Assembly (NCBI RefSeq): GCF_001632805.1
Contig: NZ_CP007220.1
Span: forward strand, 3,968,001-4,032,000
Direction: 5' to 3'
From: Mycobacteroides chelonae CCUG 47445
GTDB lineage: Bacteria > Actinomycetota > Actinomycetes > Mycobacteriales > Mycobacteriaceae
Length of the DNA: 64,000 bases
The notes beneath the pieces are model-generated. The model saw only the letters and a program-made list of their open reading frames with translations, had not been told where the DNA came from and did not search any database. A program made the translations under genes and the position numbers. How positions within the stretch are numbered: position 1 is the stretch's first letter; every line of letters begins with the position of its first letter. This document shows positions 1 through 64,000 of the stretch, in pieces.

Positions 1-890
1 ACCGCCGCCCGCTCGGGCATACCCGGGGTGGCCTGGATCTGCGGCGGCACGCCTTCGATCTCCTCGACACCACCGTCGTGGTGTCCGGCGTCCAGGTGCG
101 CCTGCTCCTCGGCCATGGTGGCCTCGTCCTTTTCCTCGGACATACCGATCGGACCGATACGACGGCCGTTCAGGAACTGCTTGATCACCGGCTCATCGCT
201 GGTCAACAGCACCTCACGGGGGCCGAACATGACGAGCTCACGGCGGTACAGCATGCCCATGTTGTCCGGCACCGTGCGGGCGATGTTGATGTTGTGCGTC
301 ACGATCAGGATCGTGGCGTCGATCTGCGCATTGATGTCGATGAGCAGCTGCGACAGGTAGGCGGTACGCACCGGGTCCAAGCCGGAGTCCGGCTCGTCAC
401 AGAGGATGATCTGCGGGTCCAGCACCAGCGAGCGGGCCAGGCCGGCACGTTTGCGCATACCGCCGGAGATCTCACCGGGGAACTTGGTCTCGTGACCGGT
501 GAGACCCACGACGTCAAGCTTCTGCATGACGATGTCGCGGATCTCGGATTCCTTCTTCTTGGTGTGCTCACGCAAGGGGAAGGCGGTGTTGTCGTACAGG
601 TTCATCGAGCCGAACAGCGCGCCGTCCTGGAACATCACGCCGAACAACTTGCGGATCTCGTAGAGCTCCTTGGACGAGCACTCCATGATGTTGGTGCCGT
701 CGATGTAGATGGCGCCCTGCTCGGGGCGCAGCAGACCGATCAGCGACTTCAGGAAGACGGACTTGCCGGTACCGGAGGGCCCCAGCAGCACGCTGACCTC
801 ACCCGGCGGCAGGGACAGGCTGACGTTCCCCCAGATTCGTTGTGAACCAAAGGACTTGGTCAAACCCTCGACGGAGACTTCTGCACCCAC
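1..890 (-). CDS. mkl: Mkl-type ABC transporter ATPase (Mce lipid import), C-terminus cut by window
   Basis: ATP-binding subunit that powers Mce-type lipid importers at the inner membrane. The reverse strand shows Walker A (GPSGTGKS, residues 37-44), the signature ISGGMRKRAGLA and Walker B with ILCDEPDSGLDP, followed by the D-loop and the switch His in VTHN. The GTG start at 890 is preceded at good spacing by GGAAGGA. The reading frame runs off the window at position 1, so the acidic, His-rich tail is incomplete. The neighbours (carotenoid oxygenase, TetR, rplL, rplJ) match the order around Rv0655 in M. tuberculosis, which supports the name. Confidence 0.93.
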   Translation of the reverse strand, partial: MGAEVSVEGLTKSFGSQRIWGNVSLSLPPGEVSVLLGPSGTGKSVFLKSLIGLLRPEQGAIYIDGTNIMECSSKELYEIRKLFGVMFQDGALFGSMNLYDNTAFPLREHTKKKESEIRDIVMQKLDVVGLTGHETKFPGEISGGMRKRAGLARSLVLDPQIILCDEPDSGLDPVRTAYLSQLLIDINAQIDATILIVTHNINIARTVPDNMGMLYRRELVMFGPREVLLTSDEPVIKQFLNGRRIGPIGMSEEKDEATMAEEQAHLDAGHHDGGVEEIEGVPPQIQATPGMPERAA

Positions 891-1093
891 CAGGCGATCC
901 TTCCGCAACACGCACACTTCGCCACCAACCCGGCCAGGCTGTGGTTCGGATCACTTTAGCGTATGCCCAGGAGCTGCATCGCGTTTGCGTCCATACGAGT
1001 CCGCCGACTGGCTAACTGTGATAACCAGCCACTACGCGTTTAGTACGCGCTGCGCCGGAAACACGCGCGAGTCCGTCCTCGAGGCCTTGCCGA

Positions 1094-2464
1094 CTACTTG
1101 TCCGCGGACTCCCTATCCGGCACACCATGGCGCCGACGCTCCACGATGAGCAGCGCCCCAGCCAGCAGGGCGATGAGCACGACGATCAGCCCGACGATAT
1201 CGGCGAAGACGCTCGGATGGGTGAGGCCATATCCGGTCAGCAGATCGATCTCCGCACGCTGCCGAACGAACTCACCGAGAACGACCCCCAGCGCGGATGC
1301 CGTGACGGCCAAGCCTCCGACAACCGTCAGCTGCACCGGCGAGACCCCGTGGAAGACCGCGTAGAAAAGATAGACGGCCAGCGTCGCGATGCCGGCCCCC
1401 GACAGCAGCAGGCCCAGCACCAATCCACCCTCGGTGGTCGCGGACCGTAGTTCGATCACGATCGCCACCACTCCGGCCACCAGCAGTGCCACGCCCAGAG
1501 CCGCGATGAGGGTGCGCTTGCCCGTATCGATGAGATATCCGGCAGCCGGCGCCAAGACCAGTCCGGAGGCAAAGAGTGCGAACGCCGGCGTATCCGAAGG
1601 CGCCTGCTCACGATCGAGCGACCACCACATCGCCGCGTGGTCGAAGTCGGCGAACCGCACCAGGAACGTGAGCACGGTGATCGCCAGCAGTGCTGCCAGT
1701 ACCACCGGCCGGGTGAGCACCTCGGCCGCGATCAAGGCCGCCGAGCCGCGGCGGCGGGTCTGCGCGAAGAGCGCACCGAAGGCTGCCAACGCGATGATCG
1801 CGAGGATTACCGCGCGCACCGGCGACGCCTCGTCGATCAGCAGCCAGGCCAGCGCGGACACCCCGACCAGCCACAGCAGGGCGCCGACAAGGTCGAAGGT
1901 GTCGAAGGTGCCGACGAACTCACGGTGCGGCTGGGTGAGCACCACGATCTGCACCACGACGGTTGCCGCAAGAATTCCGTAGGTGATCGGGCGCCAGTTC
2001 TGCGGTGAGTTGATGTCCAGGACCTCGCCCGCCAGCATCGCCACCGGGTACATCGCCACCCAGAAGCCCAGGGACAGGCCCCGGCCCTTTCTGGGGGTCG
2101 AATGTAGGACGATCAGCATGGACGCCACCATGGTCAGACCCGCACCCAGTGCCGAAACCAGCATCACCCAGGCAAGTAGCGTCGCCGACCCCGGTATCAA
2201 CGATCCGGCTGTCGACAGCCCAAGGATCACCAGGCCCGCCGCCAGGAAGGTCGTCGGGCGAATGTGATTGCCCAGTCGGGCGAACACAAGCAATGTCACC
2301 ACTGCCACGACGTCACCCGCGACGGTCGCCCACTCGATCGTGCCGAGGGCATCGTCACCCCGGTCTACTCCCCACACCGCCGCCAGACCGTGGTCCAGCA
2401 TGGTCAGCCGCGCTACGAGTAGTGCGGCGCAAGCGATAAAGACGTGCCGAACGGCCAGATTCAT
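1094..2464 (-). CDS. MFS-type multidrug/solute transporter
   Basis: A 456-aa protein made almost entirely of hydrophobic segments with short charged loops, consistent with about 14 membrane helices and the drug:H+ antiporter branch of the major facilitator superfamily. The N-terminal half has a Gly/Ala/Val-rich helix set and the C-terminus ends in a basic cytoplasmic tail (ERRRHGVPDRESADK). It lies on the same strand as mkl, 203 bp upstream, and 80 bp downstream of the DUF4126 gene. I do not recognise the substrate. Confidence 0.8.
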   Translation of the reverse strand: MNLAVRHVFIACAALLVARLTMLDHGLAAVWGVDRGDDALGTIEWATVAGDVVAVVTLLVFARLGNHIRPTTFLAAGLVILGLSTAGSLIPGSATLLAWVMLVSALGAGLTMVASMLIVLHSTPRKGRGLSLGFWVAMYPVAMLAGEVLDINSPQNWRPITYGILAATVVVQIVVLTQPHREFVGTFDTFDLVGALLWLVGVSALAWLLIDEASPVRAVILAIIALAAFGALFAQTRRRGSAALIAAEVLTRPVVLAALLAITVLTFLVRFADFDHAAMWWSLDREQAPSDTPAFALFASGLVLAPAAGYLIDTGKRTLIAALGVALLVAGVVAIVIELRSATTEGGLVLGLLLSGAGIATLAVYLFYAVFHGVSPVQLTVVGGLAVTASALGVVLGEFVRQRAEIDLLTGYGLTHPSVFADIVGLIVVLIALLAGALLIVERRRHGVPDRESADK

Positions 2465-2545
2465 GTCACCTTCATTCTCTCGTCCCCATCACTCTATGAG
2501 CCCCAGCCACATTCGTCCTGCGATAGCCGTTATCGCAAGGGCTAC

Positions 2546-3142
2546 CTACGGGCTGGCGGTGCCGGTTCTGCGCTTGCCGCGCGCCCATCGAATCGCCCGG
2601 AAGGTCAACCAGCCGAGCGCGACCATGAGCACCAGCACCACGACAAACGCGAGAATGGGCAGTGCGAGCGCGAGGATGGTCAAGACCAGCGAGGTACCGT
2701 CCTCGGCGGTCGAGACCAGTGGATTCCCCACTCCCGCAGTGGTGCCGGTGACGAAAGGGCGTGCGACTGTCCGGCTGGCGTGGACGCTGCCGGCGGTGAT
2801 GGCCCCGAGAATCGCGGCCACCGCCGGTGGCAGATGCGAGGAAAGACTTGTCTCGGCGGTGAACAAAATGGCCCCCGACGCCGGCGCGATGAACGTGCCG
2901 ACCGCATGCAGGACCGAGTCCAGGGCCGGAATCTTGTCGCCTATGAGATCGAGCACAAAGATCACCGCGAGGACGATGAGCGCCGGGGTGGAGGACAGCC
3001 AGCCATACGAGGGGCCGAGTTCGATCCACCCGAGCCTGTCGGCGGCGCCCACCGCGAGCAGCGGCAGCCAGGCATTCAGCCCGGCAGCACCCGACAGCCC
3101 AAATGCCCCGAGGATGGCACTGATGGCCGAGGTGATCTCCAT
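2546..3142 (-). CDS. DUF4126 membrane protein
   Basis: A 198-aa integral membrane protein that opens with a Gly/Ala-rich helix (AFGLSGAAGLNAWLPLLAVG) typical of the DUF4126 family. Four to five hydrophobic segments follow and the tail is very basic (RWARGKRRTG). The function of this family is not established. The ATG at 3142 is the first usable start. The next gene on this strand ends at 3195, so the two may share a transcript. Confidence 0.8.
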   Translation of the reverse strand: MEITSAISAILGAFGLSGAAGLNAWLPLLAVGAADRLGWIELGPSYGWLSSTPALIVLAVIFVLDLIGDKIPALDSVLHAVGTFIAPASGAILFTAETSLSSHLPPAVAAILGAITAGSVHASRTVARPFVTGTTAGVGNPLVSTAEDGTSLVLTILALALPILAFVVVLVLMVALGWLTFRAIRWARGKRRTGTASP

Positions 3143-3194
3143 GTCACGAGTGTGACGCCGTCACGCGGTTTCAGGTGCGATTTCCCCCGTGCCG

Positions 3195-3746
3195 TCACGC
3201 TCGTGTGTCGAGATCGACCACCAGTGGCGTCCCGCCCTCGAACCAGGCGCGGTGCAATTCGACAATCCTGCGGCGCGAGGGCAACCCCTTGCGGTGAAAC
3301 ACATTCTCGAGGTAGTCGAAGGGGTGTACGACACCACAGAATCGCTCGCGAGCCGCCTCGTACACCGGATCGCCGGGCGCTATCACCCGAGCGGATCCGG
3401 TGTACGTCCCGTCGGTGAGCCCCAGACTCACCGACGGGTTGGCCTGAATGTTCTTGACCCACAGGGTGTGCCGGCCGGTAATCGCAGCCAAGTAGGCCCT
3501 GTTCCCGTCGCGCACCGCTTTGACATAGGTGACGCGTGGACTCCCCGATTTTCTTCCGATGGTGGTCAGTACGCCGACTCCGCGCGGCACTCGGATCGCG
3601 AACCATGGCCGGTGCATCGCATGTAACGCACCGGCGAATCGGCGGCGCTCAGCCAGCGGCGCCTTGGTCGTGTCCAGCCCCGGCCTTCGCTCGAAGACGT
3701 ACCGTCCGTCCGTGTAGCGCAACGACTCCGGCAGCGGGCCGTCCAT
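3195..3746 (-). CDS. F420/FMN nitroreductase-fold (split barrel) protein, Ddn-like family
   Basis: About 183 aa with the family segment GVGVLTTIGRKSGSPRVTYV followed by GNRAYLAAITGRHTLWVKNIQANP, typical of deazaflavin (F420)-dependent nitroreductase/quinone-reductase proteins of mycobacteria. I start it at the ATG at 3746, 5 bp after the stop of the carotenoid oxygenase, which makes a tight two-gene unit. A longer form starting at 3791 would overlap that gene. Family members use reduced F420 to reduce quinones or nitro compounds. The substrate here is unknown; a step on apocarotenoid products is only a guess from position. Confidence 0.8.
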   Translation of the reverse strand: MDGPLPESLRYTDGRYVFERRPGLDTTKAPLAERRRFAGALHAMHRPWFAIRVPRGVGVLTTIGRKSGSPRVTYVKAVRDGNRAYLAAITGRHTLWVKNIQANPSVSLGLTDGTYTGSARVIAPGDPVYEAARERFCGVVHPFDYLENVFHRKGLPSRRRIVELHRAWFEGGTPLVVDLDTRA

Positions 3747-3750
3747 GATC

Positions 3751-5244
3751 TCAGCGGGGAGCCCAGTTGCCGTGGAAGCCCGCCGGAACACGCTGCGGCA
3801 GGTCGACCGTCGCCGCGAGTTCCAGCGTCTGTGCGTCCAGGACCACGAACTTGCCCTGCGACGTCCCGGCGCTCAGACCAAACCCGACGAGCACACCGTC
3901 GTCCTCGGCGGTTCCCGACGGATTCGGCACAAACGACATCTCACCCACCGCAAGCGAATCAAGGGTGGTCCGGCTGTCGGTGCCCGTCTGGTAATCGAAC
4001 TTGACCAGGCTGCCGTCTACCTTGCCGTCGGACTCGAATGCCCCCGCGATGCAGGGCAGGTATCCGTAGCGGTGCTTCTTGCCGGTCAGCTCCTCGTTGA
4101 TGCGGGGGAACTCGAGATGGCGGTCATCTCGGCGTTCCATAGTGACGGTGCCCTTGGTCAAGTTGATGACCCAACGGTCAAGCAGGCCTCGCGCATCGCT
4201 GGGGCCGAGTACATCGGCCGAGAACATGGAGTCATAGCGGACCAAATCGATCACCACAACTTCCTGACCGTCACGCATCTCGGAGTACCCGTTGAGCGGG
4301 TGGAAGACGTAGCACGGCTCGATCTCGAACCAGCGCACGTCCGCATTGCCACCCTCACGCGGCATCACACCAATTCTGGCTGGGTACTTGGGATTCCACG
4401 AGTAGGGAATGGATGGAGACTTACCGGACAGCTGACTTGCCCTGGCCGCGATCGGACCCGGGATCTTGACCTTGCCTATCAGGGATTGCATGACCAACTG
4501 GGCGGGCTTACGCAGAATCGGCGGCATCGGTACCGATTTGGTGATCATCGCGGTATCGAGGGTGACCGGCAGGTCGTAGAAGACGACGTACTTCTCGGTG
4601 AGCGTGAAGTCGTGCATCATCGGGGAACCCTGGACTTTGACGTCGACCGTACGGCGGGCCCGTCCCGAGGTATCGATGACCGAGTATTGAACGGTGTTAC
4701 CGCGGGCGAAAGAGTATGACACCGCATGCATTTCGCCGGTGTCGGGATCGATCTTCGGGTGCGCGGTGTAGCCCCCATGCAGAGTCCCCTGGAAGTCACA
4801 GGGCCCCACTGTGTCGAGCTCGTCGCTGAGCTCGTAGTTGGCGATACCGCCCTCCACCAACGCCAGCGTGCGGCCCGCATGACTGAGCGCATTGGTGTTG
4901 GGCCCGATCAACGATGTGCCGGCCGAGCTGCCGGCAGCGACCGTCGGCTCACCGAGAGCCTTGCGTACCGCCGCGGTACGCACCCAGCGGTTGCGATACC
5001 ACTGCGCCTTCCCATCCCGGAGCGATAGGCCGTGCACCATCGCATCGCCGCTGAACAGGTGATAGGTCGCGGGGTCCACCTCGGCGGCGGGGTTGGGGCC
5101 GTTGCGCAGGTAGCGCCCGTCCAGATAGTCCGGAATGGTCCCCTCGACCAATAGGTCGGTACTGGTCACTTCCTGCTGAACCGGTTCCCAGACTCCGGTC
5201 AGATACACGCTCTCCGTGGTGGTGGGCTGGACTGTGGCGGTCAT
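3751..5244 (-). CDS. Carotenoid cleavage oxygenase (Rv0654-like)
   Basis: A 497-aa seven-bladed-propeller dioxygenase that cleaves carotenoid or apocarotenoid double bonds with non-haem iron. The four iron-binding histidines are visible as H162 (in AHPKID), H211 (MMHDFT), H315 (VFHPLNGY) and H491 (GFHGNW, seven residues from the C-terminus). The length matches the family. The ATG at 5244 faces a divergent TetR gene with a palindrome between them. The order rplJ-rplL-TetR-oxygenase-mkl is that of the M. tuberculosis Rv0651-Rv0655 region. Confidence 0.92.
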   Translation of the reverse strand: MTATVQPTTTESVYLTGVWEPVQQEVTSTDLLVEGTIPDYLDGRYLRNGPNPAAEVDPATYHLFSGDAMVHGLSLRDGKAQWYRNRWVRTAAVRKALGEPTVAAGSSAGTSLIGPNTNALSHAGRTLALVEGGIANYELSDELDTVGPCDFQGTLHGGYTAHPKIDPDTGEMHAVSYSFARGNTVQYSVIDTSGRARRTVDVKVQGSPMMHDFTLTEKYVVFYDLPVTLDTAMITKSVPMPPILRKPAQLVMQSLIGKVKIPGPIAARASQLSGKSPSIPYSWNPKYPARIGVMPREGGNADVRWFEIEPCYVFHPLNGYSEMRDGQEVVVIDLVRYDSMFSADVLGPSDARGLLDRWVINLTKGTVTMERRDDRHLEFPRINEELTGKKHRYGYLPCIAGAFESDGKVDGSLVKFDYQTGTDSRTTLDSLAVGEMSFVPNPSGTAEDDGVLVGFGLSAGTSQGKFVVLDAQTLELAATVDLPQRVPAGFHGNWAPR

Positions 5245-5258
5245 CGTGTCCTCCAGGG

Positions 5259-5287
5259 CTGACTGGCTGGCATAACATTGTTATTAC
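5259..5287 (+). promoter_or_regulatory. TetR operator and promoter between tetR and the carotenoid oxygenase
   Basis: The 13-bp near-perfect palindrome ATAACATTGTTAT sits at 5272-5284. It overlaps a sigma-A-like promoter, CTGACT (5259-5264), 17-bp spacer, TATTAC (5282-5287). Transcription would start about 7 bases on, at the ATG at 5294, so the tetR mRNA is probably leaderless. A further GTTAT half-site lies at 5291-5295. A TetR bound here would block both divergent promoters. Confidence 0.5.
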
Positions 5288-5293
5288 GCCGTT

Positions 5294-6049
5294 ATGGTGA
5301 ACCTACTCCGGTTGTGCGAACATGGCAAGACAATGAGCTCATCCATTCCGCGAAACAGTCAGGGAAACGACCGGGCCGTCGCCCGCAATCCCCGGGTCGA
5401 TCTCGTCGCAGCGGCCGTACGGCTTCTGAACGAACAGGGGCCCGATGCACTGCAGACTCGCAAGATCGCCGCGGCCGCGGGCACCTCCACCATGGCGGTC
5501 TACACCTACTTCGGCGGCATGCGCGAGCTCATCGCGGAGGTGGCCGAGGAAGGTCTACGTCAGTTTTCCGGTGCGCAGGCCGACGTACCCCAGACCGACG
5601 ACCCCATCGCCGATTTCATGGTGACGGGCATGGTCTACCGCCAGTTCGCCATCGACCACCCCCACATGTACCGGCTGATGTTCGGCGTCACCAGCGCGCA
5701 CGGCATCAACGCGCCCAGCCGGAACATGTTCAACACCGTGCACCTGACGCCACAGCACGCCAGCGCCACGCAGCTCTATCGCAGTGTGCAACGTTCGATG
5801 GCCGCGGGCCGGATCGACGGCTCCCCCGACGATGCCGCGAAGGTCGCCGCGACCGCGGCCAAGTTCTGGACCGTCATGCACGGGTTCGTCATGCTGGAGC
5901 TGGCCGGGTTCTGGGGCGAGAACGGTGAGGCCGTTGGCCCGGTGCTGGGCTCCATGACCACGGATCTGCTTATCGCGCTGGGCGACTCCCCCGAACAGGT
6001 GAACAGTTCGGCCACTACCGCCGCCACCCGGATTGCCGCGCTGATCTAG
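5294..6049 (+). CDS. TetR/AcrR family transcriptional regulator (Rv0653c-like)
   Basis: A 251-aa regulator. The N-terminal helix-turn-helix is clear (DALQTRKIAAAAGTSTMAVYTYFGG), followed by a TetR-WHG-type C-terminal ligand domain with many aromatic and His residues (YRQFAIDHPHMYRLMFG). The ATG at 5294 fits a leaderless start; an in-frame ATG at 5333 would give 238 aa. It is divergent from the carotenoid oxygenase and probably represses it and itself. The stop codon shares CTAG (6046-6049) with the convergent gene. Confidence 0.9.
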   Translation: MVNLLRLCEHGKTMSSSIPRNSQGNDRAVARNPRVDLVAAAVRLLNEQGPDALQTRKIAAAAGTSTMAVYTYFGGMRELIAEVAEEGLRQFSGAQADVPQTDDPIADFMVTGMVYRQFAIDHPHMYRLMFGVTSAHGINAPSRNMFNTVHLTPQHASATQLYRSVQRSMAAGRIDGSPDDAAKVAATAAKFWTVMHGFVMLELAGFWGENGEAVGPVLGSMTTDLLIALGDSPEQVNSSATTAATRIAALI

Positions 6050-6342
6050 AGGGGCGCCCAGGACACCTCATCCGGTTCCCCCTCGGCCGTAGGGATTGCG
6101 GGCGCCGCCGGAAACGGCGCTGTGATATCCCGCAGCGCTGCCACGGTGCGGACGGCCCTTGCGGCTGGAGCGCGCATATCCCGGGCCAGACGCACCAGCA
6201 GTTGCCTGCGCAGTTCGTCATCGGTGCGCGTCTTCGTTCGTGCTGCGGGTCCGGCCACCTCCGGCGCACGTCGACGCCGGGCACGAACCACCAGCAGGAG
6301 CAGCAACAGAGCACCCAGGGCGATCAACAGGTAGATGGCCAC
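6046..6342 (-). CDS. Small membrane-anchored protein of unknown function
   Basis: 98 aa: an N-terminal hydrophobic helix (IYLLIALGALLLLLLVV) followed at once by arginines, then a charged, Ala/Arg-rich soluble part. This predicts a single-pass protein with a cytoplasmic C-terminus. The start has a G-rich ribosome site (GGGGGGTGG). It lies just downstream of the rplJL terminator and overlaps tetR tail to tail by 4 bp. I do not recognise a family. Confidence 0.55.
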   Translation of the reverse strand: MAIYLLIALGALLLLLLVVRARRRRAPEVAGPAARTKTRTDDELRRQLLVRLARDMRAPAARAVRTVAALRDITAPFPAAPAIPTAEGEPDEVSWAPL

Positions 6343-6370
6343 CCCCCGAGTGTGCGGGTTGAAAACGAAA

Positions 6371-6406
6371 CCGGCCCCTGGAAGTCCGAAGACTCCCAGG
6401 GGCCGG
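6371..6406 (-). terminator. Terminator of the rplJ-rplL operon
   Basis: An 11-bp perfect stem, CCGGCCCCTGG (6371-6381) with CCAGGGGCCGG (6396-6406), followed on the reverse strand by TTTCGTTTTC. It lies 20 bp after the rplL stop. Confidence 0.8.
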
Positions 6407-6426
6407 GATTCGAAACGTACTGCGAA

Positions 6427-6813
6427 CTACTTGACGGTGATCGTCGCGCCGGCGGCCTCGAGCTTGGCCTTGGCGTCGTCGGCGGCCTCCTTGGCAACCT
6501 TCTCGAGCAGCGGCTTGGGGGCGCTGTCGACCAGGTCCTTGGCTTCCTTCAGACCCAGGCCGGAGACGATCTCGCGCACAACCTTGATAACGCCGATCTT
6601 CTTGTCGCCGGCGCTCTCCAGGATGACGTCGAACTCGCTCTGCTCTTCGGCAGCCTCGGCGGCCGGGGCAGCGCCACCGGCGGCGGCAACGGCGACCGGA
6701 GCGGCAGCGGTGACCTCGAAGACCTCTTCGAAGGTCTTGACGAACTCGGACAGCTCAAGCAGCGTCAGCTCCTTGAAAGCATCGATCAGTTCCTCGGTGC
6801 TCAGCTTTGCCAT
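6427..6813 (-). CDS. rplL: 50S ribosomal protein L7/L12
   Basis: 128 aa, the usual length. The N-terminal dimerisation helices ([20 protein letters not shown]) are followed by an Ala/Pro-rich hinge and the globular C-terminal domain ([16 protein letters not shown] segment, [18 protein letters not shown]) that binds translation factors. It forms the ribosomal stalk on L10, encoded 64 bp upstream in the same operon. Confidence 0.98.
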
Positions 6814-6877
6814 GATGTTGGTTCCTTCCTTGATTTACAACAGGTTTGGTTGGTACTGGCGTATCGAAGGGGCGCTC

Positions 6878-7405
6878 TTACGCTGCCTCTTCGCTGGCCT
6901 TCTTTTCCTGCAGGGCGGCGGCCAGGCGCGCAACCTGGGACGCCGGGGCGTTGAACAGCCCGGCGGCCTTGGCCAGGTTGCCCTTCATTGCGCCGGCCAG
7001 CTTGGCCAGCAGCACCTCGCGCGATTCCAGATCGGCGATGCGCTCAACCTCGGCAACTGACAAAGCGCGGCCATCCATGTAGCCGCCCTTGATGATCAGG
7101 GCCTTGTTGTCTTTCGCGAAGGTCTTGATGGCCTTCGCAGCGTCCACGGGCTCGCCCTTGATGAACGCGATTGCCGTTGGGCCGGTGAACAGTTCGTCCA
7201 GGCCCTCCACGCCAGCCTCCGAAGCCGCACGCTTGACCAGCGTGTTCTTGGCGACGGAGTAGGTGGCGGAAGCTCCGAGAGAGCGACGCAGGGTGGCCAG
7301 AGCGGACACCGACAGGCCGCGGTACTCGGTGATCACGGTCGCAGTCGAATCCTTGAACTGCTCGGTGATCTCGGCAACGGCGGTGACCTTTTCAGTCTTG
7401 GCCAT
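6878..7405 (-). CDS. rplJ: 50S ribosomal protein L10
   Basis: About 175 aa. The start at 7405 gives the conserved N-terminus MAKTEKV and is preceded by a near-ideal ribosome site (GAGGAGG, 7 bases upstream). L10 anchors the L7/L12 dimers on 23S rRNA through its C-terminal helix (here [12 protein letters not shown]). An in-frame extension to 7591 exists but translates the structured leader and should not be used. Confidence 0.97.
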
Positions 7406-7429
7406 GTATTGCCTCCTCATCTCGTTTCG

Positions 7430-7605
7430 GTCGCTGCACCCAAGACAAGACGGTCCAAGATCGAGAAGGTGTCTGAAATGACGAACGCCCCGACGCAGAC
7501 AGGTCGGGGCGTGAAAATCCGCAGACTTTTGGTCCGTGGGTTTAACCTCGTCCTCCTGCGTGGGCCGCCAGGACGAGTCCTGGACCTTCAACCTCGTAAG
7601 AGGTG
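7430..7605 (-). promoter_or_regulatory. L10-type leader RNA upstream of rplJ
   Basis: The 5' region of rplJ holds strong secondary structure. A 9-bp perfect stem CGCCCCGAC/GTCGGGGCG (7486-7494 and 7503-7511) has an 8-base loop, and CCAGGAC/GTCCTGG (7568-7583) sits upstream, next to the purine-rich GGAGGACGAGG segment. Bacterial rplJL operons are commonly repressed when L10-(L12)4 binds such a leader, so autoregulation is inferred from family knowledge. Confidence 0.65.
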
Positions 7606-7681
7606 ACCGACGGTCTTCGGTGGAGCTGGGCCAGATTACCGCAGATGAGGGCGATCATCCAAAACGGCGTGGTATCCAGGA

Positions 7682-8641
7682 ATGGTGCCGCTGTCCTCCG
7701 AAGTCCCCACCCGAACAGGCATCGCACGTAACGGCGATATCGAGCTCTTCTACGAAGACCTGGGGAACCCCGCCGATCCGGCGGTGATCCTGGTGATGGG
7801 AGTAGCGGCGCAGCTCCCGATGTGGCCGGACGGATTCTGCCGGCAGCTCCTCGACCGTGGCTATCGGGTCATCCGCTTCGACAATCGCGACTGCGGGCTG
7901 TCGACGAAACTCGATGGCCACAAGGCGCCGGGATCGGTTCAGCGCCGGGTCGTGCGCTATGCCTTTGGCCTGGGCAGTGCGGTGCCGTACACCCTTATCG
8001 ACATGGCCGAGGATGTCCGCACCCTCGTCGACCACCTTGAGCTGGACACGGTGCATATCGCTGGCGCCTCGATGGGCGGAATGATCGTGCAGGTCTTCGC
8101 GGGCACGTACCCCGAGCGCGTCAATTCCGTCGGCATCATCTATTCGGCGACCGGCCGCCCGTTCTCCCGATTGCCGTCCTGGGAATTGATCAAAACGGCC
8201 ATGACCGCCCCCGGTAAGAACGCGACTGCCGAGGAATGGCTCGAGTTCGAGGTGAACAACGGCATCGTCTACAACGGGCCCGACAACCTGCCCTCCCGCG
8301 AGGAGCTGCGGCGGCGCATCCTCGCCCACAGGGCCCGCAGTGACTACAAGGTGGGCACCGTGCGCCAATTCGACGCCATTTTGGGCACCGGCAGCCTGCT
8401 GCGCTTCACGCGGGCCATCACCGCGCCAACGGTGGTAATCCATGGCCGAAACGACCCGCTGGTGCCGTACCAGAACGGCCGGGTGGTGGCCAAGAACATC
8501 AGGAACTCACGATTCGCGCTCATCGACGGCATGGGCCACGATCTGCCCGAGCCCGTGTGGGAGCCGGTGACCTCGGAGTTGTTGGCAACTTTCGACCAGG
8601 CCGCCCGTCCCTCGCGGGGGACCGCGTGCAGGACTGACTAG
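7682..8641 (+). CDS. Alpha/beta hydrolase, LipG-like paralog
   Basis: 319-aa hydrolase/esterase. The nucleophile elbow GASMGG (Ser130), the oxyanion region, the FDNRDCG loop and the terminal His in IDGMGHDLPEP are present. No signal peptide is seen. It is a clear paralog of the gene at 10055-10999, with the same NPADPAV and RFDNRDCGLSTKLDG blocks, and the two flank an ABC1 kinase. The natural ester substrate is unknown; the M. tuberculosis relative LipG (Rv0646c) is a lipase/esterase. Confidence 0.88.
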   Translation: MVPLSSEVPTRTGIARNGDIELFYEDLGNPADPAVILVMGVAAQLPMWPDGFCRQLLDRGYRVIRFDNRDCGLSTKLDGHKAPGSVQRRVVRYAFGLGSAVPYTLIDMAEDVRTLVDHLELDTVHIAGASMGGMIVQVFAGTYPERVNSVGIIYSATGRPFSRLPSWELIKTAMTAPGKNATAEEWLEFEVNNGIVYNGPDNLPSREELRRRILAHRARSDYKVGTVRQFDAILGTGSLLRFTRAITAPTVVIHGRNDPLVPYQNGRVVAKNIRNSRFALIDGMGHDLPEPVWEPVTSELLATFDQAARPSRGTACRTD

Positions 8642-8676
8642 GGCCGCACGGGCATGATGCGGCACACTTGCATTTC

Positions 8677-10053
8677 ATGACTGCCCAAGAACGTTCCGGC
8701 CGGAGCGTAGGTGAAGGCCGTGGACGTCAGGTTGCGCCGCTTGGGCGCGTGGCGTTGCTCTCCGAGGCCGCGCGGCTGGGCACGACCGGCTGGCAGGTCG
8801 CCCGCACCGCGGGGCGAGTACTAGGCAAGATCACCAAAAAGGGCAGCCTCGAGCAGAAGCTCATCGCCGAGCTTCCGCAGACCTTCTCCGACCTCGGCCC
8901 CACGTACGTCAAGCTCGGCCAGATCATCGCGTCCAGCCCGGGCGCGTTCGGCGAGCCACTCTCTCGTGAATTCCGCGGGCTGCTGGACCGCGTGCCACCC
9001 GCCGATTCCGTCCAGGTCCGTGAACTCATCATCTCCGAGCTCGGAGATGAACCCGAAAAGCTCTTCGCCAGCTTTGACACCGAACCGTTCGCATCCGCGT
9101 CGATCGCCCAGGTGCATTACGCGACACTGCATTCCGGTGAGGACGTGGTGGTCAAGATCCAGCGCCCGGGAATCCGGCGCCGGGTGGCCGCCGACCTGCA
9201 GATCATGAAACGCGGCGCGGCGCTGCTGGAACTGGGCAAGGTTGGCCGGATGCTCTCGGCCCGCGATGTGGTAGACGATTTCTCCGGAAACCTGTCCGAG
9301 GAGCTGGACTTCCTCGCCGAGGGCCAGGCCATGCAGACCTGGGTGGAGCACCTGCACACCTCGTCGCTCGGCAAGAACATCCGGGTGCCGGATGTGCACT
9401 GGCATTACACAACCTCCAGAGTGCTCACCATGGAGCGGGTGCACGGCATCCGCATCGACGACGCCCCGGCCATTCGGAAGGCGGGATTCGACGGCACCGA
9501 ACTGGTGAAGTCGCTGTTGTTCTCGGTGTTCGAGTCCGGACTGCGTCAGGGCTTGTTCCATGGCGACCTGCATGCGGGAAATCTTCTGGTGGACGACGAG
9601 GGCCGGATCGTGTTCCTGGACTTCGGCATCGTCGGCTTCATCGACCCACGGACCCGCTGGCTGTTGCGCGAGCTGATTCACGCGCTGCTGGTCAAGAAGG
9701 ATCATCGCGCCGCGGGCAAGATCGTGGTGCTGTTGGGCGCCGTCGGCAATCCCGGCGACGCCGACAAAGGCACCCGGGACATCCAGGCCTTCACTACCCC
9801 GCTCACGATGAAATCCCTTGGCGACATGTCATATTCGGAGATCGGCAAGCAACTGTCGGCACTCGCCGAGCAGTACGACGTGAAGCTTCCCCGTGAGTTG
9901 GTGCTCATCGGCAAGCAATTCCTGTACGTCGAGCGATACATGAAGCTGCTGGCCCCACGCTGGCAGATGATGGAAGACCCGGAACTCAAGGGCTACTTCG
10001 GCAATTTCATTGTCGATATCAGCCGTGAGCACAACCGCGAGGGAGATATCTGA
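8677..10053 (+). CDS. ABC1/UbiB (ADCK) family atypical kinase (Rv0647c-like)
   Basis: About 458 aa. The family block (FSDLGPTYVKLGQIIASSPGAF) gives the KxGQ motif, followed by the Ala-rich nucleotide loop (ASASIAQVH), the catalytic-loop equivalent GDLHAGNLLVDDEGR and DFG (FLDFGIVGFID). ADCK proteins act in isoprenoid-lipid or quinone metabolism; the exact role in mycobacteria is not settled. ATG at 8677 is preferred to a TTG nine bases earlier. The stop is 1 bp before the lipG start, so the two are translationally linked. Confidence 0.92.
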   Translation: MTAQERSGRSVGEGRGRQVAPLGRVALLSEAARLGTTGWQVARTAGRVLGKITKKGSLEQKLIAELPQTFSDLGPTYVKLGQIIASSPGAFGEPLSREFRGLLDRVPPADSVQVRELIISELGDEPEKLFASFDTEPFASASIAQVHYATLHSGEDVVVKIQRPGIRRRVAADLQIMKRGAALLELGKVGRMLSARDVVDDFSGNLSEELDFLAEGQAMQTWVEHLHTSSLGKNIRVPDVHWHYTTSRVLTMERVHGIRIDDAPAIRKAGFDGTELVKSLLFSVFESGLRQGLFHGDLHAGNLLVDDEGRIVFLDFGIVGFIDPRTRWLLRELIHALLVKKDHRAAGKIVVLLGAVGNPGDADKGTRDIQAFTTPLTMKSLGDMSYSEIGKQLSALAEQYDVKLPRELVLIGKQFLYVERYMKLLAPRWQMMEDPELKGYFGNFIVDISREHNREGDI

Positions 10054-10054
10054 G

Positions 10055-10999
10055 ATGACAGCCAGCACCGCCAAGGTCGGCGATATCGAACTGTGTTTCG
10101 AGGAGTTCGGCAATCCGGCCGACCCCGCGGTACTGCTCATCATGGGCATCGGCGCGCAGATGGTCTTCTGGCGTACCGAATTCTGCCAGCAGCTCGCCGG
10201 CCAGGGTTACCGTGTCATTCGCTTCGACAATCGCGACTGCGGTCTGTCCACCAAGCTGGACGGGGTGCGTGCCGGGGGCGGTGCACTCATTCCGACCATG
10301 GCGAAATTCCTTGCCGGCGTGAAGATCACCGATACTGCCTACACCTTGGTGGATATGGCGGCGGACGCCGCCGGTCTGCTCGATCACCTCAGTATCGAAC
10401 AGGCACACATCGTGGGCGCCTCGATGGGCGGCATGATCGCCCAGGTCTTCGCCGCCGAGCATCCCGACCGGACGCAAACGGTCACCATCATCATGTCGAG
10501 CAACAACCAGCCCTTCCTGCCCCCGCCCGGGCCACGCCAGCTGATGGCGTTGCTGAAACCCCCGCCGGCCGGCGCCACCCGCGAGGAGATCATCGCCAAC
10601 AGCGTGCAGGTGGGCCGGACCATCGGCAGCCCGAAATACCGCCAGTCTCAAGCGAAGTCATATCTGCACGCTGCCGAGTACTACGATCGCAGCTACTACC
10701 CCAAGGGGTTCGCCCGGCAGTTCGCCGCGATCATGGGAACCGGCAACCTGGCACCTTTCGACAACCGAATCACCTCCCCCGCACTGGTTTTGCACGGCAG
10801 GGCCGACAAGCTGATGCGTCCGTCGGGCGCGCGTGCCATCGCCCGGGCCATTCCCGGCGCACGTTTGGCGCTGATCGACGGAATGGGCCACGATCTGCCC
10901 GAACCACTGTGGGGCCGCGTCATCGCCAAGCTCACCGAGAACTTCGCCCGATCGGAACCGGCGCAGGACGAGACGGAATCTGAGGCGGCGGGTCGCTAA
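10055..10999 (+). CDS. lipG: Alpha/beta hydrolase LipG
   Basis: 314 aa; nucleophile Ser123 in GASMGG and catalytic His in IDGMGHDLPEP. The ATG at 10055 follows the ABC1-kinase stop by one base and has GGGAGAT upstream; an upstream in-frame start would overlap that gene. The order methyltransferase-lipG-ABC1 kinase is that of M. tuberculosis Rv0645c-Rv0647c, which is the basis for the symbol. It is likely cytosolic or peripheral, as no signal peptide is visible. Confidence 0.88.
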   Translation: MTASTAKVGDIELCFEEFGNPADPAVLLIMGIGAQMVFWRTEFCQQLAGQGYRVIRFDNRDCGLSTKLDGVRAGGGALIPTMAKFLAGVKITDTAYTLVDMAADAAGLLDHLSIEQAHIVGASMGGMIAQVFAAEHPDRTQTVTIIMSSNNQPFLPPPGPRQLMALLKPPPAGATREEIIANSVQVGRTIGSPKYRQSQAKSYLHAAEYYDRSYYPKGFARQFAAIMGTGNLAPFDNRITSPALVLHGRADKLMRPSGARAIARAIPGARLALIDGMGHDLPEPLWGRVIAKLTENFARSEPAQDETESEAAGR

Positions 11000-11177
11000 T
11001 TAGCACCCGTAGGGAACGATCTCGCGCAGATCAAACCCCTTGCTAAATATGTCCATTTCCCTTGTACCTGCAACAATCTTGCTCTAGCCTCGGCACGGGA
11101 CATCAGCCAGCACCAACGTCCACCAATCGCTCGCGCGCCGCTCGGGGCATCGCGCCATCCTCATGGGAGGTCGCCCT

Positions 11178-12038
11178 ATGTCTAAATTGACCCCAAAATT
11201 CTCCGATGTACAAGCGCATTACGACCTGTCCGACGACTTCTTCGCACTGTTTCTCGACCCCAGCCGAACCTACAGCTGCGCATATTTCGAGCCTGAGACC
11301 CTGACGCTCGAGCAGGCACAGCAGGCCAAGATCGACCTCGCACTCGGAAAGTTGGGCTTGGAGCCCGGGATGACCCTGCTGGACGTGGGCTGCGGTTGGG
11401 GTTCCACCCTGAGGCGCGCTCTCGAACACTACGACGTCAACGTCATCGGCCTCACCCTCAGCAAGAATCAATTTACGCATGTCACCAACCTTCTCGACTC
11501 CGTCGAGAGTTCGCGTACCCATGAGGTGCGACTGGCCGGGTGGGAGGAGTTCGACGGCACCGTAGACCGGATAGTCAGCATCGGGGCCTTCGAGCATTTC
11601 GGCCACGAGCGGTATGACAGCTTCTTCTCGATGGCGCACCGGATACTGCCGGATGACGGAAAGATGTTGCTGCACACCATCGTCAGTTATCACCCCGAGG
11701 AACTGAAGCGCATGGGCATTCCGCTCCTGATGTCGCGGGTCCGATTCATGCACTTCATGATGACCGAGATATTCCCCGGTGGCCGTTTACCTTCCGTCCC
11801 GATGGTGGATCAGCACGCCGCGCTGGCAGACTTCCACATAACGCGCCACCAGTGCCTGCAACCGCACTATGCGCGCACCCTGGACTGCTGGGCCGAGAAC
11901 CTCGTAGCGCATAAGGACGAAGCGATTTCCCTTCAGTCCCAAGAGGTTTACGATCGATATATCAAATACCTGACGGGCTGTGCCGATGCCTTCCGGGAAG
12001 GCTGGATCGACGTCGTTCAGTTCACCTGCGAGAAGTAG
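11178..12038 (+). CDS. Mycolic-acid cyclopropane-synthase-family SAM methyltransferase (MmaA/PcaA-like)
   Basis: 286-aa class I methyltransferase of the CmaA/MmaA/PcaA/UmaA family. Visible blocks are the substrate-entry YDLSDDFFALFLDP, TYSCAYF, the SAM motif LLDVGCGWGS, GLTLSKNQ and the EHFGHERYDSFF active-site region. These enzymes modify meromycolate double bonds on acyl carrier protein. The ATG at 11178 has GGGAGG at ideal spacing. Its place next to lipG corresponds to mmaA1 (Rv0645c), but only one copy is present instead of the four-gene cluster of M. tuberculosis. Which modification it makes cannot be read from sequence. Confidence 0.88.
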   Translation: MSKLTPKFSDVQAHYDLSDDFFALFLDPSRTYSCAYFEPETLTLEQAQQAKIDLALGKLGLEPGMTLLDVGCGWGSTLRRALEHYDVNVIGLTLSKNQFTHVTNLLDSVESSRTHEVRLAGWEEFDGTVDRIVSIGAFEHFGHERYDSFFSMAHRILPDDGKMLLHTIVSYHPEELKRMGIPLLMSRVRFMHFMMTEIFPGGRLPSVPMVDQHAALADFHITRHQCLQPHYARTLDCWAENLVAHKDEAISLQSQEVYDRYIKYLTGCADAFREGWIDVVQFTCEK

Positions 12039-13462
12039 GAGTCGACGAGACCCTGGACCGCGCCGGCTGCCAGTTCCTTGTCGGCGGGCACGAGCCCGAT
12101 ACGGGTACGACGATCAAGAATGTCATCGGTGTCGAGCGCGCCCTCATGGGTGAGCGCGAATTCGACTTGTTCGCGGGTGATGCCGACACCGCTAATCAAC
12201 TGGGCACCAACGGAGCCCGGCCAATCATCGACCACCGCCAGGTTCTGTGTCACACACTCCGAAGCCGCCAGCGGCCGGCGTTCCAGGCCCGCGTCCAACG
12301 CGTCCTGAGCCATCTTGCGATAGGTGGTCAGCTTGCCGCCCACCACGCTGACCACACCCGAATCCGATACCCGGACCGCGTGCTTACGGGACAGGTCGGC
12401 GGTCGCGGAATCATCCCCGTCAAGCAGGGGCCGCAGCCCCGCAAAACGTCCCACCACATCGGATTCGGACAGTGAGGTCTGCAGCACCGTGTTCACGGTA
12501 TCGAGGAGGAACTGCTCTTCGGACGCAGAGGGTTCGGCCACATCCGGTATCGGTCCGGGTGCCGGTTCATCGGTGAGACCGAGATACACCCGATCGTGGA
12601 TGGCCGGCAGCGCGAACACGAAACGATTGATCGTGCCGGGCACCGGAACAGTCAGGGCCGCGGTAAGTCCGCCGAAGCTGGCAGCCCGGAAGACCAGGTG
12701 CGTGCCACGGCTAGGACGCAGCTTGATGCCATGATCGACTTGGCCGGCCCACACCCCGGCGGCGTTGATAACCAAACCAGCCTGCACCCGGACGGTATTG
12801 CCGGTCAGCTCGTCGCGAAGCACCGCACCGTCTCCGGTGACCTCCTCGGCGGAGACACGGGTGAGGATCCGGGCGCCCAGTCCCGCCGCTGTGCGCGCGA
12901 TCGACACCACTAACCGCGCATCGTCGACGAGCTGGCCGTCGAAGGCCATCAGGCCACCGCGAAGCCCATTGCGCCGCACCGTTGGGGCACGGCGAATCAC
13001 TTCACCCGCATCGATGGCGCGTGAGCGCGGCAGTACATCGGCCGAGGTGTGCGCGAGTTTACGTAGCCCGTCTCCCGCCACGAATCCCACCCGCACCAGT
13101 GTGCGGCTGAACATGCTCACCGCCGGGTGCAACGGAACAACTTGCGCGAGAGGGTGAATGAGATGTGGAGCGGTACGCGTCATGAGGATGTGCCGCTCAA
13201 TCGCGCTCTCCCGCGCGATGCCCACCTGGCCCGAAGCGAGGTAGCGCAATCCGCCGTGCACCAGCTTCGAGCTGAATCTGCTTGTCCCGAAAGCCAAGTC
13301 ATGCTTTTCGACCAGGGTGACCCGCAGTCCTCGGCTCGCCGCGTCGAGTGCCACCCCGACGCCGGTGATACCGCCGCCGATGACGAGGACGTCAACCGGA
13401 GCGCCACCGGCCAGCGCCGCAAGATCAGCGCCGCGCCGCGTGCTGTTGAGCTGGGTTGTCAT
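12017..13462 (-). CDS. glpD: FAD-dependent glycerol-3-phosphate dehydrogenase
   Basis: 481 aa, oxidises glycerol-3-phosphate to dihydroxyacetone phosphate at the membrane and feeds electrons to quinone. The N-terminal FAD Rossmann motif VIGGGITGVGVALDAASRG, the LVHGGLRYL block and the C-terminal VVGGKLTTYRKMAQDA are all typical. The ATG at 13462 has AGGAG 6 bases upstream; an open frame further upstream overlaps tetR in another frame and is not real. The 3' end overlaps the methyltransferase gene tail to tail by 22 bp. Together with the next three genes it matches Rv2249c-Rv2252. Confidence 0.94.
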   Translation of the reverse strand: MTTQLNSTRRGADLAALAGGAPVDVLVIGGGITGVGVALDAASRGLRVTLVEKHDLAFGTSRFSSKLVHGGLRYLASGQVGIARESAIERHILMTRTAPHLIHPLAQVVPLHPAVSMFSRTLVRVGFVAGDGLRKLAHTSADVLPRSRAIDAGEVIRRAPTVRRNGLRGGLMAFDGQLVDDARLVVSIARTAAGLGARILTRVSAEEVTGDGAVLRDELTGNTVRVQAGLVINAAGVWAGQVDHGIKLRPSRGTHLVFRAASFGGLTAALTVPVPGTINRFVFALPAIHDRVYLGLTDEPAPGPIPDVAEPSASEEQFLLDTVNTVLQTSLSESDVVGRFAGLRPLLDGDDSATADLSRKHAVRVSDSGVVSVVGGKLTTYRKMAQDALDAGLERRPLAASECVTQNLAVVDDWPGSVGAQLISGVGITREQVEFALTHEGALDTDDILDRRTRIGLVPADKELAAGAVQGLVDSYFSQVN

Positions 13463-13482
13463 GAATTCTCCTAAGGGGCAGA

Positions 13483-14082
13483 TCAAACCTTGAGATATCC
13501 GTCGATGGCAGTGGCCAATTCGTGCACCAGCTCGTCCGGCGACATGATGTCGGTGACGATGCGCGCCGACTGGAGAACCGATTGGCCGATGAGCAGCACC
13601 ATCGCCGCCATCTGCTCCGGGGCCCCGCCACGAATCGATCCGTCGCCCTGGCCGTCGGCGATGAGCATCGCTGTCCAGCCGATGAGCGCACGCTGGCTGG
13701 TCCCCAGTCGCCGCACGATGTAGGTCAGGAGAAGTTCGGGGTCCGATCGCAGGATCGCCGCGAAAATCGAATGCTCGCGTACCTGGGTGACCAGTCCTGT
13801 CACCGACTGGACCAGGCGATCGCGTGCGTGCCCCTGTCCGGTCGCGGGAAGGATCGACGCCATTTCCCGCGTCAGCAGGTCGGCCACCAGGGAGCGCACA
13901 TCGGGCCAGCGCCGATACACCGACGGACGGCTGACACCGGCGCGTTTGGCGACCTCGACCAGCGTGGTGCGGCGCACTCCGAACTCGGTGACGCACGACA
14001 ACGCCGCATCCAGGATGCGTTCGGTGACGGCATCCGCCGGTATCTCCGCGACCCCGGCGATATCAGTGGTCTCGACCGTCAT
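13483..14082 (-). CDS. TetR family regulator of the glpD/AGPS-like locus (Rv2250c-like)
   Basis: 199 aa; N-terminal HTH RRTTLVEVAKRAGVSRPSVYRRWPD followed by an all-helical ligand domain. It ends 20 bp before glpD on the same strand, so the two are likely one operon, and it is divergent from the flavoprotein at 14146. A long inverted repeat in the 63-bp intergenic region is the obvious operator. Confidence 0.92.
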   Translation of the reverse strand: MTVETTDIAGVAEIPADAVTERILDAALSCVTEFGVRRTTLVEVAKRAGVSRPSVYRRWPDVRSLVADLLTREMASILPATGQGHARDRLVQSVTGLVTQVREHSIFAAILRSDPELLLTYIVRRLGTSQRALIGWTAMLIADGQGDGSIRGGAPEQMAAMVLLIGQSVLQSARIVTDIMSPDELVHELATAIDGYLKV

Positions 14083-14108
14083 GTCACCTCACCCTCTCCC
14101 AGAAACCT

Positions 14109-14145
14109 GCGTTACAACTTGCCATCGTATGTAATACTGTAACGC
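14109..14145. promoter_or_regulatory. Inverted-repeat operator and leaderless promoter for the divergent glpD-tetR / flavoprotein genes
   Basis: Perfect 8-bp arms GCGTTACA (14109-14116) and TGTAACGC (14138-14145) are separated by 21 bp. The right arm abuts the ATG at 14146 and contains the -10-like TACTGT (14135-14140), which puts the transcript start at or next to that ATG. TetR binding here would cover both divergent promoters. Confidence 0.65.
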
Positions 14146-15738
14146 ATGATGGAGTGGGACGCCTGGGGCGTGGCCGAAAAACGACAGACTCTCTCACCTC
14201 AGGTGAAGGCGCTCTTGGCGTCGGCGCTGGGCATTCCCGAACGGGATCCGGTCAGCCGCGACGAGTCGACCGTCACGTTGTCCCCCGGCTCACTCACAAA
14301 AGAACAGCTGGGCGCTCTGTCCGAACTGCTCGGCACGGAGCATGTACGCACCGATCACGGCGCCCGGTTGCGACATGCGGGCGGCAAGAGCACCCCGGAC
14401 CTGTTGCGCCGACGCTCCACCGACGTCCAGGAAGCCCCGGACGCCATCGTCTACCCGGCATCACATGAGGAGGTCCGCGCTCTCCTCACGCTGTGCGACG
14501 AGCGGGACATCGCGGTCGTACCGTTCGGCGGCGGCACCAGCGTGGTCGGCGGGCTGGACCCCGAGCGCGGCGGATTCACCGCGGTCATCGCCGTGGATCT
14601 GCGAAGGATGTCCGGCCTGGTCTCCCTCGACGAGGAATCCGGAACCGCCGTGCTGCTGCCGGGAACGACAGGCCCGGAAGCCGAGGAACTCCTTGGCGCC
14701 AAGGGCTTCTCACTTGGGCACTTCCCCCAGAGCTTCCGGTTCGCGAGCATTGGCGGTTTCGCCGCCACCCGCTCCTCCGGGCAGGCCTCCAGCGGATACG
14801 GGCGCTTCGACGCGATGGTGGACGCGGTCCGGATCGCCACCCCGCGCGGTGATCTGGAGCTGGGCAGGGCGCCCGCGTCGGCAGCCGGCCCCGACCTGCG
14901 GCAGCTCTTCCTGGGATCGGAAGGTGCCCTCGGCATCATCACCGAGGTGACGGTGCGCGTGCATCGGCTTCCCGAGGACACCTGGTACCAGGGCTGGTCC
15001 TTCCCCTCCTTCGATGCCGGGGCTCAGGCGCTGCGCACGCTGGTCCAGTCCGATGCCGCGCCCACCGTGCTGCGGCTGTCCGATGAAGCCGAAAGCGGAC
15101 TCAATCTCGCGCTGGCCAAGGACATCGGCGGGAAGAACCCTGCCACCGGAGTGCTGGCGATCACCACTGTCGAGGGCACCCAGGGACATGTCGCGGCCCG
15201 CTCGGCCGAAGTGGCGGCCGTTCTCACCGCCGCCGGTGGCACCGCGCTCGGCGACGAGCCCGGCAAGGCCTGGGATCACGGCCGTTTCGATGCACCGTAC
15301 CTGCGCGATGCCCTCATCGACGCCGGCGCGGTGGTGGAGACGTTGGAGACCGCGACCTCATGGCGGAACCTCACTACCCTGCGTACGGCGGTCACCACGG
15401 CACTGTCTGAAGCCCTTGGCGCCCAAGGCACCCCACCATTGGCGTTGTGCCATATTTCGCACACCTATCGCACCGGCGCCTCGCTCTACTTCACCGTGGT
15501 GTGCGCGGCCGCCGAGGATCCGATGACCCAATGGGGCAAGGCCAAGAAGGCCGCGGGTGACGCCATCGTCGCCGCGGGTGGCACCATCACCCACCATCAC
15601 GCGGTAGGGCGCGATCATCAGCCGTGGCTTGTCGATGAGGTCGGCGAGCTCGGTATCGAGATACTGCAGGCGGTGAAGCGAACCGTCGATCCGCGGGGAA
15701 TTCTCAACCCCGGCAAGCTTATTCCTGTCAGCGAGTAA
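14146..15738 (+). CDS. FAD-binding oxidoreductase, alkyl-DHAP synthase-like (Rv2251-like)
   Basis: 530 aa of the VAO flavoprotein family. The FAD-binding part has VPFGGGTSVVGGL and a second PP-loop region (GSEGALGIITEVTVRVH). The C-terminal half has the HHH motif of alkylglycerone-phosphate synthases (ITHHHAVGRDH) and ends with GILNPGKLIP. Alkyl-DHAP synthases swap the acyl group of acyl-DHAP for a fatty alcohol to start ether lipids; whether this bacterial member does so is not proven. It lies beside glpD and overlaps a diacylglycerol kinase, a glycerolipid setting. ATG 14146 is probably leaderless. Confidence 0.88.
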   Translation: MMEWDAWGVAEKRQTLSPQVKALLASALGIPERDPVSRDESTVTLSPGSLTKEQLGALSELLGTEHVRTDHGARLRHAGGKSTPDLLRRRSTDVQEAPDAIVYPASHEEVRALLTLCDERDIAVVPFGGGTSVVGGLDPERGGFTAVIAVDLRRMSGLVSLDEESGTAVLLPGTTGPEAEELLGAKGFSLGHFPQSFRFASIGGFAATRSSGQASSGYGRFDAMVDAVRIATPRGDLELGRAPASAAGPDLRQLFLGSEGALGIITEVTVRVHRLPEDTWYQGWSFPSFDAGAQALRTLVQSDAAPTVLRLSDEAESGLNLALAKDIGGKNPATGVLAITTVEGTQGHVAARSAEVAAVLTAAGGTALGDEPGKAWDHGRFDAPYLRDALIDAGAVVETLETATSWRNLTTLRTAVTTALSEALGAQGTPPLALCHISHTYRTGASLYFTVVCAAAEDPMTQWGKAKKAAGDAIVAAGGTITHHHAVGRDHQPWLVDEVGELGIEILQAVKRTVDPRGILNPGKLIPVSE

Positions 15739-16622
15739 TGCCGATGACCCACCTCACCGTCCTGACGAATCCAGCAGCCGGCCACGGCGCAGCGCAGGCA
15801 GCCGAGGCTGCCATCGCGCATCTGCGAGCGCGCGGGCTGACGGTGACGCATCACGCCGCGTCGTCGGCATCGGAATCGCACGCACTTGCCCAGGAAGCCG
15901 CCCGCACGGGCGCCCGCGGGATCGTCGCCGCGGGCGGAGACGGGCTGGTGAGCATCGCGCTGCAGGCGGTCGCATCCACCCCGGTGGCGCTGGGCGTAAT
16001 CCCCATCGGCACCGGAAATGATTGCGCCCGCATGCTGGACATCCCGCTGGGCGACCCGATTGCCGCCGCCGACGTGATCGCGTCCGGCAACACCCGGGTG
16101 ATCGACTGCGGGCGCGTGCAATACAACGGACACACAACCTGGTTCGCCACCGTGGTGGCATCGGGATTCGACTCGTTGGTCAATGATCGTGCCAATCGGA
16201 TGAGCTGGCCCCGTGGCCGTCGCCGTTATGACATCGCCATGGCGTTGGAAGCGGCGAAGCTGCGGCCGCTACCGTTCCGTATCGAATTGGATGATCAGGT
16301 GATCGAGACCGATGTCACCCTGGTCGCGGTCGGAAACGGAACCTCGTATGGCGGCGGAATGCGCATCTGTCCCCATGCCATTTTGGACGACGGGCTGCTG
16401 GATGTGACCGTGGTGGCCGCGGGCGGACGGCTGCGCCTGCTGCGGCTCTCCCCCACGGTCTACAAGGGCACCCATGTCGATCTGCCCGAGGTCAGTACCT
16501 TCCGGTCGCGGAGAGTCCGGCTGTCCGCCGCCGACATCACCGCCTATGCCGACGGCGATCCGGTGGCGCCCCTGCCGATCGATATCGATGTGGTTCCCGG
16601 AGCCCTGACCGTCTTCGCCTAA
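15738..16622 (+). CDS. Diacylglycerol/lipid kinase (Rv2252-like)
   Basis: 294 aa of the DAGK catalytic family. The glycine-rich GGDGLVSIALQAV and IPIGTGNDCARML motifs form the nucleotide site, and SYGGGMRICPHAILDDGLLDV is the conserved lipid-kinase segment. The start ATG overlaps the upstream stop (TAATG), so translation is coupled. Rv2252 of M. tuberculosis phosphorylates diacylglycerol to phosphatidic acid for phosphatidylinositol mannoside synthesis; the same role is inferred from synteny. Confidence 0.92.
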   Translation: MPMTHLTVLTNPAAGHGAAQAAEAAIAHLRARGLTVTHHAASSASESHALAQEAARTGARGIVAAGGDGLVSIALQAVASTPVALGVIPIGTGNDCARMLDIPLGDPIAAADVIASGNTRVIDCGRVQYNGHTTWFATVVASGFDSLVNDRANRMSWPRGRRRYDIAMALEAAKLRPLPFRIELDDQVIETDVTLVAVGNGTSYGGGMRICPHAILDDGLLDVTVVAAGGRLRLLRLSPTVYKGTHVDLPEVSTFRSRRVRLSAADITAYADGDPVAPLPIDIDVVPGALTVFA

Positions 16623-16660
16623 CCGTTGCGCCGAATCCGGAAGATTTTTTTCCCGTGAGG

Positions 16661-16692
16661 TGTCTGATCGGTGATGCGCGGTTCGTCAGACA
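16661..16692 (+). promoter_or_regulatory. ECF-type promoter with embedded inverted repeat
   Basis: TGTCTGA (16661-16667) and CGTC (16684-16687) are 16 bp apart, resembling the TGTCGA / CGTC promoters described for ECF42-type sigma factors. The same bases form a perfect inverted repeat, TGTCTGA with TCAGACA (16686-16692). It sits 55 bp ahead of the YCII gene, so the sigma factor probably drives its own operon. Confidence 0.45.
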
Positions 16693-16746
16693 GGTAGAGA
16701 GTGGATCGCAGAGTTCCGCTCACCGATACCGACGGAGGGCTCCACC

Positions 16747-17445
16747 ATGCATTACCTCGCGCTACTCATAGGTCCCCAGCAGGAACGCACCCCCGACGAG
16801 GCTGCGCAGGAACTGACGGATTACTTGAACTTTCAGGCCAAGGCAGCATCAGTCATCCGCGCAGGCGATGCACTGTATCCCGAAGCCGACAGCGTCCGGA
16901 TCACCGGCGGACCCGATGCCCCCGTCATCACCGACGGTCCGTTCGCCGAGGGGGCCGAGGTCGCAAACGGCTACTACGTATTGGAGGCGGACAATCTCGA
17001 CGACGCCCTTGCCCTGGCCCGGGACATCCCGGAGGCCAAGCGGGGCGCGGTGGAAGTATGGCCGCTGGTCCATTGCTCCCAGGAATTCGGAGGGCAGGGG
17101 TCCACGAGTTGGCTCGCACTGCTGTTGGAGCCCGGAGAACGCGCACATGTGCCGGGCAGCCCGGAATGGGAGACCGTGGCGGCCAAGCATGGGGTGTTCG
17201 GCGAGAAGGCAAGTGGGTACATCAAGATCGCAGGACCGCTGCATCCCCCGTCCACGGCCACCACGGTCCGGGTGCGCGATGGAGAGACTGTGCTCACCGA
17301 CGGCCCGTACATCGAGGGAACCGAGATCGCGAACGGTTTCTACGTGCTCACCACCGATGACCGCGACCAGGCCATCCAGCTGGCCTCGCAGCTGCCGGCA
17401 TCGGCGGTGCACTTGCGGCAGCTCACCGGCGTCTCGGGTTTCTAG
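16747..17445 (+). CDS. Tandem YCII/DGPF-domain protein
   Basis: 232 aa made of two YCII-type alpha/beta domains of about 110 aa each, both with the DGPF-like signature (ITDGPFAEGAEVANGYYV; LTDGPYIEGTEIANGFYV). A clear GGAGGG ribosome site precedes ATG 16747. YCII/DGPF proteins are the standard partners of ECF42 sigma factors and may sense or process a small molecule, but no reaction is proven. The next gene, 6 bp on, is such a sigma factor. Confidence 0.88.
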   Translation: MHYLALLIGPQQERTPDEAAQELTDYLNFQAKAASVIRAGDALYPEADSVRITGGPDAPVITDGPFAEGAEVANGYYVLEADNLDDALALARDIPEAKRGAVEVWPLVHCSQEFGGQGSTSWLALLLEPGERAHVPGSPEWETVAAKHGVFGEKASGYIKIAGPLHPPSTATTVRVRDGETVLTDGPYIEGTEIANGFYVLTTDDRDQAIQLASQLPASAVHLRQLTGVSGF

Positions 17446-17451
17446 CACCGA

Positions 17452-18663
17452 ATGACCGGCCTGAACGGCGTCTTTCGGCGGGAGTGGGGGCCAACGGTCG
17501 CCGCCATCGCACGGTGGTCGGGAGACCTCACCGTCGCCGAGGACGCCGTTCAGGAAGCATGCACTGATGCTGTGCGCACCTGGCCACGCGACGGTGTACC
17601 CGACAATCCGGGCGGGTGGTTGCTCACGGTGGCACGGAACAGGGCGCGCGACCGGTTACGGCGCGAGACACTGCGTCCGGGAAAGGAATTGGCCGCCGTG
17701 GTCGACGACATCACCGCCCGCACCGACGTCTCCGATCCCCAGCACGTGCACGATGACGAACTGCGGATGATGTTCACCTGCGCCCATCCCGCGCTCGAGC
17801 GAGTCTCCCAGTTGGCCCTCACGCTGCGGCTGGTGTCGGGGCTGACGGTCGCCGAGATCGCCCGGGCACTCCTGCACAGCGAGGCCGCGATTGGTCAGCG
17901 GATCACCCGCGCCAAGGCCAAGATTCGCACGGCGAACATTCCCCTACGGGTGCCGCCCGCCGAGCTGCTGCCCGAACGCACCCCGCATGTACTCAGCTGC
18001 ATCTATTCGGTCTTCACCGAGGGCTACTGGTCCACGGGCGGGCCGTCAGCGATTCGCGACGAGCTCTGCGACGAGGGGGCACGGCTGGCCGGCGAGCTGA
18101 GCAAGCTCATGCCGCAGGAAAAAGAGGCCAACGCACTGGCCGCACTGGTACTGCTTCATGATTCACGACGCCTGGAACGCATGGATCGCGACGGCGCGCT
18201 GGTGCCCCTGGAGGAACAGGACCGTACCCGATGGGATAGTGAGCGCATCGCCCGTGGATTGAGCCAGTTACGGCAGGCCGCGGGCTCGACCGGCCCCTAT
18301 CTACCGCAGGCGGTGATCGCCGCCCTGCACGCCACCGCGCCCTCCTGGGAGGAAACCGATTGGCACACCATCTGCCAGGCGTACGACCGGCTCGCCCAGA
18401 TGACGGGATCACCTGTGGTGCTGGTAAATCGGGCGTTGGCCATCGGCTTACGCGACACCCCCGACGCGGGACTGGCCGCACTGGAGAAGGTCGCCCACGA
18501 TCCACGCTTGGCGCGATCGAATCTGGCGGCCACCGTCCGCGCCGATCTGCTTCGCCGCGCCGGCCGCAACGCCGAAGCGGTCGAATGGTACCGAACAGCC
18601 TTGGCGGCCAATGGCTCCGATCAGGGACGGGCATTCCTGCAACGGAGGATCGCCGAATGTTAG
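17452..18663 (+). CDS. ECF42-type RNA polymerase sigma factor with C-terminal TPR-like extension
   Basis: 403 aa, much longer than a minimal ECF sigma. Residues 1-75 hold region 2 (AEDAVQEACTDAVRTW, GWLLTVARNRARDRLRR). Region 4 follows (LRLVSGLTVAEIARALLHSEAAIGQRITRAKAKI). The remaining ~220 aa form the helical DUF6596/TPR-like extension (YSVFTEGYW, LVNRALAIGL) that in this class replaces an anti-sigma factor. It is paired with the upstream DGPF protein, the hallmark of ECF42. Confidence 0.92.
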   Translation: MTGLNGVFRREWGPTVAAIARWSGDLTVAEDAVQEACTDAVRTWPRDGVPDNPGGWLLTVARNRARDRLRRETLRPGKELAAVVDDITARTDVSDPQHVHDDELRMMFTCAHPALERVSQLALTLRLVSGLTVAEIARALLHSEAAIGQRITRAKAKIRTANIPLRVPPAELLPERTPHVLSCIYSVFTEGYWSTGGPSAIRDELCDEGARLAGELSKLMPQEKEANALAALVLLHDSRRLERMDRDGALVPLEEQDRTRWDSERIARGLSQLRQAAGSTGPYLPQAVIAALHATAPSWEETDWHTICQAYDRLAQMTGSPVVLVNRALAIGLRDTPDAGLAALEKVAHDPRLARSNLAATVRADLLRRAGRNAEAVEWYRTALAANGSDQGRAFLQRRIAEC

Positions 18664-18887
18664 CGATAGTTCGGTTCAATTTCTCTATTGTTTGAATCTC
18701 AAATTATCGGATCGCCGATCTACTAGAAATTCCGCCGATATACGTAAGGAAATATCATGCGGAGTGCAAATCACCTACGGCCAGTATGCCCACTTCGGAC
18801 ATACTGTATAGCTCAAACGGAAACACTCGCACATTAAGAAAACATCTGAGCAGCCGCCTGCCTTGCAGGCTCATATATCATTGTCCC

Positions 18888-19799
18888 GTGGATTTGCGCG
18901 ACTTAGAGATACAAGACCTGCGCTGCTTTGTGGCAGTCGCAGCGAGACTAAATTTCACTCAGGCCGCGCGCGATCTCCATGTTTCCACCTCACCGCTTAG
19001 CCGCCGGATCCGAGACATGGAAAGGCTTCTGAACACCCAGCTATTCATCCGCGACACGCGGAGCGTGACACTCACGCCTGCCGGCGCCAGCCTACTCCCG
19101 GCCGCCAAGAAGATCCTTGATCAGTTTGAAAGACTGCCGGAGGCCGTTCTCGACGAATCAAGAGTTAGACGGACAGTTGCCTACGGTATCCCGCCTTGGC
19201 TTCCTTCTGTCCTCATCGCGAAACTGGAGCGCCTCCAGAAGGTCAATATCGATCGATTCACGCTAGCCAAATGGCCCGGGGGAAGCAGCGCGATAATCAC
19301 CGCTGTACTCAACCAGGACCTCGGGTTCGGATTCGTGCGGCCAGCTGCTGCTGCATCCCCCCTTCTAGCCAGCCTGGTTGTCCAACAAACGCAGGTGGCA
19401 GCGGTGCTCTCCAAAGCCGTCTTCGGATCACGCGCCACGATTACGGTCTCCGAGTTACTCGATCACGCCTACATCGGCGATCGGCGAGACACCGAAACGG
19501 AATACCGGCGATCAGTCGAGGCTGCGCTGCAATCTTCCGGCACCCTCAGACTGGCGCACCTCGCGCCGGGGAATCTCGTCGCCGCCAGTGCCGCGATCGC
19601 CAACGGCGATGCGTTCGATGTGGTTCCGATGGCTTCAACCGCCGACGAAAACCCCTACAGCTGGGCAGAGACGGTCTGCCTACCCATCAGCGACCTCGAT
19701 TTCACATTGGCTACTTGTCTGGTGTGGAATACCGAGCTCATCAAGAACGACCCCGTTGCGCGCGATGCGGTAGACACCGCCATCGCCCTGTTTCGCTAG
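18888..19799 (+). CDS. LysR family transcriptional regulator
   Basis: About 303 aa. The N-terminal winged HTH is clear (LRCFVAVAARLNFTQAARDLHVSTSPLSRRIRDMERLLNTQLF as the family pattern, read in pieces), followed by a substrate-binding-like domain. I start it at GTG 18888. A -10 element TATCAT (18876-18881) would place transcription start on that GTG, so the mRNA may be leaderless; an open frame reaches back to 18786 but shows no ribosome site. The flanking DNA is AT-rich for this genome. Its likely target is the downstream porin operon. Confidence 0.87.
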   Translation: MDLRDLEIQDLRCFVAVAARLNFTQAARDLHVSTSPLSRRIRDMERLLNTQLFIRDTRSVTLTPAGASLLPAAKKILDQFERLPEAVLDESRVRRTVAYGIPPWLPSVLIAKLERLQKVNIDRFTLAKWPGGSSAIITAVLNQDLGFGFVRPAAAASPLLASLVVQQTQVAAVLSKAVFGSRATITVSELLDHAYIGDRRDTETEYRRSVEAALQSSGTLRLAHLAPGNLVAASAAIANGDAFDVVPMASTADENPYSWAETVCLPISDLDFTLATCLVWNTELIKNDPVARDAVDTAIALFR

Positions 19800-20253
19800 G
19801 CGCCCATCCCCGCTGCCGCCATCCTGCACTCTTTTGCACATCACTCACCGGCGATTTGTGAAAATTGCACAAGGACGACGCCATCAACAAGTCATGATGC
19901 CGCACTGGGCGCAACGCACATCTGCTCAACAATATCTGGTTAATTTACACCTTGGCAGCCACCTCGCCTGCTGGCATTCTTTGCGACATTGGCAGCGTCG
20001 CCTTAAATCCTGTGGATAAATACTCGGCATTTGGCTATTTACCCGATTGGAGCCAGGGTACTCACTTTAGTTCGGCTTAGAAGCAGTTCTTCCATATAAG
20101 TGTGCGCTGGGTACAGAGAATTCCTGCGCCTTTTGCACGAATGCCGTTTTAGTCGTCGTCTCAATGCCGCGACACACCGTTCAAGGCACGCCGCCTCAGG
20201 ACGAACCACGGATTAAACAGCCGCCCGCAGGGGGGCGGTCAGGAGAAGAGGAC
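19800..20253. other. 454-bp AT-rich intergenic region before the porin operon
   Basis: No convincing gene. The region is clearly richer in A and T than its surroundings and carries repeated TTGCAC words (near 19834, 19864 and 20131). There is one LysR-type box, and a CCGCCC/GGGCGG pair (20221-20226, 20233-20238) just ahead of the ribosome site AGGAG (20241-20245) of the MspA gene, which could form a small hairpin in the leader. Confidence 0.6.
19856..19872. promoter_or_regulatory. LysR-type (T-N11-A) box candidate
   Basis: TTGTG-N7-CACAA is an interrupted palindrome with the T-N11-A layout used by LysR regulators. It lies 57 bp after the lysR stop and about 380 bp before the porin start. Confidence 0.35.
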
Positions 20254-20949
20254 ATGATGAAGAATCACGATGTCGCACGACCCCGGCCACGAGGCCTGAC
20301 GTCTGGCCGACAGCTCACTACGGTCGCGGCACTGACGACGGCCTTCTTCCTGACCGGCGGGCCCCACGCCCTGGCCGACCCCCAAGTCATGCCATTCAAA
20401 CAGCAGCAGTACATCACCGCGGACGGCTGGACGGTCGATATCACCTTGTCAAACGAAATCATCGACCACATAGACAATCTCGCCGGTGCGTCCAACTCGT
20501 GGCAGGCCCGAGTAAGCCTCAGGGCCGAGGCCAACATCACCGGCAGTGGGTCGAGCGCGATTCAAGACGGTCAGCTCGAGTCCGGCTACTTTGTCGGATG
20601 CCGCACCGATTCCTCGCCAGGAGTCGAGCTGGGCGGCGGAATTGCCGGCGGCGCAACACTAACGGAGTTCGGCGGCGGGCCGGGCCCGTTCGGTGGCGCC
20701 ATCGCGACTCAGGGTGTCGGCATCGGCGGCAACCTGCGCGTACTCCTCAAGCCCGGCGGCCTGGCGCAAGTTCCCATCGACCGAATCAACTTGCGGGACA
20801 CCAATGTTGTCTCCGAGTTCAACAATCAGAATCTCGAGGCCGATGGCTGCGGCGGCCAGGTGAAGATTCAGTCGTACGCCACCATCAAGATCCGCACCGC
20901 GCGCGGCAATAACACCCAGACCATCTACGGCGACCCGAAGGATCTCTGA
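20254..20949 (+). CDS. MspA-family porin
   Basis: About 231 aa. The basic N-terminus and hydrophobic stretch VAALTTAFFLTGGPHALA give a signal peptide with likely cleavage after ALA. The mature part has MspA-family features: alternating beta-strand patterns, Gly-rich loops (VELGGGIAGGATLTEFGGGPGPFGG) and a C-terminus IRTARGNNTQTIYGDPKDL that parallels the TTYGEP end of MspA. The protein probably forms octameric hydrophilic channels in the outer mycomembrane. Two Cys residues (GCRTD, GCGG) could form a disulfide. ATG 20254 has AGGAG upstream. No acidic pair like that in the MspA constriction is obvious, so selectivity may differ. Confidence 0.87.
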   Translation: MMKNHDVARPRPRGLTSGRQLTTVAALTTAFFLTGGPHALADPQVMPFKQQQYITADGWTVDITLSNEIIDHIDNLAGASNSWQARVSLRAEANITGSGSSAIQDGQLESGYFVGCRTDSSPGVELGGGIAGGATLTEFGGGPGPFGGAIATQGVGIGGNLRVLLKPGGLAQVPIDRINLRDTNVVSEFNNQNLEADGCGGQVKIQSYATIKIRTARGNNTQTIYGDPKDL

Positions 20950-21758
20950 TGAATTCCGTATACAGAAGCTGCAGCAATCAATGGATGCGTATCGCGTGCA
21001 CGGTGGCTGTCAGCGGGGCGATCATCGCGCGCACCGCCACTGCCTCGGCCGACCCCATCGCACCCGCACCCAACCCATCGGTCGCCGGATCGGCTCCAAT
21101 AGTCGTCGTTGCGACGCCGGGTAGCCAGGGAGGCCAGCCGACTCTTGTGGTCTCGCCACCAACTGACGCCCAGCCGGACGGACCCGCCAGGGTGAATCCG
21201 ATTGGCGGCGCACGCATCGCATCATCGGTGCCCGTCGAGATGGGCCCGGGTAACGGTAAACCGCTGCTGGACAGCCAACCTCGCACTCAGGCGACTTTCC
21301 CCGTGTGGGCACGGAACGGAATCTTCGTGAGAACCAACCAGCCCGGCAAGGATGTGGTGGTGCACCTCCCCGATGAAATGCTCCTTACGGCCGCCGAGTG
21401 GGGACCGAACGGGGTTGGCACATACCGCTCCAATGACACCGACTACACCGTCTCGCCACTGCCGGATGGCGGTGCAGATTTCTACATCCACCGCAAGAAC
21501 CTCAATGCCCCGTCGAACTACGACTTCTTCCTGAAACTGCCCGCCGGAACACATGGTCAGGCGGAGGGCCAAACCACGACGATCAAGTCGAACGACCAGG
21601 GGTCGGGCACAATCGGGAGCTTGTCCGCCCCCACCGCCAAGAACGGCAATGGGGGCACCCTCCCCGTCGACGTGAGTCTCTCGCCACTGAACGAACTCAC
21701 CATCGACGCGGACGCACAATCGACCGAGATCTCATTCAGCTACCACCCTGCCCCCTAG
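20949..21758 (+). CDS. Secreted protein coupled to the MspA porin
   Basis: 269 aa with a signal peptide (RIACTVAVSGAIIARTATASA, likely cut at ASA-DP), then a Pro/Ala-rich linker to about residue 85 and a beta-rich C-terminal domain (VWARNGIFVRTNQPG, DFFLKLPAG). Its ATG overlaps the porin stop (TGATG), so the two are translationally coupled. I do not recognise the fold. A periplasmic or mycomembrane partner of the porin is the simplest reading. Confidence 0.75.
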   Translation: MNSVYRSCSNQWMRIACTVAVSGAIIARTATASADPIAPAPNPSVAGSAPIVVVATPGSQGGQPTLVVSPPTDAQPDGPARVNPIGGARIASSVPVEMGPGNGKPLLDSQPRTQATFPVWARNGIFVRTNQPGKDVVVHLPDEMLLTAAEWGPNGVGTYRSNDTDYTVSPLPDGGADFYIHRKNLNAPSNYDFFLKLPAGTHGQAEGQTTTIKSNDQGSGTIGSLSAPTAKNGNGGTLPVDVSLSPLNELTIDADAQSTEISFSYHPAP

Positions 21759-21766
21759 ATTTCCGG

Positions 21767-21805
21767 CATGCTGTCGCGCCTCCGGCCAACTGGCACGACA
21801 GCATG
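21767..21805 (+). terminator. Stem-loop after the porin operon
   Basis: CATGCTGTCG (21767-21776) pairs perfectly with CGACAGCATG (21796-21805). It starts 9 bp after the stop codon. No T-run follows, so it is terminator-like or an mRNA 3' stabiliser. The rest of the 277-bp gap to the next gene is AT-rich with nothing clear in it. Confidence 0.5.
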
Positions 21806-22035
21806 TCGCCGGTAGAGATATCACCATCGTTGCGCTATCGCGAATAATATTCGCCAGCTATTGCCTTCTTGGACACAACGACGTCCTCACACCGCCTCGG
21901 TTTGCACTGCTCCACCACGCGGCAGTACCGTGAATTTCGGTCGACAGCAAGCATGGGCACACATCCAAGACGCATCAAATTCGGTATTTAACAGGAAAAA
22001 TACCAAAGGCGTCAAAATGTTGGGACATACAGAGC

Positions 22036-23313
22036 ATGATCGTGAGCCTGAACTATTTGGCGGATACCGGCGCAGATAATCACCTATGGGAGCCCCCGCA
22101 CAAGCGGATCCGGCAACTAATCAAATGTGCCATTCGCAAATATCTGGAGAACCCGCAGAAGTTCTATTGCCCCGTCGAAGTGGCGACGTTGAGGGCGGCA
22201 CGACCCATGCTTCAACAACACCCGCATCTGGCCAGCGGTGTTCGTGCACACGTCCGGCTGAACATCAACCACTGGGTCTACGCCAATACGCGATACCCCG
22301 GGGCACGTGTCTCGCCCATCCGCGGGCCGGGAAGCATCGATCTAGCTCGCGATATCGCGAGCTACGGATGGGAGCCCGCCGTCCGGGAAATACTCGAGGC
22401 GGGCAAGAGGGCAAACCTGAGCGTGTGGTCCAATCTAGCGTTTGAACTCACCACCAATCCCGATGAACTTCGTGAGTACCTGAACGCCGTCACGCGATCG
22501 ATCTTCACCTACTGCGATGACGTCGCGAATAGCTTGAACACCGTGGTGGATCTGGAAAAGAGCCGAATTTCCAGCCTCGGAGAGGCGCAACGCATCAGGA
22601 CAATCAAGCACCTGCTCAGCGGTACGCAAGTCGACGAGCCAATCAAGGTTGAGGGTCCACTCGACTATGACATCGACGGCCCGCACGCAGCAGTGGCCAT
22701 GTGGTCTGAAACACGGCGATACGACCTGTTCGACCCCGCGACGAAGGCACTCGCACGTGTGTCGGGCGGGGCTCGAATGCTGGTGGTGCCCGCAGGCGCG
22801 ACGGCCCGTTGGATATGGCTTTCGGTGACCGGCGATATAGATGTAGATACATTGCGCAGCGAGCTGAGATGTATTCGCGGAGTAAGAATGGCGGTCGGCA
22901 CGCAGGCAGACGGCCTGTCCGGCTTCCGGGGCACTCATGTCGATGCGTTGGCCGCACAACGGTTGATGTGCCGACTTTCTCGGCATGTTCAGGTCGCCAG
23001 TTACCGTGAACTGGAAATGATTTCACTCATCGCAGGCAACGAAACGATGGCGCGGGACTTCGTCATACGTAACTTGGGAAGTTTAAGCACCGCCAGCAAT
23101 GAGTTGCGCGACACCTTGCGAACGTATCTGCGTGTCGGCTCGAACATCGCACGCACTGCCGAAGCCCTCTACGCACATCGGAACACGATCGTCAATCGAC
23201 TCGACAAGATACGCACACTGCTTCCCACCCCTTTGGAGGGGAATGTCATCAAAGTTGGTCTGGCTCTGGAGATTTCCAACGTTTTTGGAGAGTCCGCAGA
23301 AGCCGTCGGATAA
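22036..23313 (+). CDS. PucR/CdaR-type transcriptional regulator
   Basis: 425 aa. The C-terminal PucR HTH is clear (ELRDTLRTYLRVGSNIARTAEALYAHRNTIVNRLDKI in pieces), with the diagnostic N-TAEAL-HRNT pattern. The middle is a GGDEF-related fold (TARWIWLSVTGDID). The N-terminal ~150 aa are helical and probably sense a signal. Start is the ATG at 22036; no strong ribosome site. It closes the LysR-porin-PucR block and may co-regulate it. Confidence 0.82.
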   Translation: MIVSLNYLADTGADNHLWEPPHKRIRQLIKCAIRKYLENPQKFYCPVEVATLRAARPMLQQHPHLASGVRAHVRLNINHWVYANTRYPGARVSPIRGPGSIDLARDIASYGWEPAVREILEAGKRANLSVWSNLAFELTTNPDELREYLNAVTRSIFTYCDDVANSLNTVVDLEKSRISSLGEAQRIRTIKHLLSGTQVDEPIKVEGPLDYDIDGPHAAVAMWSETRRYDLFDPATKALARVSGGARMLVVPAGATARWIWLSVTGDIDVDTLRSELRCIRGVRMAVGTQADGLSGFRGTHVDALAAQRLMCRLSRHVQVASYRELEMISLIAGNETMARDFVIRNLGSLSTASNELRDTLRTYLRVGSNIARTAEALYAHRNTIVNRLDKIRTLLPTPLEGNVIKVGLALEISNVFGESAEAVG

Positions 23314-23351
23314 ATATCTGGTCCCCGACAATGCACTGGGAAAGGCTACCG

Positions 23352-25058
<1,707 letters not shown>

Positions 25059-25099
25059 TCAACTCTCGCACACCTTGCTCCCCGGTGAACACGAACCCG

Positions 25100-25750
25100 T
25101 CAGCCGTGCAGGCCCTGGTTGTCACGTGCGAGCTTGGTGGCCAGCACGGCAACCTGCGTGCGGCGTTCAAGGTCCAGTTTGGTGAGCAGACGTGAGACGT
25201 AATTCTTGACCGTCTTCTCCGCCAAGAACATTCGTTCCGCGATCTGACGGTTAGTGAGCCCCTCCCCGATCAGTTCCAACAACGTGCGCTCCTGCGCGGT
25301 GAGCCCGGCCAACGGCGACGGGTTGTCCGCCGCCGCCCGCAGCTTGTTCATCAACGCGGCGGCGGCCCGGTTGTCCAGCAGCGAGCGCCCCGCACCTACG
25401 GTGCGGACCGCGGAGATCAGCTCCATCCCCTTGATGTCCTTGATGACGTAGCCGCCGGCACCCGCCATGATCGCGTCGAGCATGGCGTGTTCGTCGGTGA
25501 ATGAGGTGAGCATCAAACAGTTGAGATTCGGTAGCTTGGAACGCAACTCGCGACACAGCTCGACCCCGTTACCATCGGGAAGACGAATGTCCAGCACCGC
25601 GATGTCTGGTTGAAGTGCCGGGATGCGCGCCATCGCCTCGGCCACCGAGGACGCCTGCCCGATTACCGAGAAGTCCTCTTCCTCTTCGAGCAGGTCAGCC
25701 AGACCGCGGCGCACCACCTCATGGTCGTCGACCAGGAACACCGTGATCAT
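25100..25750 (-). CDS. dosR: Dormancy response regulator DosR (DevR)
   Basis: 216 aa, NarL/FixJ type. The receiver has acidic D8/D9, phospho-acceptor D54 ([10 protein letters not shown]), and K104; the output HTH is [36 protein letters not shown] in pieces. Start at 25750 gives [16 protein letters not shown], which matches the DosR N-terminus, with GGAAGGG upstream; an open frame to 25816 is not needed. Upon phosphorylation by DosS it activates the hypoxia regulon through boxes like those near 26080 and 39200. Confidence 0.95.
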
Positions 25751-25812
25751 GTCCGTTTCCCTTCCACCCGCTGCACCCAGTGTGGCACCGGCGACGGAAT
25801 CCAGCAGCGGCA

Positions 25813-26013
25813 TCATCGCAGTCCACCCACGTAGATATCGCCGATGTTCTTGTCGCTGTGCGATATCGCGTCCAGCAGATGACGGGCCGACACCGTACCC
25901 GGGGCGCGCCGTGAACCCGAGGACGTGGGCAGCTTGCTGCTGAACAGTGCTGCCGCCTGAACCAGCGTTCCGACGCTCACGCTGTCCTGAAATGGGATAG
26001 AGCGCACCGACAT
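25813..26013 (-). CDS. 66-aa protein upstream of dosR
   Basis: A small protein with a strong ribosome site (GGGAAGGA, 6 bases before the ATG) placed between a DosR box and dosR, 62 bp ahead of dosR on the same strand. It is Ser-rich with an acidic/basic C-terminal half ([21 protein letters not shown]). No signal or membrane segment, no family recognised. Position says it is the first gene of an autoregulated dosRS operon. Confidence 0.6.
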
Positions 26014-26070
26014 GGCATTCCTTCCCGTCGTACCCGTTGTTTCACGGTAGGACGGGAAGGATCTGGGCCG

Positions 26071-26090
26071 CTACGGTCTTTGGTCCCTAC
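26071..26090 (-). promoter_or_regulatory. DosR-binding box of the dosRS operon
   Basis: On the reverse strand GTAGGGACCAAAGACCGTAG matches the DosR consensus (TTSGGGACTWWAGTCCCSAA) at 12 of 20 positions, including the GGGAC core and the central AAAG. It lies 58-77 bp before the 66-aa gene, as expected for activation and autoregulation. Confidence 0.6.
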
Positions 26091-26095
26091 TCACG

Positions 26096-26145
26096 ACAAA
26101 ACCCCCATTTCCTCCCTCGGCATGAAGGGGAAACGGGGGTTTTGT
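26096..26145 (-). terminator. Bidirectional terminator after rplA
   Basis: ACAAAACCCCC (26096-26106) pairs with GGGGGTTTTGT (26135-26145), with inner pairing of TTTCC and GGAAA. The A/T ends give a T-run on both strands. It lies 21 bp after the rplA stop and just upstream of the DosR box. Confidence 0.85.
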
Positions 26146-26166
26146 GCAGCTAATGCGCGTTGGAGG

Positions 26167-26877
26167 CTACTGGACCTCGAGGAAGTTCCGGGTCACGCTC
26201 GGATCGACCTGGATGCCGGGGCCCGTCGTGGTGGTGACCACAACCTTCTTCAGGTAGCGGCCCTTGGCCGACGACGGCTTGGCACGCAGGATCTCATCCA
26301 GCACGGCACCGTAGTTCTCCGCCAGCTTCTCGGCATCGAACGAGGCCTTGCCGATGATCAGGTGAAGGTTGGAGTGCTTGTCGACGCGGAAGTTGATCTT
26401 TCCGCCCTTGATGTCGGTGACGGCCTTGGCCACGTCCGGGGTCACGGTGCCGGTCTTGGGGTTCGGCATCAAACCGCGCGGGCCCAGGACACGAGCGATG
26501 CGGCCGACCTTGGCCATCTGGTCCGGGGTGGCGATGGCGGCGTCGAAATCCACCCAGCCGCCCTGAATCCGCTCGATCAGGTCGTCGCTACCGACAACGT
26601 CGGCGCCGGCGGCGGCAGCCGCTTCGGCCTTGTCGCCCACCGCGAAGACGATGACGCGAGCGGTCTTACCGGTACCGTGCGGAAGGTTCACGGTGCCGCG
26701 GACCATCTGGTCAGCCTTGCGGGGGTCGACACCGAGGCGCATCGCGACCTCAACAGTGGCGTCGTACTTCTTGGACGAGGTCTCCTTGGCCAGCTTTGCG
26801 GCTTCCAGAGGGCTGTACAGCTTCTCGCGGTCCACCTTCTCGGCGGCCTCGCGATATGCCTTGCTGTTCTTGCTCAT
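26167..26877 (-). CDS. rplA: 50S ribosomal protein L1
   Basis: 236 aa, normal length. Typical blocks are [25 protein letters not shown] (in pieces), [16 protein letters not shown] and [14 protein letters not shown]. It forms the L1 stalk, helps E-site tRNA release, and can repress its own mRNA. The upstream gene is rplK, 144 bp away. Confidence 0.97.
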
Positions 26878-27021
26878 TGGTATCCAATCAATTGTTGGTC
26901 GTGGTCGTGCAGGCCGAAGCGGGCCTTACCACTGGACTTCTGGTGTCGACTGTCGACTTTCTGCGCTGATTACTCGTACTTCTTCGCGAAAGGTCGACAT
27001 TCGGCGGGTGGTTATTCGGTG

Positions 27022-27450
27022 CTATTCGACGGTGATGCCCATCGAGCGCGCGGTGCCGGCAATGATCTTGGCGGCGGCGTCGATGTCGTTGGCGTTGAGG
27101 TCTTCCTTCTTCGTCTCGGCGATCTCGCGCACCTGATCCCACGTCACCTTGGCGACCTTGGTCTTGTGCGGCTCACCGGAACCCTTGGGCACACCGGCAG
27201 CCTTCAACAGCAGCTTGGCGGCGGGAGGGGTCTTGAGTGCGAAGGTGAAGCTGCGGTCCTCGTAGACACTGATCTCCACGGGGATGACGTTTCCGCGCTG
27301 CGAATCCGTCGCGGCGTTGTACGCCTTGCAGAACTCCATGATGTTGACGCCGTGCTGACCGAGCGCGGGACCGACCGGAGGCGCGGGGTTGGCTTCGCCG
27401 GCCTTGATCTGCAGCTTGATCAGCCCGACGACCTTTTTCTTCGGGGCCAT
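27022..27450 (-). CDS. rplK: 50S ribosomal protein L11
   Basis: 142 aa, starting [18 protein letters not shown]. The proline-rich [20 protein letters not shown] segment is diagnostic; the C-terminal RNA-binding domain ends [11 protein letters not shown]. The ATG at 27450 gives the usual N-terminus; an in-frame extension of 11 codons is rejected. It binds the GTPase-associated centre of 23S rRNA. Confidence 0.97.
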
Positions 27451-27528
27451 TGGGGTCTTCCTACTTTCCTTCCGTACCCGCACGTTTTCGTACGGGCTCT
27501 GCGAACCGGCATGCGGTCCGAAGTCTTT

Positions 27529-28323
27529 TTAGAGCTTCTCCACCTGGGTGAAGTTGAGCTCGACCGGGGTCTCGCGGCCGAAGATGGACACCAGCACCTT
27601 GAGGCGCTGCTGTTCGGCGTTGACCTCGCTGATGCTGGCGGGCAGCGTCGCGAACGGACCATCGGTGACGGTGACCGACTCGCCGACCTCGAAGTCGACC
27701 TCGATGACCGGACGCTCCAGGCCACCGGTCTCGGCGGCAGCGGCTGCGGTCTCGGTCGCCGAGCCCTTGGCAGGCTTCTTGGCGGGAGTCTGCGGCAGCA
27801 GGAACTTCACCACGTCGTCGAGGGCCAGCGGCGACGGACGCGAGGTGGCACCGACAAACCCGGTGACACCGGGGGTGTTGCGGACAGCACCCCAAGATTC
27901 GTCGTTCAGTTCCATCCGGACCAGGATGTAGCCGGGCAGCACCTTGCGGTTGACCTGCTTGCGCTGGCCGTTCTTGATCTCGGTGACCTCTTCGGTGGGC
28001 ACCTCGATCTGGAAGATGTAGTCGCCGACGTCCAGGTTCTGCACACGGGTCTGCAGGTTCGCCTTGACCTTGTTCTCGTATCCGGCGTACGAGTGAACGA
28101 CGTACCACTCGCCCGGCTCGCGGCGCAGCTGAGCCTTCAACGTGACGGCCGGGTCGGCGTCCTCATCGGCCACTGCCTCGGCAACCGGCGCATCCGAAGA
28201 CGACTCGGTTGGCTCCTGGGCCGATTCCTCGGCCTCGGTGCTCTCGTCGACCACGTCGACCGATACGGCGGTATCAGCGGTGTCTTCTGGCTCGCTCGCA
28301 GCGTCGCCATCGAAGGTCGTCAC
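27529..28323 (-). CDS. nusG: Transcription elongation/termination factor NusG
   Basis: 264 aa. A long acidic N-terminal extension (to about residue 80, rich in Glu/Asp/Ala) is common in Actinobacteria. The NGN domain follows ([19 protein letters not shown]) and a C-terminal KOW domain ([22 protein letters not shown]). It binds RNA polymerase and links it to Rho or ribosomes. It is 24 bp downstream of secE. Confidence 0.96.
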
Positions 28324-28347
28324 CGTTTGTCCTCTCTCGTCTCTCTA

Positions 28348-28758
28348 CTACCCGAACACCAGCATGACCAGCCGGGCCAGGCCCAGGTCGATCACACCGA
28401 TCAGGGTGACCATGAACACCAGGAAGACCAGCACCACCGAGGTGTAGCTGACCATCTGCTTGCGGTTCGGCCAGATGACCTTGCGCAGCTCGGCCACAAC
28501 CTGCTTGAGGAACACCCAAAGCTGGACGAGCGGATTGCGCGAAGGTCCCGTCTTGTCCTTCTTGGCGGCCGGTTTCCGACTGTTCTTCGCAGCCTTCTTC
28601 TTGACCTCACCGGTCTCGGAGCCACCGGATTCGGTGAGCTCCGTAGCCGCGGTCGAGACGTCAGCACGGCGGGTCCGCTTACCCGTCGGGCGCAGCGGCT
28701 TGGTCGAGGTGACGGCCCGGTCGCTGTCGACTCCGGACTCGTCTAGCTCGTCGCTCAT
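28348..28758 (-). CDS. secE: Preprotein translocase subunit SecE
   Basis: 136 aa: a long charged, basic N-terminal region, then the conserved amphipathic segment FLKQVVAELRKVIWPNRKQM and one membrane helix (SVVLVFLVFMVTLIGVIDLGL). It stabilises SecY in the Sec channel. Order tRNA-Trp, secE, nusG, rplK, rplA is the standard bacterial arrangement. Confidence 0.96.
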   Translation of the reverse strand: MSDELDESGVDSDRAVTSTKPLRPTGKRTRRADVSTAATELTESGGSETGEVKKKAAKNSRKPAAKKDKTGPSRNPLVQLWVFLKQVVAELRKVIWPNRKQMVSYTSVVLVFLVFMVTLIGVIDLGLARLVMLVFG

Positions 28759-28805
28759 GCCCTTCCGTACCTCTCTGTTTCCCTAGTGCTTACTCCAGGG
28801 TGTTG

Positions 28806-28878
<73 letters not shown>

Positions 28879-29047
28879 ATGGCTGGCACGCCAACCTGGT
28901 GGCCGGGGCCCTCACACAACACACGCGCCTCCCGAGTACCCGACAGGCGCGTTGTGGTGGGAAAACCCCGAATCTTGAGTGTACCCCGAGGCCATCCTCA
29001 GACTGAAATTGCCCACCGATCTGCTCGCAGACGGGTGGGGACCTTTC

Positions 29048-29518
29048 TCAGAGGAGCTTGATATCGGCCATCCGGTCCGAGTCACGGCCCATCAGGGTGG
29101 TGAAGGCCTCCATGACCAGCTCGCCATTCTGATCGCGCACGATGTTGCGGGTGGTCACGATGTCCACGCCGAAGGCCTCCTTGTGGGAGTCGACCTGGAA
29201 GTCGCACGACAACTCATCACCCTCGGTGATGGGCTTGTGGTACACGAACTTCTGCTCGGAATGCACGATCTGCATGGTGTCCATGCCGACGTCATAGGTG
29301 CGGAAGAACTCCTTCTGCACCAGCAGCGCCATCACTGCCGGGAAGGCCAGGGGCGCGATGAGACCGCCGTGTCCGAGTTCGGCCGCCGCGTTCGGGTCGA
29401 GGCTGGCCGGATCCACAGCCTTGACCGACTGTGCGAACTCGCGGATTTTCTCCCGTCCCACCACGTAGGTCCTGGAGTACTTATGCGTCATTCCGACGAT
29501 ATCGAGTTGGAGCGCCAT
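29048..29518 (-). CDS. hadC: (3R)-hydroxyacyl-ACP dehydratase subunit HadC
   Basis: 156 aa hot-dog-fold subunit that lacks the catalytic dyad and pairs with HadB. The HadBC dimer acts in late meromycolate elongation (FAS-II). The sequence (TYVVGREKIREFAQSV, AVMALLVQKEFF) aligns with Rv0637. It follows hadB with a 2-bp gap. HadABC is the target of thiacetazone and isoxyl after activation. Confidence 0.95.
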   Translation of the reverse strand: MALQLDIVGMTHKYSRTYVVGREKIREFAQSVKAVDPASLDPNAAAELGHGGLIAPLAFPAVMALLVQKEFFRTYDVGMDTMQIVHSEQKFVYHKPITEGDELSCDFQVDSHKEAFGVDIVTTRNIVRDQNGELVMEAFTTLMGRDSDRMADIKLL

Positions 29519-29520
29519 GA

Positions 29521-29952
29521 CTACGCCAGCGTCGCAGTCGCGATAGCGCGTCCGAAGATCTTCTTGCCGTTGGTGGTGGCGGTCAGCGCGATGGTGACCG
29601 ACTTGGTGTCCTCGTCGACCGACTTCACGCGACCGTTGAAGACGATCTCCGCGCCCACACCGTCATTGGGGACGGTGACGAAGCTGGTGAAACGCACGTT
29701 GTATTCGGTCACCGCCGCCGGGTCGCCGATCCACTCGGTGACGTAACCGCCACCCAGGCCCATGGTCAGCATGCCGTGGGCGATGGCGCCGTCCTCGAGT
29801 CCCACCAGCTTGGCGGTCTCGTCGTCCCAGTGGATGGGGTTGAGGTCGCCGGAAACGCCGGCGTAATTCACAAGATCCTGCCGGGTCAGCGGAATCATCT
29901 TCTCCGGCAGCTGATCTCCCACGTTGACCGAACTGAATTCACGCAATGCCAT
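29521..29952 (-). CDS. hadB: (3R)-hydroxyacyl-ACP dehydratase catalytic subunit HadB
   Basis: 143 aa. Catalytic dyad D36 and H41 lies in the MaoC hydratase motif GDLNPIHWDDE, exactly at the positions known for mycobacterial HadB. It dehydrates 3-hydroxyacyl-AcpM in FAS-II with HadA or HadC. Its ATG overlaps the hadA stop (TGATG), so subunits are made in a coupled way. Confidence 0.96.
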   Translation of the reverse strand: MALREFSSVNVGDQLPEKMIPLTRQDLVNYAGVSGDLNPIHWDDETAKLVGLEDGAIAHGMLTMGLGGGYVTEWIGDPAAVTEYNVRFTSFVTVPNDGVGAEIVFNGRVKSVDEDTKSVTIALTATTNGKKIFGRAIATATLA

Positions 29953-30422
29953 CAGTTGAACCCGCCTTCTTCTCCGTCTTCTGCAGTGCGCCCGGCAAGA
30001 GTCGTGATCAGCTCCTGCACCAGCTCACCCTTGTCATTGGTGATGAGGCTCTTGGTGACGATGATGTCGGCACCGAACGAGCGCCGGATCGAGTCGAGGT
30101 ACACATCGCAAAACAGCTTGTCTCCGGCCGTGATCGGGCGCAGGATTCTGAGTTCCTGATCGACCTGGACGATCTTCTCGTCCTTGATCCCGATGTTCGC
30201 ATGCTCGAAGAAGGCCGCCTGAGCGGTGTATCCGAAGATGCAGAGGAAAGTCGGCGTAGCGACCAACGAGCCGTAGCCAAGAGCCGCGGCGACGGACTCT
30301 TCGTGATGAGCGGGGTGACCGCTCTTCACCGCGTCGGCGTGCTCGCGAATCTTCTCCCGCTCGACCACATAGTGGTCGGGGTATCGGTAGTGAGTTCCGA
30401 CAAGATCTTGCGATAAAGCCAC
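29952..30422 (-). CDS. hadA: (3R)-hydroxyacyl-ACP dehydratase subunit HadA
   Basis: 156 aa, first gene of the hadABC operon; substrate-channel subunit that pairs with HadB for shorter meromycolate intermediates. Characteristic block: HYVVEREKIREHADAVKSGHPAHH. It is homologous to HadC in this window (shared REKIREHA/REKIREFA and hot-dog core) and also lacks the D/H dyad. An rpmG gene and two tRNAs precede it as in Rv0634B-Rv0637. Confidence 0.95.
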   Translation of the reverse strand: MALSQDLVGTHYRYPDHYVVEREKIREHADAVKSGHPAHHEESVAAALGYGSLVATPTFLCIFGYTAQAAFFEHANIGIKDEKIVQVDQELRILRPITAGDKLFCDVYLDSIRRSFGADIIVTKSLITNDKGELVQELITTLAGRTAEDGEEGGFN

Positions 30423-30508
30423 GTGGCGGAACCTACCTACTGATGTTGATCGATACCAAGTAAGGCTTGCCTATTCGTGTCGCGTTTCAGCGACACGAAA
30501 ACCACCGG

Positions 30509-30676
30509 CTAGCGCGACTCTTTGTGAGGCTGGTGCGATCCGCAGTTCGGGCAGAACTTCTTCAGTTCCAGCCGGTCAGGGTCGTTACGCCGGTTCTTCT
30601 TGGTGATGTAGTTACGGTGCTTGCACGTCTCACATGCCAAGGTGACCTTGGGCCGGACGTCTGTGCTGGAGGCCAC
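30509..30676 (-). CDS. rpmG: 50S ribosomal protein L33
   Basis: 55 aa from GTG 30676 (AGAGGG ribosome site): begins [26 protein letters not shown] in sense, with four zinc-binding cysteines (CETC...CPNC), so it is the zinc-containing C+ type. An in-frame extension to 30751 overlaps tRNA-Met and is rejected. It corresponds to rpmG2 (Rv0634B). Confidence 0.95.
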
Positions 30677-30715
30677 TGCAGTTGCCCTCTTTCGTTCGTT
30701 GTCTCTATGTTCGGG

Positions 30716-30792
30716 TGGTAGCGGTGGGGAGGCTCGATCTCCCGACCTCACGATTATGAGTCGTGCGCTCTAACCAGCTGAGCTACACCGCC
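30716..30792 (-). tRNA. tRNA-Met (CAT, elongator type)
   Basis: 77 nt with encoded CCA (30716-30718). Acceptor GGCGGTG pairs with CACCGCT through a G-T end pair; anticodon loop CTCATAA gives CAT. The D-arm AGCTCAGCTGGTTAGAGC and paired first position favour elongator Met. Confidence 0.96.
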
Positions 30793-30830
30793 CCGCAGAC
30801 AAAGCCGGCGTTGCCGCCTGCCGTCTACCG

Positions 30831-30903
30831 AGCCCCCTAACGGAATCGAACCGTTGACCTTTTCCTTACCATGGAAACGCTCTACCGACTGAGCTAAGGG
30901 GGC
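30831..30903 (-). tRNA. tRNA-Thr (GGT)
   Basis: 73 nt. Acceptor GCCCCCT/AGGGGGC, anticodon stem TTTCC/GGAAA with loop ATGGTAA (anticodon GGT). Discriminator T; no encoded CCA. Confidence 0.96.
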
Positions 30904-31030
30904 ATAAAGCCCTCACGAGGGTACCCGTTGACGTCGGCGGAACCAAAACGGCTCTACCGGGGCACGGACCCGTCTGCTTTCGGTCGCGCATCACCGGTGT
31001 GAGAGACACCAATGCGGGTATCCGGGGGCC

Positions 31031-32185
31031 ATGAGTGAACCAGGCCTGATCATCGCCGGCAGTGGTCCGGCAGGCGTCGCGGCAGCGGAATCATTCCGCG
31101 AGCACAACGCGAGCGCACCGGTGCAGATACTCACCACAGACCCCGACTCCCCCTATGAACGCCCGCCGCTGAGCAAGCAGTATCTGCGGAGACAGACAGA
31201 TGACGTCGTCCTGCATCCCCCATCGTGGTACGACGAGCGCGCGATCGAACTCATCAGCAGTACCGCGATAGACCGCATCGACGTCGATGACCGTGCCGTC
31301 TACGCGGGCGCGCAGCGCTATGACTTCCGCAGCCTCATCCTTGCGTCCGGCGCGGCACCCTCCCCCTTGTCGGTACCGGGTGGGCACCACGCCCTGCTGT
31401 TGCGCTCATTGACCGACGCCACCGTGCTGCGGGACGCAGCGGACACCGCCGACTCCGCGGTCGTTGTCGGCGCCGGGTTCATCGGCTGCGAAGCCGCGGC
31501 ATCCCTGGCGCTACGCGGTGTGTCGGTGACTTTGGTTGCCCCCGAATCCCTTCCACAAGAGGCGCGGCTTGGCAGAGAGGCCGGTGAGCGCCTGCGCGAC
31601 CTAGTGACCGCGACAGGAGTGCGTTACATCGGCGGGGTGGAGGTCGAAGAAATCACCGGGGAGGGCGTAAGGCTCAACAGCGGTGTCACCATCGATGGCG
31701 ATCTCACTCTGGCCGCCACGGGTGTCACACCACAAAGCAGTCTCGCCGCTAAAGCCGGTATACGGGTAGAAGATTCGCGAATCGTCGTTGGCTCCGATAT
31801 GCGCACGTCCGCGAGCGGCGTCTACGCCGCCGGAGATGTCGCCCGTGCATGGCACGCCATCGCCGAGCGATATCTGACGGTCGAGCACTGGCAGGACGCG
31901 ATCGACCAGGGCTCGGTTGCGGGAGCCTGCGCTGCGGGCCATGCTGCCGCATGGGATGCGGTACCGGGGTTCTGGACCACCATTGGCGAGGCCACGGTGA
32001 AGTACCACGCCTGGGGCGGCGGCTACGAAGACAGCCGGATGATCAGTAGCCCCGAGGGGTTCACGGTTTGGTATGAAGCCGACGCCGCGACGGTCGGGGT
32101 GCTTACCTATAACGCTGACGACGATTACGAACTCGGCAGAAAACTCATCGCCGAGGGTCGGCCCGCACCAACGGACGCCCGTTGA
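31031..32185 (+). CDS. FAD-dependent pyridine nucleotide-disulfide / ferredoxin reductase-like protein
   Basis: 384 aa. Two Rossmann sites are visible: FAD (IIAGSGPAGVAAAESF, residues 7-22) and NAD(P)H (AVVVGAGFIGCEAAASLALRG). The late FAD motif is SGVYAAGDVARAWH. The C-terminal reductase domain (VEHWQDAIDQG, FWTTIGEATVKYHAWG) fits BphA4/rhodocoxin-type ferredoxin reductases that pass electrons to P450 or Rieske partners. No such partner is beside it, so the electron acceptor is unknown. An inverted repeat GGTGT-N5-ACACC (30996-31010) lies upstream. Confidence 0.87.
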   Translation: MSEPGLIIAGSGPAGVAAAESFREHNASAPVQILTTDPDSPYERPPLSKQYLRRQTDDVVLHPPSWYDERAIELISSTAIDRIDVDDRAVYAGAQRYDFRSLILASGAAPSPLSVPGGHHALLLRSLTDATVLRDAADTADSAVVVGAGFIGCEAAASLALRGVSVTLVAPESLPQEARLGREAGERLRDLVTATGVRYIGGVEVEEITGEGVRLNSGVTIDGDLTLAATGVTPQSSLAAKAGIRVEDSRIVVGSDMRTSASGVYAAGDVARAWHAIAERYLTVEHWQDAIDQGSVAGACAAGHAAAWDAVPGFWTTIGEATVKYHAWGGGYEDSRMISSPEGFTVWYEADAATVGVLTYNADDDYELGRKLIAEGRPAPTDAR

Positions 32186-32199
32186 TCTCACCACGCGGC

Positions 32200-32457
32200 T
32201 CAATGGTTGCGCAGCTCGCCAATCAGTTCGCTCTTGGCCAGCCGCGAATAGCCCGACAATCCAAGTTCCTTGGCGCGCTTGCGAAGCTCTGCCACGGTCC
32301 AGTCATCGTAGGAACCCGACTTACCGCCCTTACGCCCTACCGCCGAGCTCCCACGGGCAGCGGCCGCATTGGAGATCCTGGCCGACTTCTCCTTGGAATC
32401 GCCCTGTTTCCGTAGTTCCTTGTACATCTTCTCGTTCTTGATCGACGAGTTCGGCAC
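32200..32457 (-). CDS. DUF7218 / Rho-N-like small DNA-binding-type protein
   Basis: 85 aa from GTG 32457 (GGAGGTG 7 bases upstream). The N-terminal half is Lys-rich (NEKMYKELRKQGDSKEKSARISNAAA); the C-terminal half is a Rho-N/SAP-like helical module (DDWTVAELRKRAKELGLSGYSRLAKSELIGELRN). Such proteins are linked to stress and plasmid-encoded ChaB partners in other bacteria; the role is unproven. A SigF-like promoter lies just upstream. Confidence 0.8.
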   Translation of the reverse strand: MPNSSIKNEKMYKELRKQGDSKEKSARISNAAAARGSSAVGRKGGKSGSYDDWTVAELRKRAKELGLSGYSRLAKSELIGELRNH

Positions 32458-32495
32458 AACATTCACCTCCGTAGTAGAACCATGTCCGGTAGGCG

Positions 32496-32521
32496 ATTCC
32501 CCCTCACGGGAAGTCCTAAAC
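32496..32521 (-). promoter_or_regulatory. SigF-like promoter of the DUF7218 gene
   Basis: On the reverse strand GTTT (32518-32521), 16-bp spacer, GGGAAT (32496-32501), close to the mycobacterial SigF pattern GTTT-N15-17-GGGTA. The hexamer ends 38 bp before the GTG start. Confidence 0.4.
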
Positions 32522-32523
32522 CT

Positions 32524-32589
32524 GCTCCCGGCTGCACCCGGGAGCGCACGCCGTACAGCGGCCCGTCCCCTGCACTGGGGACGGGCCGC
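32524..32589 (-). terminator. Double stem-loop between csbD-like and DUF7218 genes
   Basis: Two perfect hairpins in tandem: GCGGCCCGTCCCC with GGGGACGGGCCGC (32558-32570, 32577-32589; 6-base loop) directly after the CsbD stop, and GCTCCCGG with CCGGGAGC (32524-32531, 32538-32545). No T-run, as is common for mycobacterial terminators. Confidence 0.7.
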
Positions 32590-32599
32590 AGTCGATCGG

Positions 32600-32833
32600 C
32601 TACCGCTGGGCTTCTTCGCGTGCCTCATTGGCATCCGCGGCTTTACGCGCCGCTTCGGCCTCCGCTTCCTTCTTCGCAGCCTCACGCTGGGCATCAGCCT
32701 TGTCCTGCTGCGCCTGGCCTTCACGCTTGAGGTCGTCGCGGCCCGTTACCGCACCGGCGACTTCCTTGAACTTGCCCTTTGCGCCCTCAACGACGCCCTC
32801 GATACCTTCTTCGGGACCACTCTTGTCAGACAT
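32600..32833 (-). CDS. CsbD-family stress protein
   Basis: 77 aa, very charged: GIEGVVEGAKGKFKEVAGAVTGRDDLKREGQ is the CsbD core, followed by an Ala/Glu/Lys/Arg repeat-like helical tail. CsbD proteins are general-stress proteins of unknown activity (SigB-controlled in Bacillus). A weaker SigF-like element GTTT-N15-GGGAAG lies at 32901-32925. It sits with Dps and DUF7218, a typical stationary-phase set. Confidence 0.88.
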   Translation of the reverse strand: MSDKSGPEEGIEGVVEGAKGKFKEVAGAVTGRDDLKREGQAQQDKADAQREAAKKEAEAEAARKAADANEAREEAQR

Positions 32834-32974
32834 ACATTTCCTTTCCTCGTGTCACCACGTACACACGCGGCTGCCGGTACTCACCACCCCCACTTGCGGG
32901 CTTCCCATATCCAGTGCCCTTAAACCGCAAGGGAAGTAACCTTCAACACATACGGGCAGTACCGTCCACGCCCG

Positions 32975-33532
32975 TCACTTGACCGGCGCCTTTTTCTTGG
33001 CCTGCGCCGCAGCCTTCTTCTCGGTACTCGCGTCTCCACCGGCCAGCTGACCGCCGGAGTTCTCCAGGTGCGCACGCACGAACCACTGGAACTTCTCGAG
33101 TTCGCCGGCATGGCCAATCAGCATGTCCTGCGACACGAGGTCCAGATCATCGAGCGTCTTGATCGCGGTGCGGGTGTCCGCAATCACACCGTCGTATACC
33201 AAGTTCAGTGCCGCCAAATGCGCCTGCACCGTGTCGCGGCCCACCGAATAGTCGTCCCAGGTACGGTCTTTCAGAATGGCACCGGGCGTGCCTTGCGGGG
33301 ACCGGCCCAACGCGGCGATACGTTCGGCGACTTCATCGGCGTAGCCACGCACCAGCTCGACCTGCGGATCCAGCATCTCGTGCACCCCGATGAAGTTGGG
33401 GCCCACTACATTCCAGTGCACATGTTTCAGAGTGAGATGCAAGTCGTTATAGGTGCTGAGCTGTGTTTGCAGCAGATCGGCGATCTTCCTACCCTGCGCA
33501 TCGGAAAGCCCAGGGATAGTGAACGTGGTCAT
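32975..33532 (-). CDS. Dps-family ferritin-like DNA-protection protein
   Basis: 185 aa. The inter-subunit ferroxidase site is complete: H39 (KHVHWN), H51, D55, D66 and E70 with the same spacing as E. coli Dps. The Lys/Ala-rich C-terminal tail (EKKAAAQAKKKAPVK) probably binds DNA. It stores iron and protects DNA from peroxide. A strong SigF-type promoter lies upstream. Confidence 0.93.
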   Translation of the reverse strand: MTTFTIPGLSDAQGRKIADLLQTQLSTYNDLHLTLKHVHWNVVGPNFIGVHEMLDPQVELVRGYADEVAERIAALGRSPQGTPGAILKDRTWDDYSVGRDTVQAHLAALNLVYDGVIADTRTAIKTLDDLDLVSQDMLIGHAGELEKFQWFVRAHLENSGGQLAGGDASTEKKAAAQAKKKAPVK

Positions 33533-33567
33533 AATCAGCTCCTTCGCTATGTGGCGTCAGAACAGGA

Positions 33568-33593
33568 CTACCCACCGGATGCCAGAACCAAAC
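33568..33593 (-). promoter_or_regulatory. SigF-type promoter of dps
   Basis: Reverse strand GTTT (33590-33593), exactly 16 bp, GGGTAG (33568-33573): an almost consensus SigF promoter, 35 bp before the dps ATG. Confidence 0.65.
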
Positions 33594-33653
33594 AAGCCCC
33601 GCACCGATCTTTCTCGTCGAGGACCGGGTCCGGCCCGTCAGCATCGATGGCGA

Positions 33654-34280
33654 CTACGAGCCCGCTCCCGGCACCCCGGTCGCCGCCGCGACCGACGGCA
33701 CCTGTCCAATTACGAACACATCGATGGCGACATCGTCGTCACGGTAACCGGCGGCATGGTGCAGCCCGACTGTTGCACCGATCAGTCGATTCGCCTCATC
33801 GCCCGTCAACGGATATTCGGCCACCGCATGTCGCCAATGCGCGGCCAGGATCGTCGTTCCTTCCCGCATCTGCCCTAGCTCACGGTCCAGCACGTCACGC
33901 AGCATGGCGGCGTCGAGGTAGTAGGCAACCTCTGACAGCACCACTAGATCGAAATCTTCTGCAGGCCAGCGTGAATCCAATGACTGCCGATGAAAACTCA
34001 CCCGATCCGAGAGGCCACGCCGAGCGATACGCGCACGCGCGGATTCGAGCGCCGAACCCACTAAGTCGATCGCGGTGACCCATTCGCAACGTGCCGCCAA
34101 CTGCTCGGTGAGTACCCCCATGGAACATCCGGGTTCGAAGACATGGCGATAGCGCAGCCGGGGCAGCATCGCCATGGTGATCGCGTACTTCCTCTGTTCA
34201 TACCAACGCTGTGCGAGCTGCCACGGGTCGTCGGATATGGCGTACATCTCGTTGAAGAAGTTGTCCGGTACCCGCCCCAT
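33654..34280 (-). CDS. NodS-like SAM-dependent methyltransferase
   Basis: 208 aa class I methyltransferase of the NodS/nodulation type. It begins DNFFNEMYAISDDPWQLAQRWYEQRKY, the conserved N-terminal of that family; motif I is VFEPGCSMGVLT and the acidic ribose-binding residue follows in AIDLVGSAL; motif IV region is FDLVVLSEVAYYL. NodS N-methylates the deacetylated sugar of Nod factors. It is the last gene of a tight four-gene operon whose preceding gene is a deacetylase, so N-methylation of a freed amine is a reasonable inference. Confidence 0.88.
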   Translation of the reverse strand: MGRVPDNFFNEMYAISDDPWQLAQRWYEQRKYAITMAMLPRLRYRHVFEPGCSMGVLTEQLAARCEWVTAIDLVGSALESARARIARRGLSDRVSFHRQSLDSRWPAEDFDLVVLSEVAYYLDAAMLRDVLDRELGQMREGTTILAAHWRHAVAEYPLTGDEANRLIGATVGLHHAAGYRDDDVAIDVFVIGQVPSVAAATGVPGAGS

Positions 34281-35047
34281 CAGCGAAACACCGCCTCACC
34301 AAGGGTGAGGAGCCGATTCACGACGTGTGACGGCAATATCGCCTCCGTATCCGGCCGCCGAGGACGCAGCTGTGTCTGGAACACGTTGGTAGCCTGCCGT
34401 TTTAATCCACATGCTGCGCGGTCACGAGGTGTCGTGCACATTCGGTGCCATGGCACCGCGTTGTCGCCCGGTACGGCCCAATGCCACATCCAGACCGGGT
34501 ACTCCAGTAGTAGCGCACCGGTGCGGCGCGCGGCGGAGGCAGACGCGCGCCCGACGGCCTCGTGGTCCGGGTGACCATCGCCACGCCACGTGGCAGCGCA
34601 CCAGGCCCCGGGTGGCGCGGCATCGAGAATCTCGGCGAGGAGGCCGCTCATTTCCTCTTCCCTTTCGGAAATCGCACCATCGGCCAAACCGAGTCTTACC
34701 GGAGGGTCGAGACCAAGAACATTCGTAGCGCAGAGCAATTCGGCATGGCGATCCCTTTCCAGCCAACGGCGTTCGGTGGGCGACAGGTCCGGATACTCGC
34801 CGCCGCCATCGCTCACCGACACGACGACGACATCGACTCCCCGTGCGCGCAACATGGATGCCGTGCAGCCGAATCCCAATGTCTCGTCGTCGGGATGCGG
34901 CGCGACCAGGATCAGGAACGGGCACTCATCCAGATCCAGGATCGGGAATTCACGCGGCCACGCGAGCCACTGCGCAAGGGACGTACCGCCGGCCGATATC
35001 GGCCGTTCGGCAAGCCGCGCACAGTTGCCGGCGTTGGCGACGCTCAT
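34280..35047 (-). CDS. PIG-L family zinc deacetylase
   Basis: 255 aa. Zinc-site motif HPDDETLGFG (H51, D53, D54) and the second motif GDGHPDHEAVG (H159, D161, H162) are intact. Relatives (MshB, Mca, PIG-L) remove acetyl groups from GlcNAc-type substrates. Its stop base is shared with the start of the NodS-like gene and its start overlaps the acyl-CoA dehydrogenase gene by 4 bp. The substrate is unknown but probably a GlcNAc-containing product of the linked glycosyltransferase. Confidence 0.9.
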   Translation of the reverse strand: MSVANAGNCARLAERPISAGGTSLAQWLAWPREFPILDLDECPFLILVAPHPDDETLGFGCTASMLRARGVDVVVVSVSDGGGEYPDLSPTERRWLERDRHAELLCATNVLGLDPPVRLGLADGAISEREEEMSGLLAEILDAAPPGAWCAATWRGDGHPDHEAVGRASASAARRTGALLLEYPVWMWHWAVPGDNAVPWHRMCTTPRDRAACGLKRQATNVFQTQLRPRRPDTEAILPSHVVNRLLTLGEAVFR

Positions 35048-35985
35048 CTGGCCACCGCCCTGCCCAAGGCCGCGAGATCCCGCTCGGCATGGCTCTGCCG
35101 GATGTACATGGTGAGATCGGCAACGTGTTGGGCATGCCTGGCATCGAGCGCCAAGGGCCCGGGCCCCAACGCGCGGCCGGTACGCACGATCGCCTGGTCC
35201 ACAGCATGTTCCACAACAGCTCTGACGCGGCGTGCGATGAGTTCGGTGCGTTCGCTGCGAGGTTCGGCATCGACATAGGCGGCGGCCGTCATGAGAATGG
35301 CCTCGGCGGCAGCGAGCGCGGCATCCACCGCACCGAGGTGAGCTTGTGCGTGGGGATCACCGGAAGACCCGCGATGCCCTTCGGCGACCGCCCGGTAGAG
35401 GGGTGCGGCCACACCGCGTGCCCCGCCGAGCCAGCAGGCCGCCACACCTATGGCGCCGTGCCAGAAACCCGGCCTATCCAGGTACTGCCCGGGCTTCCCA
35501 ACGGGTACCCCGATTGCGCCACTTAATTGCACTGAACGCGTGTCGCTTTCCCGCATTCCCGCGTTCTGCCAAATCTGCGGCAGCACAGTCGCTTCCGGCT
35601 GGCTCATGTCAACGGCATAGAGTCCCCGCGTGTTGTCCTCACGTCTGGCGGTGATCAGAGCGTGCGTGCACGAACCCGCACCCGAACACCAAGCCTTCGT
35701 CCCATCCAGCACGCAGTCACCGTCCCGCTGCGCGGCGGTGACCATCGTGTTCGGCGCCTCAGCCGCCCAGACGCCCCACAGCTGTGTCGGGCCGGGAACA
35801 GGGCCGTCAAGTTCACACAGGATCGCCACGGCATCACAGTGCGCTTCGGCTAGCCGTCCCGCGGTCACGTCGTGTTGAGTCAGCGCGGCAAGCTTCCACC
35901 ATCGTGCGGCGGTATGTCCGGCTCCTGGCATCGGAAGTGCTAACTCACCGGCGTGCAGCCACCGGCGCACGAGATCGGCCGTCAT
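35044..35985 (-). CDS. Short acyl-CoA dehydrogenase-like flavoprotein
   Basis: 313 aa, shorter than the usual ~380. The middle beta-domain is recognisable (WGVWAAEAPNTMVTAAQRDGDCVLDGTKAWCSGAG), as is the C-terminal helical bundle ending YIRQSHAERDLAALGRAV. The N-terminal helical domain appears reduced. It may oxidise or simply bind an acyl chain or amine-bearing substrate. It overlaps both neighbours by 4 bp (ATGA-type), marking strict co-translation with a glycosyltransferase and a deacetylase, an odd place for a beta-oxidation enzyme. Confidence 0.82.
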   Translation of the reverse strand: MTADLVRRWLHAGELALPMPGAGHTAARWWKLAALTQHDVTAGRLAEAHCDAVAILCELDGPVPGPTQLWGVWAAEAPNTMVTAAQRDGDCVLDGTKAWCSGAGSCTHALITARREDNTRGLYAVDMSQPEATVLPQIWQNAGMRESDTRSVQLSGAIGVPVGKPGQYLDRPGFWHGAIGVAACWLGGARGVAAPLYRAVAEGHRGSSGDPHAQAHLGAVDAALAAAEAILMTAAAYVDAEPRSERTELIARRVRAVVEHAVDQAIVRTGRALGPGPLALDARHAQHVADLTMYIRQSHAERDLAALGRAVAR

Positions 35986-36746
35986 CCCGCACCCTCGCGC
36001 CGTGAGATGGACCGCAGATACGCCGCGAATCCCTCGGGGGCTCTTCCGACGCGGCGGGCTGACGTCTCGACCGATAGCGCCTCATCGCGGTGTATCCGGT
36101 AGTTCCTCAGTTCGAATCGCCGGACAAGGTCGACGTCCTCTCCGCTGCCGATGGCTGCGAATCCGCCTTCTTTCCAATAGTTGTCGGCGCGAAAACCCAT
36201 GTTCGCACCGTGCACATGACCATGGCCGTCCGGCTTACGCTTCGCGCGGTACGCATTCAGATAGCGGCGCACCACACCTGCTGGTGTCTGCCGCCAGTTC
36301 CCCACGCGAACAACACCGAGCACCATGTCCGCTCCCGAATCTGTCTGGCGCACCAGCCAATCGGCATCAACCCGGCTGTCGGCGTCGGTGGTGGCATACC
36401 ACACCCGATGCTCCGCCGAAGCCGCTACCGCGCACACCGTCCGCGCATACGAGAAGCCCGCCGCTCTGGCCGCCCCGACATTACGGGCCTGGACCTCGAT
36501 GAAATGCACATCGGATCCGTACTTCCCCGCCAAACGTATGCTTTCGTCATCGCAGTCGTCCAGAACGACCACCGTCAGGGTCGGCACCGGGACGCACGCC
36601 GCCGCCGTCACCACGGCACTCAGGCAGCTCGGTAGATTGTCGACTTCATTGTGCGCGGGCACCACCACGACCGCCCGCTCGTATGCCACAGCACGGCGCG
36701 GCTGCTCGCCCAACCCCGAACGATCCAGTGGCACGGTTACCGACAC
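35982..36746 (-). CDS. Family 2 glycosyltransferase
   Basis: About 254 aa. GT2 fold begins AVVVVPAHNEVDNLPSCL; the DxD-type metal motif lies in TTDADSRVDADWL and the acceptor-side ED motif in GSGEDVDLVRRF. No membrane helices, so it is soluble, unlike NodC. GTG 36746 is the first plausible start in this frame; GTG 36734 is an alternative. The best ribosome site (GAGGAG) serves an ATG at 36775 in another frame, so either a short upstream ORF couples translation or there is a frameshift. First gene of the four-gene operon. Confidence 0.82.
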   Translation of the reverse strand: MSVTVPLDRSGLGEQPRRAVAYERAVVVVPAHNEVDNLPSCLSAVVTAAACVPVPTLTVVVLDDCDDESIRLAGKYGSDVHFIEVQARNVGAARAAGFSYARTVCAVAASAEHRVWYATTDADSRVDADWLVRQTDSGADMVLGVVRVGNWRQTPAGVVRRYLNAYRAKRKPDGHGHVHGANMGFRADNYWKEGGFAAIGSGEDVDLVRRFELRNYRIHRDEALSVETSARRVGRAPEGFAAYLRSISRREGAG

Positions 36747-36775
36747 AGCCGGTCCTGAAATGCGATGACGGACAT
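36737..36775 (-). other. Short upstream ORF (12 codons) overlapping the GT2 start
   Basis: ATG 36775 with an ideal ribosome site (GAGGAG, 7 bases upstream) reads MSVIAFQDRLCR and then stops inside the start region of the glycosyltransferase. It may feed ribosomes to GTG 36734 or 36746 by coupling, or mark a frameshift in the strain or assembly. Confidence 0.4.
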
Positions 36776-36974
36776 TACTTCTCCTCGTAGGCTGAATCGA
36801 CAAGACCAGGCAGGGCCTCACCCCTCCGACCGTCTCCCCGGTGGTGTACCCGTTCTGACGCGGTTCATGCATGCCAGCGTTGTCCGCCTGCCGACACGGT
36901 GAAATCCCCAGTTCGTGCATGAACAAGCGCAAACCGGGTACACGAACGTGATGCCCAACGAAAGGAACACGACG

Positions 36975-37532
36975 ATGTCCGCTGTTCTTCAGGATCGGAC
37001 GATCGCGATACTGGCCGCCGACGGAGTCGAGCGTGTCGAGCTGGAGGAACCACGTAACTCGATCGTGGATGCTGGTGGCACCGTGGTAGTGCTTTCGATC
37101 AGATCGGGTGAGATTGCCGCCCGTGACCACGATCTAGCGCCGGCCGGGACGCTGCACGTCGACCGCGAGGTCGGCACGGCATCTGTGGACGACTACGACG
37201 CACTGGTGCTTCCCGGGGGCACCGTCAACCCCGACAAACTGCGCGCCGATGCGGATGCGGTGGATTTCGTGCGTGCGTTTGTGCGATCCGGCAAGCCCGT
37301 GGCCGCGATCTGCCACGGGCCGTGGACCCTTGCCGAGGCAGGTGTATTGCAAGGACGAACGGTCACGTCGTACCGCAGTATCCGCACGGACCTGCGCAAT
37401 GCCGGGGCCCATGTCCTGGATGAGGAGTTGGTCATCGACCACAACCTCATCACCAGTCGTTCCCCGGAGGACCTGCCCGCGTTCTGTCGGGCCATCGTGG
37501 ACAACGTCGCCGCCGCCAGCGCCAGACGATGA
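36975..37532 (+). CDS. DJ-1/PfpI family protein
   Basis: 185 aa. The nucleophile elbow AAICHGPWTLAEAG gives Cys113-His114, and the YDALVLPGGTVNPDKLR block is typical of the PfpI subfamily (general-stress proteins such as YhbO/YraA; glyoxalase/deglycase or chaperone-type activities are debated). ATG 36975 has AAAGGA upstream. It is divergent from the glycosyltransferase operon. Confidence 0.9.
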   Translation: MSAVLQDRTIAILAADGVERVELEEPRNSIVDAGGTVVVLSIRSGEIAARDHDLAPAGTLHVDREVGTASVDDYDALVLPGGTVNPDKLRADADAVDFVRAFVRSGKPVAAICHGPWTLAEAGVLQGRTVTSYRSIRTDLRNAGAHVLDEELVIDHNLITSRSPEDLPAFCRAIVDNVAAASARR

Positions 37533-37558
37533 TCGAGATCAGTGACGGGCGGCCTACG

Positions 37559-39118
37559 CTACCGCGGGTGACACGGCACGGGGGCGTATAGCGCCTGCCG
37601 GCACCGTTCCTCGGCCTCGGCCGTCGAGCGGTCCAGCGGTAGGCGCGTATCGATCACGTGTGCCTCGCCCCACCCGTTGTCCACACCGACGAACTCAGAA
37701 CTCAACGCCGCCGCGATATCACCGCTGGCGTCCGACACTCCGTCGTGACGGGCCGCCACCCGATGTTGGGCGGTGACCAGCGGCGCCATGCACAAGAACT
37801 CCACCATCGGCGCTCCGGCTTCATACGCGAGCTGATGCGCGCGCAGCCGGTGGCGCGGATTGCGCCAGGTCGCGTCCAGGATGACGGTGTGCCCGCCGGC
37901 CAGGCATACCCGCGCTCTGCGGAGCACAGCGTCATAGACGGCGGCCACGTTCTCCGGGGAGTACAGCCCCGCGTCGAACACGCCCTTGCCGCCGGATATC
38001 ACGCCCAGACGATGCAACTGATGGCGCACCTCATCGGTGGAGATGATCTGAGCACCAATATCTTCCGATATCCGACGCGCCAAGGTGCTCTTACCTGTGC
38101 CCGGCCCGCCGCCGACCAGCACAAGCCGAACCGTTGCCGCGCTCAGGTGACTCAGCGCCATCGACACATGCTTGGTGGCCCGGCCCAGGGCCGCGCGCTG
38201 CCCCTGGGCGAACCGGGTGCAATCCACCTTGGCACGGACCAAGGATCGATAGGCGATATAGAAGTGCCGCAGCGGCTCCGGTGCGGGATCGGCGGATAGT
38301 TCCACGTAGCGATTCATGAAATATTCGCCCAGATCCCGCCGCCCCAGGAATTCCAGATCCATGGCCAGGAATGCGGCATCGTCGAGGCTGTCCGCGTGCC
38401 GCAGCCGGTCGTCGAATTCCAGACAATCGAGCATCACCGGACCATCGGGCAGGCAGAAGACGTCACTGGCCATCAGATCGCCGTGCCCGTCGATGATCCT
38501 GCGGTCGGCGATGCGCTGTGCGAACAGCACCGCCCGTCCGGAGATGAACTGTGTCGCGAGCGTCCGGACCATGCGCACGTCGTCCGCGGCGAGCACGGTT
38601 CCGACGTACTTCTCCAACGAGGTCAGCGTGTCCTCCCAGCGATCGACGACAGCGTCAAGCGCACCGGCTTCGTCGATCGACGGGCTGCGATCGGCCCGCT
38701 TATGGAACGCCGCCAGCACCTCCGCGACCGCATCCAGATGCGACTTGGTGACCCGGCCCGCCTTGGCCATCGCCGACAATCGCGCGGCATCCGGGTAGCG
38801 CCGCATCACCACGACCGGTTCGCCCGGCCCGCCCTCGGGATCGGTGAGGTGCGAGACGCCGATGTAGCTGTCACTTGAGATGCGGCTGTTGAGCGCCACC
38901 TCACGGGCACAAGCCCTTTCGCGAAGCTCCAGGGTGCTGAAGTCGAGGAGGTTGGTGACCACGGGTTTCTTGAGTTTGTATGCCCGCCCTCCAGCCAAAA
39001 TGACGATACCCGTGTGTGTTTCACGGATCTCGGCACCGACGTACGTGGGGCTGGCGGTCGATCGCATTGCGCGCATGACTTCATCGTTGCCGGGTGCGAG
39101 ACGCGGATATCCGGCCAT
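37559..39118 (-). CDS. Fused aminoglycoside-phosphotransferase-like and P-loop kinase protein (Rv2004c-like)
   Basis: About 519 aa, two enzymes in one chain. The N-terminal part is an APH/protein-kinase-like fold (IIDGHGDLMASDVFCLPDGPVMLDCLEFDD, the catalytic-loop and Mg region). The C-terminal ~180 aa are a P-loop kinase (LVLVGGGPGTGKSTLARRI, Walker A; later DATWRNPRHR). It matches Rv2004c, a DosR-regulon gene; its substrate is unknown. Start is uncertain: ATG 39118 (AGGGG upstream) or ATG 39076. A DosR box lies immediately upstream. Confidence 0.87.
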   Translation of the reverse strand: MAGYPRLAPGNDEVMRAMRSTASPTYVGAEIRETHTGIVILAGGRAYKLKKPVVTNLLDFSTLELRERACAREVALNSRISSDSYIGVSHLTDPEGGPGEPVVVMRRYPDAARLSAMAKAGRVTKSHLDAVAEVLAAFHKRADRSPSIDEAGALDAVVDRWEDTLTSLEKYVGTVLAADDVRMVRTLATQFISGRAVLFAQRIADRRIIDGHGDLMASDVFCLPDGPVMLDCLEFDDRLRHADSLDDAAFLAMDLEFLGRRDLGEYFMNRYVELSADPAPEPLRHFYIAYRSLVRAKVDCTRFAQGQRAALGRATKHVSMALSHLSAATVRLVLVGGGPGTGKSTLARRISEDIGAQIISTDEVRHQLHRLGVISGGKGVFDAGLYSPENVAAVYDAVLRRARVCLAGGHTVILDATWRNPRHRLRAHQLAYEAGAPMVEFLCMAPLVTAQHRVAARHDGVSDASGDIAAALSSEFVGVDNGWGEAHVIDTRLPLDRSTAEAEERCRQALYAPVPCHPR

Positions 39119-39132
39119 GTGCCCCTGATCTG

Positions 39133-39148
39133 TGGGTCGGAAGTCACC
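39133..39148 (-). promoter_or_regulatory. DosR box facing the Rv2004c-like gene
   Basis: Reverse strand GGTGACTTCCGACCCA resembles the GGGACTTNNGNCCC core with one mismatch in the left half. If it acts at about -44, the transcript would begin near 39097, which would favour the ATG at 39076. Confidence 0.45.
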
Positions 39149-39193
39149 AGTTCTCCCCCACCAGGGCCCACTCCGCGTTCCCTGGGCCACATA

Positions 39194-39232
39194 CCCGGGG
39201 ACTTCGGGTCCGTGGCCGGTGACCAAATGCCC
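39194..39232 (+). promoter_or_regulatory. Pair of DosR boxes upstream of acg
   Basis: GGGGACTTCGGGTCCG (box 39194-39213) carries the GGGACTT core and a GTCC right half. A second, weaker site GGTGACCAAATGCCC (39218-39232) follows. Double boxes are known in front of acg in M. tuberculosis. The acg ATG is 59 bp downstream of the second. Confidence 0.55.
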
Positions 39233-39291
39233 TGTCCGCGCCCGGATGTGTCACCGAGAGTCGATATCACCACCAGTGAGCGGAGCCCGAC

Positions 39292-40284
39292 ATGCCCAAG
39301 ACGATGGTTCACATCGACGTAGTCCAGACTGCGATCCAACTTGCTTGCCGTGCACCGTCTTTGCATAACACTCAGCCATGGCGCTGGATCGTCGACCCGG
39401 GCTCCGGGGCCGGTGACTTGCACCTGTACCTGGACCGCTCGCGCTGCGTGAACAGAACTGACGACAGGGGCCGCGAAGCGATCATCAGCTGCGGTGCGGC
39501 TCTGGACCATTTCCGGGTAGCGATGGCCTCGGCGGGCTGGATGGCACGGGTGGAACGGATCCCCAACCCCGACAACCCCGACCATCTCGCGGCCATCACG
39601 TTCTTGCCCAGATCTGTCGTGGTGGTGGGTGATCGTCGACGTGCGGATGCGATCCTGCAGCGCCGCACCGATCGCCTTCCGTTCGAGTCGCCGCCGAACT
39701 GGTCGCAGTTCGCCCGGATGTTGAACTCGGTGATCTCCGATCGGGCGGTGATCCTGGATGTGATCGACGATGCGATGCGGCCGAGATTGGCCGAGGCGTC
39801 GGCACTCAGCGATGCCCTGCGTATCTACGATTCGGCCTATCAAAACGAACTCGATTGGTGGACAGCATCGTTCACGCTGAGAGAAGGTATTCCGCGCAGT
39901 GCGCTGGTGTCGGCCGGCGAGAGCGATCACGTCGACATCGGCCGCACCTTCCCGGTCGTCTCAGAACGGACCACACGGCCCGGCCTGCAGGAAGATCGGG
40001 CCAAGGTCCTGGCGCTGTCCACCGCAAGGGACACCCCAAAACACCTGCTGCGCTGCGGCGAGCTGCTATCCGAGGTGCTGCTGGAAGCGACCCTGGCCGG
40101 GATGGCGACCTGCACCATCACGCACATGCTGGAACTGACCGCCAGTCGCGAGGTCGTCGGCGCCACCATCGGGCGAGCGCACCCGCAGGCATTGATCCGG
40201 GTTGGCCTGGCTCCGACCTTCGGTCGCGTCCCGCCCCCGACGCCCCGGCGATCGCTTGCCGATGTGTTCGAGATCCGCGGCTAG
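39292..40284 (+). CDS. acg: Acg-family nitroreductase-like protein (Rv2032/Rv3131 type)
   Basis: 330 aa. Begins MPKTMVHIDVVQTAIQLACRAPSLHNTQPWRW in sense, the Acg signature; further blocks RTDRLPF, GIPRSALVSAGESD and RVGLAP agree along the whole length. Acg binds FMN but its active site is covered, so it is thought to store flavin rather than reduce nitro drugs. It is preceded by two DosR boxes and followed after 9 bp by a universal stress protein, so both belong to the hypoxia regulon. Several Acg paralogs are common, so the symbol marks the family. Confidence 0.92.
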   Translation: MPKTMVHIDVVQTAIQLACRAPSLHNTQPWRWIVDPGSGAGDLHLYLDRSRCVNRTDDRGREAIISCGAALDHFRVAMASAGWMARVERIPNPDNPDHLAAITFLPRSVVVVGDRRRADAILQRRTDRLPFESPPNWSQFARMLNSVISDRAVILDVIDDAMRPRLAEASALSDALRIYDSAYQNELDWWTASFTLREGIPRSALVSAGESDHVDIGRTFPVVSERTTRPGLQEDRAKVLALSTARDTPKHLLRCGELLSEVLLEATLAGMATCTITHMLELTASREVVGATIGRAHPQALIRVGLAPTFGRVPPPTPRRSLADVFEIRG

Positions 40285-40293
40285 GGCAGTGCC

Positions 40294-41151
40294 ATGAACG
40301 AGATCCCCACCCCCCAGTCCGCGGTGGTCGTCGGCATCGATGGTTCACGATCCGCGGTTCGGGCCGCGTTATGGGCGGTCGATGAGGCACTGCACCGTGA
40401 CGTACCGCTGCGCCTAGTCCACGTGGCTCCCCAGCCGGAGTTCCCGGAGTTCGACAACGAGCCAAGCACCGCCGGGATGGCGCTACGGCATGCCGTCCGC
40501 GAGATCGGGTCGACGCGAAAGCCAGTGAAGGTTCACGCCGATATCCGGCACGGACGGGTAGCGGACGTGCTGCTGGACGCCTCACGCAACGCCCTCATGT
40601 TGTGCGTGGGCGCGATCGGCATCAGCGGTTCCGACACCAGGAAAGTCGGATCCACGGCTGCGGAAGTTCTCCGGTCGGTGCGCTGCCCGGTCGCGGTGAT
40701 CCGTGATGGCCAGGTACCGGCCGGTGCGGAGCCCTCAGTGGTGGTGGAGGTCGACGAGACCCACGAGTCGGTGGCCTCGTTGGAACTCGCGGCGCACGAG
40801 GCACGGCTGCGCCGCGCACCGATGCGCGTCCTGCTGCGCCATCGCCCGATGCCTCTCTTCGGGCATCGGGTCGCCACCTTGGCACGCGGCGACCGTCAGG
40901 TGGCGGCCGTCCTGCTGGAGCGACGCCTAGCGCCGATACGGGTGCGGCACTCCGACCTGGACATCCGTGTACTCGATCCAGTGGGCGGCACGCTGGATTA
41001 CCTGGAACGCCACGGGCATTCCGTACAGCTGGTGGTTCTCGGAGCCGGCGATGCGGCACACGTGCAGGAGTTGGTCGGCCCCAATGGATGCGGCGTGCTG
41101 GGCCGGACACACTGTTCGGTGCTCGTTGCCGCGCGTCAGCGGCTGCTGTAG
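40294..41151 (+). CDS. Tandem universal stress protein
   Basis: 285 aa with two Usp domains. The first (1-145) keeps GIDGSRSA and the ATP motif G-2x-G-9x-GS (GAIGISGSDTRKVGSTAAEVL). The second (about 148-285) has EVDETHES and a final block without the glycine motif (GAGDAAHVQELVGPNGCGVLG), so it probably does not bind ATP. DosR-regulon Usps such as Rv2005c and Rv2623 share this architecture. It is co-transcribed with acg. Confidence 0.9.
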   Translation: MNEIPTPQSAVVVGIDGSRSAVRAALWAVDEALHRDVPLRLVHVAPQPEFPEFDNEPSTAGMALRHAVREIGSTRKPVKVHADIRHGRVADVLLDASRNALMLCVGAIGISGSDTRKVGSTAAEVLRSVRCPVAVIRDGQVPAGAEPSVVVEVDETHESVASLELAAHEARLRRAPMRVLLRHRPMPLFGHRVATLARGDRQVAAVLLERRLAPIRVRHSDLDIRVLDPVGGTLDYLERHGHSVQLVVLGAGDAAHVQELVGPNGCGVLGRTHCSVLVAARQRLL

Positions 41152-41303
41152 ACAGCACCATCGGGTGATGCCCACCACGCGTGATGCCTTCGTATGGGGT
41201 ACCTCGCTACTCGCGTCATCGGGACCGTGTCGGATCAGGATCGTTGTGTACCGCTTTTACACAACGAAACCGAGCCACACATCCCGTGCCGGGAGGAGTC
41301 GAA

Positions 41304-41735
41304 ATGATTACGCGAACTGCCCCGTACAGCGTCTCGCCGGACGTCAGCCTGCTCATCCTGGTTGAGGCCGGCCCTGCACACGACCTTCGTGAGCATCCGG
41401 GTGCAATCAACTCGGCCACACCGATTTTCGAGGCCATTCGGGTGGCCGGGCACACGGTTGCACCCCTTCACGCCAACGCCGCGGGTGTACCGCCCGAGCT
41501 GCGGTCCATCTTCGTGGTCACCGCGCCTGCCTGCCCCGAGTTCGAGCGGCTCGCCGAACATCTGCGGGCCCTTCCCGGTGTTGCCGCGACCTATCTGGAA
41601 TGTGATGACGCCCGCCCGGGGCCTGCCACCGTCAGTGCCATCCCGGTATCGATCGGCGCCCAGCGCCGGGCACTGATCCGCCGTGTCACCCACCGCGGCG
41701 TCGGTGCGCTGGGCGCACGCCGGCTGGCCGGCTAA
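41304..41735 (+). CDS. 143-aa protein of unknown function with a propeptide-like C-terminal half
   Basis: Start ATG 41304 with GGGAGGAG 6 bases upstream. The first half (VSLLILVEAGPAHDLREHPGAINSATP) is alpha/beta-like; residues 65-105 (FVVTAPACPEFERLAEHLRALPGVAATYLECDD) follow the pattern of the last helix and strand of subtilisin propeptides (LxxxPGVxxxYxExD). The last 35 aa are very basic. No signal peptide. It is convergent to an S8 peptidase unit. A weak DosR-like word (CGGGACCGTGTCGG) lies at 41218-41231. The propeptide reading is only pattern-based. Confidence 0.65.
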   Translation: MITRTAPYSVSPDVSLLILVEAGPAHDLREHPGAINSATPIFEAIRVAGHTVAPLHANAAGVPPELRSIFVVTAPACPEFERLAEHLRALPGVAATYLECDDARPGPATVSAIPVSIGAQRRALIRRVTHRGVGALGARRLAG

Positions 41736-41742
41736 TAGACAC

Positions 41743-41780
41743 CCAGTGGGGGCGGTGCGCTGTCGCACCGCCCCCACTGG
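41743..41780. terminator. Bidirectional terminator
   Basis: A 17-bp perfect stem, CCAGTGGGGGCGGTGCG with CGCACCGCCCCCACTGG, 4-base loop, placed between the convergent genes ending at 41735 and 41794. Confidence 0.85.
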
Positions 41781-41793
41781 CTTAGGTGACCCG

Positions 41794-42018
41794 TTACTGG
41801 ATACCCGCATTGGGCGGGGCGATATGCGTCCGCCCCTCGGGTTCCACCACCATTACTCCGGGGATATCCACCAGCGCAGCGGCATTCGCGATATCACCGG
41901 ATACCACGCCGATCTCGCGGTGCACCTGCATACCGGCCATGCCGGCGGCCCGCAACGCGGCCACCGTGCCGTCGAAATCACGCTCTTCGATCGTCACGGT
42001 GACCCGCTGCGCCGTCAC
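41794..42018 (-). CDS. Stand-alone I9-propeptide-like protein coupled to the S8 peptidase
   Basis: 74 aa from GTG 42018, overlapping the peptidase stop by 4 bp (GTGA). The pattern is beta-alpha-beta-beta-alpha-beta: VTVTIEERDFDGTVAALRAAG, then IGVVSGDI, ANAALVDIPGVMVVEPEG. This is how inhibitor-I9 / subtilisin propeptides read (FxxxxxALRxAGGxV...GxxSGxxxxxxxxxLxxIPGVxxVExD). A free-standing copy could fold or inhibit the peptidase in trans. Family assignment is by pattern only. Confidence 0.7.
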   Translation of the reverse strand: MTAQRVTVTIEERDFDGTVAALRAAGMAGMQVHREIGVVSGDIANAAALVDIPGVMVVEPEGRTHIAPPNAGIQ

Positions 42019-43289
42019 TGTGGGGCCTGTACTAGCCCGGCACCCACATCCACGGCCGGAACGTTGAGCGGTGTCGCGTGCTGCAACAGCACCGCCCAGA
42101 GCTGCCGGCCGGTGAGCCCCGTGGCCTCGCACCAGAGCGCCGCGATACCGGACACATGGGGCGTGGCCATGCTGGTTCCGCTGATCGAGTTGTAGCGCTT
42201 CGGCATCGGCCACGAGGAGTACACATCGACACCCGGTCCGGCGAGGTCGATGCGGCCGGCCGCCTTCGTCTTGGTGCTCGAACGCGCCGAGAACCAGCCC
42301 GGGTTCAAGGACGAATCCACCGCGGCGATGGCCATGATCGACCGGCTGTTCGCGGGCACGCCGACGAAGCCGTAGTTTCCGATCCTGCGGTTGGCGTTGT
42401 TCCCCGCCGCGGCGATGATCAGCGAACCGCGGTCCAGCGCACGCTGACCCACCGTCTCATAGGCGAGGGACGTCTTATCGACGTTGGCGCCCAACGACAT
42501 CGAGATGACGGCGCAGTTGTTGGCCACCGCCCAGTTGATGCCCGCGAGAATACCGCCGTCGGCCCCCGACCCGGCGTTACTCAGCACCTTGCCCGCGAAG
42601 ATCTCGGCCTCGGTCGCTGCTCCATAACGACGACTCCCCCGCGGAGAGCGCGGTCCACACGAGGTACCGATGCAGTGTGTGCCGTGCCCATGCCCATCGT
42701 CGGCGCTCTCGCCGTCGATGAACGACTGCATGGTCACGTGACGCTTCTTGAAGTCCGGATGTGCGGCGTCGAAGCCCGTGTCCAGCACCGCCACCCGAAC
42801 CCCGCGGCCGGTCTTTGAACTCGTGTCTGTTCTCGTGGCCTGCAGACCCCACGTCGACGAGTCATTATCGGCGTAGGCAGCGGCGAGCTCTTCGACGGTC
42901 GCGGTGTCGGCCTGCAACCGCGCGAAGAGGTCGGAGACACCATGCTGGTAGCCGCTGAGGTATTCGGCGGAGGTGACCGTAAGTGCGTGATGGATCAGCT
43001 CCGGTTCCACCGATAACACCGTGCCGCCGGCCGACGCCGCGGCCTGAAGCGCCATGGTCTGCTCCGGGTCGGAATCCACGACGGCCAGACCGAGCTCGTC
43101 GAACACCGTGGCATCGGCGTCGACGACGGCGCTGATATCCATCGCTTGATTCTCAAAATCGCGGCTGTGTGCGATGTTCGAGATCCCCGCGATACCTGCG
43201 AGGGTGGTGACGTTGTTTCCGCGCGCCGTTGCCGGTGCGAAGACAACCACTTGTCTTCCTGTGTAGATCTGCGGGTCGGTGTTAGTCAT
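42015..43289 (-). CDS. S8 (subtilisin-family) serine peptidase without signal peptide
   Basis: 424 aa. Catalytic triad D170 (VAVLDTGFD), H202 (GHGTH) and S373 (SGTSMATPHVSG); oxyanion N297 (AAAGNN). The first ~145 aa form an extended N-terminal domain, possibly a prodomain (GGTVLSVEPELIHHALT). There is no hydrophobic leader, so it is either cytosolic or exported in an unusual way. Downstream and overlapping is the propeptide-like gene; a holin-like gene is divergent 276 bp away. Confidence 0.92.
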   Translation of the reverse strand: MTNTDPQIYTGRQVVVFAPATARGNNVTTLAGIAGISNIAHSRDFENQAMDISAVVDADATVFDELGLAVVDSDPEQTMALQAAASAGGTVLSVEPELIHHALTVTSAEYLSGYQHGVSDLFARLQADTATVEELAAAYADNDSSTWGLQATRTDTSSKTGRGVRVAVLDTGFDAAHPDFKKRHVTMQSFIDGESADDGHGHGTHCIGTSCGPRSPRGSRRYGAATEAEIFAGKVLSNAGSGADGGILAGINWAVANNCAVISMSLGANVDKTSLAYETVGQRALDRGSLIIAAAGNNANRRIGNYGFVGVPANSRSIMAIAAVDSSLNPGWFSARSSTKTKAAGRIDLAGPGVDVYSSWPMPKRYNSISGTSMATPHVSGIAALWCEATGLTGRQLWAVLLQHATPLNVPAVDVGAGLVQAPQ

Positions 43290-43565
43290 TTCCAGGTCCG
43301 TCCTTTCCTGACGTACGTGATGGGAAGCCGCAGACGCCCAACGGCAGATAGACGCACTAGCTCGGCTACCAGCAATGGTCGGCAGCGTCGCGCGATTTCG
43401 AACGAGTGATCCACTACCTGCATTTGGGCGCGGTCTGTGCCGCCCCGGCGAGGCCGCAGCGCGTCATCTCATCGCCCGCCAGGAACGAAGTAGCCCGCTA
43501 CTCGTGCGGGTACCGGCCCGCGAGCCCTACCGTTTCAGCAGACCCATCACCCAAGGGAGCCGATC

Positions 43566-43811
43566 ATGACAACGCTTGAACGACAAGCAATCCGGCAGCC
43601 GTCACCGATACCCACGACCAAGGTTGCGGCCAGTGGCACCGCCGGCGCCATCTCGGTCGTGCTGGTCTTCGTCCTCGGCAAGTTCAATGTCGAGATACCC
43701 GGAGACGTCGGCTCGGCCATCACCGTCCTCTTCTCCGTCGCATCCGGGTACTTGGTGCACGAACGCACCGTTCTGCAGCCACCGGATTCGGAGAACACCA
43801 CGGACGAATGA
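43566..43811 (+). CDS. Holin-like small membrane protein
   Basis: 81 aa with AAGGGAG before the ATG. Two hydrophobic segments (GTAGAISVVLVFVLGKF and GSAITVLFSVASGYLV) are joined by a short EIPGDV turn, the layout of the r1t-type holins of actinophages, and the C-terminus is acidic. No endolysin or other phage gene is near. It lies between an S8 peptidase that lacks a signal peptide and the LuxR regulator, so a role in export or membrane stress is possible. Confidence 0.65.
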   Translation: MTTLERQAIRQPSPIPTTKVAASGTAGAISVVLVFVLGKFNVEIPGDVGSAITVLFSVASGYLVHERTVLQPPDSENTTDE

Positions 43812-43836
43812 ACCACCGCGGGCAGTGGGCAGCCGC

Positions 43837-46446
43837 CTATTCCTGCGGGTTCGCCAGGTCGCTCCACACGATCTTGGCAAGCTGATCACGGTCTGCGACA
43901 TCGAGTTTGATGCACGCTCGGTAGATGTGGCCTTCGATGGTCCGCACCGACAGCGTGAGGCGCTCGGCGATCTCGCGGTTGCACAACCCCTCCCCGATGA
44001 GCGCCGCGATCTCACGTTCACGTGCGGTGACCGGCAGCGGGCGCGCGGCGGCCCGGATCGCGGGCGTGGCCGCACCACCGCATTGACCTGCGATCCGCAG
44101 TGCACGCGCAGCGGATTCGGCGCTCTTGCTCCGGTCTCCATCGCGACCGCGTAACGCCACCGCCTGTGCTGCGGCATCCGCGGCCGAGAGCAGCAGGCCC
44201 GCGTTCTCGAACTCACCACTCACCACATCCAGCGCCGTGGCATCGGAGGCACCGACGGCGACTGCGTGCCACGCATACAGCTGCACCAGCGGACCATGCA
44301 CGCGTGGGACGAGCGACCCGAGGCGGCGACCCACGGTCCGGTCACCGAACCGCGCCGCATGGTGCAGAGCCTCGGCCTCCACCGCGTATTGGCCCGCGGT
44401 GTGTGCGGCGTCGGCCGCGCGCCGGGCGATGTCGACCGCCGATCGGTCTGCACCGCGCGCGGCGGCAAGCCAGGATTTCGCGATCAGCAGCTGGGGGTCG
44501 TGCAGTGCGACGAACTGTCCTGAGTGTTCTCCGGATTCGGTCAGCACGCGCTCGGCATCTTCGACCTTGCCGAGTGCGGCGTAGGCGCGGGCCAGCAATA
44601 GCCGTGCGGGCAGCTGCCAGGGCAGTGGCTTCTCGGCATTGAGCGCGGCCAGCGCCTGTTCGATGGACGATATCGCCGTCGGGAAGGCGCCGCGGTGCAC
44701 GGCAACCAGGCCGGCCATGATGCGCGCTATTGCCCACGCCAGAAACTGTCCGGCCGAGGAGAATTCGGTGTATTCCGTGACCCGGCGGTCGGCCAGCCGG
44801 AGCTGCCCCGTGTAGACGAGTGCCAGTACGTCGCAGTAACGCACCATCACCGCGATCATGCCGTCGGTGGATCTTTTCTGCGCGCGGCACCTCGCGGCGA
44901 TCGGCTCGAACTCGTCGCCGCGGCCAGCGACGGGCAGCGCGAGCCCGATACCGAACGCCGCGAATTCCACCGCCTGCCGGGGAGCCTCCGGATCCGACAG
45001 CACCAGCGTCGCCGCCGCCAGCCCCTCGTCGAACTGGTTCTCGTGCACGGCCAACGCCGCCCCCGTCGCGTCGACGACCAGTTTCAGCGCGGGATGCTGC
45101 ACCCGTTCACGCAGCAGTGCCATCAGCTCGTGTGCACGCCGCACATCGCCCATCGACCAGAACGCGATGGACACCAGCGGAAGGCCCCACAGGACCAGCG
45201 AGAGTTCATCGAGCTGGTCCGGATCGAACTCCGCGAGCACCTGCTCGGCTTCCTCGGGCCGACCCTGCCACAGCAGAGCGCGCGAGAGCACCTCGGCCGC
45301 GCGCAGCCCTCCGTCACGTTCCACCGCGCAGCGCGCCAGATGCTCACCCACCGGCAGGTTGGACAGATACACCGCGTCCTTCGCGGCGGAGACCAGGAGG
45401 GCCGGGTCGGTGGCCTCGTCGCTGCCGACCGACAACTGCGCAAGCCGGATGCGCTTGGCAGCCGAGTCGATGTCACGCTCCCGGAGTGCCCGCACCAGCT
45501 GACCGCGCAGACGCCGGGCCGATGCGGTGCCCACTCTGCGCCGGATCACCTCGCCCAGCATGGGATGGCTGAACCGCACATTCATCCGCCGGCCGTCGGC
45601 TTCGACACGGACGAAGCCGCTGAGCTCGGCACCATCCAGAGCATCGCCACCGGCGATCTCGCACAATGTGTCGAGATTGAGCGGTTCACACAAGGACAGT
45701 AGTTTCAGCACGTTGAGTACGTCGCCATCCAACTGTTCAAGGCGATCTCCGAGCAGTGCGGCCAGCCCCGACGGGACAACCGTGTTACCGCGCAGTTGCC
45801 ACACGCCGTTGACGGCGGTGAGGGATCCGGCCTCGACGGCCCCTTCCACCAGATGTCGCAGGAACAGCGGATTTCCACCGGATGACTCCCACATCACGTC
45901 GGCGCTCAGCCCTTCGAGGGCTCCGCCGAGCACCGATTCCACGAGGGCGACACTCTGCTGCTTGGTGAACGCCTCGAGTTCGAACCGGCGCAGGTAATCG
46001 TCTTTCCACAATGCGGTGACCGCATCCGGAACGGGCTCGCCGCTACGCACGGTGGCCACCAGCCGGCCCGCATGGCCGACCGCGATCTGATGCAGCAGAG
46101 TCGCCGACAGATCATCCAGCAGATGAGCATCGTCGATCCCGATGATCGGATGTGGCGTCGCGACAATGGATTCCCGCGCCGCAGCAATGAGCGCAGCCGG
46201 GTCACGCGATCCGGTTGTCTGTATCCAGTGAGCGAACACGCCCAGCGGAATGTTCCGCGACGACTCGGTGCACGCCACCCAGCGAACCTGGCATTCCAGC
46301 GAGTCGGTGACCGTGCGCGCGAGGGTGGTCTTGCCCACTCCCGCCGACCCGACCAGCACCACACCGCACGACAGGCTGTCCGACAGCGTCGCGCGGACGG
46401 CCTCGAATTCGTTTGGGCGGTCGAGCAACTGCCAGCTCCCCGACAT
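43837..46446 (-). CDS. Large LuxR-family ATPase regulator (LAL/MalT type)
   Basis: About 869 aa. N-terminal AAA/NACHT-like ATPase with Walker A GSAGVGKT (33-40) and Walker B PIIGIDDAHLL; a long helical TPR-like middle; C-terminal LuxR HTH (LTAREREIAALIGEGLCNREIAERLTLSVRTIEGHI in pieces). I start it at ATG 46446: the -10-like TAAACT (46455-46460) lies 8 bases ahead, so it may be made from a leaderless mRNA as well as by read-through from the catalase gene. It is the obvious regulator of the divergent dioxygenase operon. Confidence 0.88.
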   Translation of the reverse strand: MSGSWQLLDRPNEFEAVRATLSDSLSCGVVLVGSAGVGKTTLARTVTDSLECQVRWVACTESSRNIPLGVFAHWIQTTGSRDPAALIAAARESIVATPHPIIGIDDAHLLDDLSATLLHQIAVGHAGRLVATVRSGEPVPDAVTALWKDDYLRRFELEAFTKQQSVALVESVLGGALEGLSADVMWESSGGNPLFLRHLVEGAVEAGSLTAVNGVWQLRGNTVVPSGLAALLGDRLEQLDGDVLNVLKLLSLCEPLNLDTLCEIAGGDALDGAELSGFVRVEADGRRMNVRFSHPMLGEVIRRRVGTASARRLRGQLVRALRERDIDSAAKRIRLAQLSVGSDEATDPALLVSAAKDAVYLSNLPVGEHLARCAVERDGGLRAAEVLSRALLWQGRPEEAEQVLAEFDPDQLDELSLVLWGLPLVSIAFWSMGDVRRAHELMALLRERVQHPALKLVVDATGAALAVHENQFDEGLAAATLVLSDPEAPRQAVEFAAFGIGLALPVAGRGDEFEPIAARCRAQKRSTDGMIAVMVRYCDVLALVYTGQLRLADRRVTEYTEFSSAGQFLAWAIARIMAGLVAVHRGAFPTAISSIEQALAALNAEKPLPWQLPARLLLARAYAALGKVEDAERVLTESGEHSGQFVALHDPQLLIAKSWLAAARGADRSAVDIARRAADAAHTAGQYAVEAEALHHAARFGDRTVGRRLGSLVPRVHGPLVQLYAWHAVAVGASDATALDVVSGEFENAGLLLSAADAAAQAVALRGRDGDRSKSAESAARALRIAGQCGGAATPAIRAAARPLPVTAREREIAALIGEGLCNREIAERLTLSVRTIEGHIYRACIKLDVADRDQLAKIVWSDLANPQE

Positions 46447-46549
46447 GGAGAAAGAGTTTAGATCGCGACGGCGGTTTGCGTGGGCCAGTCCGGGGGCCGG
46501 TTTCTCCGGTGCGGCTGGTTTGGTGATCGCACGTGTCATCGCAACCATC

Positions 46550-47674
46550 TCAGTCCGGTAGATCCTGAACCCCGGCCGGCTCCATCCGCGACACACCGTT
46601 CTTCTCATGCCGAAAGTTGCTGGAGGCCTCGTAAACCCGAAGTTTCAACCTGTTGATCGACCCCAATGGCCGATGCGCGGCCAAGGCGCGCCATGAATTG
46701 AAGGACAGTACGTCGTCGCCGAACACCCGCCTCTTGTCACCATATGAATCTTGCACGGGGAAGACGATTTTGGCGATCCCCCGGTGCGGGGAGTCCCCTT
46801 CCGGCCACGCGACGGTGGCATCCTCCAGGGGCATGGTCTTCTCGTCGGTGCACAGTTGCGCCCTCAGTTCGTACTCAGCACTGTTGTGCCGGAAGAACTC
46901 TGATACCAGGTGGCGGAACTCGTCGTCGGCGATGTCGTCCGGCAGAAGTACCCCTTCGAGGTCCCGCACGGACTTCGACAGCGGTACGTAACTGAGCTTG
47001 GCCACATAGTCTCCGTACCGCAGCGGCGCCGAGGAGTAGAACGTGTCACCGAGGATGTGGGTGTTGGGCCGAACGAACACGGCCACCGATTCCGGCAGTG
47101 AGAGTCCCACGCGTGGAAGAAGTTTCGCCACCCCGCCCAGAAGGTTGCTGCCCAGCCTCAGCGCGGTGTCCGGCAGCCGCGCCAGCAACCAGGCCGTGGG
47201 CATCCCCCGCCGTAGATATGCTTTCGCGTCGGCGAAGAGGAACTCGCGGTGGGTGACCAACACGAAATCCTGGGTGGTGGCCTCGTCATCGGGCAGAGTC
47301 CGCGAACCTGCCACACCCAGGACCTTGATGCCCAGGCCCCGCACGCCCCGGATCCGGTCGCTGCGCAGCAGACCGGACGTGGTGGACAACCTGGAGATGA
47401 TCGGATAACTACCGGGAGTTGCGAACATGCCTTGGCGTAGGTGCGGCGGTAGATCCGGATAGACCGTCAGCTCACCGCGCAAGATGCCGTGGCTCTTCGC
47501 ATGCGCATCACGGACGGCATGCCGATACTTCCGGAAGGCCCGCTGGTTGTTCGTGTGCAGCACCTTGACGATTTTGTCGATGGCTTCCTCCTCACCGGGA
47601 GGTGCCACGTCCATGTTCTCGTTGTACCGAAGGTAGGTACGCGTCGCTTCGAGCGATTCATCAGTGGCGCCCAT
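46550..47674 (-). CDS. Catalase-family hemoprotein (y4iL-like, small)
   Basis: About 374 aa from ATG 47674 (GGGAGG upstream); longer starts exist to 47779. Catalase-fold marks are the distal His in RDAHAKSHGILRGELTVY (H58 or H62), the R-S element PIISRLSTTSG, GVRGLGIKVLG and TQDFVLV, and a C-terminal proximal Tyr in LRVYEASSNFR. It lacks the C-terminal flavodoxin domain and parts of a true catalase. Related minimal catalases and the coral allene oxide synthase act on organic or fatty-acid hydroperoxides. It is head to head with a fatty-acid alpha-dioxygenase. Confidence 0.85.
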   Translation of the reverse strand: MGATDESLEATRTYLRYNENMDVAPPGEEEAIDKIVKVLHTNNQRAFRKYRHAVRDAHAKSHGILRGELTVYPDLPPHLRQGMFATPGSYPIISRLSTTSGLLRSDRIRGVRGLGIKVLGVAGSRTLPDDEATTQDFVLVTHREFLFADAKAYLRRGMPTAWLLARLPDTALRLGSNLLGGVAKLLPRVGLSLPESVAVFVRPNTHILGDTFYSSAPLRYGDYVAKLSYVPLSKSVRDLEGVLLPDDIADDEFRHLVSEFFRHNSAEYELRAQLCTDEKTMPLEDATVAWPEGDSPHRGIAKIVFPVQDSYGDKRRVFGDDVLSFNSWRALAAHRPLGSINRLKLRVYEASSNFRHEKNGVSRMEPAGVQDLPD

Positions 47675-47889
47675 CGCGGTCCAATCCTCCCGTATTAGTG
47701 GTCCGGGACGGTCGATATCCATCGGACACGGTGACGTTCTCAGTGTCGTGAATGCCGGAGGTGCCGCGCATGAGTACACGACTACTCAATCCTGCGCTGC
47801 GGCCGGCCCCGATGTGCGTGAATTGACGAGGTATTCCCGGTGCGATCGGAAATCCGATTTCGTGGGGATCGAGTAGCGCAATACTCACG

Positions 47890-47905
47890 TTCTGACTCGT
47901 CAGAA
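47890..47905. promoter_or_regulatory. Palindromic operator between the catalase-luxR and dioxygenase operons
   Basis: TTCTGACTCGTCAGAA: perfect 7-bp arms around a 2-bp centre, 18 bp upstream of the dioxygenase ATG. A further GTCAG half-site follows at 47909-47913. Two-fold symmetry and position fit a LuxR-type dimer site. Confidence 0.55.
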
Positions 47906-47922
47906 TTTGTCAGCATTACGGT

Positions 47923-49728
47923 ATGGCGAAAAAGAGTGGACCCGCCACATCAGCCACCACATTGGCCTCGTGGCTCGCAACACGAATTGATCGGTCGGTC
48001 GGGTGGTCACGCCTGCCCACGGCATTCGGCATCGCAGTACTCATCGGGCTCCGTAACGCGCTGCGCGCCGACAATCTGTTCGATACGGGGCGGGCGCCGG
48101 GTGGATCACCGCCACCGGAGAACGCCGCGTACCGCGCTGCCCGGACGTTGGACGGCACCTACAACAACCTCGAACACCCCCTGATGGGGTCGGTGGGCAG
48201 CAGGTTTGGGCGTAACGCGCCCCTTGCCCAAACCTTCCCCGAGTCCTCCGAACAACTCCTGGACCCGAACCCGCGGCTGATCAGCCGCAGGCTGCTGACC
48301 CGCGACGAGTTCATCCCGGCGACGACGCTGAACGTGCTGGCCGCGGCATGGATCCAATTCGAGGTCCACGACTGGTTCAGCCATAACACCGTCGAAGCCG
48401 AGCCATGGACGGTTCCGCTCGACGGGAACGATCCGTGGCCACAACGGCCGATGCAGATACGCCGCACCGCACCCGACCCATGCCCCGATGCGTCCGGCCC
48501 CCCGACGTTCGTCACGCAGGACACCCATTGGTGGGACGGATCGCAGGTCTACGGTGGCACCCGCGCCATCGCCGATGCACTGCGTACCGGCGCCGGGGGC
48601 ACGCTACGGCTGGACGGGCAAGGCCTGCCGCCTGCTGATGTCGAGGCGCTGGCCAGCACATCAGAGACGGCCGTGAACTTCTGGGTCGGCCTGGCCATCC
48701 TGCATTCGCTGTTCATGCGGGAACATAACGCGATCTGCGAGCATCTGGCTGCCTGTCATCCGGAAATGTCCGACCAGGAGCTGTACGACAAGGCCCGCCT
48801 AGTCAACACAGCGCTGATGGCGAAAATCCACACGATCGACTGGACTCCCGCCATAATCGGGCACCCCACCACGGTATTCGCGATGAACTCCAACTGGTCC
48901 GGCATTCTGGGCGAGCGCCTAGGCAACCTATTTCGGCGCCAGCCACATAACGCTCTGCTGCGCGGTATACCCGGCTCCCCCACAAGTCTGCATAACGTGC
49001 CATATTCGCTGACCGAAGAATTTGTCGCGGTGTACCGCATGCACCCGCTAATTCCCGATCGTTTCGTGCTGCGGTCGGCCTCCGATGATTCCGTGATCGC
49101 CGAACACGAATTGCCGGATCTGGCCGTACAACATGTGCGAACCCGCTTCAGCGAGACGTCGATAGAGAACATCATTTATTCGTTCGGCCGTGCCAATCCG
49201 GGCGCGCTGACTCTGCATAACTTCCCGCGTCATCTGCAACGTCTGGAGCGGCCGGACGGATCCATTCTGGACCTCGCCGCCATCGACGTTCTTCGGGTCC
49301 GTGAACGGGGCGTGCCCCGTTACAACGAGTTCCGGCGGATGCTGCGGCTGCGGCCGGTGTCTTCGTTCGGCGAGCTCACCGACGACCCCGTGGTGGCTAA
49401 GGAGCTCGCGGCCATATACGGCGATGTCGAGCGAGTGGATCTGATGGTCGGGCTGTACGCGGAGCCCAAACCGAAGGGATTTGGGTTCAGCGACACCGCT
49501 TTTCGGATCTTCGTGCTGATGGCGTCCCGCCGGTTGGAGAGCGACAGATTCTTCACGTCCGACTTCCGGCCCGAGATCTACACCCCAGAAGGCATCGCGT
49601 GGGTCAGGGACAACTCGATGCGGTCGGTGCTGCTCCGTCACTTCCCATCCCTGGATGCCGCCCTGGACGGCGTGGCGAATCCTTTCGCACCGTGGACGCC
49701 CGCGTGGGCCAGCGGATCGACCAAGTAG
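47923..49728 (+). CDS. Fatty-acid alpha-dioxygenase-like animal haem peroxidase
   Basis: 601 aa. The sequence follows plant alpha-DOX: DGTYNNLEHPLMGSVGSRFGRN, distal His149 in QFEVHDWFSH, His303 in KIHTIDWTPA, and catalytic Tyr371 with proximal His374 in EEFVAVYRMHPLIPD. The Tyr-to-His303 spacing (68) and Tyr-His spacing (3) equal those of the rice enzyme. alpha-DOX adds O2 to the alpha carbon of a fatty acid to give the 2-hydroperoxide, which decays to a one-carbon-shorter aldehyde. No signal peptide. First gene of a plus-strand operon with two peptidases and a hydrolase. Confidence 0.9.
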   Translation: MAKKSGPATSATTLASWLATRIDRSVGWSRLPTAFGIAVLIGLRNALRADNLFDTGRAPGGSPPPENAAYRAARTLDGTYNNLEHPLMGSVGSRFGRNAPLAQTFPESSEQLLDPNPRLISRRLLTRDEFIPATTLNVLAAAWIQFEVHDWFSHNTVEAEPWTVPLDGNDPWPQRPMQIRRTAPDPCPDASGPPTFVTQDTHWWDGSQVYGGTRAIADALRTGAGGTLRLDGQGLPPADVEALASTSETAVNFWVGLAILHSLFMREHNAICEHLAACHPEMSDQELYDKARLVNTALMAKIHTIDWTPAIIGHPTTVFAMNSNWSGILGERLGNLFRRQPHNALLRGIPGSPTSLHNVPYSLTEEFVAVYRMHPLIPDRFVLRSASDDSVIAEHELPDLAVQHVRTRFSETSIENIIYSFGRANPGALTLHNFPRHLQRLERPDGSILDLAAIDVLRVRERGVPRYNEFRRMLRLRPVSSFGELTDDPVVAKELAAIYGDVERVDLMVGLYAEPKPKGFGFSDTAFRIFVLMASRRLESDRFFTSDFRPEIYTPEGIAWVRDNSMRSVLLRHFPSLDAALDGVANPFAPWTPAWASGSTK

Positions 49729-49808
49729 GCGAATACTCATGACCGACAAGGACGTTTGGGTTCACAATCGTCAGATGAGTTCCACCGGATTCATGCCTTC
49801 GGTGTGCG

Positions 49809-51335
49809 ATGACTAGCCCCGTGCCACGCGGACCCAAGCGGCCATCGGTCATCAGCCCGATGGTCCTGGCCGATCCGCAGACGGCACTGCCGGCCGAGGC
49901 CAACGCCTTGGTCACCGACGATGACGACCGCAGGATGGTGCTGATCGAGCTTCTCGTCGGCGCGGGTGTCGACCCCGATGACGTGCGCGACCAATTCCTG
50001 CATATGTTCCATCGGGTACTGCGCGACGAGCCGCCCACACCAACGCCCGTCGGCCGCCACTATGTGCGGTGCATGCTCACCCCCGACGAAATCCAGCGCC
50101 TGGTCCGTGGTGGGGCCAAGTCCCCTACCGCCAAGAGCGCACAACAAGCGCTGCAGCTGATCCGGCGGGTGTGGCCGGATCTGGTGGTGGAGGCGCATCT
50201 GGACCGCTCACTCACCACGATCAAGGCCGATGCGGCGATCCGCACCTATGGCTCCGGCGGGACCGGAGTCGTTTGGGCCGTGCTGGATTCGGGAATCGAT
50301 GCCGAGCATCCCCATTTCGCCGCCAACGGCACCCTCACCGCGGATTCCGTGATGCCGCTGCACAAAGATTTCACGCTTTCCCCGGAGGCCTCGAAGGGGC
50401 CGCTCGTCGATGTCTACGGACACGGCACCCATGTGGCAGGCATCATCGCGGGCGAATCCCCCACCGACCCGAAGCTCATCCGGATCGCATCCACTCAACC
50501 AACTGCCGAGGGGTTGCCGGAATGGGTCCCGCGAGTGTTGGCGCAGGGGTCGCGGCTGTCCGGGGTGGCGCCGCACGCCAACCTGGTGAGTCTCAAGGTC
50601 CTCGACGACGACGGCAAGACCCTGTCGAGCGTGCTCATCGACGCCCTCAACTACGTACGCGAGATCAACAGCTACGGCAACGATCTACAGATCCACGGCG
50701 TGAATCTGTCGCTGGGATGCGGATGGATGCCAAGGGATTACGCGGCGGGCCAGAGCCCGCTGTGCCGCGAGCTCGATCTGCTCACCGGGTCAGGGGTGGT
50801 CTGCGTCGTGAGTGCCGGAAACCTCGGGGCCGGCACCGCGGCGGCCGGTGTGGGCGCCGCGATCATGGGAACGACAGCCGATGTCTACGGTCAGCTCTCC
50901 ACCATCACCGACCCCGGCAATGCTGCCACCGCCATCACCGTCGGCTCGGTCCACCGGTACCGGCCGCATACCAGCGGTGTCACCTTCGACTCCTCCAAGG
51001 GGCCCACTCTCGATGGCCGACGCAAACCCGACCTGGTGGCCCCTGGTGAGCGGATCACCTCTGCGGCAACCGGTCTCATGGCCAAGGGCATTGACCTGTT
51101 GAAGGACGACGGCACCGAGGGTGCCGCCAACTACATCGAAGACAGCGGGACCTCGATGGCCGCCGCACATGTGTCGGGTGCGATCGCCGCGTTCTTGTCG
51201 GCGCGCACGGAGTTCGTGGGTAAACCACAAGAGGTCAAGGACATCTTCCTGAAGTCGGCCGTCGACTTGGGGCGCCACGAGTTCTTTCAGGGCGCGGGGC
51301 TTGTCGACCTGATGCGTGCACTATCCAACACCTAG
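49809..51335 (+). CDS. Second S8-family serine peptidase, no signal peptide
   Basis: 508 aa. Triad D160 (WAVLDSGID), H205 (YGHGTHVAG), S449 (DSGTSMAAAHVSG), oxyanion N338 (VSAGNLG). The ~145-aa N-terminal region (VDPDDVRDQFLHMFHRVL, HYVRCMLTPDEIQRLV) is not a standard prodomain; it may dock partners or sense a signal. It differs in length and insertions from the peptidase at 42015. It lies 80 bp after the dioxygenase and 17 bp before an alpha/beta hydrolase. Confidence 0.92.
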   Translation: MTSPVPRGPKRPSVISPMVLADPQTALPAEANALVTDDDDRRMVLIELLVGAGVDPDDVRDQFLHMFHRVLRDEPPTPTPVGRHYVRCMLTPDEIQRLVRGGAKSPTAKSAQQALQLIRRVWPDLVVEAHLDRSLTTIKADAAIRTYGSGGTGVVWAVLDSGIDAEHPHFAANGTLTADSVMPLHKDFTLSPEASKGPLVDVYGHGTHVAGIIAGESPTDPKLIRIASTQPTAEGLPEWVPRVLAQGSRLSGVAPHANLVSLKVLDDDGKTLSSVLIDALNYVREINSYGNDLQIHGVNLSLGCGWMPRDYAAGQSPLCRELDLLTGSGVVCVVSAGNLGAGTAAAGVGAAIMGTTADVYGQLSTITDPGNAATAITVGSVHRYRPHTSGVTFDSSKGPTLDGRRKPDLVAPGERITSAATGLMAKGIDLLKDDGTEGAANYIEDSGTSMAAAHVSGAIAAFLSARTEFVGKPQEVKDIFLKSAVDLGRHEFFQGAGLVDLMRALSNT

Positions 51336-51352
51336 AGACAAGCGAGTACATC

Positions 51353-52624
51353 ATGACAACGATCAAAGGATTGCCCTACTACGAACCGGATTTCAACGCG
51401 GACGGCTCACTCAACGACGCCACCGGTGACGGCGATGGCGGTCTGCCGGCCGCAGTCGCAGCCGGTGGTATCACCGATCTGTTCCTGATGTCACACGGAT
51501 GGAACAACAGTGTGGCTTCCGCGCGCCAGCTCTACACCGCGATGTTCTCGTTGATCGCCGATCAGCTCGGCGGCGATACCGACGGTGTGGCCGTCGCGGG
51601 AATCAACTGGCCGTCGGTGCTGCTGCCCGACGACAGCCCCGATAGCGCGCCGCCCGTACCTTCCACGGGCGCGGAGCTGGCCGCGGCGCTCACGCCACGC
51701 TTCCCCGGCCAGGCCGCGCAACTGAAAAAGATGGGCGAGCTGCTCGACGAGAAACCGCAGCAGTCCGCCAAGCTCATCGAGTTCCACACCTTGGCCGCCG
51801 GACTGGTCACCACCCCCGCCCAGTCACAGGAAGACAGCGGCGAGTCCGACATCGTGAAGGGCGATCCGCTCGCGGTGTTCGGGCAAGCCTCTGCCATGGC
51901 ACCGAAATCGACGAGTGCCGCACAGGGACTTGGCAATCCCTTCGCCGCGCTGTGGTCGGGGGCTCGCGAGATTCTGCGCACGATGAGCTATTACGAGATG
52001 AAGAACCGGGCCGGAGTTGTCGGCCAGCGCGGCCTCGGTCCGCTGCTGGCCGCACTGTCAGGCCCCGACGGCCCGCCCCGTATTCACCTCATCGGACACA
52101 GTTTCGGGGCGCGACTGGTCTCCTACGCGCTGGCAGGGCTTCCGACAACCGGCACCAGCCCCGTCAAGTCGCTCACCCTGATCCAGGGCGCCTTCTCCCA
52201 CTTCACCTTCAACCGCAAGCTGCTCTTCGACCCGGGCCGCGGACCCGGCGGCCTCGCCGGGCTCGAAGAGCGTGTGGACGGGCCGCTGCTGTCGACATAC
52301 ACCGCCGCCGATCGCGCGGTCGGCTGGTGGTACCCGGCGGCCAGCATGCTTGCTCGGCAGGACAGCCAAGCCGGACAGGACCCCTGGTTCCGCTGGGGGG
52401 CAATGGGTCACGACGGGTACCAGCAGGACCCGGCCGCGACGCCACTCGAGCTTGCCGAGGCCGGTAAGCCGTACGACTTCCAGCGCGGGCATTTCTACCG
52501 GCTTGACGCCAACAAGGTCATCGACGACGCCAGCCAATCCCAGTTCAGCGGTGCGCACAGCGATATCAAGCATCCGGAGGTGGCGTGGGCTATCGTCTCC
52601 GCCGCGCGCGCCTCTCAGAACTGA
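51353..52624 (+). CDS. Alpha/beta-fold hydrolase (lipase-like)
   Basis: 423 aa. Oxyanion region DLFLMSHGWNN (the HGWN pattern), nucleophile Ser250 in IHLIGHSFGARLV, and likely acid and His in the last third (GYQQDP; SDIKHPEVAW). A long insertion (about 90-200) separates the first strand and the nucleophile, probably a lid. No signal peptide. It could release fatty acids for the dioxygenase two genes upstream. Confidence 0.85.
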   Translation: MTTIKGLPYYEPDFNADGSLNDATGDGDGGLPAAVAAGGITDLFLMSHGWNNSVASARQLYTAMFSLIADQLGGDTDGVAVAGINWPSVLLPDDSPDSAPPVPSTGAELAAALTPRFPGQAAQLKKMGELLDEKPQQSAKLIEFHTLAAGLVTTPAQSQEDSGESDIVKGDPLAVFGQASAMAPKSTSAAQGLGNPFAALWSGAREILRTMSYYEMKNRAGVVGQRGLGPLLAALSGPDGPPRIHLIGHSFGARLVSYALAGLPTTGTSPVKSLTLIQGAFSHFTFNRKLLFDPGRGPGGLAGLEERVDGPLLSTYTAADRAVGWWYPAASMLARQDSQAGQDPWFRWGAMGHDGYQQDPAATPLELAEAGKPYDFQRGHFYRLDANKVIDDASQSQFSGAHSDIKHPEVAWAIVSAARASQN

Positions 52625-52744
52625 ACACGAAAACTGCTCCCGCAGTGTGAGATCGAGTACCCCACTACGCATGAATCAAGCTCCGGTACCGAACAGGATG
52701 AACACGTCCTAGCTCGAACTCACACCCTATGCAGGGAGACAAAA

Positions 52745-53689
52745 ATGGCCACCGCAGTCAAGTCGACGAATCACAAGCCGTCCGAAACCGAGTACGAAAT
52801 TTCAGGGGCCGCGGGTGCGGCCGCTGTCACCGAACACGAATTGCCGTCGGCACAAGCGAGTAACGCCGACACCGAAACCACCAACGCCGCAACACAAGCA
52901 CACGGTGAATCCACAGTCAGTGAACTGGGTTCGGTCGACGGGTTGAGCACCGACGAGTCGGAACTCGCACCACTGGACGCCATTCTGGGCAGTTATCCCG
53001 AGTTGGCCAACAGCGCCGAGGTAATCATCGGTACCGATGATCGCGTTCGGGTCGGCAACACCACCACGTTCCCCTGGCGTGCGATCTGCCACCTGATCAT
53101 CACCTCCGCCAACAACCGCACCTATGTCGGAACGGGCTGGCTGATCGCTCCCCGCACCGTGATGACGGCCGGACACTGCGTCTACATGCATGCCGATGGC
53201 GGCTGGGTGCGCTCGATCCAGGTGATCCCCGGGCGCAATGCCGGTGTCCGCCCGTTCGGCACTCACGTAGGTACCGCCTTCCGCAGTGTCACCGGCTGGA
53301 CCCAGAATCAGAATCGCGACAACGACTATGGCGCCATCATCCTGCCGTCGTCGTCACGTCCGGGCGATCAGACGGGATACTTCGGTTTCGCCACCCGCAA
53401 TGACGATTTCCTGAAGGCCGCCGCGCTGAACCTGTCCGGGTATCCCGGCGAGAAGAACGGCGAGCAGTGGTTCATGGCGCAACGCACCAAGTCAGTCTCC
53501 GACCGCGTCATCACCTACGACATCGACACCACGGGCGGTCAGAGCGGTTCACCGGTGTGGGTGTTGCAGAACGGCAACCGTTACGGCGTCGGCATTCACA
53601 CCAACGGCGCCAACTCGGGCAACTCGGCCACCCGGATCAACAGTGCCGTCTTCAACAACATGTCGACGTGGAAGAGTGGCGGTATGTGA
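52745..53689 (+). CDS. V8-like trypsin-fold serine peptidase, no signal peptide
   Basis: 314 aa. Residues 1-95 form a Ser/Thr/Glu-rich low-complexity pro-region; the catalytic domain has H144 (MTAGHCVY), D194 (RDNDYGAIIL) and S267 (TTGGQSGSPV), the pattern of glutamyl endopeptidases. The acidic pro-region holds many Glu sites at which self-cleavage could occur. Fourth gene of the dioxygenase operon; the 120-bp gap before it may hold a second promoter. Confidence 0.9.
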   Translation: MATAVKSTNHKPSETEYEISGAAGAAAVTEHELPSAQASNADTETTNAATQAHGESTVSELGSVDGLSTDESELAPLDAILGSYPELANSAEVIIGTDDRVRVGNTTTFPWRAICHLIITSANNRTYVGTGWLIAPRTVMTAGHCVYMHADGGWVRSIQVIPGRNAGVRPFGTHVGTAFRSVTGWTQNQNRDNDYGAIILPSSSRPGDQTGYFGFATRNDDFLKAAALNLSGYPGEKNGEQWFMAQRTKSVSDRVITYDIDTTGGQSGSPVWVLQNGNRYGVGIHTNGANSGNSATRINSAVFNNMSTWKSGGM

Positions 53690-53733
53690 CAAGGCTTTTC
53701 AGGTAATCAGAGAATCCGGACACAGGAGGATAC

Positions 53734-53976
53734 GTGGTCGGCATCTCGTTTCGAGACTCCGCCGGGCGTCCGATGGCCGGTGCTGTGATCAGCATCGACT
53801 CGGCGCCCGGCGAGGTCCACGATATTGCCATGGTGGCCGACGATTGGGGCGAGGTGGTCATCTCCGCACCGGTGGTCGGTGACTATCGATTTCTTGTGTC
53901 GCACACCGGGAAGACCTTTCATGCCACGGCCCATATCGCCGAGGGACAAGATCAGCTGACGGTGACCGCCGGCTAG
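53734..53976 (+). CDS. Small beta-sandwich (carboxypeptidase-regulatory-like) protein
   Basis: 80 aa from GTG 53734 with AGGAGG 4 bases upstream. The pattern FRDSAGRPMAGAVISIDSAPGE...DDWGEVVISAPVVGDYRFLVSHTG is a CarboxypepD_reg/Cna-B-like beta-sandwich, a binding module. Last gene of the operon, 44 bp after the V8-like peptidase. It may be a docking or inhibitor subunit. Confidence 0.7.
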   Translation: MVGISFRDSAGRPMAGAVISIDSAPGEVHDIAMVADDWGEVVISAPVVGDYRFLVSHTGKTFHATAHIAEGQDQLTVTAG

Positions 53977-53992
53977 ACCGTCCCGGCGCCGA

Positions 53993-54313
53993 TCAGTACG
54001 ACGTCTCGCGCGATGTCGCACGCGTGGCCGGGTAACAACCGTGCAGGCCGCTGATGAGACGATGCGCCTCGTCAAGTTCCTTGCGCATGGCACGCAAGCG
54101 CCGATGATGGCGTGGGGCAGCAAGATTCGCGTGGCGGTCGATCTGCCGCTCGGCCTTGTCGATCTGTTGCGACACATAGTCCACGTGCTCATACAGCGAC
54201 CGCAGCAGGACCCGAGCCTGCGCCACCGCCGCGTCTTCCGCCATGCGGGCATGGTCGCACCATTTCCGTAACTGTTCGCGCCGGCGCGGGGCAGATCGGG
54301 AAATGAACCACAA
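53993..54313 (-). CDS. Coiled-coil small protein, start uncertain
   Basis: About 106 aa if started at TTG 54313, which has AAGGAGG upstream; an open frame to 54421 would run through the padR operator. Sequence is strongly charged and helical (ARVLLRSLYEHVDYVSQQIDKAERQIDRH, RRLRAMRKELDEAHRL). No family recognised. It is convergent to the small beta-sandwich gene and divergent from padR. Confidence 0.45.
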   Translation of the reverse strand: MWFISRSAPRRREQLRKWCDHARMAEDAAVAQARVLLRSLYEHVDYVSQQIDKAERQIDRHANLAAPRHHRRLRAMRKELDEAHRLISGLHGCYPATRATSRETSY

Positions 54314-54357
54314 CAGATGTAGTGCCTCCTTGGCGAACCATCCACCGGGCCATTGAC

Positions 54358-54395
54358 TTCGTAATAGTTTCGATACTACTTTCGTAATAGTTTCG
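54358..54395. promoter_or_regulatory. Direct repeats in the padR promoter
   Basis: TTCGTAATAGTTTCG occurs twice (54358-54372 and 54381-54395), 23 bp apart, about two helical turns. Between them ATAGT...ACTA gives partial dyad symmetry. Likely PadR binding sites controlling padR and the divergent small gene. Confidence 0.6.
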
Positions 54396-54419
54396 TAGGT
54401 GCGGAGAGGAGGCACGGTC

Positions 54420-54887
54420 ATGGCACGTTTCTTCCGTCATGGCGAGCTGCCACTCGTGCTCCTGGCGCTGCTGGCGCAGCGGCCCATGCACGGCTACGAA
54501 CTGATGTCCGAACTATCACGACTCTTCGGCGCCGGTGGCTACCAACCATCGCCCGGCACCGTGTATCCCGCAGTCGAAGCACTGGCCGCCGAAGGCCTCC
54601 TGACCGGCCAGACACGCGAGGGCCGGACGGTGTACCGCACGTCGGCCGAGGGCGAGCGGGCACTGACCAGCAGAGCCGACGTGCTGGCGGGCGTGGAACT
54701 GCGCACCGGCGCACGGTTCGGCCGCGGCGACTCATTCGAGAAGATCCTCGCTCGGTTCTCCGCGCGGATCATGCCGTCGGCGGGCCGGGTAGATCCCGCC
54801 GCGGTGGAAAAGATCCTCGACCAGGCCGCCCTGGAGATTACTGGCCTTGCCCGAGTTGACGATCGCAGGAGAGGAGCCAAGCAGTGA
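54420..54887 (+). CDS. PadR family transcriptional regulator
   Basis: 155 aa. Winged HTH typical of PadR: ELPLVLLALLAQRPMHGYELMSELSRLF and YQPSPGTVYPAVEALAAEGLL; then a helical C-terminal dimerisation part. ATG 54420 has GGAGAGGAGG upstream. Its stop overlaps the start of the 2TM gene (GTGA). Confidence 0.92.
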   Translation: MARFFRHGELPLVLLALLAQRPMHGYELMSELSRLFGAGGYQPSPGTVYPAVEALAAEGLLTGQTREGRTVYRTSAEGERALTSRADVLAGVELRTGARFGRGDSFEKILARFSARIMPSAGRVDPAAVEKILDQAALEITGLARVDDRRRGAKQ

Positions 54888-55258
54888 GCGATGACGCCTT
54901 TGAACGAGCAGTGGAACGTGCCGAACGCCGGGCCGACGAGGAGCAGCGACGGCTCGATCGAAAACGCCGGGCATGGATCGGACAGATGAATCGAACTGCC
55001 TTCCGGATCCACGCCAGCACCTATGTCGCTGTGCAGGTCCTGCTCGTCGCCATCTGGGCGCTTACCTGGCAGTTCGACCATGGCACGGCATACCCCTGGT
55101 TCATCTACCCGCTGTTGGGCTGGGGAATCGCCCTCATCGCGCACTACGTCGTCGCCAGCTCCATCTGGCGTCATCGTCCCGACACCGATCCCGAGCCCTG
55201 GCCCACCGAGGGCGTCAACCGAGCTAACCGTGAAACACCCACTCAGGAGCCGCAATGA
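54884..55258 (+). CDS. 2TM-domain protein
   Basis: 124 aa from GTG 54884. N-terminal charged helix (FERAVERAERRADEEQRRLDRKRRAW), then the 2TM domain (RIHASTYVAVQVLLVAIWALTW and WFIYPLLGWGIALIAHYVV), then a polar tail. 2TM domains often follow PadR or histidine-kinase genes; function unknown. It overlaps padR and the next gene by 4 bp each. Confidence 0.87.
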   Translation: MSDDAFERAVERAERRADEEQRRLDRKRRAWIGQMNRTAFRIHASTYVAVQVLLVAIWALTWQFDHGTAYPWFIYPLLGWGIALIAHYVVASSIWRHRPDTDPEPWPTEGVNRANRETPTQEPQ

Positions 55259-56112
55259 ACACACCCATTGGCCAAGCCACCCGGCCCATCAAGACAAGGC
55301 GCATCACGTTCCGGTATCCAACCGGTTCACTGAATCGCCACTACGTACAGGGCGATCTGGTGATGAGCCACATCATCGCGATGCTCTCCGCGGTATTCCC
55401 CGAAGGGGAGGACTACTTCATCCGGTCCGTCAAACACTTCTCCGACCAGATCACCGATCCCGCGCTGAAAAAGCAGGTGGCCGGGTTCATCGGCCAGGAG
55501 GTGACACATGGGCGCGAGCATCGCGAACTCAACGAGCGACTGCAGCAGATGGGTTATCCCACGGGCATCGTCGACCGGCTGACCAAGCGAGGGATGAGTC
55601 TCTACACGCGATACCTGCCGCCTCGCTTCAACCTCGCCATGACAGCGGCCCTGGAGCATTACACCGCAACGCTCGCCGAGACCCTGCTGACCGATCAGCG
55701 TGCCCAAGATCTGCTGGGCGAGGGCGAGGTCCGCTCGATGCTCCTCTGGCATGCGCTGGAGGAGTCCGAACATCGCGCCGTGGCCTTCGACGTCTATCGA
55801 TCAGTCGGGGGCACCGAACGCATGCGCACGTGGGCCATGCGACTGATCACGACGGTGTTCCTCTGTGGGACGCTCCTGGACACCCTGATGTCACTGCTTC
55901 TCGACAGAGCGACGTACAACCCCCTCAGGTTGTTCAGAAGCCTTACCGAGCTGCGGCATTCACCCTTCGTGACCCGGGACGTACTCGACCGCGTCCGGGC
56001 CTACAACCGCCCCGGTTTCCACCCGGACGAATTCGACAACACCGACCTCGTCGAACGCTGGAACACCGAACTCTTCGGCGAGCAGGGTCAGCTGGCCGGC
56101 CATCTGCGCTGA
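55255..56112 (+). CDS. Predicted metal-dependent hydrolase (Metal_hydrol / DUF2324-like), ferritin-like helical fold
   Basis: 285 aa of the family often annotated as metal-dependent hydrolase. Conserved blocks: FSxxFPxGExYFI-type (LSAVFPEGEDYFIRSV), FIGQEVTHGREH (E and H metal ligands), ALEHYTA and HALEESEHRAVAFDVY. The repeated E-x-x-H pairs suggest a di-iron ferritin-like centre rather than a true hydrolase. One hydrophobic region near the middle (TTVFLCGTLLDTLMSLLL) may anchor it. Third gene of the padR operon. Confidence 0.87.
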   Translation: MNTPIGQATRPIKTRRITFRYPTGSLNRHYVQGDLVMSHIIAMLSAVFPEGEDYFIRSVKHFSDQITDPALKKQVAGFIGQEVTHGREHRELNERLQQMGYPTGIVDRLTKRGMSLYTRYLPPRFNLAMTAALEHYTATLAETLLTDQRAQDLLGEGEVRSMLLWHALEESEHRAVAFDVYRSVGGTERMRTWAMRLITTVFLCGTLLDTLMSLLLDRATYNPLRLFRSLTELRHSPFVTRDVLDRVRAYNRPGFHPDEFDNTDLVERWNTELFGEQGQLAGHLR

Positions 56113-56149
56113 GCCGATACCCCAGGCGCGATCTGCGCATCCCCCTTGA

Positions 56150-56183
56150 AAAAACCTCAGGCCCCCTCGAAAGGGGGCCTGAG
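56150..56183 (-). terminator. Terminator of tRNA-Tyr
   Basis: Stem CTCAGGCCCCCT (56156-56167) and AGGGGGCCTGAG (56172-56183), 4-base loop, followed on the reverse strand by GGTTTTTTC. A classic intrinsic terminator 6 bp after the tRNA. Confidence 0.9.
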
Positions 56184-56188
56184 TGCTG

Positions 56189-56271
56189 TGGCGGGTGCAG
56201 GATTCGAACCTGCGTAGGCGTAAGCCGACGGATTTACAGTCCGCTCCCATTGGCCGCTCGGGCAACCCGCC
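56189..56271 (-). tRNA. tRNA-Tyr (GTA)
   Basis: 83 nt with a long variable arm. Acceptor GGCGGGT/ACCCGCC, anticodon loop CTGTAAA (GTA), discriminator A; CCA not encoded. Confidence 0.97.
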
Positions 56272-56362
56272 TTATCAGACGATGCAGGATACAACGATAG
56301 GGTCGTGCCAACGCAAACCGACTGGATACGGAACATACGAAGACCAGAAAGAGGGAGCAGTC

Positions 56363-56854
56363 ATGGCGGATTCATCATTCGACATCGTGAGCAAGATCGA
56401 CCGTCAGGAGGTCGACAATGCGCTCAATCAGGCGGCCAAGGAGCTGACCACACGATTCGACTTCCGTGGGACCGACACCACTATCGCCTGGAAAGGTGAC
56501 GAGACCATCGAGCTGATCAGCTCCACCGAGGAGCGTCTGAAGGCGGCCGTGGACGTCTTCAAGGAAAAGCTGATCCGCCGGGATATCAGCATGAAGGCCT
56601 TCGATGCGGGCGACCCGCAGCCCAGCGGCAAGACCTACCGGCTCACCGGGACCCTCAAGCAGGGCATCGACACCGAGAACGCGAAGAAGATCAACAAGAT
56701 CATCCGCGACGAGGGCCCCAAGGGGGTCAAGTCACAGGTGCAGGGCGAAGAGATCCGCGTATCGAGCAAGAAGCGCGATGATCTGCAGGCCGTCCAGGCA
56801 CTGCTGAAGGGCTCGGACCTGGATATTGCCTTGCAGTTCGTGAACTACCGGTAA
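56363..56854 (+). CDS. YajQ family nucleotide-binding protein (Rv0566c-like)
   Basis: 163 aa, starting [28 protein letters not shown] upstream. Contains the YajQ core [13 protein letters not shown] and [25 protein letters not shown]. Family members bind nucleotides or nucleic acid and some bind c-di-GMP. Its place beside tRNA-Tyr matches M. tuberculosis Rv0566c. Confidence 0.95.
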
Positions 56855-56866
56855 GACGATGGTCCG

Positions 56867-57514
56867 GTGATCCCCGTTGTCTCGCCATCGCACCTGATTG
56901 GCTTCGCGCTCGTCGCGTACGCCCTCATCGTGATTCCGGGGCCGAGCGTGCTGTTTTCCGTTGGCCGCTCGCTCAGCCTGGGCCGCCGCGCCGGCCTGCT
57001 GAGCGTGCTGGGCAATACGGCGGGCACCGCGGTGTTCGTGGCGCCGGCGACGGCCGGACTGGGCGCCCTGCTGACCGCCTCCTCCTGGGCGCTGACGGCG
57101 GTGAAGCTGGTTGGCGCGGCTTATCTGATCTACCTTGGCGTACAGGCGATTCGGAACCGCAAGTCGCTTAACGAGGCATTGAACGCAGAACGGCCCGCGG
57201 CGGGACAACGACACGTCTTCCGGCAGGGCTTCATCGTCGGCCTGACCAACCCGAAGACGGCGCTGTTCTTCGCCGCGGTGCTGCCGCAGTTCGCCGATCC
57301 TGCCGCGGGCTCGGTGCCGACCCAGATCTTCCTCTTCGGCATCGTGTTTATCGCGATAGCTCTTGTCTCGGACAGCCTGTGGGCACTGCTGGCCAGCACC
57401 GCGCGCAATTGGTTCGCCCGTTCACCCAGGCGACTGGAGGCAATGGGCGGTGCGGGCGGCTTCATGATCGTTGGTCTGGGGGCCGGGGTGGCGATCTCAG
57501 GTACCCACGCCTAG
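56867..57514 (+). CDS. LysE/RhtB family amino-acid exporter
   Basis: 215 aa, GTG start 56867. Six hydrophobic segments; family motifs VIPGPSVLFSVGRSLSLGRRAGLLSVLGNTAG (in pieces) and GLTNPKTALFFAAVLPQF. Probably exports an amino acid or homoserine-lactone-like solute. The stop codon shares CTAG (57511-57514) with the convergent LLM gene. Confidence 0.9.
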   Translation: MIPVVSPSHLIGFALVAYALIVIPGPSVLFSVGRSLSLGRRAGLLSVLGNTAGTAVFVAPATAGLGALLTASSWALTAVKLVGAAYLIYLGVQAIRNRKSLNEALNAERPAAGQRHVFRQGFIVGLTNPKTALFFAAVLPQFADPAAGSVPTQIFLFGIVFIAIALVSDSLWALLASTARNWFARSPRRLEAMGGAGGFMIVGLGAGVAISGTHA

Positions 57515-58560
57515 CGAGCCTCTGCAGAGGCGGTCAGCAGCCCAGCCAGCAGTGCACGATCGGGCCGGTACGGGGTGTTGAAACCCAACCGGTGCACCAG
57601 ATCGCCGTAGCGGTCCCGCAATTGGCGCGCGCCCTGCGCGGGGTCGGTCACGGTGATCGCCGCGGTATCGACGAACTCGTCGTCGATCAGATCGGTCATC
57701 GCATCCCATTCGCCCTGTTTGGACAGCTCTTTGAGTTTCGGGCCAACCTCTGAGCGCCCGTGCAGTTCCAGGATCGGCCAGTAGGCGGGTGTGGACCCAT
57801 AGAAGGCGAGCTGCTTGCGCACCGCCGCCCGCGCACTCGCCAGCTCGGTGTCGTCGCGCCCGATGATGATCATCGGCGAGTGGTGGATCTGAATGTCGGC
57901 GAGCGTCTTTCCGGACTTCTGCGCGCCACGCGCCAGCGTCGGCACGGTGATCTGCGCGAGGTAGTCGGGTGTACAGAACGGGTGCGACAGAAATCCGTCG
58001 GCCACCTCGCCCGCAACCTCGGTCATCCCGCTACCGACACCGGCCAACCAGATCGGTGGCGGGCCAAAGGCGCTCACCTCGGCGGGATCGGGCATGAACA
58101 TCGGCGTCATGAGGGTGTTCTGGTAGAACTCGCCGCGATAGTCCAGCCGCCCACGTTCCTGCCACGACTGCCAGATGGCGCGTACGGCCAGCACCATGTC
58201 ACGCATCCTCGCCGCGGGACTGCTCCATGGCATGCCGAACCTACGGGTGATGTGCGGTTTGATCTGCGTGCCGAGCCCGAGGATGAATCGGCCGCCCGAG
58301 TACGCCTGCAGATCCCAGCCAATATTGGCCAACAGCATCGGATTTCGCGCGAACGCGACCGCGATGGAGGTCCCCAGGGTGACATCCTTCGTGTGCTCGG
58401 CGGCCAGCAGCAGCGGCAGAAACGGGTCGTGCGCGCCCTCGAATGTCCAGATACCCGCGTATCCGGCCCCCTCGGCTTCGGCGGCATCGGCGGCCATGGT
58501 GGTCAGCCCGGTCGTGAGCGTCACATCGATCAACACCGCACTCATATTGCCGAAGTCCAT
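57511..58560 (-). CDS. LLM-class F420-dependent oxidoreductase (TIGR03617-like)
   Basis: About 349 aa from ATG 58560 (ATG 58545 is an alternative). TIM-barrel luciferase-like features: AAEAEGAGYAGIWTFEGAHDPFLPL, GTSIAVAFARNPM, GGRFILGLGTQIKPHITRRF, PPPIWLAGVGSGM. It should use F420 and an unknown substrate. Longer in-frame reading runs antisense through gpsA and is rejected. It is divergent from gpsA across only 34 bp. Confidence 0.88.
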   Translation of the reverse strand: MDFGNMSAVLIDVTLTTGLTTMAADAAEAEGAGYAGIWTFEGAHDPFLPLLLAAEHTKDVTLGTSIAVAFARNPMLLANIGWDLQAYSGGRFILGLGTQIKPHITRRFGMPWSSPAARMRDMVLAVRAIWQSWQERGRLDYRGEFYQNTLMTPMFMPDPAEVSAFGPPPIWLAGVGSGMTEVAGEVADGFLSHPFCTPDYLAQITVPTLARGAQKSGKTLADIQIHHSPMIIIGRDDTELASARAAVRKQLAFYGSTPAYWPILELHGRSEVGPKLKELSKQGEWDAMTDLIDDEFVDTAAITVTDPAQGARQLRDRYGDLVHRLGFNTPYRPDRALLAGLLTASAEAR

Positions 58561-58594
58561 ATTCGCGGCGCATCGGGCCCATACCCTGGCGGGC

Positions 58595-59617
58595 ATGGCA
58601 GCACTTCGTGAACCACAAGTCGTCGTCCTCGGGGGCGGATCCTGGGGCACCACGGTGGCCTCGATTGTGGCGCGCCGCAGTCCCACCCTGCAGTGGGCCC
58701 GTTCCCCGGAGACAGTGGCGGATATCAATGAACGGCACCGCAATTCGCGATATCTGAGCGACGAGGTCGAGCTGACCGAGAGCCTGCGCGCCACCTCGGA
58801 TCTGCACGAGGCCATCGAGCAGGCCGACGTGGTGATCATGGGCGTTCCCTCGCACAGCTTCCGCGAGGTGCTCACCGAGATCGGGCAATCCTTGCGTCCG
58901 TGGGTGCCGATCGTGTCGCTGGTCAAGGGCCTCGAGCAGGGCTCGCGGATGCGGATGTCGCAGATCATCGAGGAAGTGCTGCCCGGACACCCGGCGGGCA
59001 TCCTGGCCGGGCCCAACATCGCCAAGGAGGTGGCGCGCGGGTACGCGGCCGCTGGTGTGGTCGCGATGCCCGATCAGCATCAGGCAGCGCGTCTGGGCGA
59101 GCTGTTCCGCACGTCACGGTTCCGCGTGTACAGCACCAACGACGTGGTGGGTGTGGAGATGGCGGGCGCACTCAAGAACGTCTTCGCCATCGCCAGCGGC
59201 ATGGGTTACGCGATCGGGATCGGCGAGAACACCCGCGCCATGGTGATCGCGCGGGCACTGCGGGAAATGACCAAACTCGGTGTGGCCATGGGCGGTAACC
59301 CCGAGACGTTTCCTGGCCTGGCGGGCCTGGGCGACCTCATCGTCACCTGCACGAGTGCCAGCAGCCGCAACCGGCACGTGGGCGAGGAGATCGGCAAGGG
59401 CAAGACCATCGACGAGATCATCGAATCGATGAATCAGGTGGCCGAGGGCGTGAAGGCGTCCTCCGTGGTGATGACCCTCGCCGATGAGTACGGCATCCAG
59501 ATGCCCATCGCCCGTGAGGTCGACGGAGTGATCAACCACGGCTCCACGGTGGAGCAGGCCTACCGCGGACTCATGGCGGCCACTCCCGGCCACGAGGTGC
59601 ACGGCACCGGATTCTGA
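58595..59617 (+). CDS. gpsA: NAD(P)-dependent glycerol-3-phosphate dehydrogenase
   Basis: 340 aa. Rossmann motif VVLGGGSWGTTVAS, catalytic Lys in GALKNVFAIASGMGYAIGIGENTRA, and GLAGLGDLIVTCTSASSRNRHVGEEIGKG. Makes sn-glycerol-3-phosphate for phospholipids; opposite direction to the GlpD at 12017. ATG 58595 is preceded by -10-like TACCCT (58582-58587), so a leaderless mRNA is likely. Ortholog of gpdA1 (Rv0564c). Confidence 0.95.
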   Translation: MAALREPQVVVLGGGSWGTTVASIVARRSPTLQWARSPETVADINERHRNSRYLSDEVELTESLRATSDLHEAIEQADVVIMGVPSHSFREVLTEIGQSLRPWVPIVSLVKGLEQGSRMRMSQIIEEVLPGHPAGILAGPNIAKEVARGYAAAGVVAMPDQHQAARLGELFRTSRFRVYSTNDVVGVEMAGALKNVFAIASGMGYAIGIGENTRAMVIARALREMTKLGVAMGGNPETFPGLAGLGDLIVTCTSASSRNRHVGEEIGKGKTIDEIIESMNQVAEGVKASSVVMTLADEYGIQMPIAREVDGVINHGSTVEQAYRGLMAATPGHEVHGTGF

Positions 59618-60427
59618 TCAGGCGGGCAGGTACTCGGGCTTCACCACATCGCGCAGCTCGGATAGCGCCACCCGGCTCTGCATCGGCCCCTCGGCGTACG
59701 CCGCCACCCGGTATGGCTCGAACGAGAACAGCAGCGCATCGCCGTCCAGCGAAAATTCTGTGAAATTCCCTGGCTCCGGAACTGTTCCGGTATCGACGAA
59801 TTCGGTTCCCACACCGCCGAGCTGCGCGCGCAGATCGGCACGAACCAGCGCAGAGATCTTGGGCAATGCCGTCGCTGGGTCGATCAACAGAGATCCGATG
59901 GTGATCGGCTGTTTGGTGACGCGGTCGAAGGCCAGCGTGCGAAACGCGAATCCCGGGTGATAGCCGCCGAGTGACTCACTGATCGAGAACCGCACACTGT
60001 CGGAGGGATGCACACCCTTGCCCTGATACGCCTCGAAACTGACCTGGAGCGCCCACGGCTTGCCCTCGGGCGGGGCCCCCGCACGCCCGAGGGACTTGCG
60101 GAAATTAGCGCGGATATCCGCCACCAACTCGTCGGTCGCTTTCTGCAGCTCGGGGAAGGACGAATCCCATTGGACGGGGATGAGCAGGTGTTGGGTGGCC
60201 TGTGGGGTGACCTCGTCGATGACGCAGCCCTGAGCGGGGTCCCAGCGACCGCCATGTTTGGGGCATGCGGGCTCGCCGGCGGGATCAACGGTCGCGGTGG
60301 GGGCCGCGGCGGATGCTGACGCACTGGTGGATTCCGGAGCGGGGGCGTCCGTGGGTGCTTCTCCCCTATCGCAGCCAACAAGGACGATGCCGCACAGGAC
60401 GGCGATCAGCAGGTTCCCGAGACGCAT
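59618..60427 (-). CDS. Lipoprotein with DUF3298/RsiV-like domain
   Basis: 269 aa. Signal peptide with lipobox LVGC (Cys19), then a Ser/Ala/Pro/Thr-rich linker to about residue 50 and a C-terminal DUF3298-type domain (FSISESLGGYHPGFAFRTLAFDRVTKQPITIGSLL; FTEFSLDGDALLFSFEPYRVAAYAEGP). Such domains occur in RsiV and cell-wall lipoproteins and may bind glycans. Its stop codon directly abuts that of gpsA. Confidence 0.87.
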   Translation of the reverse strand: MRLGNLLIAVLCGIVLVGCDRGEAPTDAPAPESTSASASAAAPTATVDPAGEPACPKHGGRWDPAQGCVIDEVTPQATQHLLIPVQWDSSFPELQKATDELVADIRANFRKSLGRAGAPPEGKPWALQVSFEAYQGKGVHPSDSVRFSISESLGGYHPGFAFRTLAFDRVTKQPITIGSLLIDPATALPKISALVRADLRAQLGGVGTEFVDTGTVPEPGNFTEFSLDGDALLFSFEPYRVAAYAEGPMQSRVALSELRDVVKPEYLPA

Positions 60428-60447
60428 GCAACCAATCTAACCAGCGG

Positions 60448-60939
60448 CTAGGTGGTGTAGCTGCCGCCCGGACCGACCACGAAGCCGTTCTGCCAGCGGT
60501 TGTTGACACAGGTCAAGGTGCCGCCACCGTCCAAGCCGCAGCTGACCTCGCGGTAGCTCAGGCGATGCCCCGGCGCCAGGGGCTTGAACACATCACCGCC
60601 GAGGCCGTAGATCGGCCGGTCGGTGCTGGCGAAACCGGGGGCGTTACTGCCGCTGACGAGGTTCGCTCCATTGGGCGCCCCGGGCAGCGGGCCGCTGCAG
60701 CCATAGCTGGCATCGGCGCGCTTGATCATGCAGGAGATCCCACCGGGAATGGTGAAGCCGTATGCCGTGTCCGCCAAGACGCTGTACTCCAGCGGTGACA
60801 CCGGAGTGAGCCCGTTGACGTTCGGAAGCCCAGACGGGTCAAGAGGATTCGGGGTGTCCGGGTCGGCGGACGCCACGCCCGCCAGCATCAAGGCGGCAAT
60901 CGCGCTGGTCACAGCGCCAAGGATCGGCAGGGTACGCAT
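60448..60939 (-). CDS. Small secreted protein
   Basis: 163 aa from ATG 60939. Signal peptide (PILGAVTSAIAALMLAGVASA-DP), then a Pro/Gly-rich mature protein with four Cys (SCMIK, GCSG, SCGLDGGGTLTCVNN), which may form two disulfides. A TATGGT element 6 bases before the ATG suggests a leaderless mRNA. Related secreted proteins are common in mycobacteria; function unknown. Confidence 0.82.
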   Translation of the reverse strand: MRTLPILGAVTSAIAALMLAGVASADPDTPNPLDPSGLPNVNGLTPVSPLEYSVLADTAYGFTIPGGISCMIKRADASYGCSGPLPGAPNGANLVSGSNAPGFASTDRPIYGLGGDVFKPLAPGHRLSYREVSCGLDGGGTLTCVNNRWQNGFVVGPGGSYTT

Positions 60940-60976
60940 CCCGTGACCATATCCAAGATCGCGCGCAATCTCGCGT

Positions 60977-62044
60977 CTACTGGTCAAAGACAATATCGAC
61001 GCTGCCGGTGACCGGAACGGCCTGACAGGCCAGCGTCAGCCCCATCGCCAGGTCGGCATCGACCAGGGTGTCGTTGCGAAGCATCCGTACCTCGCCGCGG
61101 CGCACCGTGCAGGCACACGCGCTGCAGGCACCCTCGCGGCATGAGTACGGCGCATCGAGGCCCTGGGCGAGCAGCACATCGAGCAGCGGGGTGTTCCTGG
61201 GCCACTCGATGGTGACTTGTGTACCGTCGAGTTCCACGGTCGCCTCCGCGGTGTCCCCGCCACCCTGGGGGACCACGATGTCGGCGAACGGGTCGCCGGT
61301 CAGCGACTGGTAGAGCTCGACGTGAATGTGGCTGGCCGGCATCCCGACGGCCGACAACGCGGCGCGTGCCCCGTCCATGAACGGCGCCGGGCCACAGATG
61401 TAGGTGCCGTACCGGGTGTAGGCCGCGAACAGCTCGGCCATGGCGTCACGGGTGGGCAATCCGCGCTCGGATTCGAGCCAGTGCACCACCCGCAGCCGGT
61501 CCGGGAACTCCACCATGATGTCGTCGATCTCGGCACCGAAGATGACGCTCTGCTCATCCCTGTTCGCGTAGAACAAGTAGACCGTTCCGGCACCACCCAG
61601 CAGCACCGACTTGGCGATGGACAGCATGGGGGTAATGCCGCTGCCGGCCGCGATCAGCAAGAAGTCGCCGTCCAGCGACCGCGGAACGAAGACCCCGGAC
61701 GGGGTGAGCACGGTGATGTGATCACCCACGACGACGTTGTCGCACAACCAGTTCGACGCGTATCCGCCGTCCGTGCGTTTGATGGTGACGACGAGGTCGT
61801 CATCGAGATGCGGTGAGCTGGACAGCGAGTAGCAGCGGGCCACCGAACCCGTTTGTTCACTGGGGATTTTCAGCGTGAGGAATTGCCCGGGTCGGTACCG
61901 GAATGCCTCGACGAGGGCATCGGGCACTTCGAAAACCAGGGAAACCGCATCCCCCGTCTCTCTGATGATCTCGACGACCTCCAGTGAATGAACATGGGGA
62001 TTGCCAGTCACCTTGGGTGCATCCGGTGTGACGGTGTCTGTCAT
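60977..62044 (-). CDS. Ferredoxin reductase of the KshB/Hmp type (FAD, NAD, 2Fe-2S)
   Basis: 355 aa, three modules: FAD domain with RCYSLSSSP, NAD domain (IAAGSGITPMLSIAKSVL), and a C-terminal plant-type 2Fe-2S domain (YSCREGACSACACTV...LACQ). It transfers electrons from NADH to a Rieske oxygenase such as KshA or an alkane/steroid hydroxylase. No oxygenase lies next to it. It may be co-transcribed with the SDR gene 9 bp upstream. Confidence 0.92.
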   Translation of the reverse strand: MTDTVTPDAPKVTGNPHVHSLEVVEIIRETGDAVSLVFEVPDALVEAFRYRPGQFLTLKIPSEQTGSVARCYSLSSSPHLDDDLVVTIKRTDGGYASNWLCDNVVVGDHITVLTPSGVFVPRSLDGDFLLIAAGSGITPMLSIAKSVLLGGAGTVYLFYANRDEQSVIFGAEIDDIMVEFPDRLRVVHWLESERGLPTRDAMAELFAAYTRYGTYICGPAPFMDGARAALSAVGMPASHIHVELYQSLTGDPFADIVVPQGGGDTAEATVELDGTQVTIEWPRNTPLLDVLLAQGLDAPYSCREGACSACACTVRRGEVRMLRNDTLVDADLAMGLTLACQAVPVTGSVDIVFDQ

Positions 62045-62053
62045 CGACGGCGC

Positions 62054-62917
62054 CTAGAGCTCGATACCGAAACGGGCCGCGATCTTCTTGCCCGGCCCGT
62101 ACTTGCCGAATCCGTAGAACGGCGCCATCAGATCCCCGTAACGCGGGCCGATGATGCGCGGTATCGCGTCGAACACCCGAGCATCGGGACCGATCAACAC
62201 GCGGGGCCGATTCTTCTCGACACCCCGCAGAATGATCCGCGCCGCCGAGTCCGGCCGGGTGATCGCCGCGAGCTGGAAGCCCTTTCGGACGGTTTCCCGG
62301 TCGACTCCCTCCGGGATACCGCGCGCGCTCGAGGCGATATTGGTCTTGATCCCGCCGGGGTGCACACAGGTGACTCCCACGGGGTACTTGGCCGCCCGGA
62401 TCTCCTGACGCAGCGCCTCGGTGAAGCCACGAACGGCGAATTTCGCTGCGTTATAGGCACTCTGAGATGGAATGCCCATGAATCCAAACACCGACGACAC
62501 ATTGATGATGTGGCCATCGCCCGATTCGATGAGATGCGGCAGGAAGGCCTTGGTGCCGTGCGCAACACCCCAGAAGTTGATGTTCATCAACCAGTCAAAG
62601 TCGTCCCATTCCATGTCTTTGACGTCGGCGGACAGTGCCACCCCGGCGTTGTTGAACACCAGGTTGACCTGACCGAACTCGTTCTTGACGTCGGCCGCAT
62701 GGGCGTACACGGCGGCCCGGTCGGCGACGTCGAGTTCAAAGGGGATGGCGGTCGCGCCGGCCTTCTCGCAACGCCCGGCGGTGTCGGCCACGCCCGCGGT
62801 GTCGACATCCGAGAGCGCCAACCGCGCACCGCGCTGGGCCAGATTCAAGGCCAGGCTGCGGCCGATACCCGAACCGGCACCGGTGATGACGGCGACCTTG
62901 TTGTCGAAGTTCTTCAT
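62054..62917 (-). CDS. Short-chain dehydrogenase/reductase
   Basis: 287 aa classical SDR: cofactor motif TGAGSGIGRSLALNL (12-26), NNAGVALS, active site S and Y-x-x-x-K in SQSAYNAAKFAVRG. C-terminal extension (PRIIGPRYGDLMAPFYGFGKYGPGKKIAARF) is typical of mycobacterial members next to flavin monooxygenases. Substrate unknown, probably a lipid or sterol alcohol. Confidence 0.92.
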   Translation of the reverse strand: MKNFDNKVAVITGAGSGIGRSLALNLAQRGARLALSDVDTAGVADTAGRCEKAGATAIPFELDVADRAAVYAHAADVKNEFGQVNLVFNNAGVALSADVKDMEWDDFDWLMNINFWGVAHGTKAFLPHLIESGDGHIINVSSVFGFMGIPSQSAYNAAKFAVRGFTEALRQEIRAAKYPVGVTCVHPGGIKTNIASSARGIPEGVDRETVRKGFQLAAITRPDSAARIILRGVEKNRPRVLIGPDARVFDAIPRIIGPRYGDLMAPFYGFGKYGPGKKIAARFGIEL

Positions 62918-62950
62918 CGTTTCTCGCTTCTTTTGGACGGAAGTGGCGGC

Positions 62951-64000
62951 CTAGCGTGCGGACAAGCTTGGCGAGGTCTGCCGGGGACCCTCCGCGAGGG
63001 GAATGGTCTTGCGCACAGCCGGGCGTACCGCGCCTTCGAATTCATACTCGGTGGGATCGACTTTCCTTGTCTGCGACCAGTATTCGAAGGTGAATCCGGA
63101 CCACAACGTCCGGTTCTTGCCGTGCTCGTCCAGGTACCAGCTCTGGCAACCGCCGTTGTTCCAGACCGAGCCCTGCAGCTTGCGCTGAACCTCGGCGTTG
63201 AACCGGTCCTGGGCTTCGCGGGTAGGCACAATCGCCTGGGCGTAGGCCTCATCAACGTGTTTGATGGCCTCGGTGACGTAATGGATCTGCGACTCGATCA
63301 TGAACACGATCGAGTTGTGGCCCAGCCCGGTGTTGGGGCCCAGGAGGAAGAACAGGTTGGGCATGCCGGCGATCGTGATGCCGCGATGAGCGGTGACACC
63401 CTCTGCCGACCAACGGTCGCCGAGGTCCTCGCCGTTCTGGCCCTTCAGATCCAGGTACTTGTACGAGTCGGTGACGTGGAAACCGGTGCCGAAGATGATG
63501 GCGTCGACCTTGCGCTCGACTCCGTCGCCGGTGACAACGCCGTCGGCGGTCACCCGCGTGATGGACTCGGTGACCAGTTCCGTCTTCGGGTTCTCGATCG
63601 CCTTGTAGTACGTGGCCGAGCCCAACAGTCGTTTGCACCCGGCCCGGTAATCCGGTGTGACCTTCCGGCGTACGTCCGGATCCGAGATCTGGCTCTTGAT
63701 GTACGCACGACCCAGCAGCTCAACGCCTTTCAGCAAGGCCGGGCGCCGGTTCATCGCGTATGCGCCGGCCTCGGCGCCGAAGTACATGCCGCTGCGGAAC
63801 AACGCCCGCAGGCCCGGGATGCTCGCAAAGGCCCGCTTGGCCGCCGGCCCGAATTCGACATTGCTGCGCGGCAGCACCCACGGCGGAGTGCGCTGAAAGA
63901 GTTTCAGCTCGCCTACCTTGCCGACGATCTCGGGGACGAACTGAATAGCGCTGGCACCCGTTCCGATGACGGCGACCCTCTTGCCGGTGAGGTCGAAGTC
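62951..64000 (-). CDS. Flavin-containing (Baeyer-Villiger type) monooxygenase, N-terminus beyond window
   Basis: 350 codons are visible to the window end. The NADPH Rossmann motif VAVIGTGASAIQFVPEI lies right at the edge, then KLFQRTPPWVLPRSNVEF, the FGTGFHVTDSYK segment (DG/ATG motif area) and GPNTGLGHNSIVFMIESQIHYV. These mark the EthA/Rv0565c group that oxidises ketones or thioamides; Rv0565c is the positional counterpart. The first ~150 aa with the FAD site are missing. Confidence 0.92.
   Translation of the reverse strand, partial: DFDLTGKRVAVIGTGASAIQFVPEIVGKVGELKLFQRTPPWVLPRSNVEFGPAAKRAFASIPGLRALFRSGMYFGAEAGAYAMNRRPALLKGVELLGRAYIKSQISDPDVRRKVTPDYRAGCKRLLGSATYYKAIENPKTELVTESITRVTADGVVTGDGVERKVDAIIFGTGFHVTDSYKYLDLKGQNGEDLGDRWSAEGVTAHRGITIAGMPNLFFLLGPNTGLGHNSIVFMIESQIHYVTEAIKHVDEAYAQAIVPTREAQDRFNAEVQRKLQGSVWNNGGCQSWYLDEHGKNRTLWSGFTFEYWSQTRKVDPTEYEFEGAVRPAVRKTIPLAEGPRQTSPSLSAR

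Follow-up and report, generated by a model that had tools for sequence, protein, structure and literature searches.

The 64-kb stretch of Mycobacteroides chelonae DNA analysed here (the window) contains a locus in which proteases accompany a fatty-acid alpha-dioxygenase, a catalase-like hemoprotein and a large LuxR-type regulator, and it raises the question of why the proteases belong to such a set. An initial annotation had described five plus-strand genes, from the dioxygenase to a small beta-sandwich protein, as one operon. The names, families and order that it gave are correct: all genes that it named are complete frames, with family matches by Pfam. Its span, 46550..53976, does hold these genes; the regulator, however, falls outside it, and the regulon unit reaches left to about 41197, taking in a second S8 protease (S8b), a small I9-like gene, genes for an 81-aa membrane protein and a 149-aa protein, and two more sites of a 16-bp dyad, GAGTA-N6-TACTC, that precedes each unit of the window. 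The features are as follows.

41197..41212: dyad site with one mismatch (GGGTA-N6-TACTC), 73 bp upstream of 41286; same site in loci L168-L170, L172 and L173
41286..41735, plus strand: 149-aa protein; possible I9-like (subtilase propeptide/inhibitor-like) domain by eye, no significant Pfam family
41794..42018, minus strand: 74-aa I9-like protein (I9 by eye, no Pfam family found), overlapping the preceding S8b gene by 4 bp; candidate inhibitor or chaperone for S8b
42015..43289, minus strand: S8b, without signal peptide (Peptidase_S8 1.2e-41); gene not found in loci L013, L170 and L171
43488..43503: dyad site with one mismatch, between S8b (minus) and the 81-aa gene (plus)
43566..43811, plus strand: 81-aa membrane protein, kept in Mycobacteroides loci
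43837..46446, minus strand: LAL-type LuxR regulator, 869 aa; AAA ATPase, TPR, GerE HTH
46550..47722, minus strand: catalase-like hemoprotein; predicted fold of allene-oxide-synthase / mini-catalase type
47772..47787: perfect dyad GAGTACACGACTACTC, on the catalase side of the intergenic region common to the catalase-like gene and the dioxygenase
47871..47886: perfect dyad GAGTAGCGCAATACTC, on the dioxygenase side of the same region
47923..49728, plus strand: fatty-acid alpha-dioxygenase (An_peroxidase 2.9e-111)
49723..49738: dyad site with one mismatch, before S8; exact in L009, L010, L013, L168-L171 and L173
49809..51335, plus strand: S8 protease (Peptidase_S8 2.6e-41); N-terminal region of about 150 aa; D160, H205, S449
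51353..52624, plus strand: alpha/beta hydrolase (Abhydrolase_1 0.0004, below the curated cut-off)
52655..52670: dyad site with one mismatch, before V8
52745..53689, plus strand: V8 / glutamyl-endopeptidase-like protease (Trypsin 5.4e-10; PDB 1p3c 1.9e-16)
53734..53976, plus strand: small beta-sandwich protein (CarboxypepD_reg 3.5e-05, below the curated cut-off)

The two exact dyads compare with 0.03 expected in 64 kb, and none of 100 shuffles gave two. Within one mismatch there are six, all in the 11.5 kb from 41197 to 52670, against 0.425 per 64 kb in simulation, while with two mismatches the window count is at chance level (8 versus 8.4). Because dyads lie in the two longer gaps of the plus-strand run (49723 and 52655), this run probably has three transcription starts, for the dioxygenase, for S8 and the hydrolase, and for V8 and the small protein. 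Near the locus, only a tRNA rose above chance when sigma-70 promoters, terminators and Rfam elements were sought.

Because a Mycobacteroides alignment served to pick the half-site by eye, the dyad is tested by other genera only. There, it precedes unfused close dioxygenases exactly in 20 of 29 cases and within one mismatch in 25 of 29; for dioxygenases fused to the catalase-like protein the figures are 5 and 7 of 15. Distant dioxygenases, mostly of P450 type, have it within one mismatch in 0 of 11 cases, and 29 permuted half-sites before the same dioxygenases gave means of 0.00 (exact) and 0.24 (within one mismatch). In other lineages, sites within one mismatch also precede S8, V8, M10, NucA and trypsin-hydrolase fusion genes, and the dyad is found before metalloprotease, papain, phospholipase-like and other heme peroxidase genes. 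The permuted half-site test and the counts before protease genes left out L010, L011, L013, L016 and L019, which, judged from identical rows or frames, are the same genomes as L173, L172, L171, L175 and L216, respectively. Genes in the fetched loci were called by our own script and labelled with local profiles, with Pfam run on chosen representatives. The dyad precedes S8b within one mismatch in all seven Mycobacteroides copies tested, and V8 in three of eight rows, which count as two of seven genomes because L233 and L247 are one genome; many of the sites before S8 belong to the divergently transcribed dioxygenase itself. Locus L025 has eight sites within one mismatch in 21 kb, before other genes too. 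Co-regulation of the units through the common dyad is well supported at the sequence level, and this dyad, together with recurrence alongside other dioxygenase/LAL loci, supports the view that the proteases belong to the set.

From sequence comparison, two older modules can be recognized: module A comprises the alpha-dioxygenase, the catalase-like hemoprotein and the 869-aa LAL regulator, the first two being fused in some relatives, and module B comprises the signal-less S8 protease and the alpha/beta hydrolase. In module A, the dioxygenase deserves its name, as its best PDB relatives are plant alpha-dioxygenases (4kvj, 1.5e-114; 4hhr, 6e-109), with 386.8 bits to 4kvj over residues 23-592 against 63.7 bits to cyclooxygenase-2 (COX-2). 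Y371, H149 and H374 are invariant in 13 aligned sequences, and the tyrosine replaced by phenylalanine in 4kvl aligns with Y371. We take Y371 to be the catalytic tyrosine, and H149 and H374 the heme histidine pair.

Its partner has a predicted fold of the catalase / allene-oxide-synthase type, with a Pfam Catalase match below cut-off (0.00018). In the profile, the HAKG histidine of catalases corresponds to H74, the distal His of its R..HAK motif. Inspection by eye puts T150/Q151 where a true catalase has its distal Asn and K360 where it has the proximal Arg; Y364 is invariant. A true catalase disposing of H2O2 is not favoured, because by eye that Asn is lost and because the protein has the dioxygenase as its neighbour or fusion partner. 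This pairing, suggested earlier for the window alone, is supported by relatives: in the dioxygenase tree (69 rows including identical ones, 65 different), the catalase-like gene is fused or within 4.5 kb in 56 of 58 close-type rows. The two exceptions are L180, which ends with the fetched stretch and continues in L217 with catalase and LAL, and L188, at a contig end. Fusions in one frame occupy 16 tree rows, or 15 distinct loci; both domains are found by Pfam in L016, and the fusion label needs four changes on the tree, of which at least two (gains or losses) are forced by starred branches.

The regulator has the LAL architecture of about 870-900 aa, with an N-terminal AAA_22 (2.7e-07) and a C-terminal GerE domain (1.1e-10) by Pfam; its 869 aa are counted from an internal ATG, and the frame is open to 46608. 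It is 56-69% identical to 12 relatives (13 sequences), and this subfamily adjoins catalase-like, heme-peroxidase or peptidase genes in the aligned loci. Five further LAL stretches were examined, and only in L278 does a dyad precede an effector-like gene. No MoxR-vWA, GTPase, EAD or STAND core scored above cut-off among the window genes scanned; the LAL regulator itself is presumably a STAND-like ATPase.

In module B, S250 (GHSFG), D320 and H402 of the hydrolase are invariant in 38 aligned sequences, and its distant kin adjoin CHAT (caspase-like) proteases. The peptidases had been called signal-less; a simple rule applied to annotated starts agrees, finding signal peptides in 0 of 28 proteins of the set and in 50 of 614 background frames, although with the later start chosen by our own gene caller the dioxygenase is flagged. 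With PADLOC-DB 2023 profiles, S8 matches PDLC03014 'subtilase' (172 bits) and, weakly, IetS. A known PADLOC anti-phage system is not favoured, the matches being at family level only.

How tightly do the two modules belong together? Close dioxygenases occur in 37 of 248 genus genomes, and the hydrolase in 31 of these 37 versus 10 of the 211 without (Fisher 6.8e-25, not corrected for kinship; hydrolase matches weaker than 1e-40, in six genomes, left out). Where the only dioxygenase is a distant one (44-50% identity), the hydrolase is present in 1 of 29 genomes. In 26 of the 31 genomes the two genes lie within 15 kb, in four layouts. The proposed five-gene operon did not survive the neighbourhood comparison. 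Its ordered run was seen only in Mycobacteroides, where the gene order is shared by descent; within the genus, V8 too was seen only in Mycobacteroides loci, and is absent from one of them (L013/L171), and S8-hydrolase also occurs alone. We rejected it as a unit because in other lineages the companions of the dioxygenase are catalase and LAL rather than S8, and because dyads lie inside the run. Independent assemblies are found in L233 and in L263/L265.

One could argue that an oxylipin triad and an S8-hydrolase pair are unrelated neighbours, brought together by chance or mobile insertion, with dyads that serve several regulators. Each module occurs without the other, the V8 and papain parts are lineage-limited, and dyads stand before unrelated-looking genes; moreover, the genus has nine S8-hydrolase pairs that lie apart from the triad and have no dyad, one of which (L214) adjoins a LAL of this subfamily. 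However, cohabitation is strong and takes several layouts, the dioxygenase heads the S8 run in Mycobacteroides, and the dyad precedes both modules even where they are 12-13 kb apart (L180, L187, L188 and L194), and we consider this reading very unlikely. In L015, L017 and L216, S8-hydrolase carries the dyad though no dioxygenase lies on the fetched stretch.

We favour, with a probability of roughly 60%, a single LAL regulon that acts via the dyad to make an oxylipin and to deploy latent, signal-less hydrolases. A signal would act on the LAL regulator, which may bind GAGTA-N6-TACTC and switch on the oxylipin pair together with S8 and the alpha/beta hydrolase, V8 and S8b. In the dioxygenase step a fatty acid would become a 2-hydroperoxy fatty acid, from which the catalase-like protein would form a 2-hydroxy acid, a 2-oxo acid or a shortened aldehyde. 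The partner hydrolase of S8 is probably activated or released by this protease and, as had been suggested, may free the fatty acid on which the dioxygenase acts. Small neighbours may keep the enzymes inactive in the producer: the beta-sandwich protein, whose CarboxypepD_reg-like family is a recurrent V8 neighbour, is a candidate V8 inhibitor, the I9-like protein may serve S8b, and a papain-chagasin protease-inhibitor pair is present in relatives. The earlier suggestion of a lipid-signal or defence system remains an inference.

The same genes might instead form a metabolic regulon, in which the dioxygenase and catalase-like protein detoxify free fatty acids or degrade them by alpha-oxidation; under the same regulator, starved or dormant cells would use the proteases and hydrolase to recycle cell material. 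To the left of the locus, the Pfam scan found AAA_33, weakly nitroreductase-like and universal-stress genes, a set familiar from dormancy regulons. Passages of PMC9305512 describe fatty-acid shortening by alpha-dioxygenases elsewhere. On the other hand, the recurrent nuclease, the phospholipase-like genes and the protease-inhibitor pair are unlike housekeeping, and so are the CHAT partners of the hydrolase kin and the patchy hydrolase itself (4 of 121 family genomes in a single-protein search); we regard this account as unlikely. Since the dyad in other lineages precedes NucA, metalloprotease, phospholipase-like and trypsin-hydrolase fusion genes, use of the enzymes against another organism, or for self-lysis, fits better than fatty-acid catabolism, and the purpose of the LAL regulon would be conflict or lysis rather than metabolism.

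A narrower version of the LAL regulon, which we find somewhat unlikely, is a released antimicrobial arsenal: the oxylipin would be a small-molecule toxin, the producer would be guarded by small inhibitors and the target would be a competitor rather than the producer. The proteins of the set lack signal peptides by the simple rule, and in L182 an 818-aa protein with an LQRLAGNQAV motif lies beside the hydrolase (equal-length frames in L183 and L185), and this protein is reminiscent of contractile-injection cargo. However, no secretion or injection gene family was found among the window genes scanned, and the inhibitor roles of the small neighbours of V8 and S8b are ones that we infer. The papain-chagasin pairing also resembles protealysin-emfourin, for which its authors, in passages of PMC9505478, propose possible effector and immunity roles.

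A broader and tentative version makes the LAL regulon a death or attack programme of the Mycobacteriales. A STAND-type LAL would sense damage or a lipid signal, and a single 16-bp operator would fire an oxylipin generator and a lineage-swapped arsenal digesting protein, nucleic acid, phospholipid and peptidoglycan, some of it held latent by cognate inhibitors. As a weapon that also feeds back to the LAL as a signal, the oxylipin would make the programme a bacterial counterpart of the oxylipin-plus-protease immunity of plants and animals.

Among known systems, the closest are the cyanobacterial tandem of a catalase-related protein and a heme dioxygenase (a 2012 catalase-heme dioxygenase fusion, as cited in PMC11719350) and the coral allene oxide synthase-lipoxygenase (PDB 3dy5, 1u5u). 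In contrast to both, the oxygenase here belongs to the alpha-dioxygenase type (it scores 387 bits with 4kvj and 64 with cyclooxygenase-2), the dioxygenase precedes its partner in the fusions, and the pair is joined by a LAL regulator and proteases. As in plant and cyanobacterial alpha-dioxygenases, the active-site Tyr and two heme His are kept (Y371, H149 and H374), whereas a comparable operon or regulon partner is absent from the passages of PMC9305512, in which neither 'operon' nor 'gene cluster' occurs. Like the LAL regulators in or beside actinomycete gene clusters covered in PMC3282765, this regulator has the large ATP-binding LuxR architecture, but its subfamily differs from them in its catalase-like, heme-peroxidase or peptidase neighbours in the aligned loci.

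The protease side resembles two systems in passages of an eLife 2020 study (e52696, PMC7159879): System 3, with NucA, trypsin and S8 peptidases, described mostly from alphaproteobacteria, and caspase-alpha/beta-hydrolase pairs with MoxR-vWA or GTPase cores, which, like the present locus, couple a protease with an alpha/beta hydrolase; here it is the hydrolase kin that adjoin CHAT proteases. In the present locus, unlike those systems, a LAL transcription regulator forms the core, together with candidate operators and an oxylipin pair, and the words 'peroxidase' and 'catalase' are absent from that study's main text. The NucA-plus-trypsin core was not found among the window genes scanned: V8 has a trypsin fold, but there is no NucA. 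In relatives L021 and L263, and in L265 by local profiles, a trypsin-type gene does accompany NucA. As for the trypsin fusion, its C-terminus was called an alpha/beta hydrolase from a weak Abhydrolase_6 match (0.0003, below cut-off) and motif reading, and has no direct profile match to the window hydrolase family (probability 0.5%); a 508-aa protein preceded by a dyad in L242, read by eye as an M6-type protease, has no PDB match.

One operator and one regulator offer a sequence-level test of the function of alpha-dioxygenases and catalase-related proteins in bacteria, and they link oxylipin chemistry to protease and nuclease arsenals in a family that includes Mycobacterium and Nocardia. If the LAL binds the dyad, a group of peptidases, phospholipase-like proteins and heme peroxidases about which little is understood gains a common regulator, and its trigger becomes directly searchable.

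Across the window's genome there are five exact dyads versus two for the reversed pattern, so that outside the locus they are no commoner than chance; an extended form with one mismatch gave 9 versus 10. A genome-wide regulon was rejected for want of dyad enrichment outside the locus. The three other exact dyads stand before a LysM gene, a 206-aa/Gly-rich pair and a 169-aa/177-aa pair, and serve as leads only.

The window (G000:C1:3968001-4032000; GC 64%) lies in a Mycobacteroides-like 5.03-Mb genome: loci with 84-97% identical proteins are found in Mycobacteroides and Mycobacterium sp. records. The genes named in the initial annotation are all complete and their families were correctly assigned; the regulator, a LuxR-ATPase (LAL), falls outside the coordinate range given there.

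43837-46446, minus strand, LAL regulator
46550-47722, minus strand, catalase-like hemoprotein
47923-49728, plus strand, alpha-dioxygenase
49809-51335, plus strand, S8 protease
51353-52624, plus strand, alpha/beta hydrolase
52745-53689, plus strand, V8-like protease
53734-53976, plus strand, small beta-sandwich protein

Left of the LAL gene lie a second S8 protease (S8b) with an I9-like small gene (4-bp overlap), a gene for an 81-aa membrane protein and one for a 149-aa protein that is possibly I9-like; the dyads described next tie them to the set. S8b was not found in three loci (L013, L170, L171). Directly left of the locus (37559-41151) are an AAA_33 protein, a weakly nitroreductase-like protein and a universal stress protein, a set of the kind known from dormancy (DosR-type) regulons.

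Sequence conservation in the region between the catalase and dioxygenase genes centres on two copies of the dyad GAGTA-N6-TACTC, and the exact dyads of the window, at 47772 and 47871, compare with 0.03 expected. With up to one mismatch there are six sites, all within 41197-52670, preceding the 149-aa gene, S8b/81-aa gene, catalase, dioxygenase, S8 and V8; first-order simulation at this stringency gives 0.425 sites per 64 kb (maximum 3), and at two mismatches the window count is no higher than chance (8 vs 8.4). Elsewhere in the same genome, a perfect palindromic dyad stands 46 bp upstream of the gene for a LysM-repeat protein (L286 2905-3640; G000:C1:3313904), which may be chance, since a reversed control pattern has two sites in the genome.

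Across relatives, the dioxygenase, catalase-like protein and LAL form a module of their own. The three genes point the same way in ten loci from outside the genus (L230-L239) and also in L074, L076 and L100, the LAL of L100 being split between two frames. In 15 distinct loci, with L016 and L175 taken as one, dioxygenase and catalase-like protein are fused into a single frame (929-1026 aa); of these loci, L244 lies outside the genus. On the dioxygenase tree the fusion label needs four changes, and at least two of these, whether gains or losses, fall on starred branches. Dioxygenases that are more distant (45-50% identity) are instead partnered by a cytochrome P450 (nine rows; Pfam run on one P450), and thus the dioxygenase has two alternative second partners, as is also described for oxygenases of fungi, cyanobacteria and corals (PMC11719350, PMC13049297, PMC5617202). 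The catalase-like and LAL pair also occurs without a close dioxygenase (L240-L243, L245, L246). L240-L242, which have dyads and no alpha-dioxygenase, place this pair near a distinct heme peroxidase of 522-534 aa and an endonuclease/phosphatase-family gene.

The second module is the S8-hydrolase pair. Searching genome contigs with the window hydrolase gave 19 loci, in 17 of which an S8 gene adjoins it; in L021 no S8 was found beside the hydrolase, and in L027 the hydrolase is broken. S8-hydrolase loci without a dioxygenase on the stretch include Mycolicibacterium, Kitasatospora and Arthrobacter. CHAT proteases adjoin distant hydrolase relatives in the five tested (L092, L093, L209, L210, L211), and one study already notes caspase-like protease and alpha/beta hydrolase pairing for MoxR-vWA systems (PMC7159879). 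The S8 of L078 has an Mrr_N-like N-terminus (8.4e-06, below cut-off). In L182 (13894-16350), an 818-aa protein with an LQRLAGNQAV motif adjoins the hydrolase, and L183 and L185 have frames of equal length; we take this motif to recall contractile-injection-system cargo.

Both modules are linked within the genus. A close dioxygenase (≥60% identity) is present in 37/248 genomes and the hydrolase (E < 1e-40) in 41/248, a count leaving out six genomes with weaker hydrolase matches, one of which (G504) belongs to the 37; 31 genomes have both (Fisher p 6.8e-25, without correction for kinship). Of the 29 genomes whose sole dioxygenase is a more distant one (44-50%), one has the hydrolase. The two genes lie within 15 kb in 26/31 genomes: co-directional in seven (Mycobacteroides), divergent at ~2-4 kb in 13, 12-13 kb apart in five, and in G555 with the hydrolase directly before a fused dioxygenase; in the other five they sit on different contigs or are separated by 1 Mb. 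The ordered five-gene set proposed initially, headed by the dioxygenase, was seen in Mycobacteroides and nowhere else. There, the dioxygenase is oriented opposite to catalase and LAL and is the first gene of the S8-hydrolase run, a layout that looks derived because elsewhere it runs with catalase and LAL.

In other lineages, unfused close dioxygenases have the dyad upstream in 20/29 cases exactly and 25/29 with up to one mismatch, while 29 permutations of the half-site, placed against these upstream regions, average 0.00 exact and 0.24 one-mismatch hits; for fused dioxygenases the counts are 5/15 and 7/15, and for distant ones 0/11 (nine with P450, two with neither partner). S8 genes carry it in 10/41 (exact) and 18/41 (up to one mismatch) cases, many sites being common to a divergent dioxygenase, with a separate site in L015, L017, L026, L075, L077, L180, L187, L188, L194 and L216. 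Before the usual second and third genes it is rare or absent even with one mismatch allowed (hydrolase 0/66, LAL 3/58, catalase 2/34). At up to one mismatch it precedes M10/astacin metalloproteases (8/9), NucA (2/3), another heme peroxidase (2/4), trypsin-hydrolase (1/3), papain (1/5) and V8 outside Mycobacteroides (3/8 rows, one genome counted twice); Tle1-like genes (L278, L240, L241) and the endonuclease/phosphatase-family gene of L240-L242 (Pfam on L240) also have a site. Counter-evidence comes from nine S8-hydrolase pairs of the genus far from the dioxygenase module, which have no dyad, L214 among them despite adjoining a LAL. Nor, at up to one mismatch, does any occur in four loci of the Kitasatospora/Arthrobacter group or in 16 hydrolase loci belonging to one large-genome genus, probably Streptomyces. 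The regulon may extend beyond the locus: the 21-kb locus L025 has eight sites at up to one mismatch (7737-20005), preceding among others an M4 protease (best PDB match 2vqx), a peptidoglycan amidase (9hna) and a membrane protein family common to L021 and others. A gene of ~250 aa in L230 (12450-13199) and 11 further loci, mostly divergent from the dioxygenase with a common dyad, has an exact site in 7/12; it matches no Pfam family and, by eye, is perhaps CYTH-like.

The strongest argument against a chance neighbourhood is that independent assemblies in L233, L263 and L265 recreate the window combination with different members. In L233 the run dioxygenase-catalase-LAL is followed, in the same direction throughout, by a trypsin-alpha/beta-hydrolase fusion, V8, the small beta-sandwich protein and S8. 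L263 and L265 combine a different heme peroxidase (truncated by the contig end in L265), V8 and small protein, M10, NucA and the trypsin-hydrolase fusion with a LAL of the same subfamily and no catalase. V8 and small protein are adjacent also in L262, L266 and L267, and not in L264.

A simple signal-peptide rule flags 0/28 set proteins as Sec substrates vs 50/614 background frames, though it flags the dioxygenase when a later start is taken. Some proteases are followed by small partners: S8b by the I9-like gene, V8 by the beta-sandwich protein, and papain by a chagasin-family inhibitor in L016 and, by local profiles, L174, L175 and L177. Protealysin-emfourin, an intracellular protease and inhibitor in one operon, is a studied precedent (PMC9505478).

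Beyond the genes, fusions, dyads and distribution described here, we infer that the LAL is the dyad binder and the small partners are inhibitors. The mechanism we favour is a LAL-gated programme. On a signal, the LAL would bind the dyads, upon which the oxylipin pair and the latent hydrolases would be made; S8 would activate its partner hydrolase, and the released fatty acid would be oxidised at C2 and then converted by the catalase-like protein. Such a programme would serve conflict or lysis. In the literature searched, which includes few subscription papers, no system of this kind was found described for alpha-dioxygenases of mycobacteria, for those of actinobacterial gene clusters (judged by titles and the opening lines of abstracts), or for a combination with LuxR, subtilisin and oxylipin.

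Between S8-hydrolase and the dioxygenase module, L073 (13953-17940) and L074 (2-6001), and similarly L180, L187, L188 and L194, carry a further gene group: a NarL-type LuxR, an S8 protease with PatG_D/PatG_C (cyanobactin-type) domains, 48-aa and 128-aa frames (L073, L180, L187, L188), a carboxylic-acid-reductase-like A-T-R protein, an aminotransferase III and an astacin/hemopexin protease. This group is possibly a modified-peptide or lipid-amine cluster.
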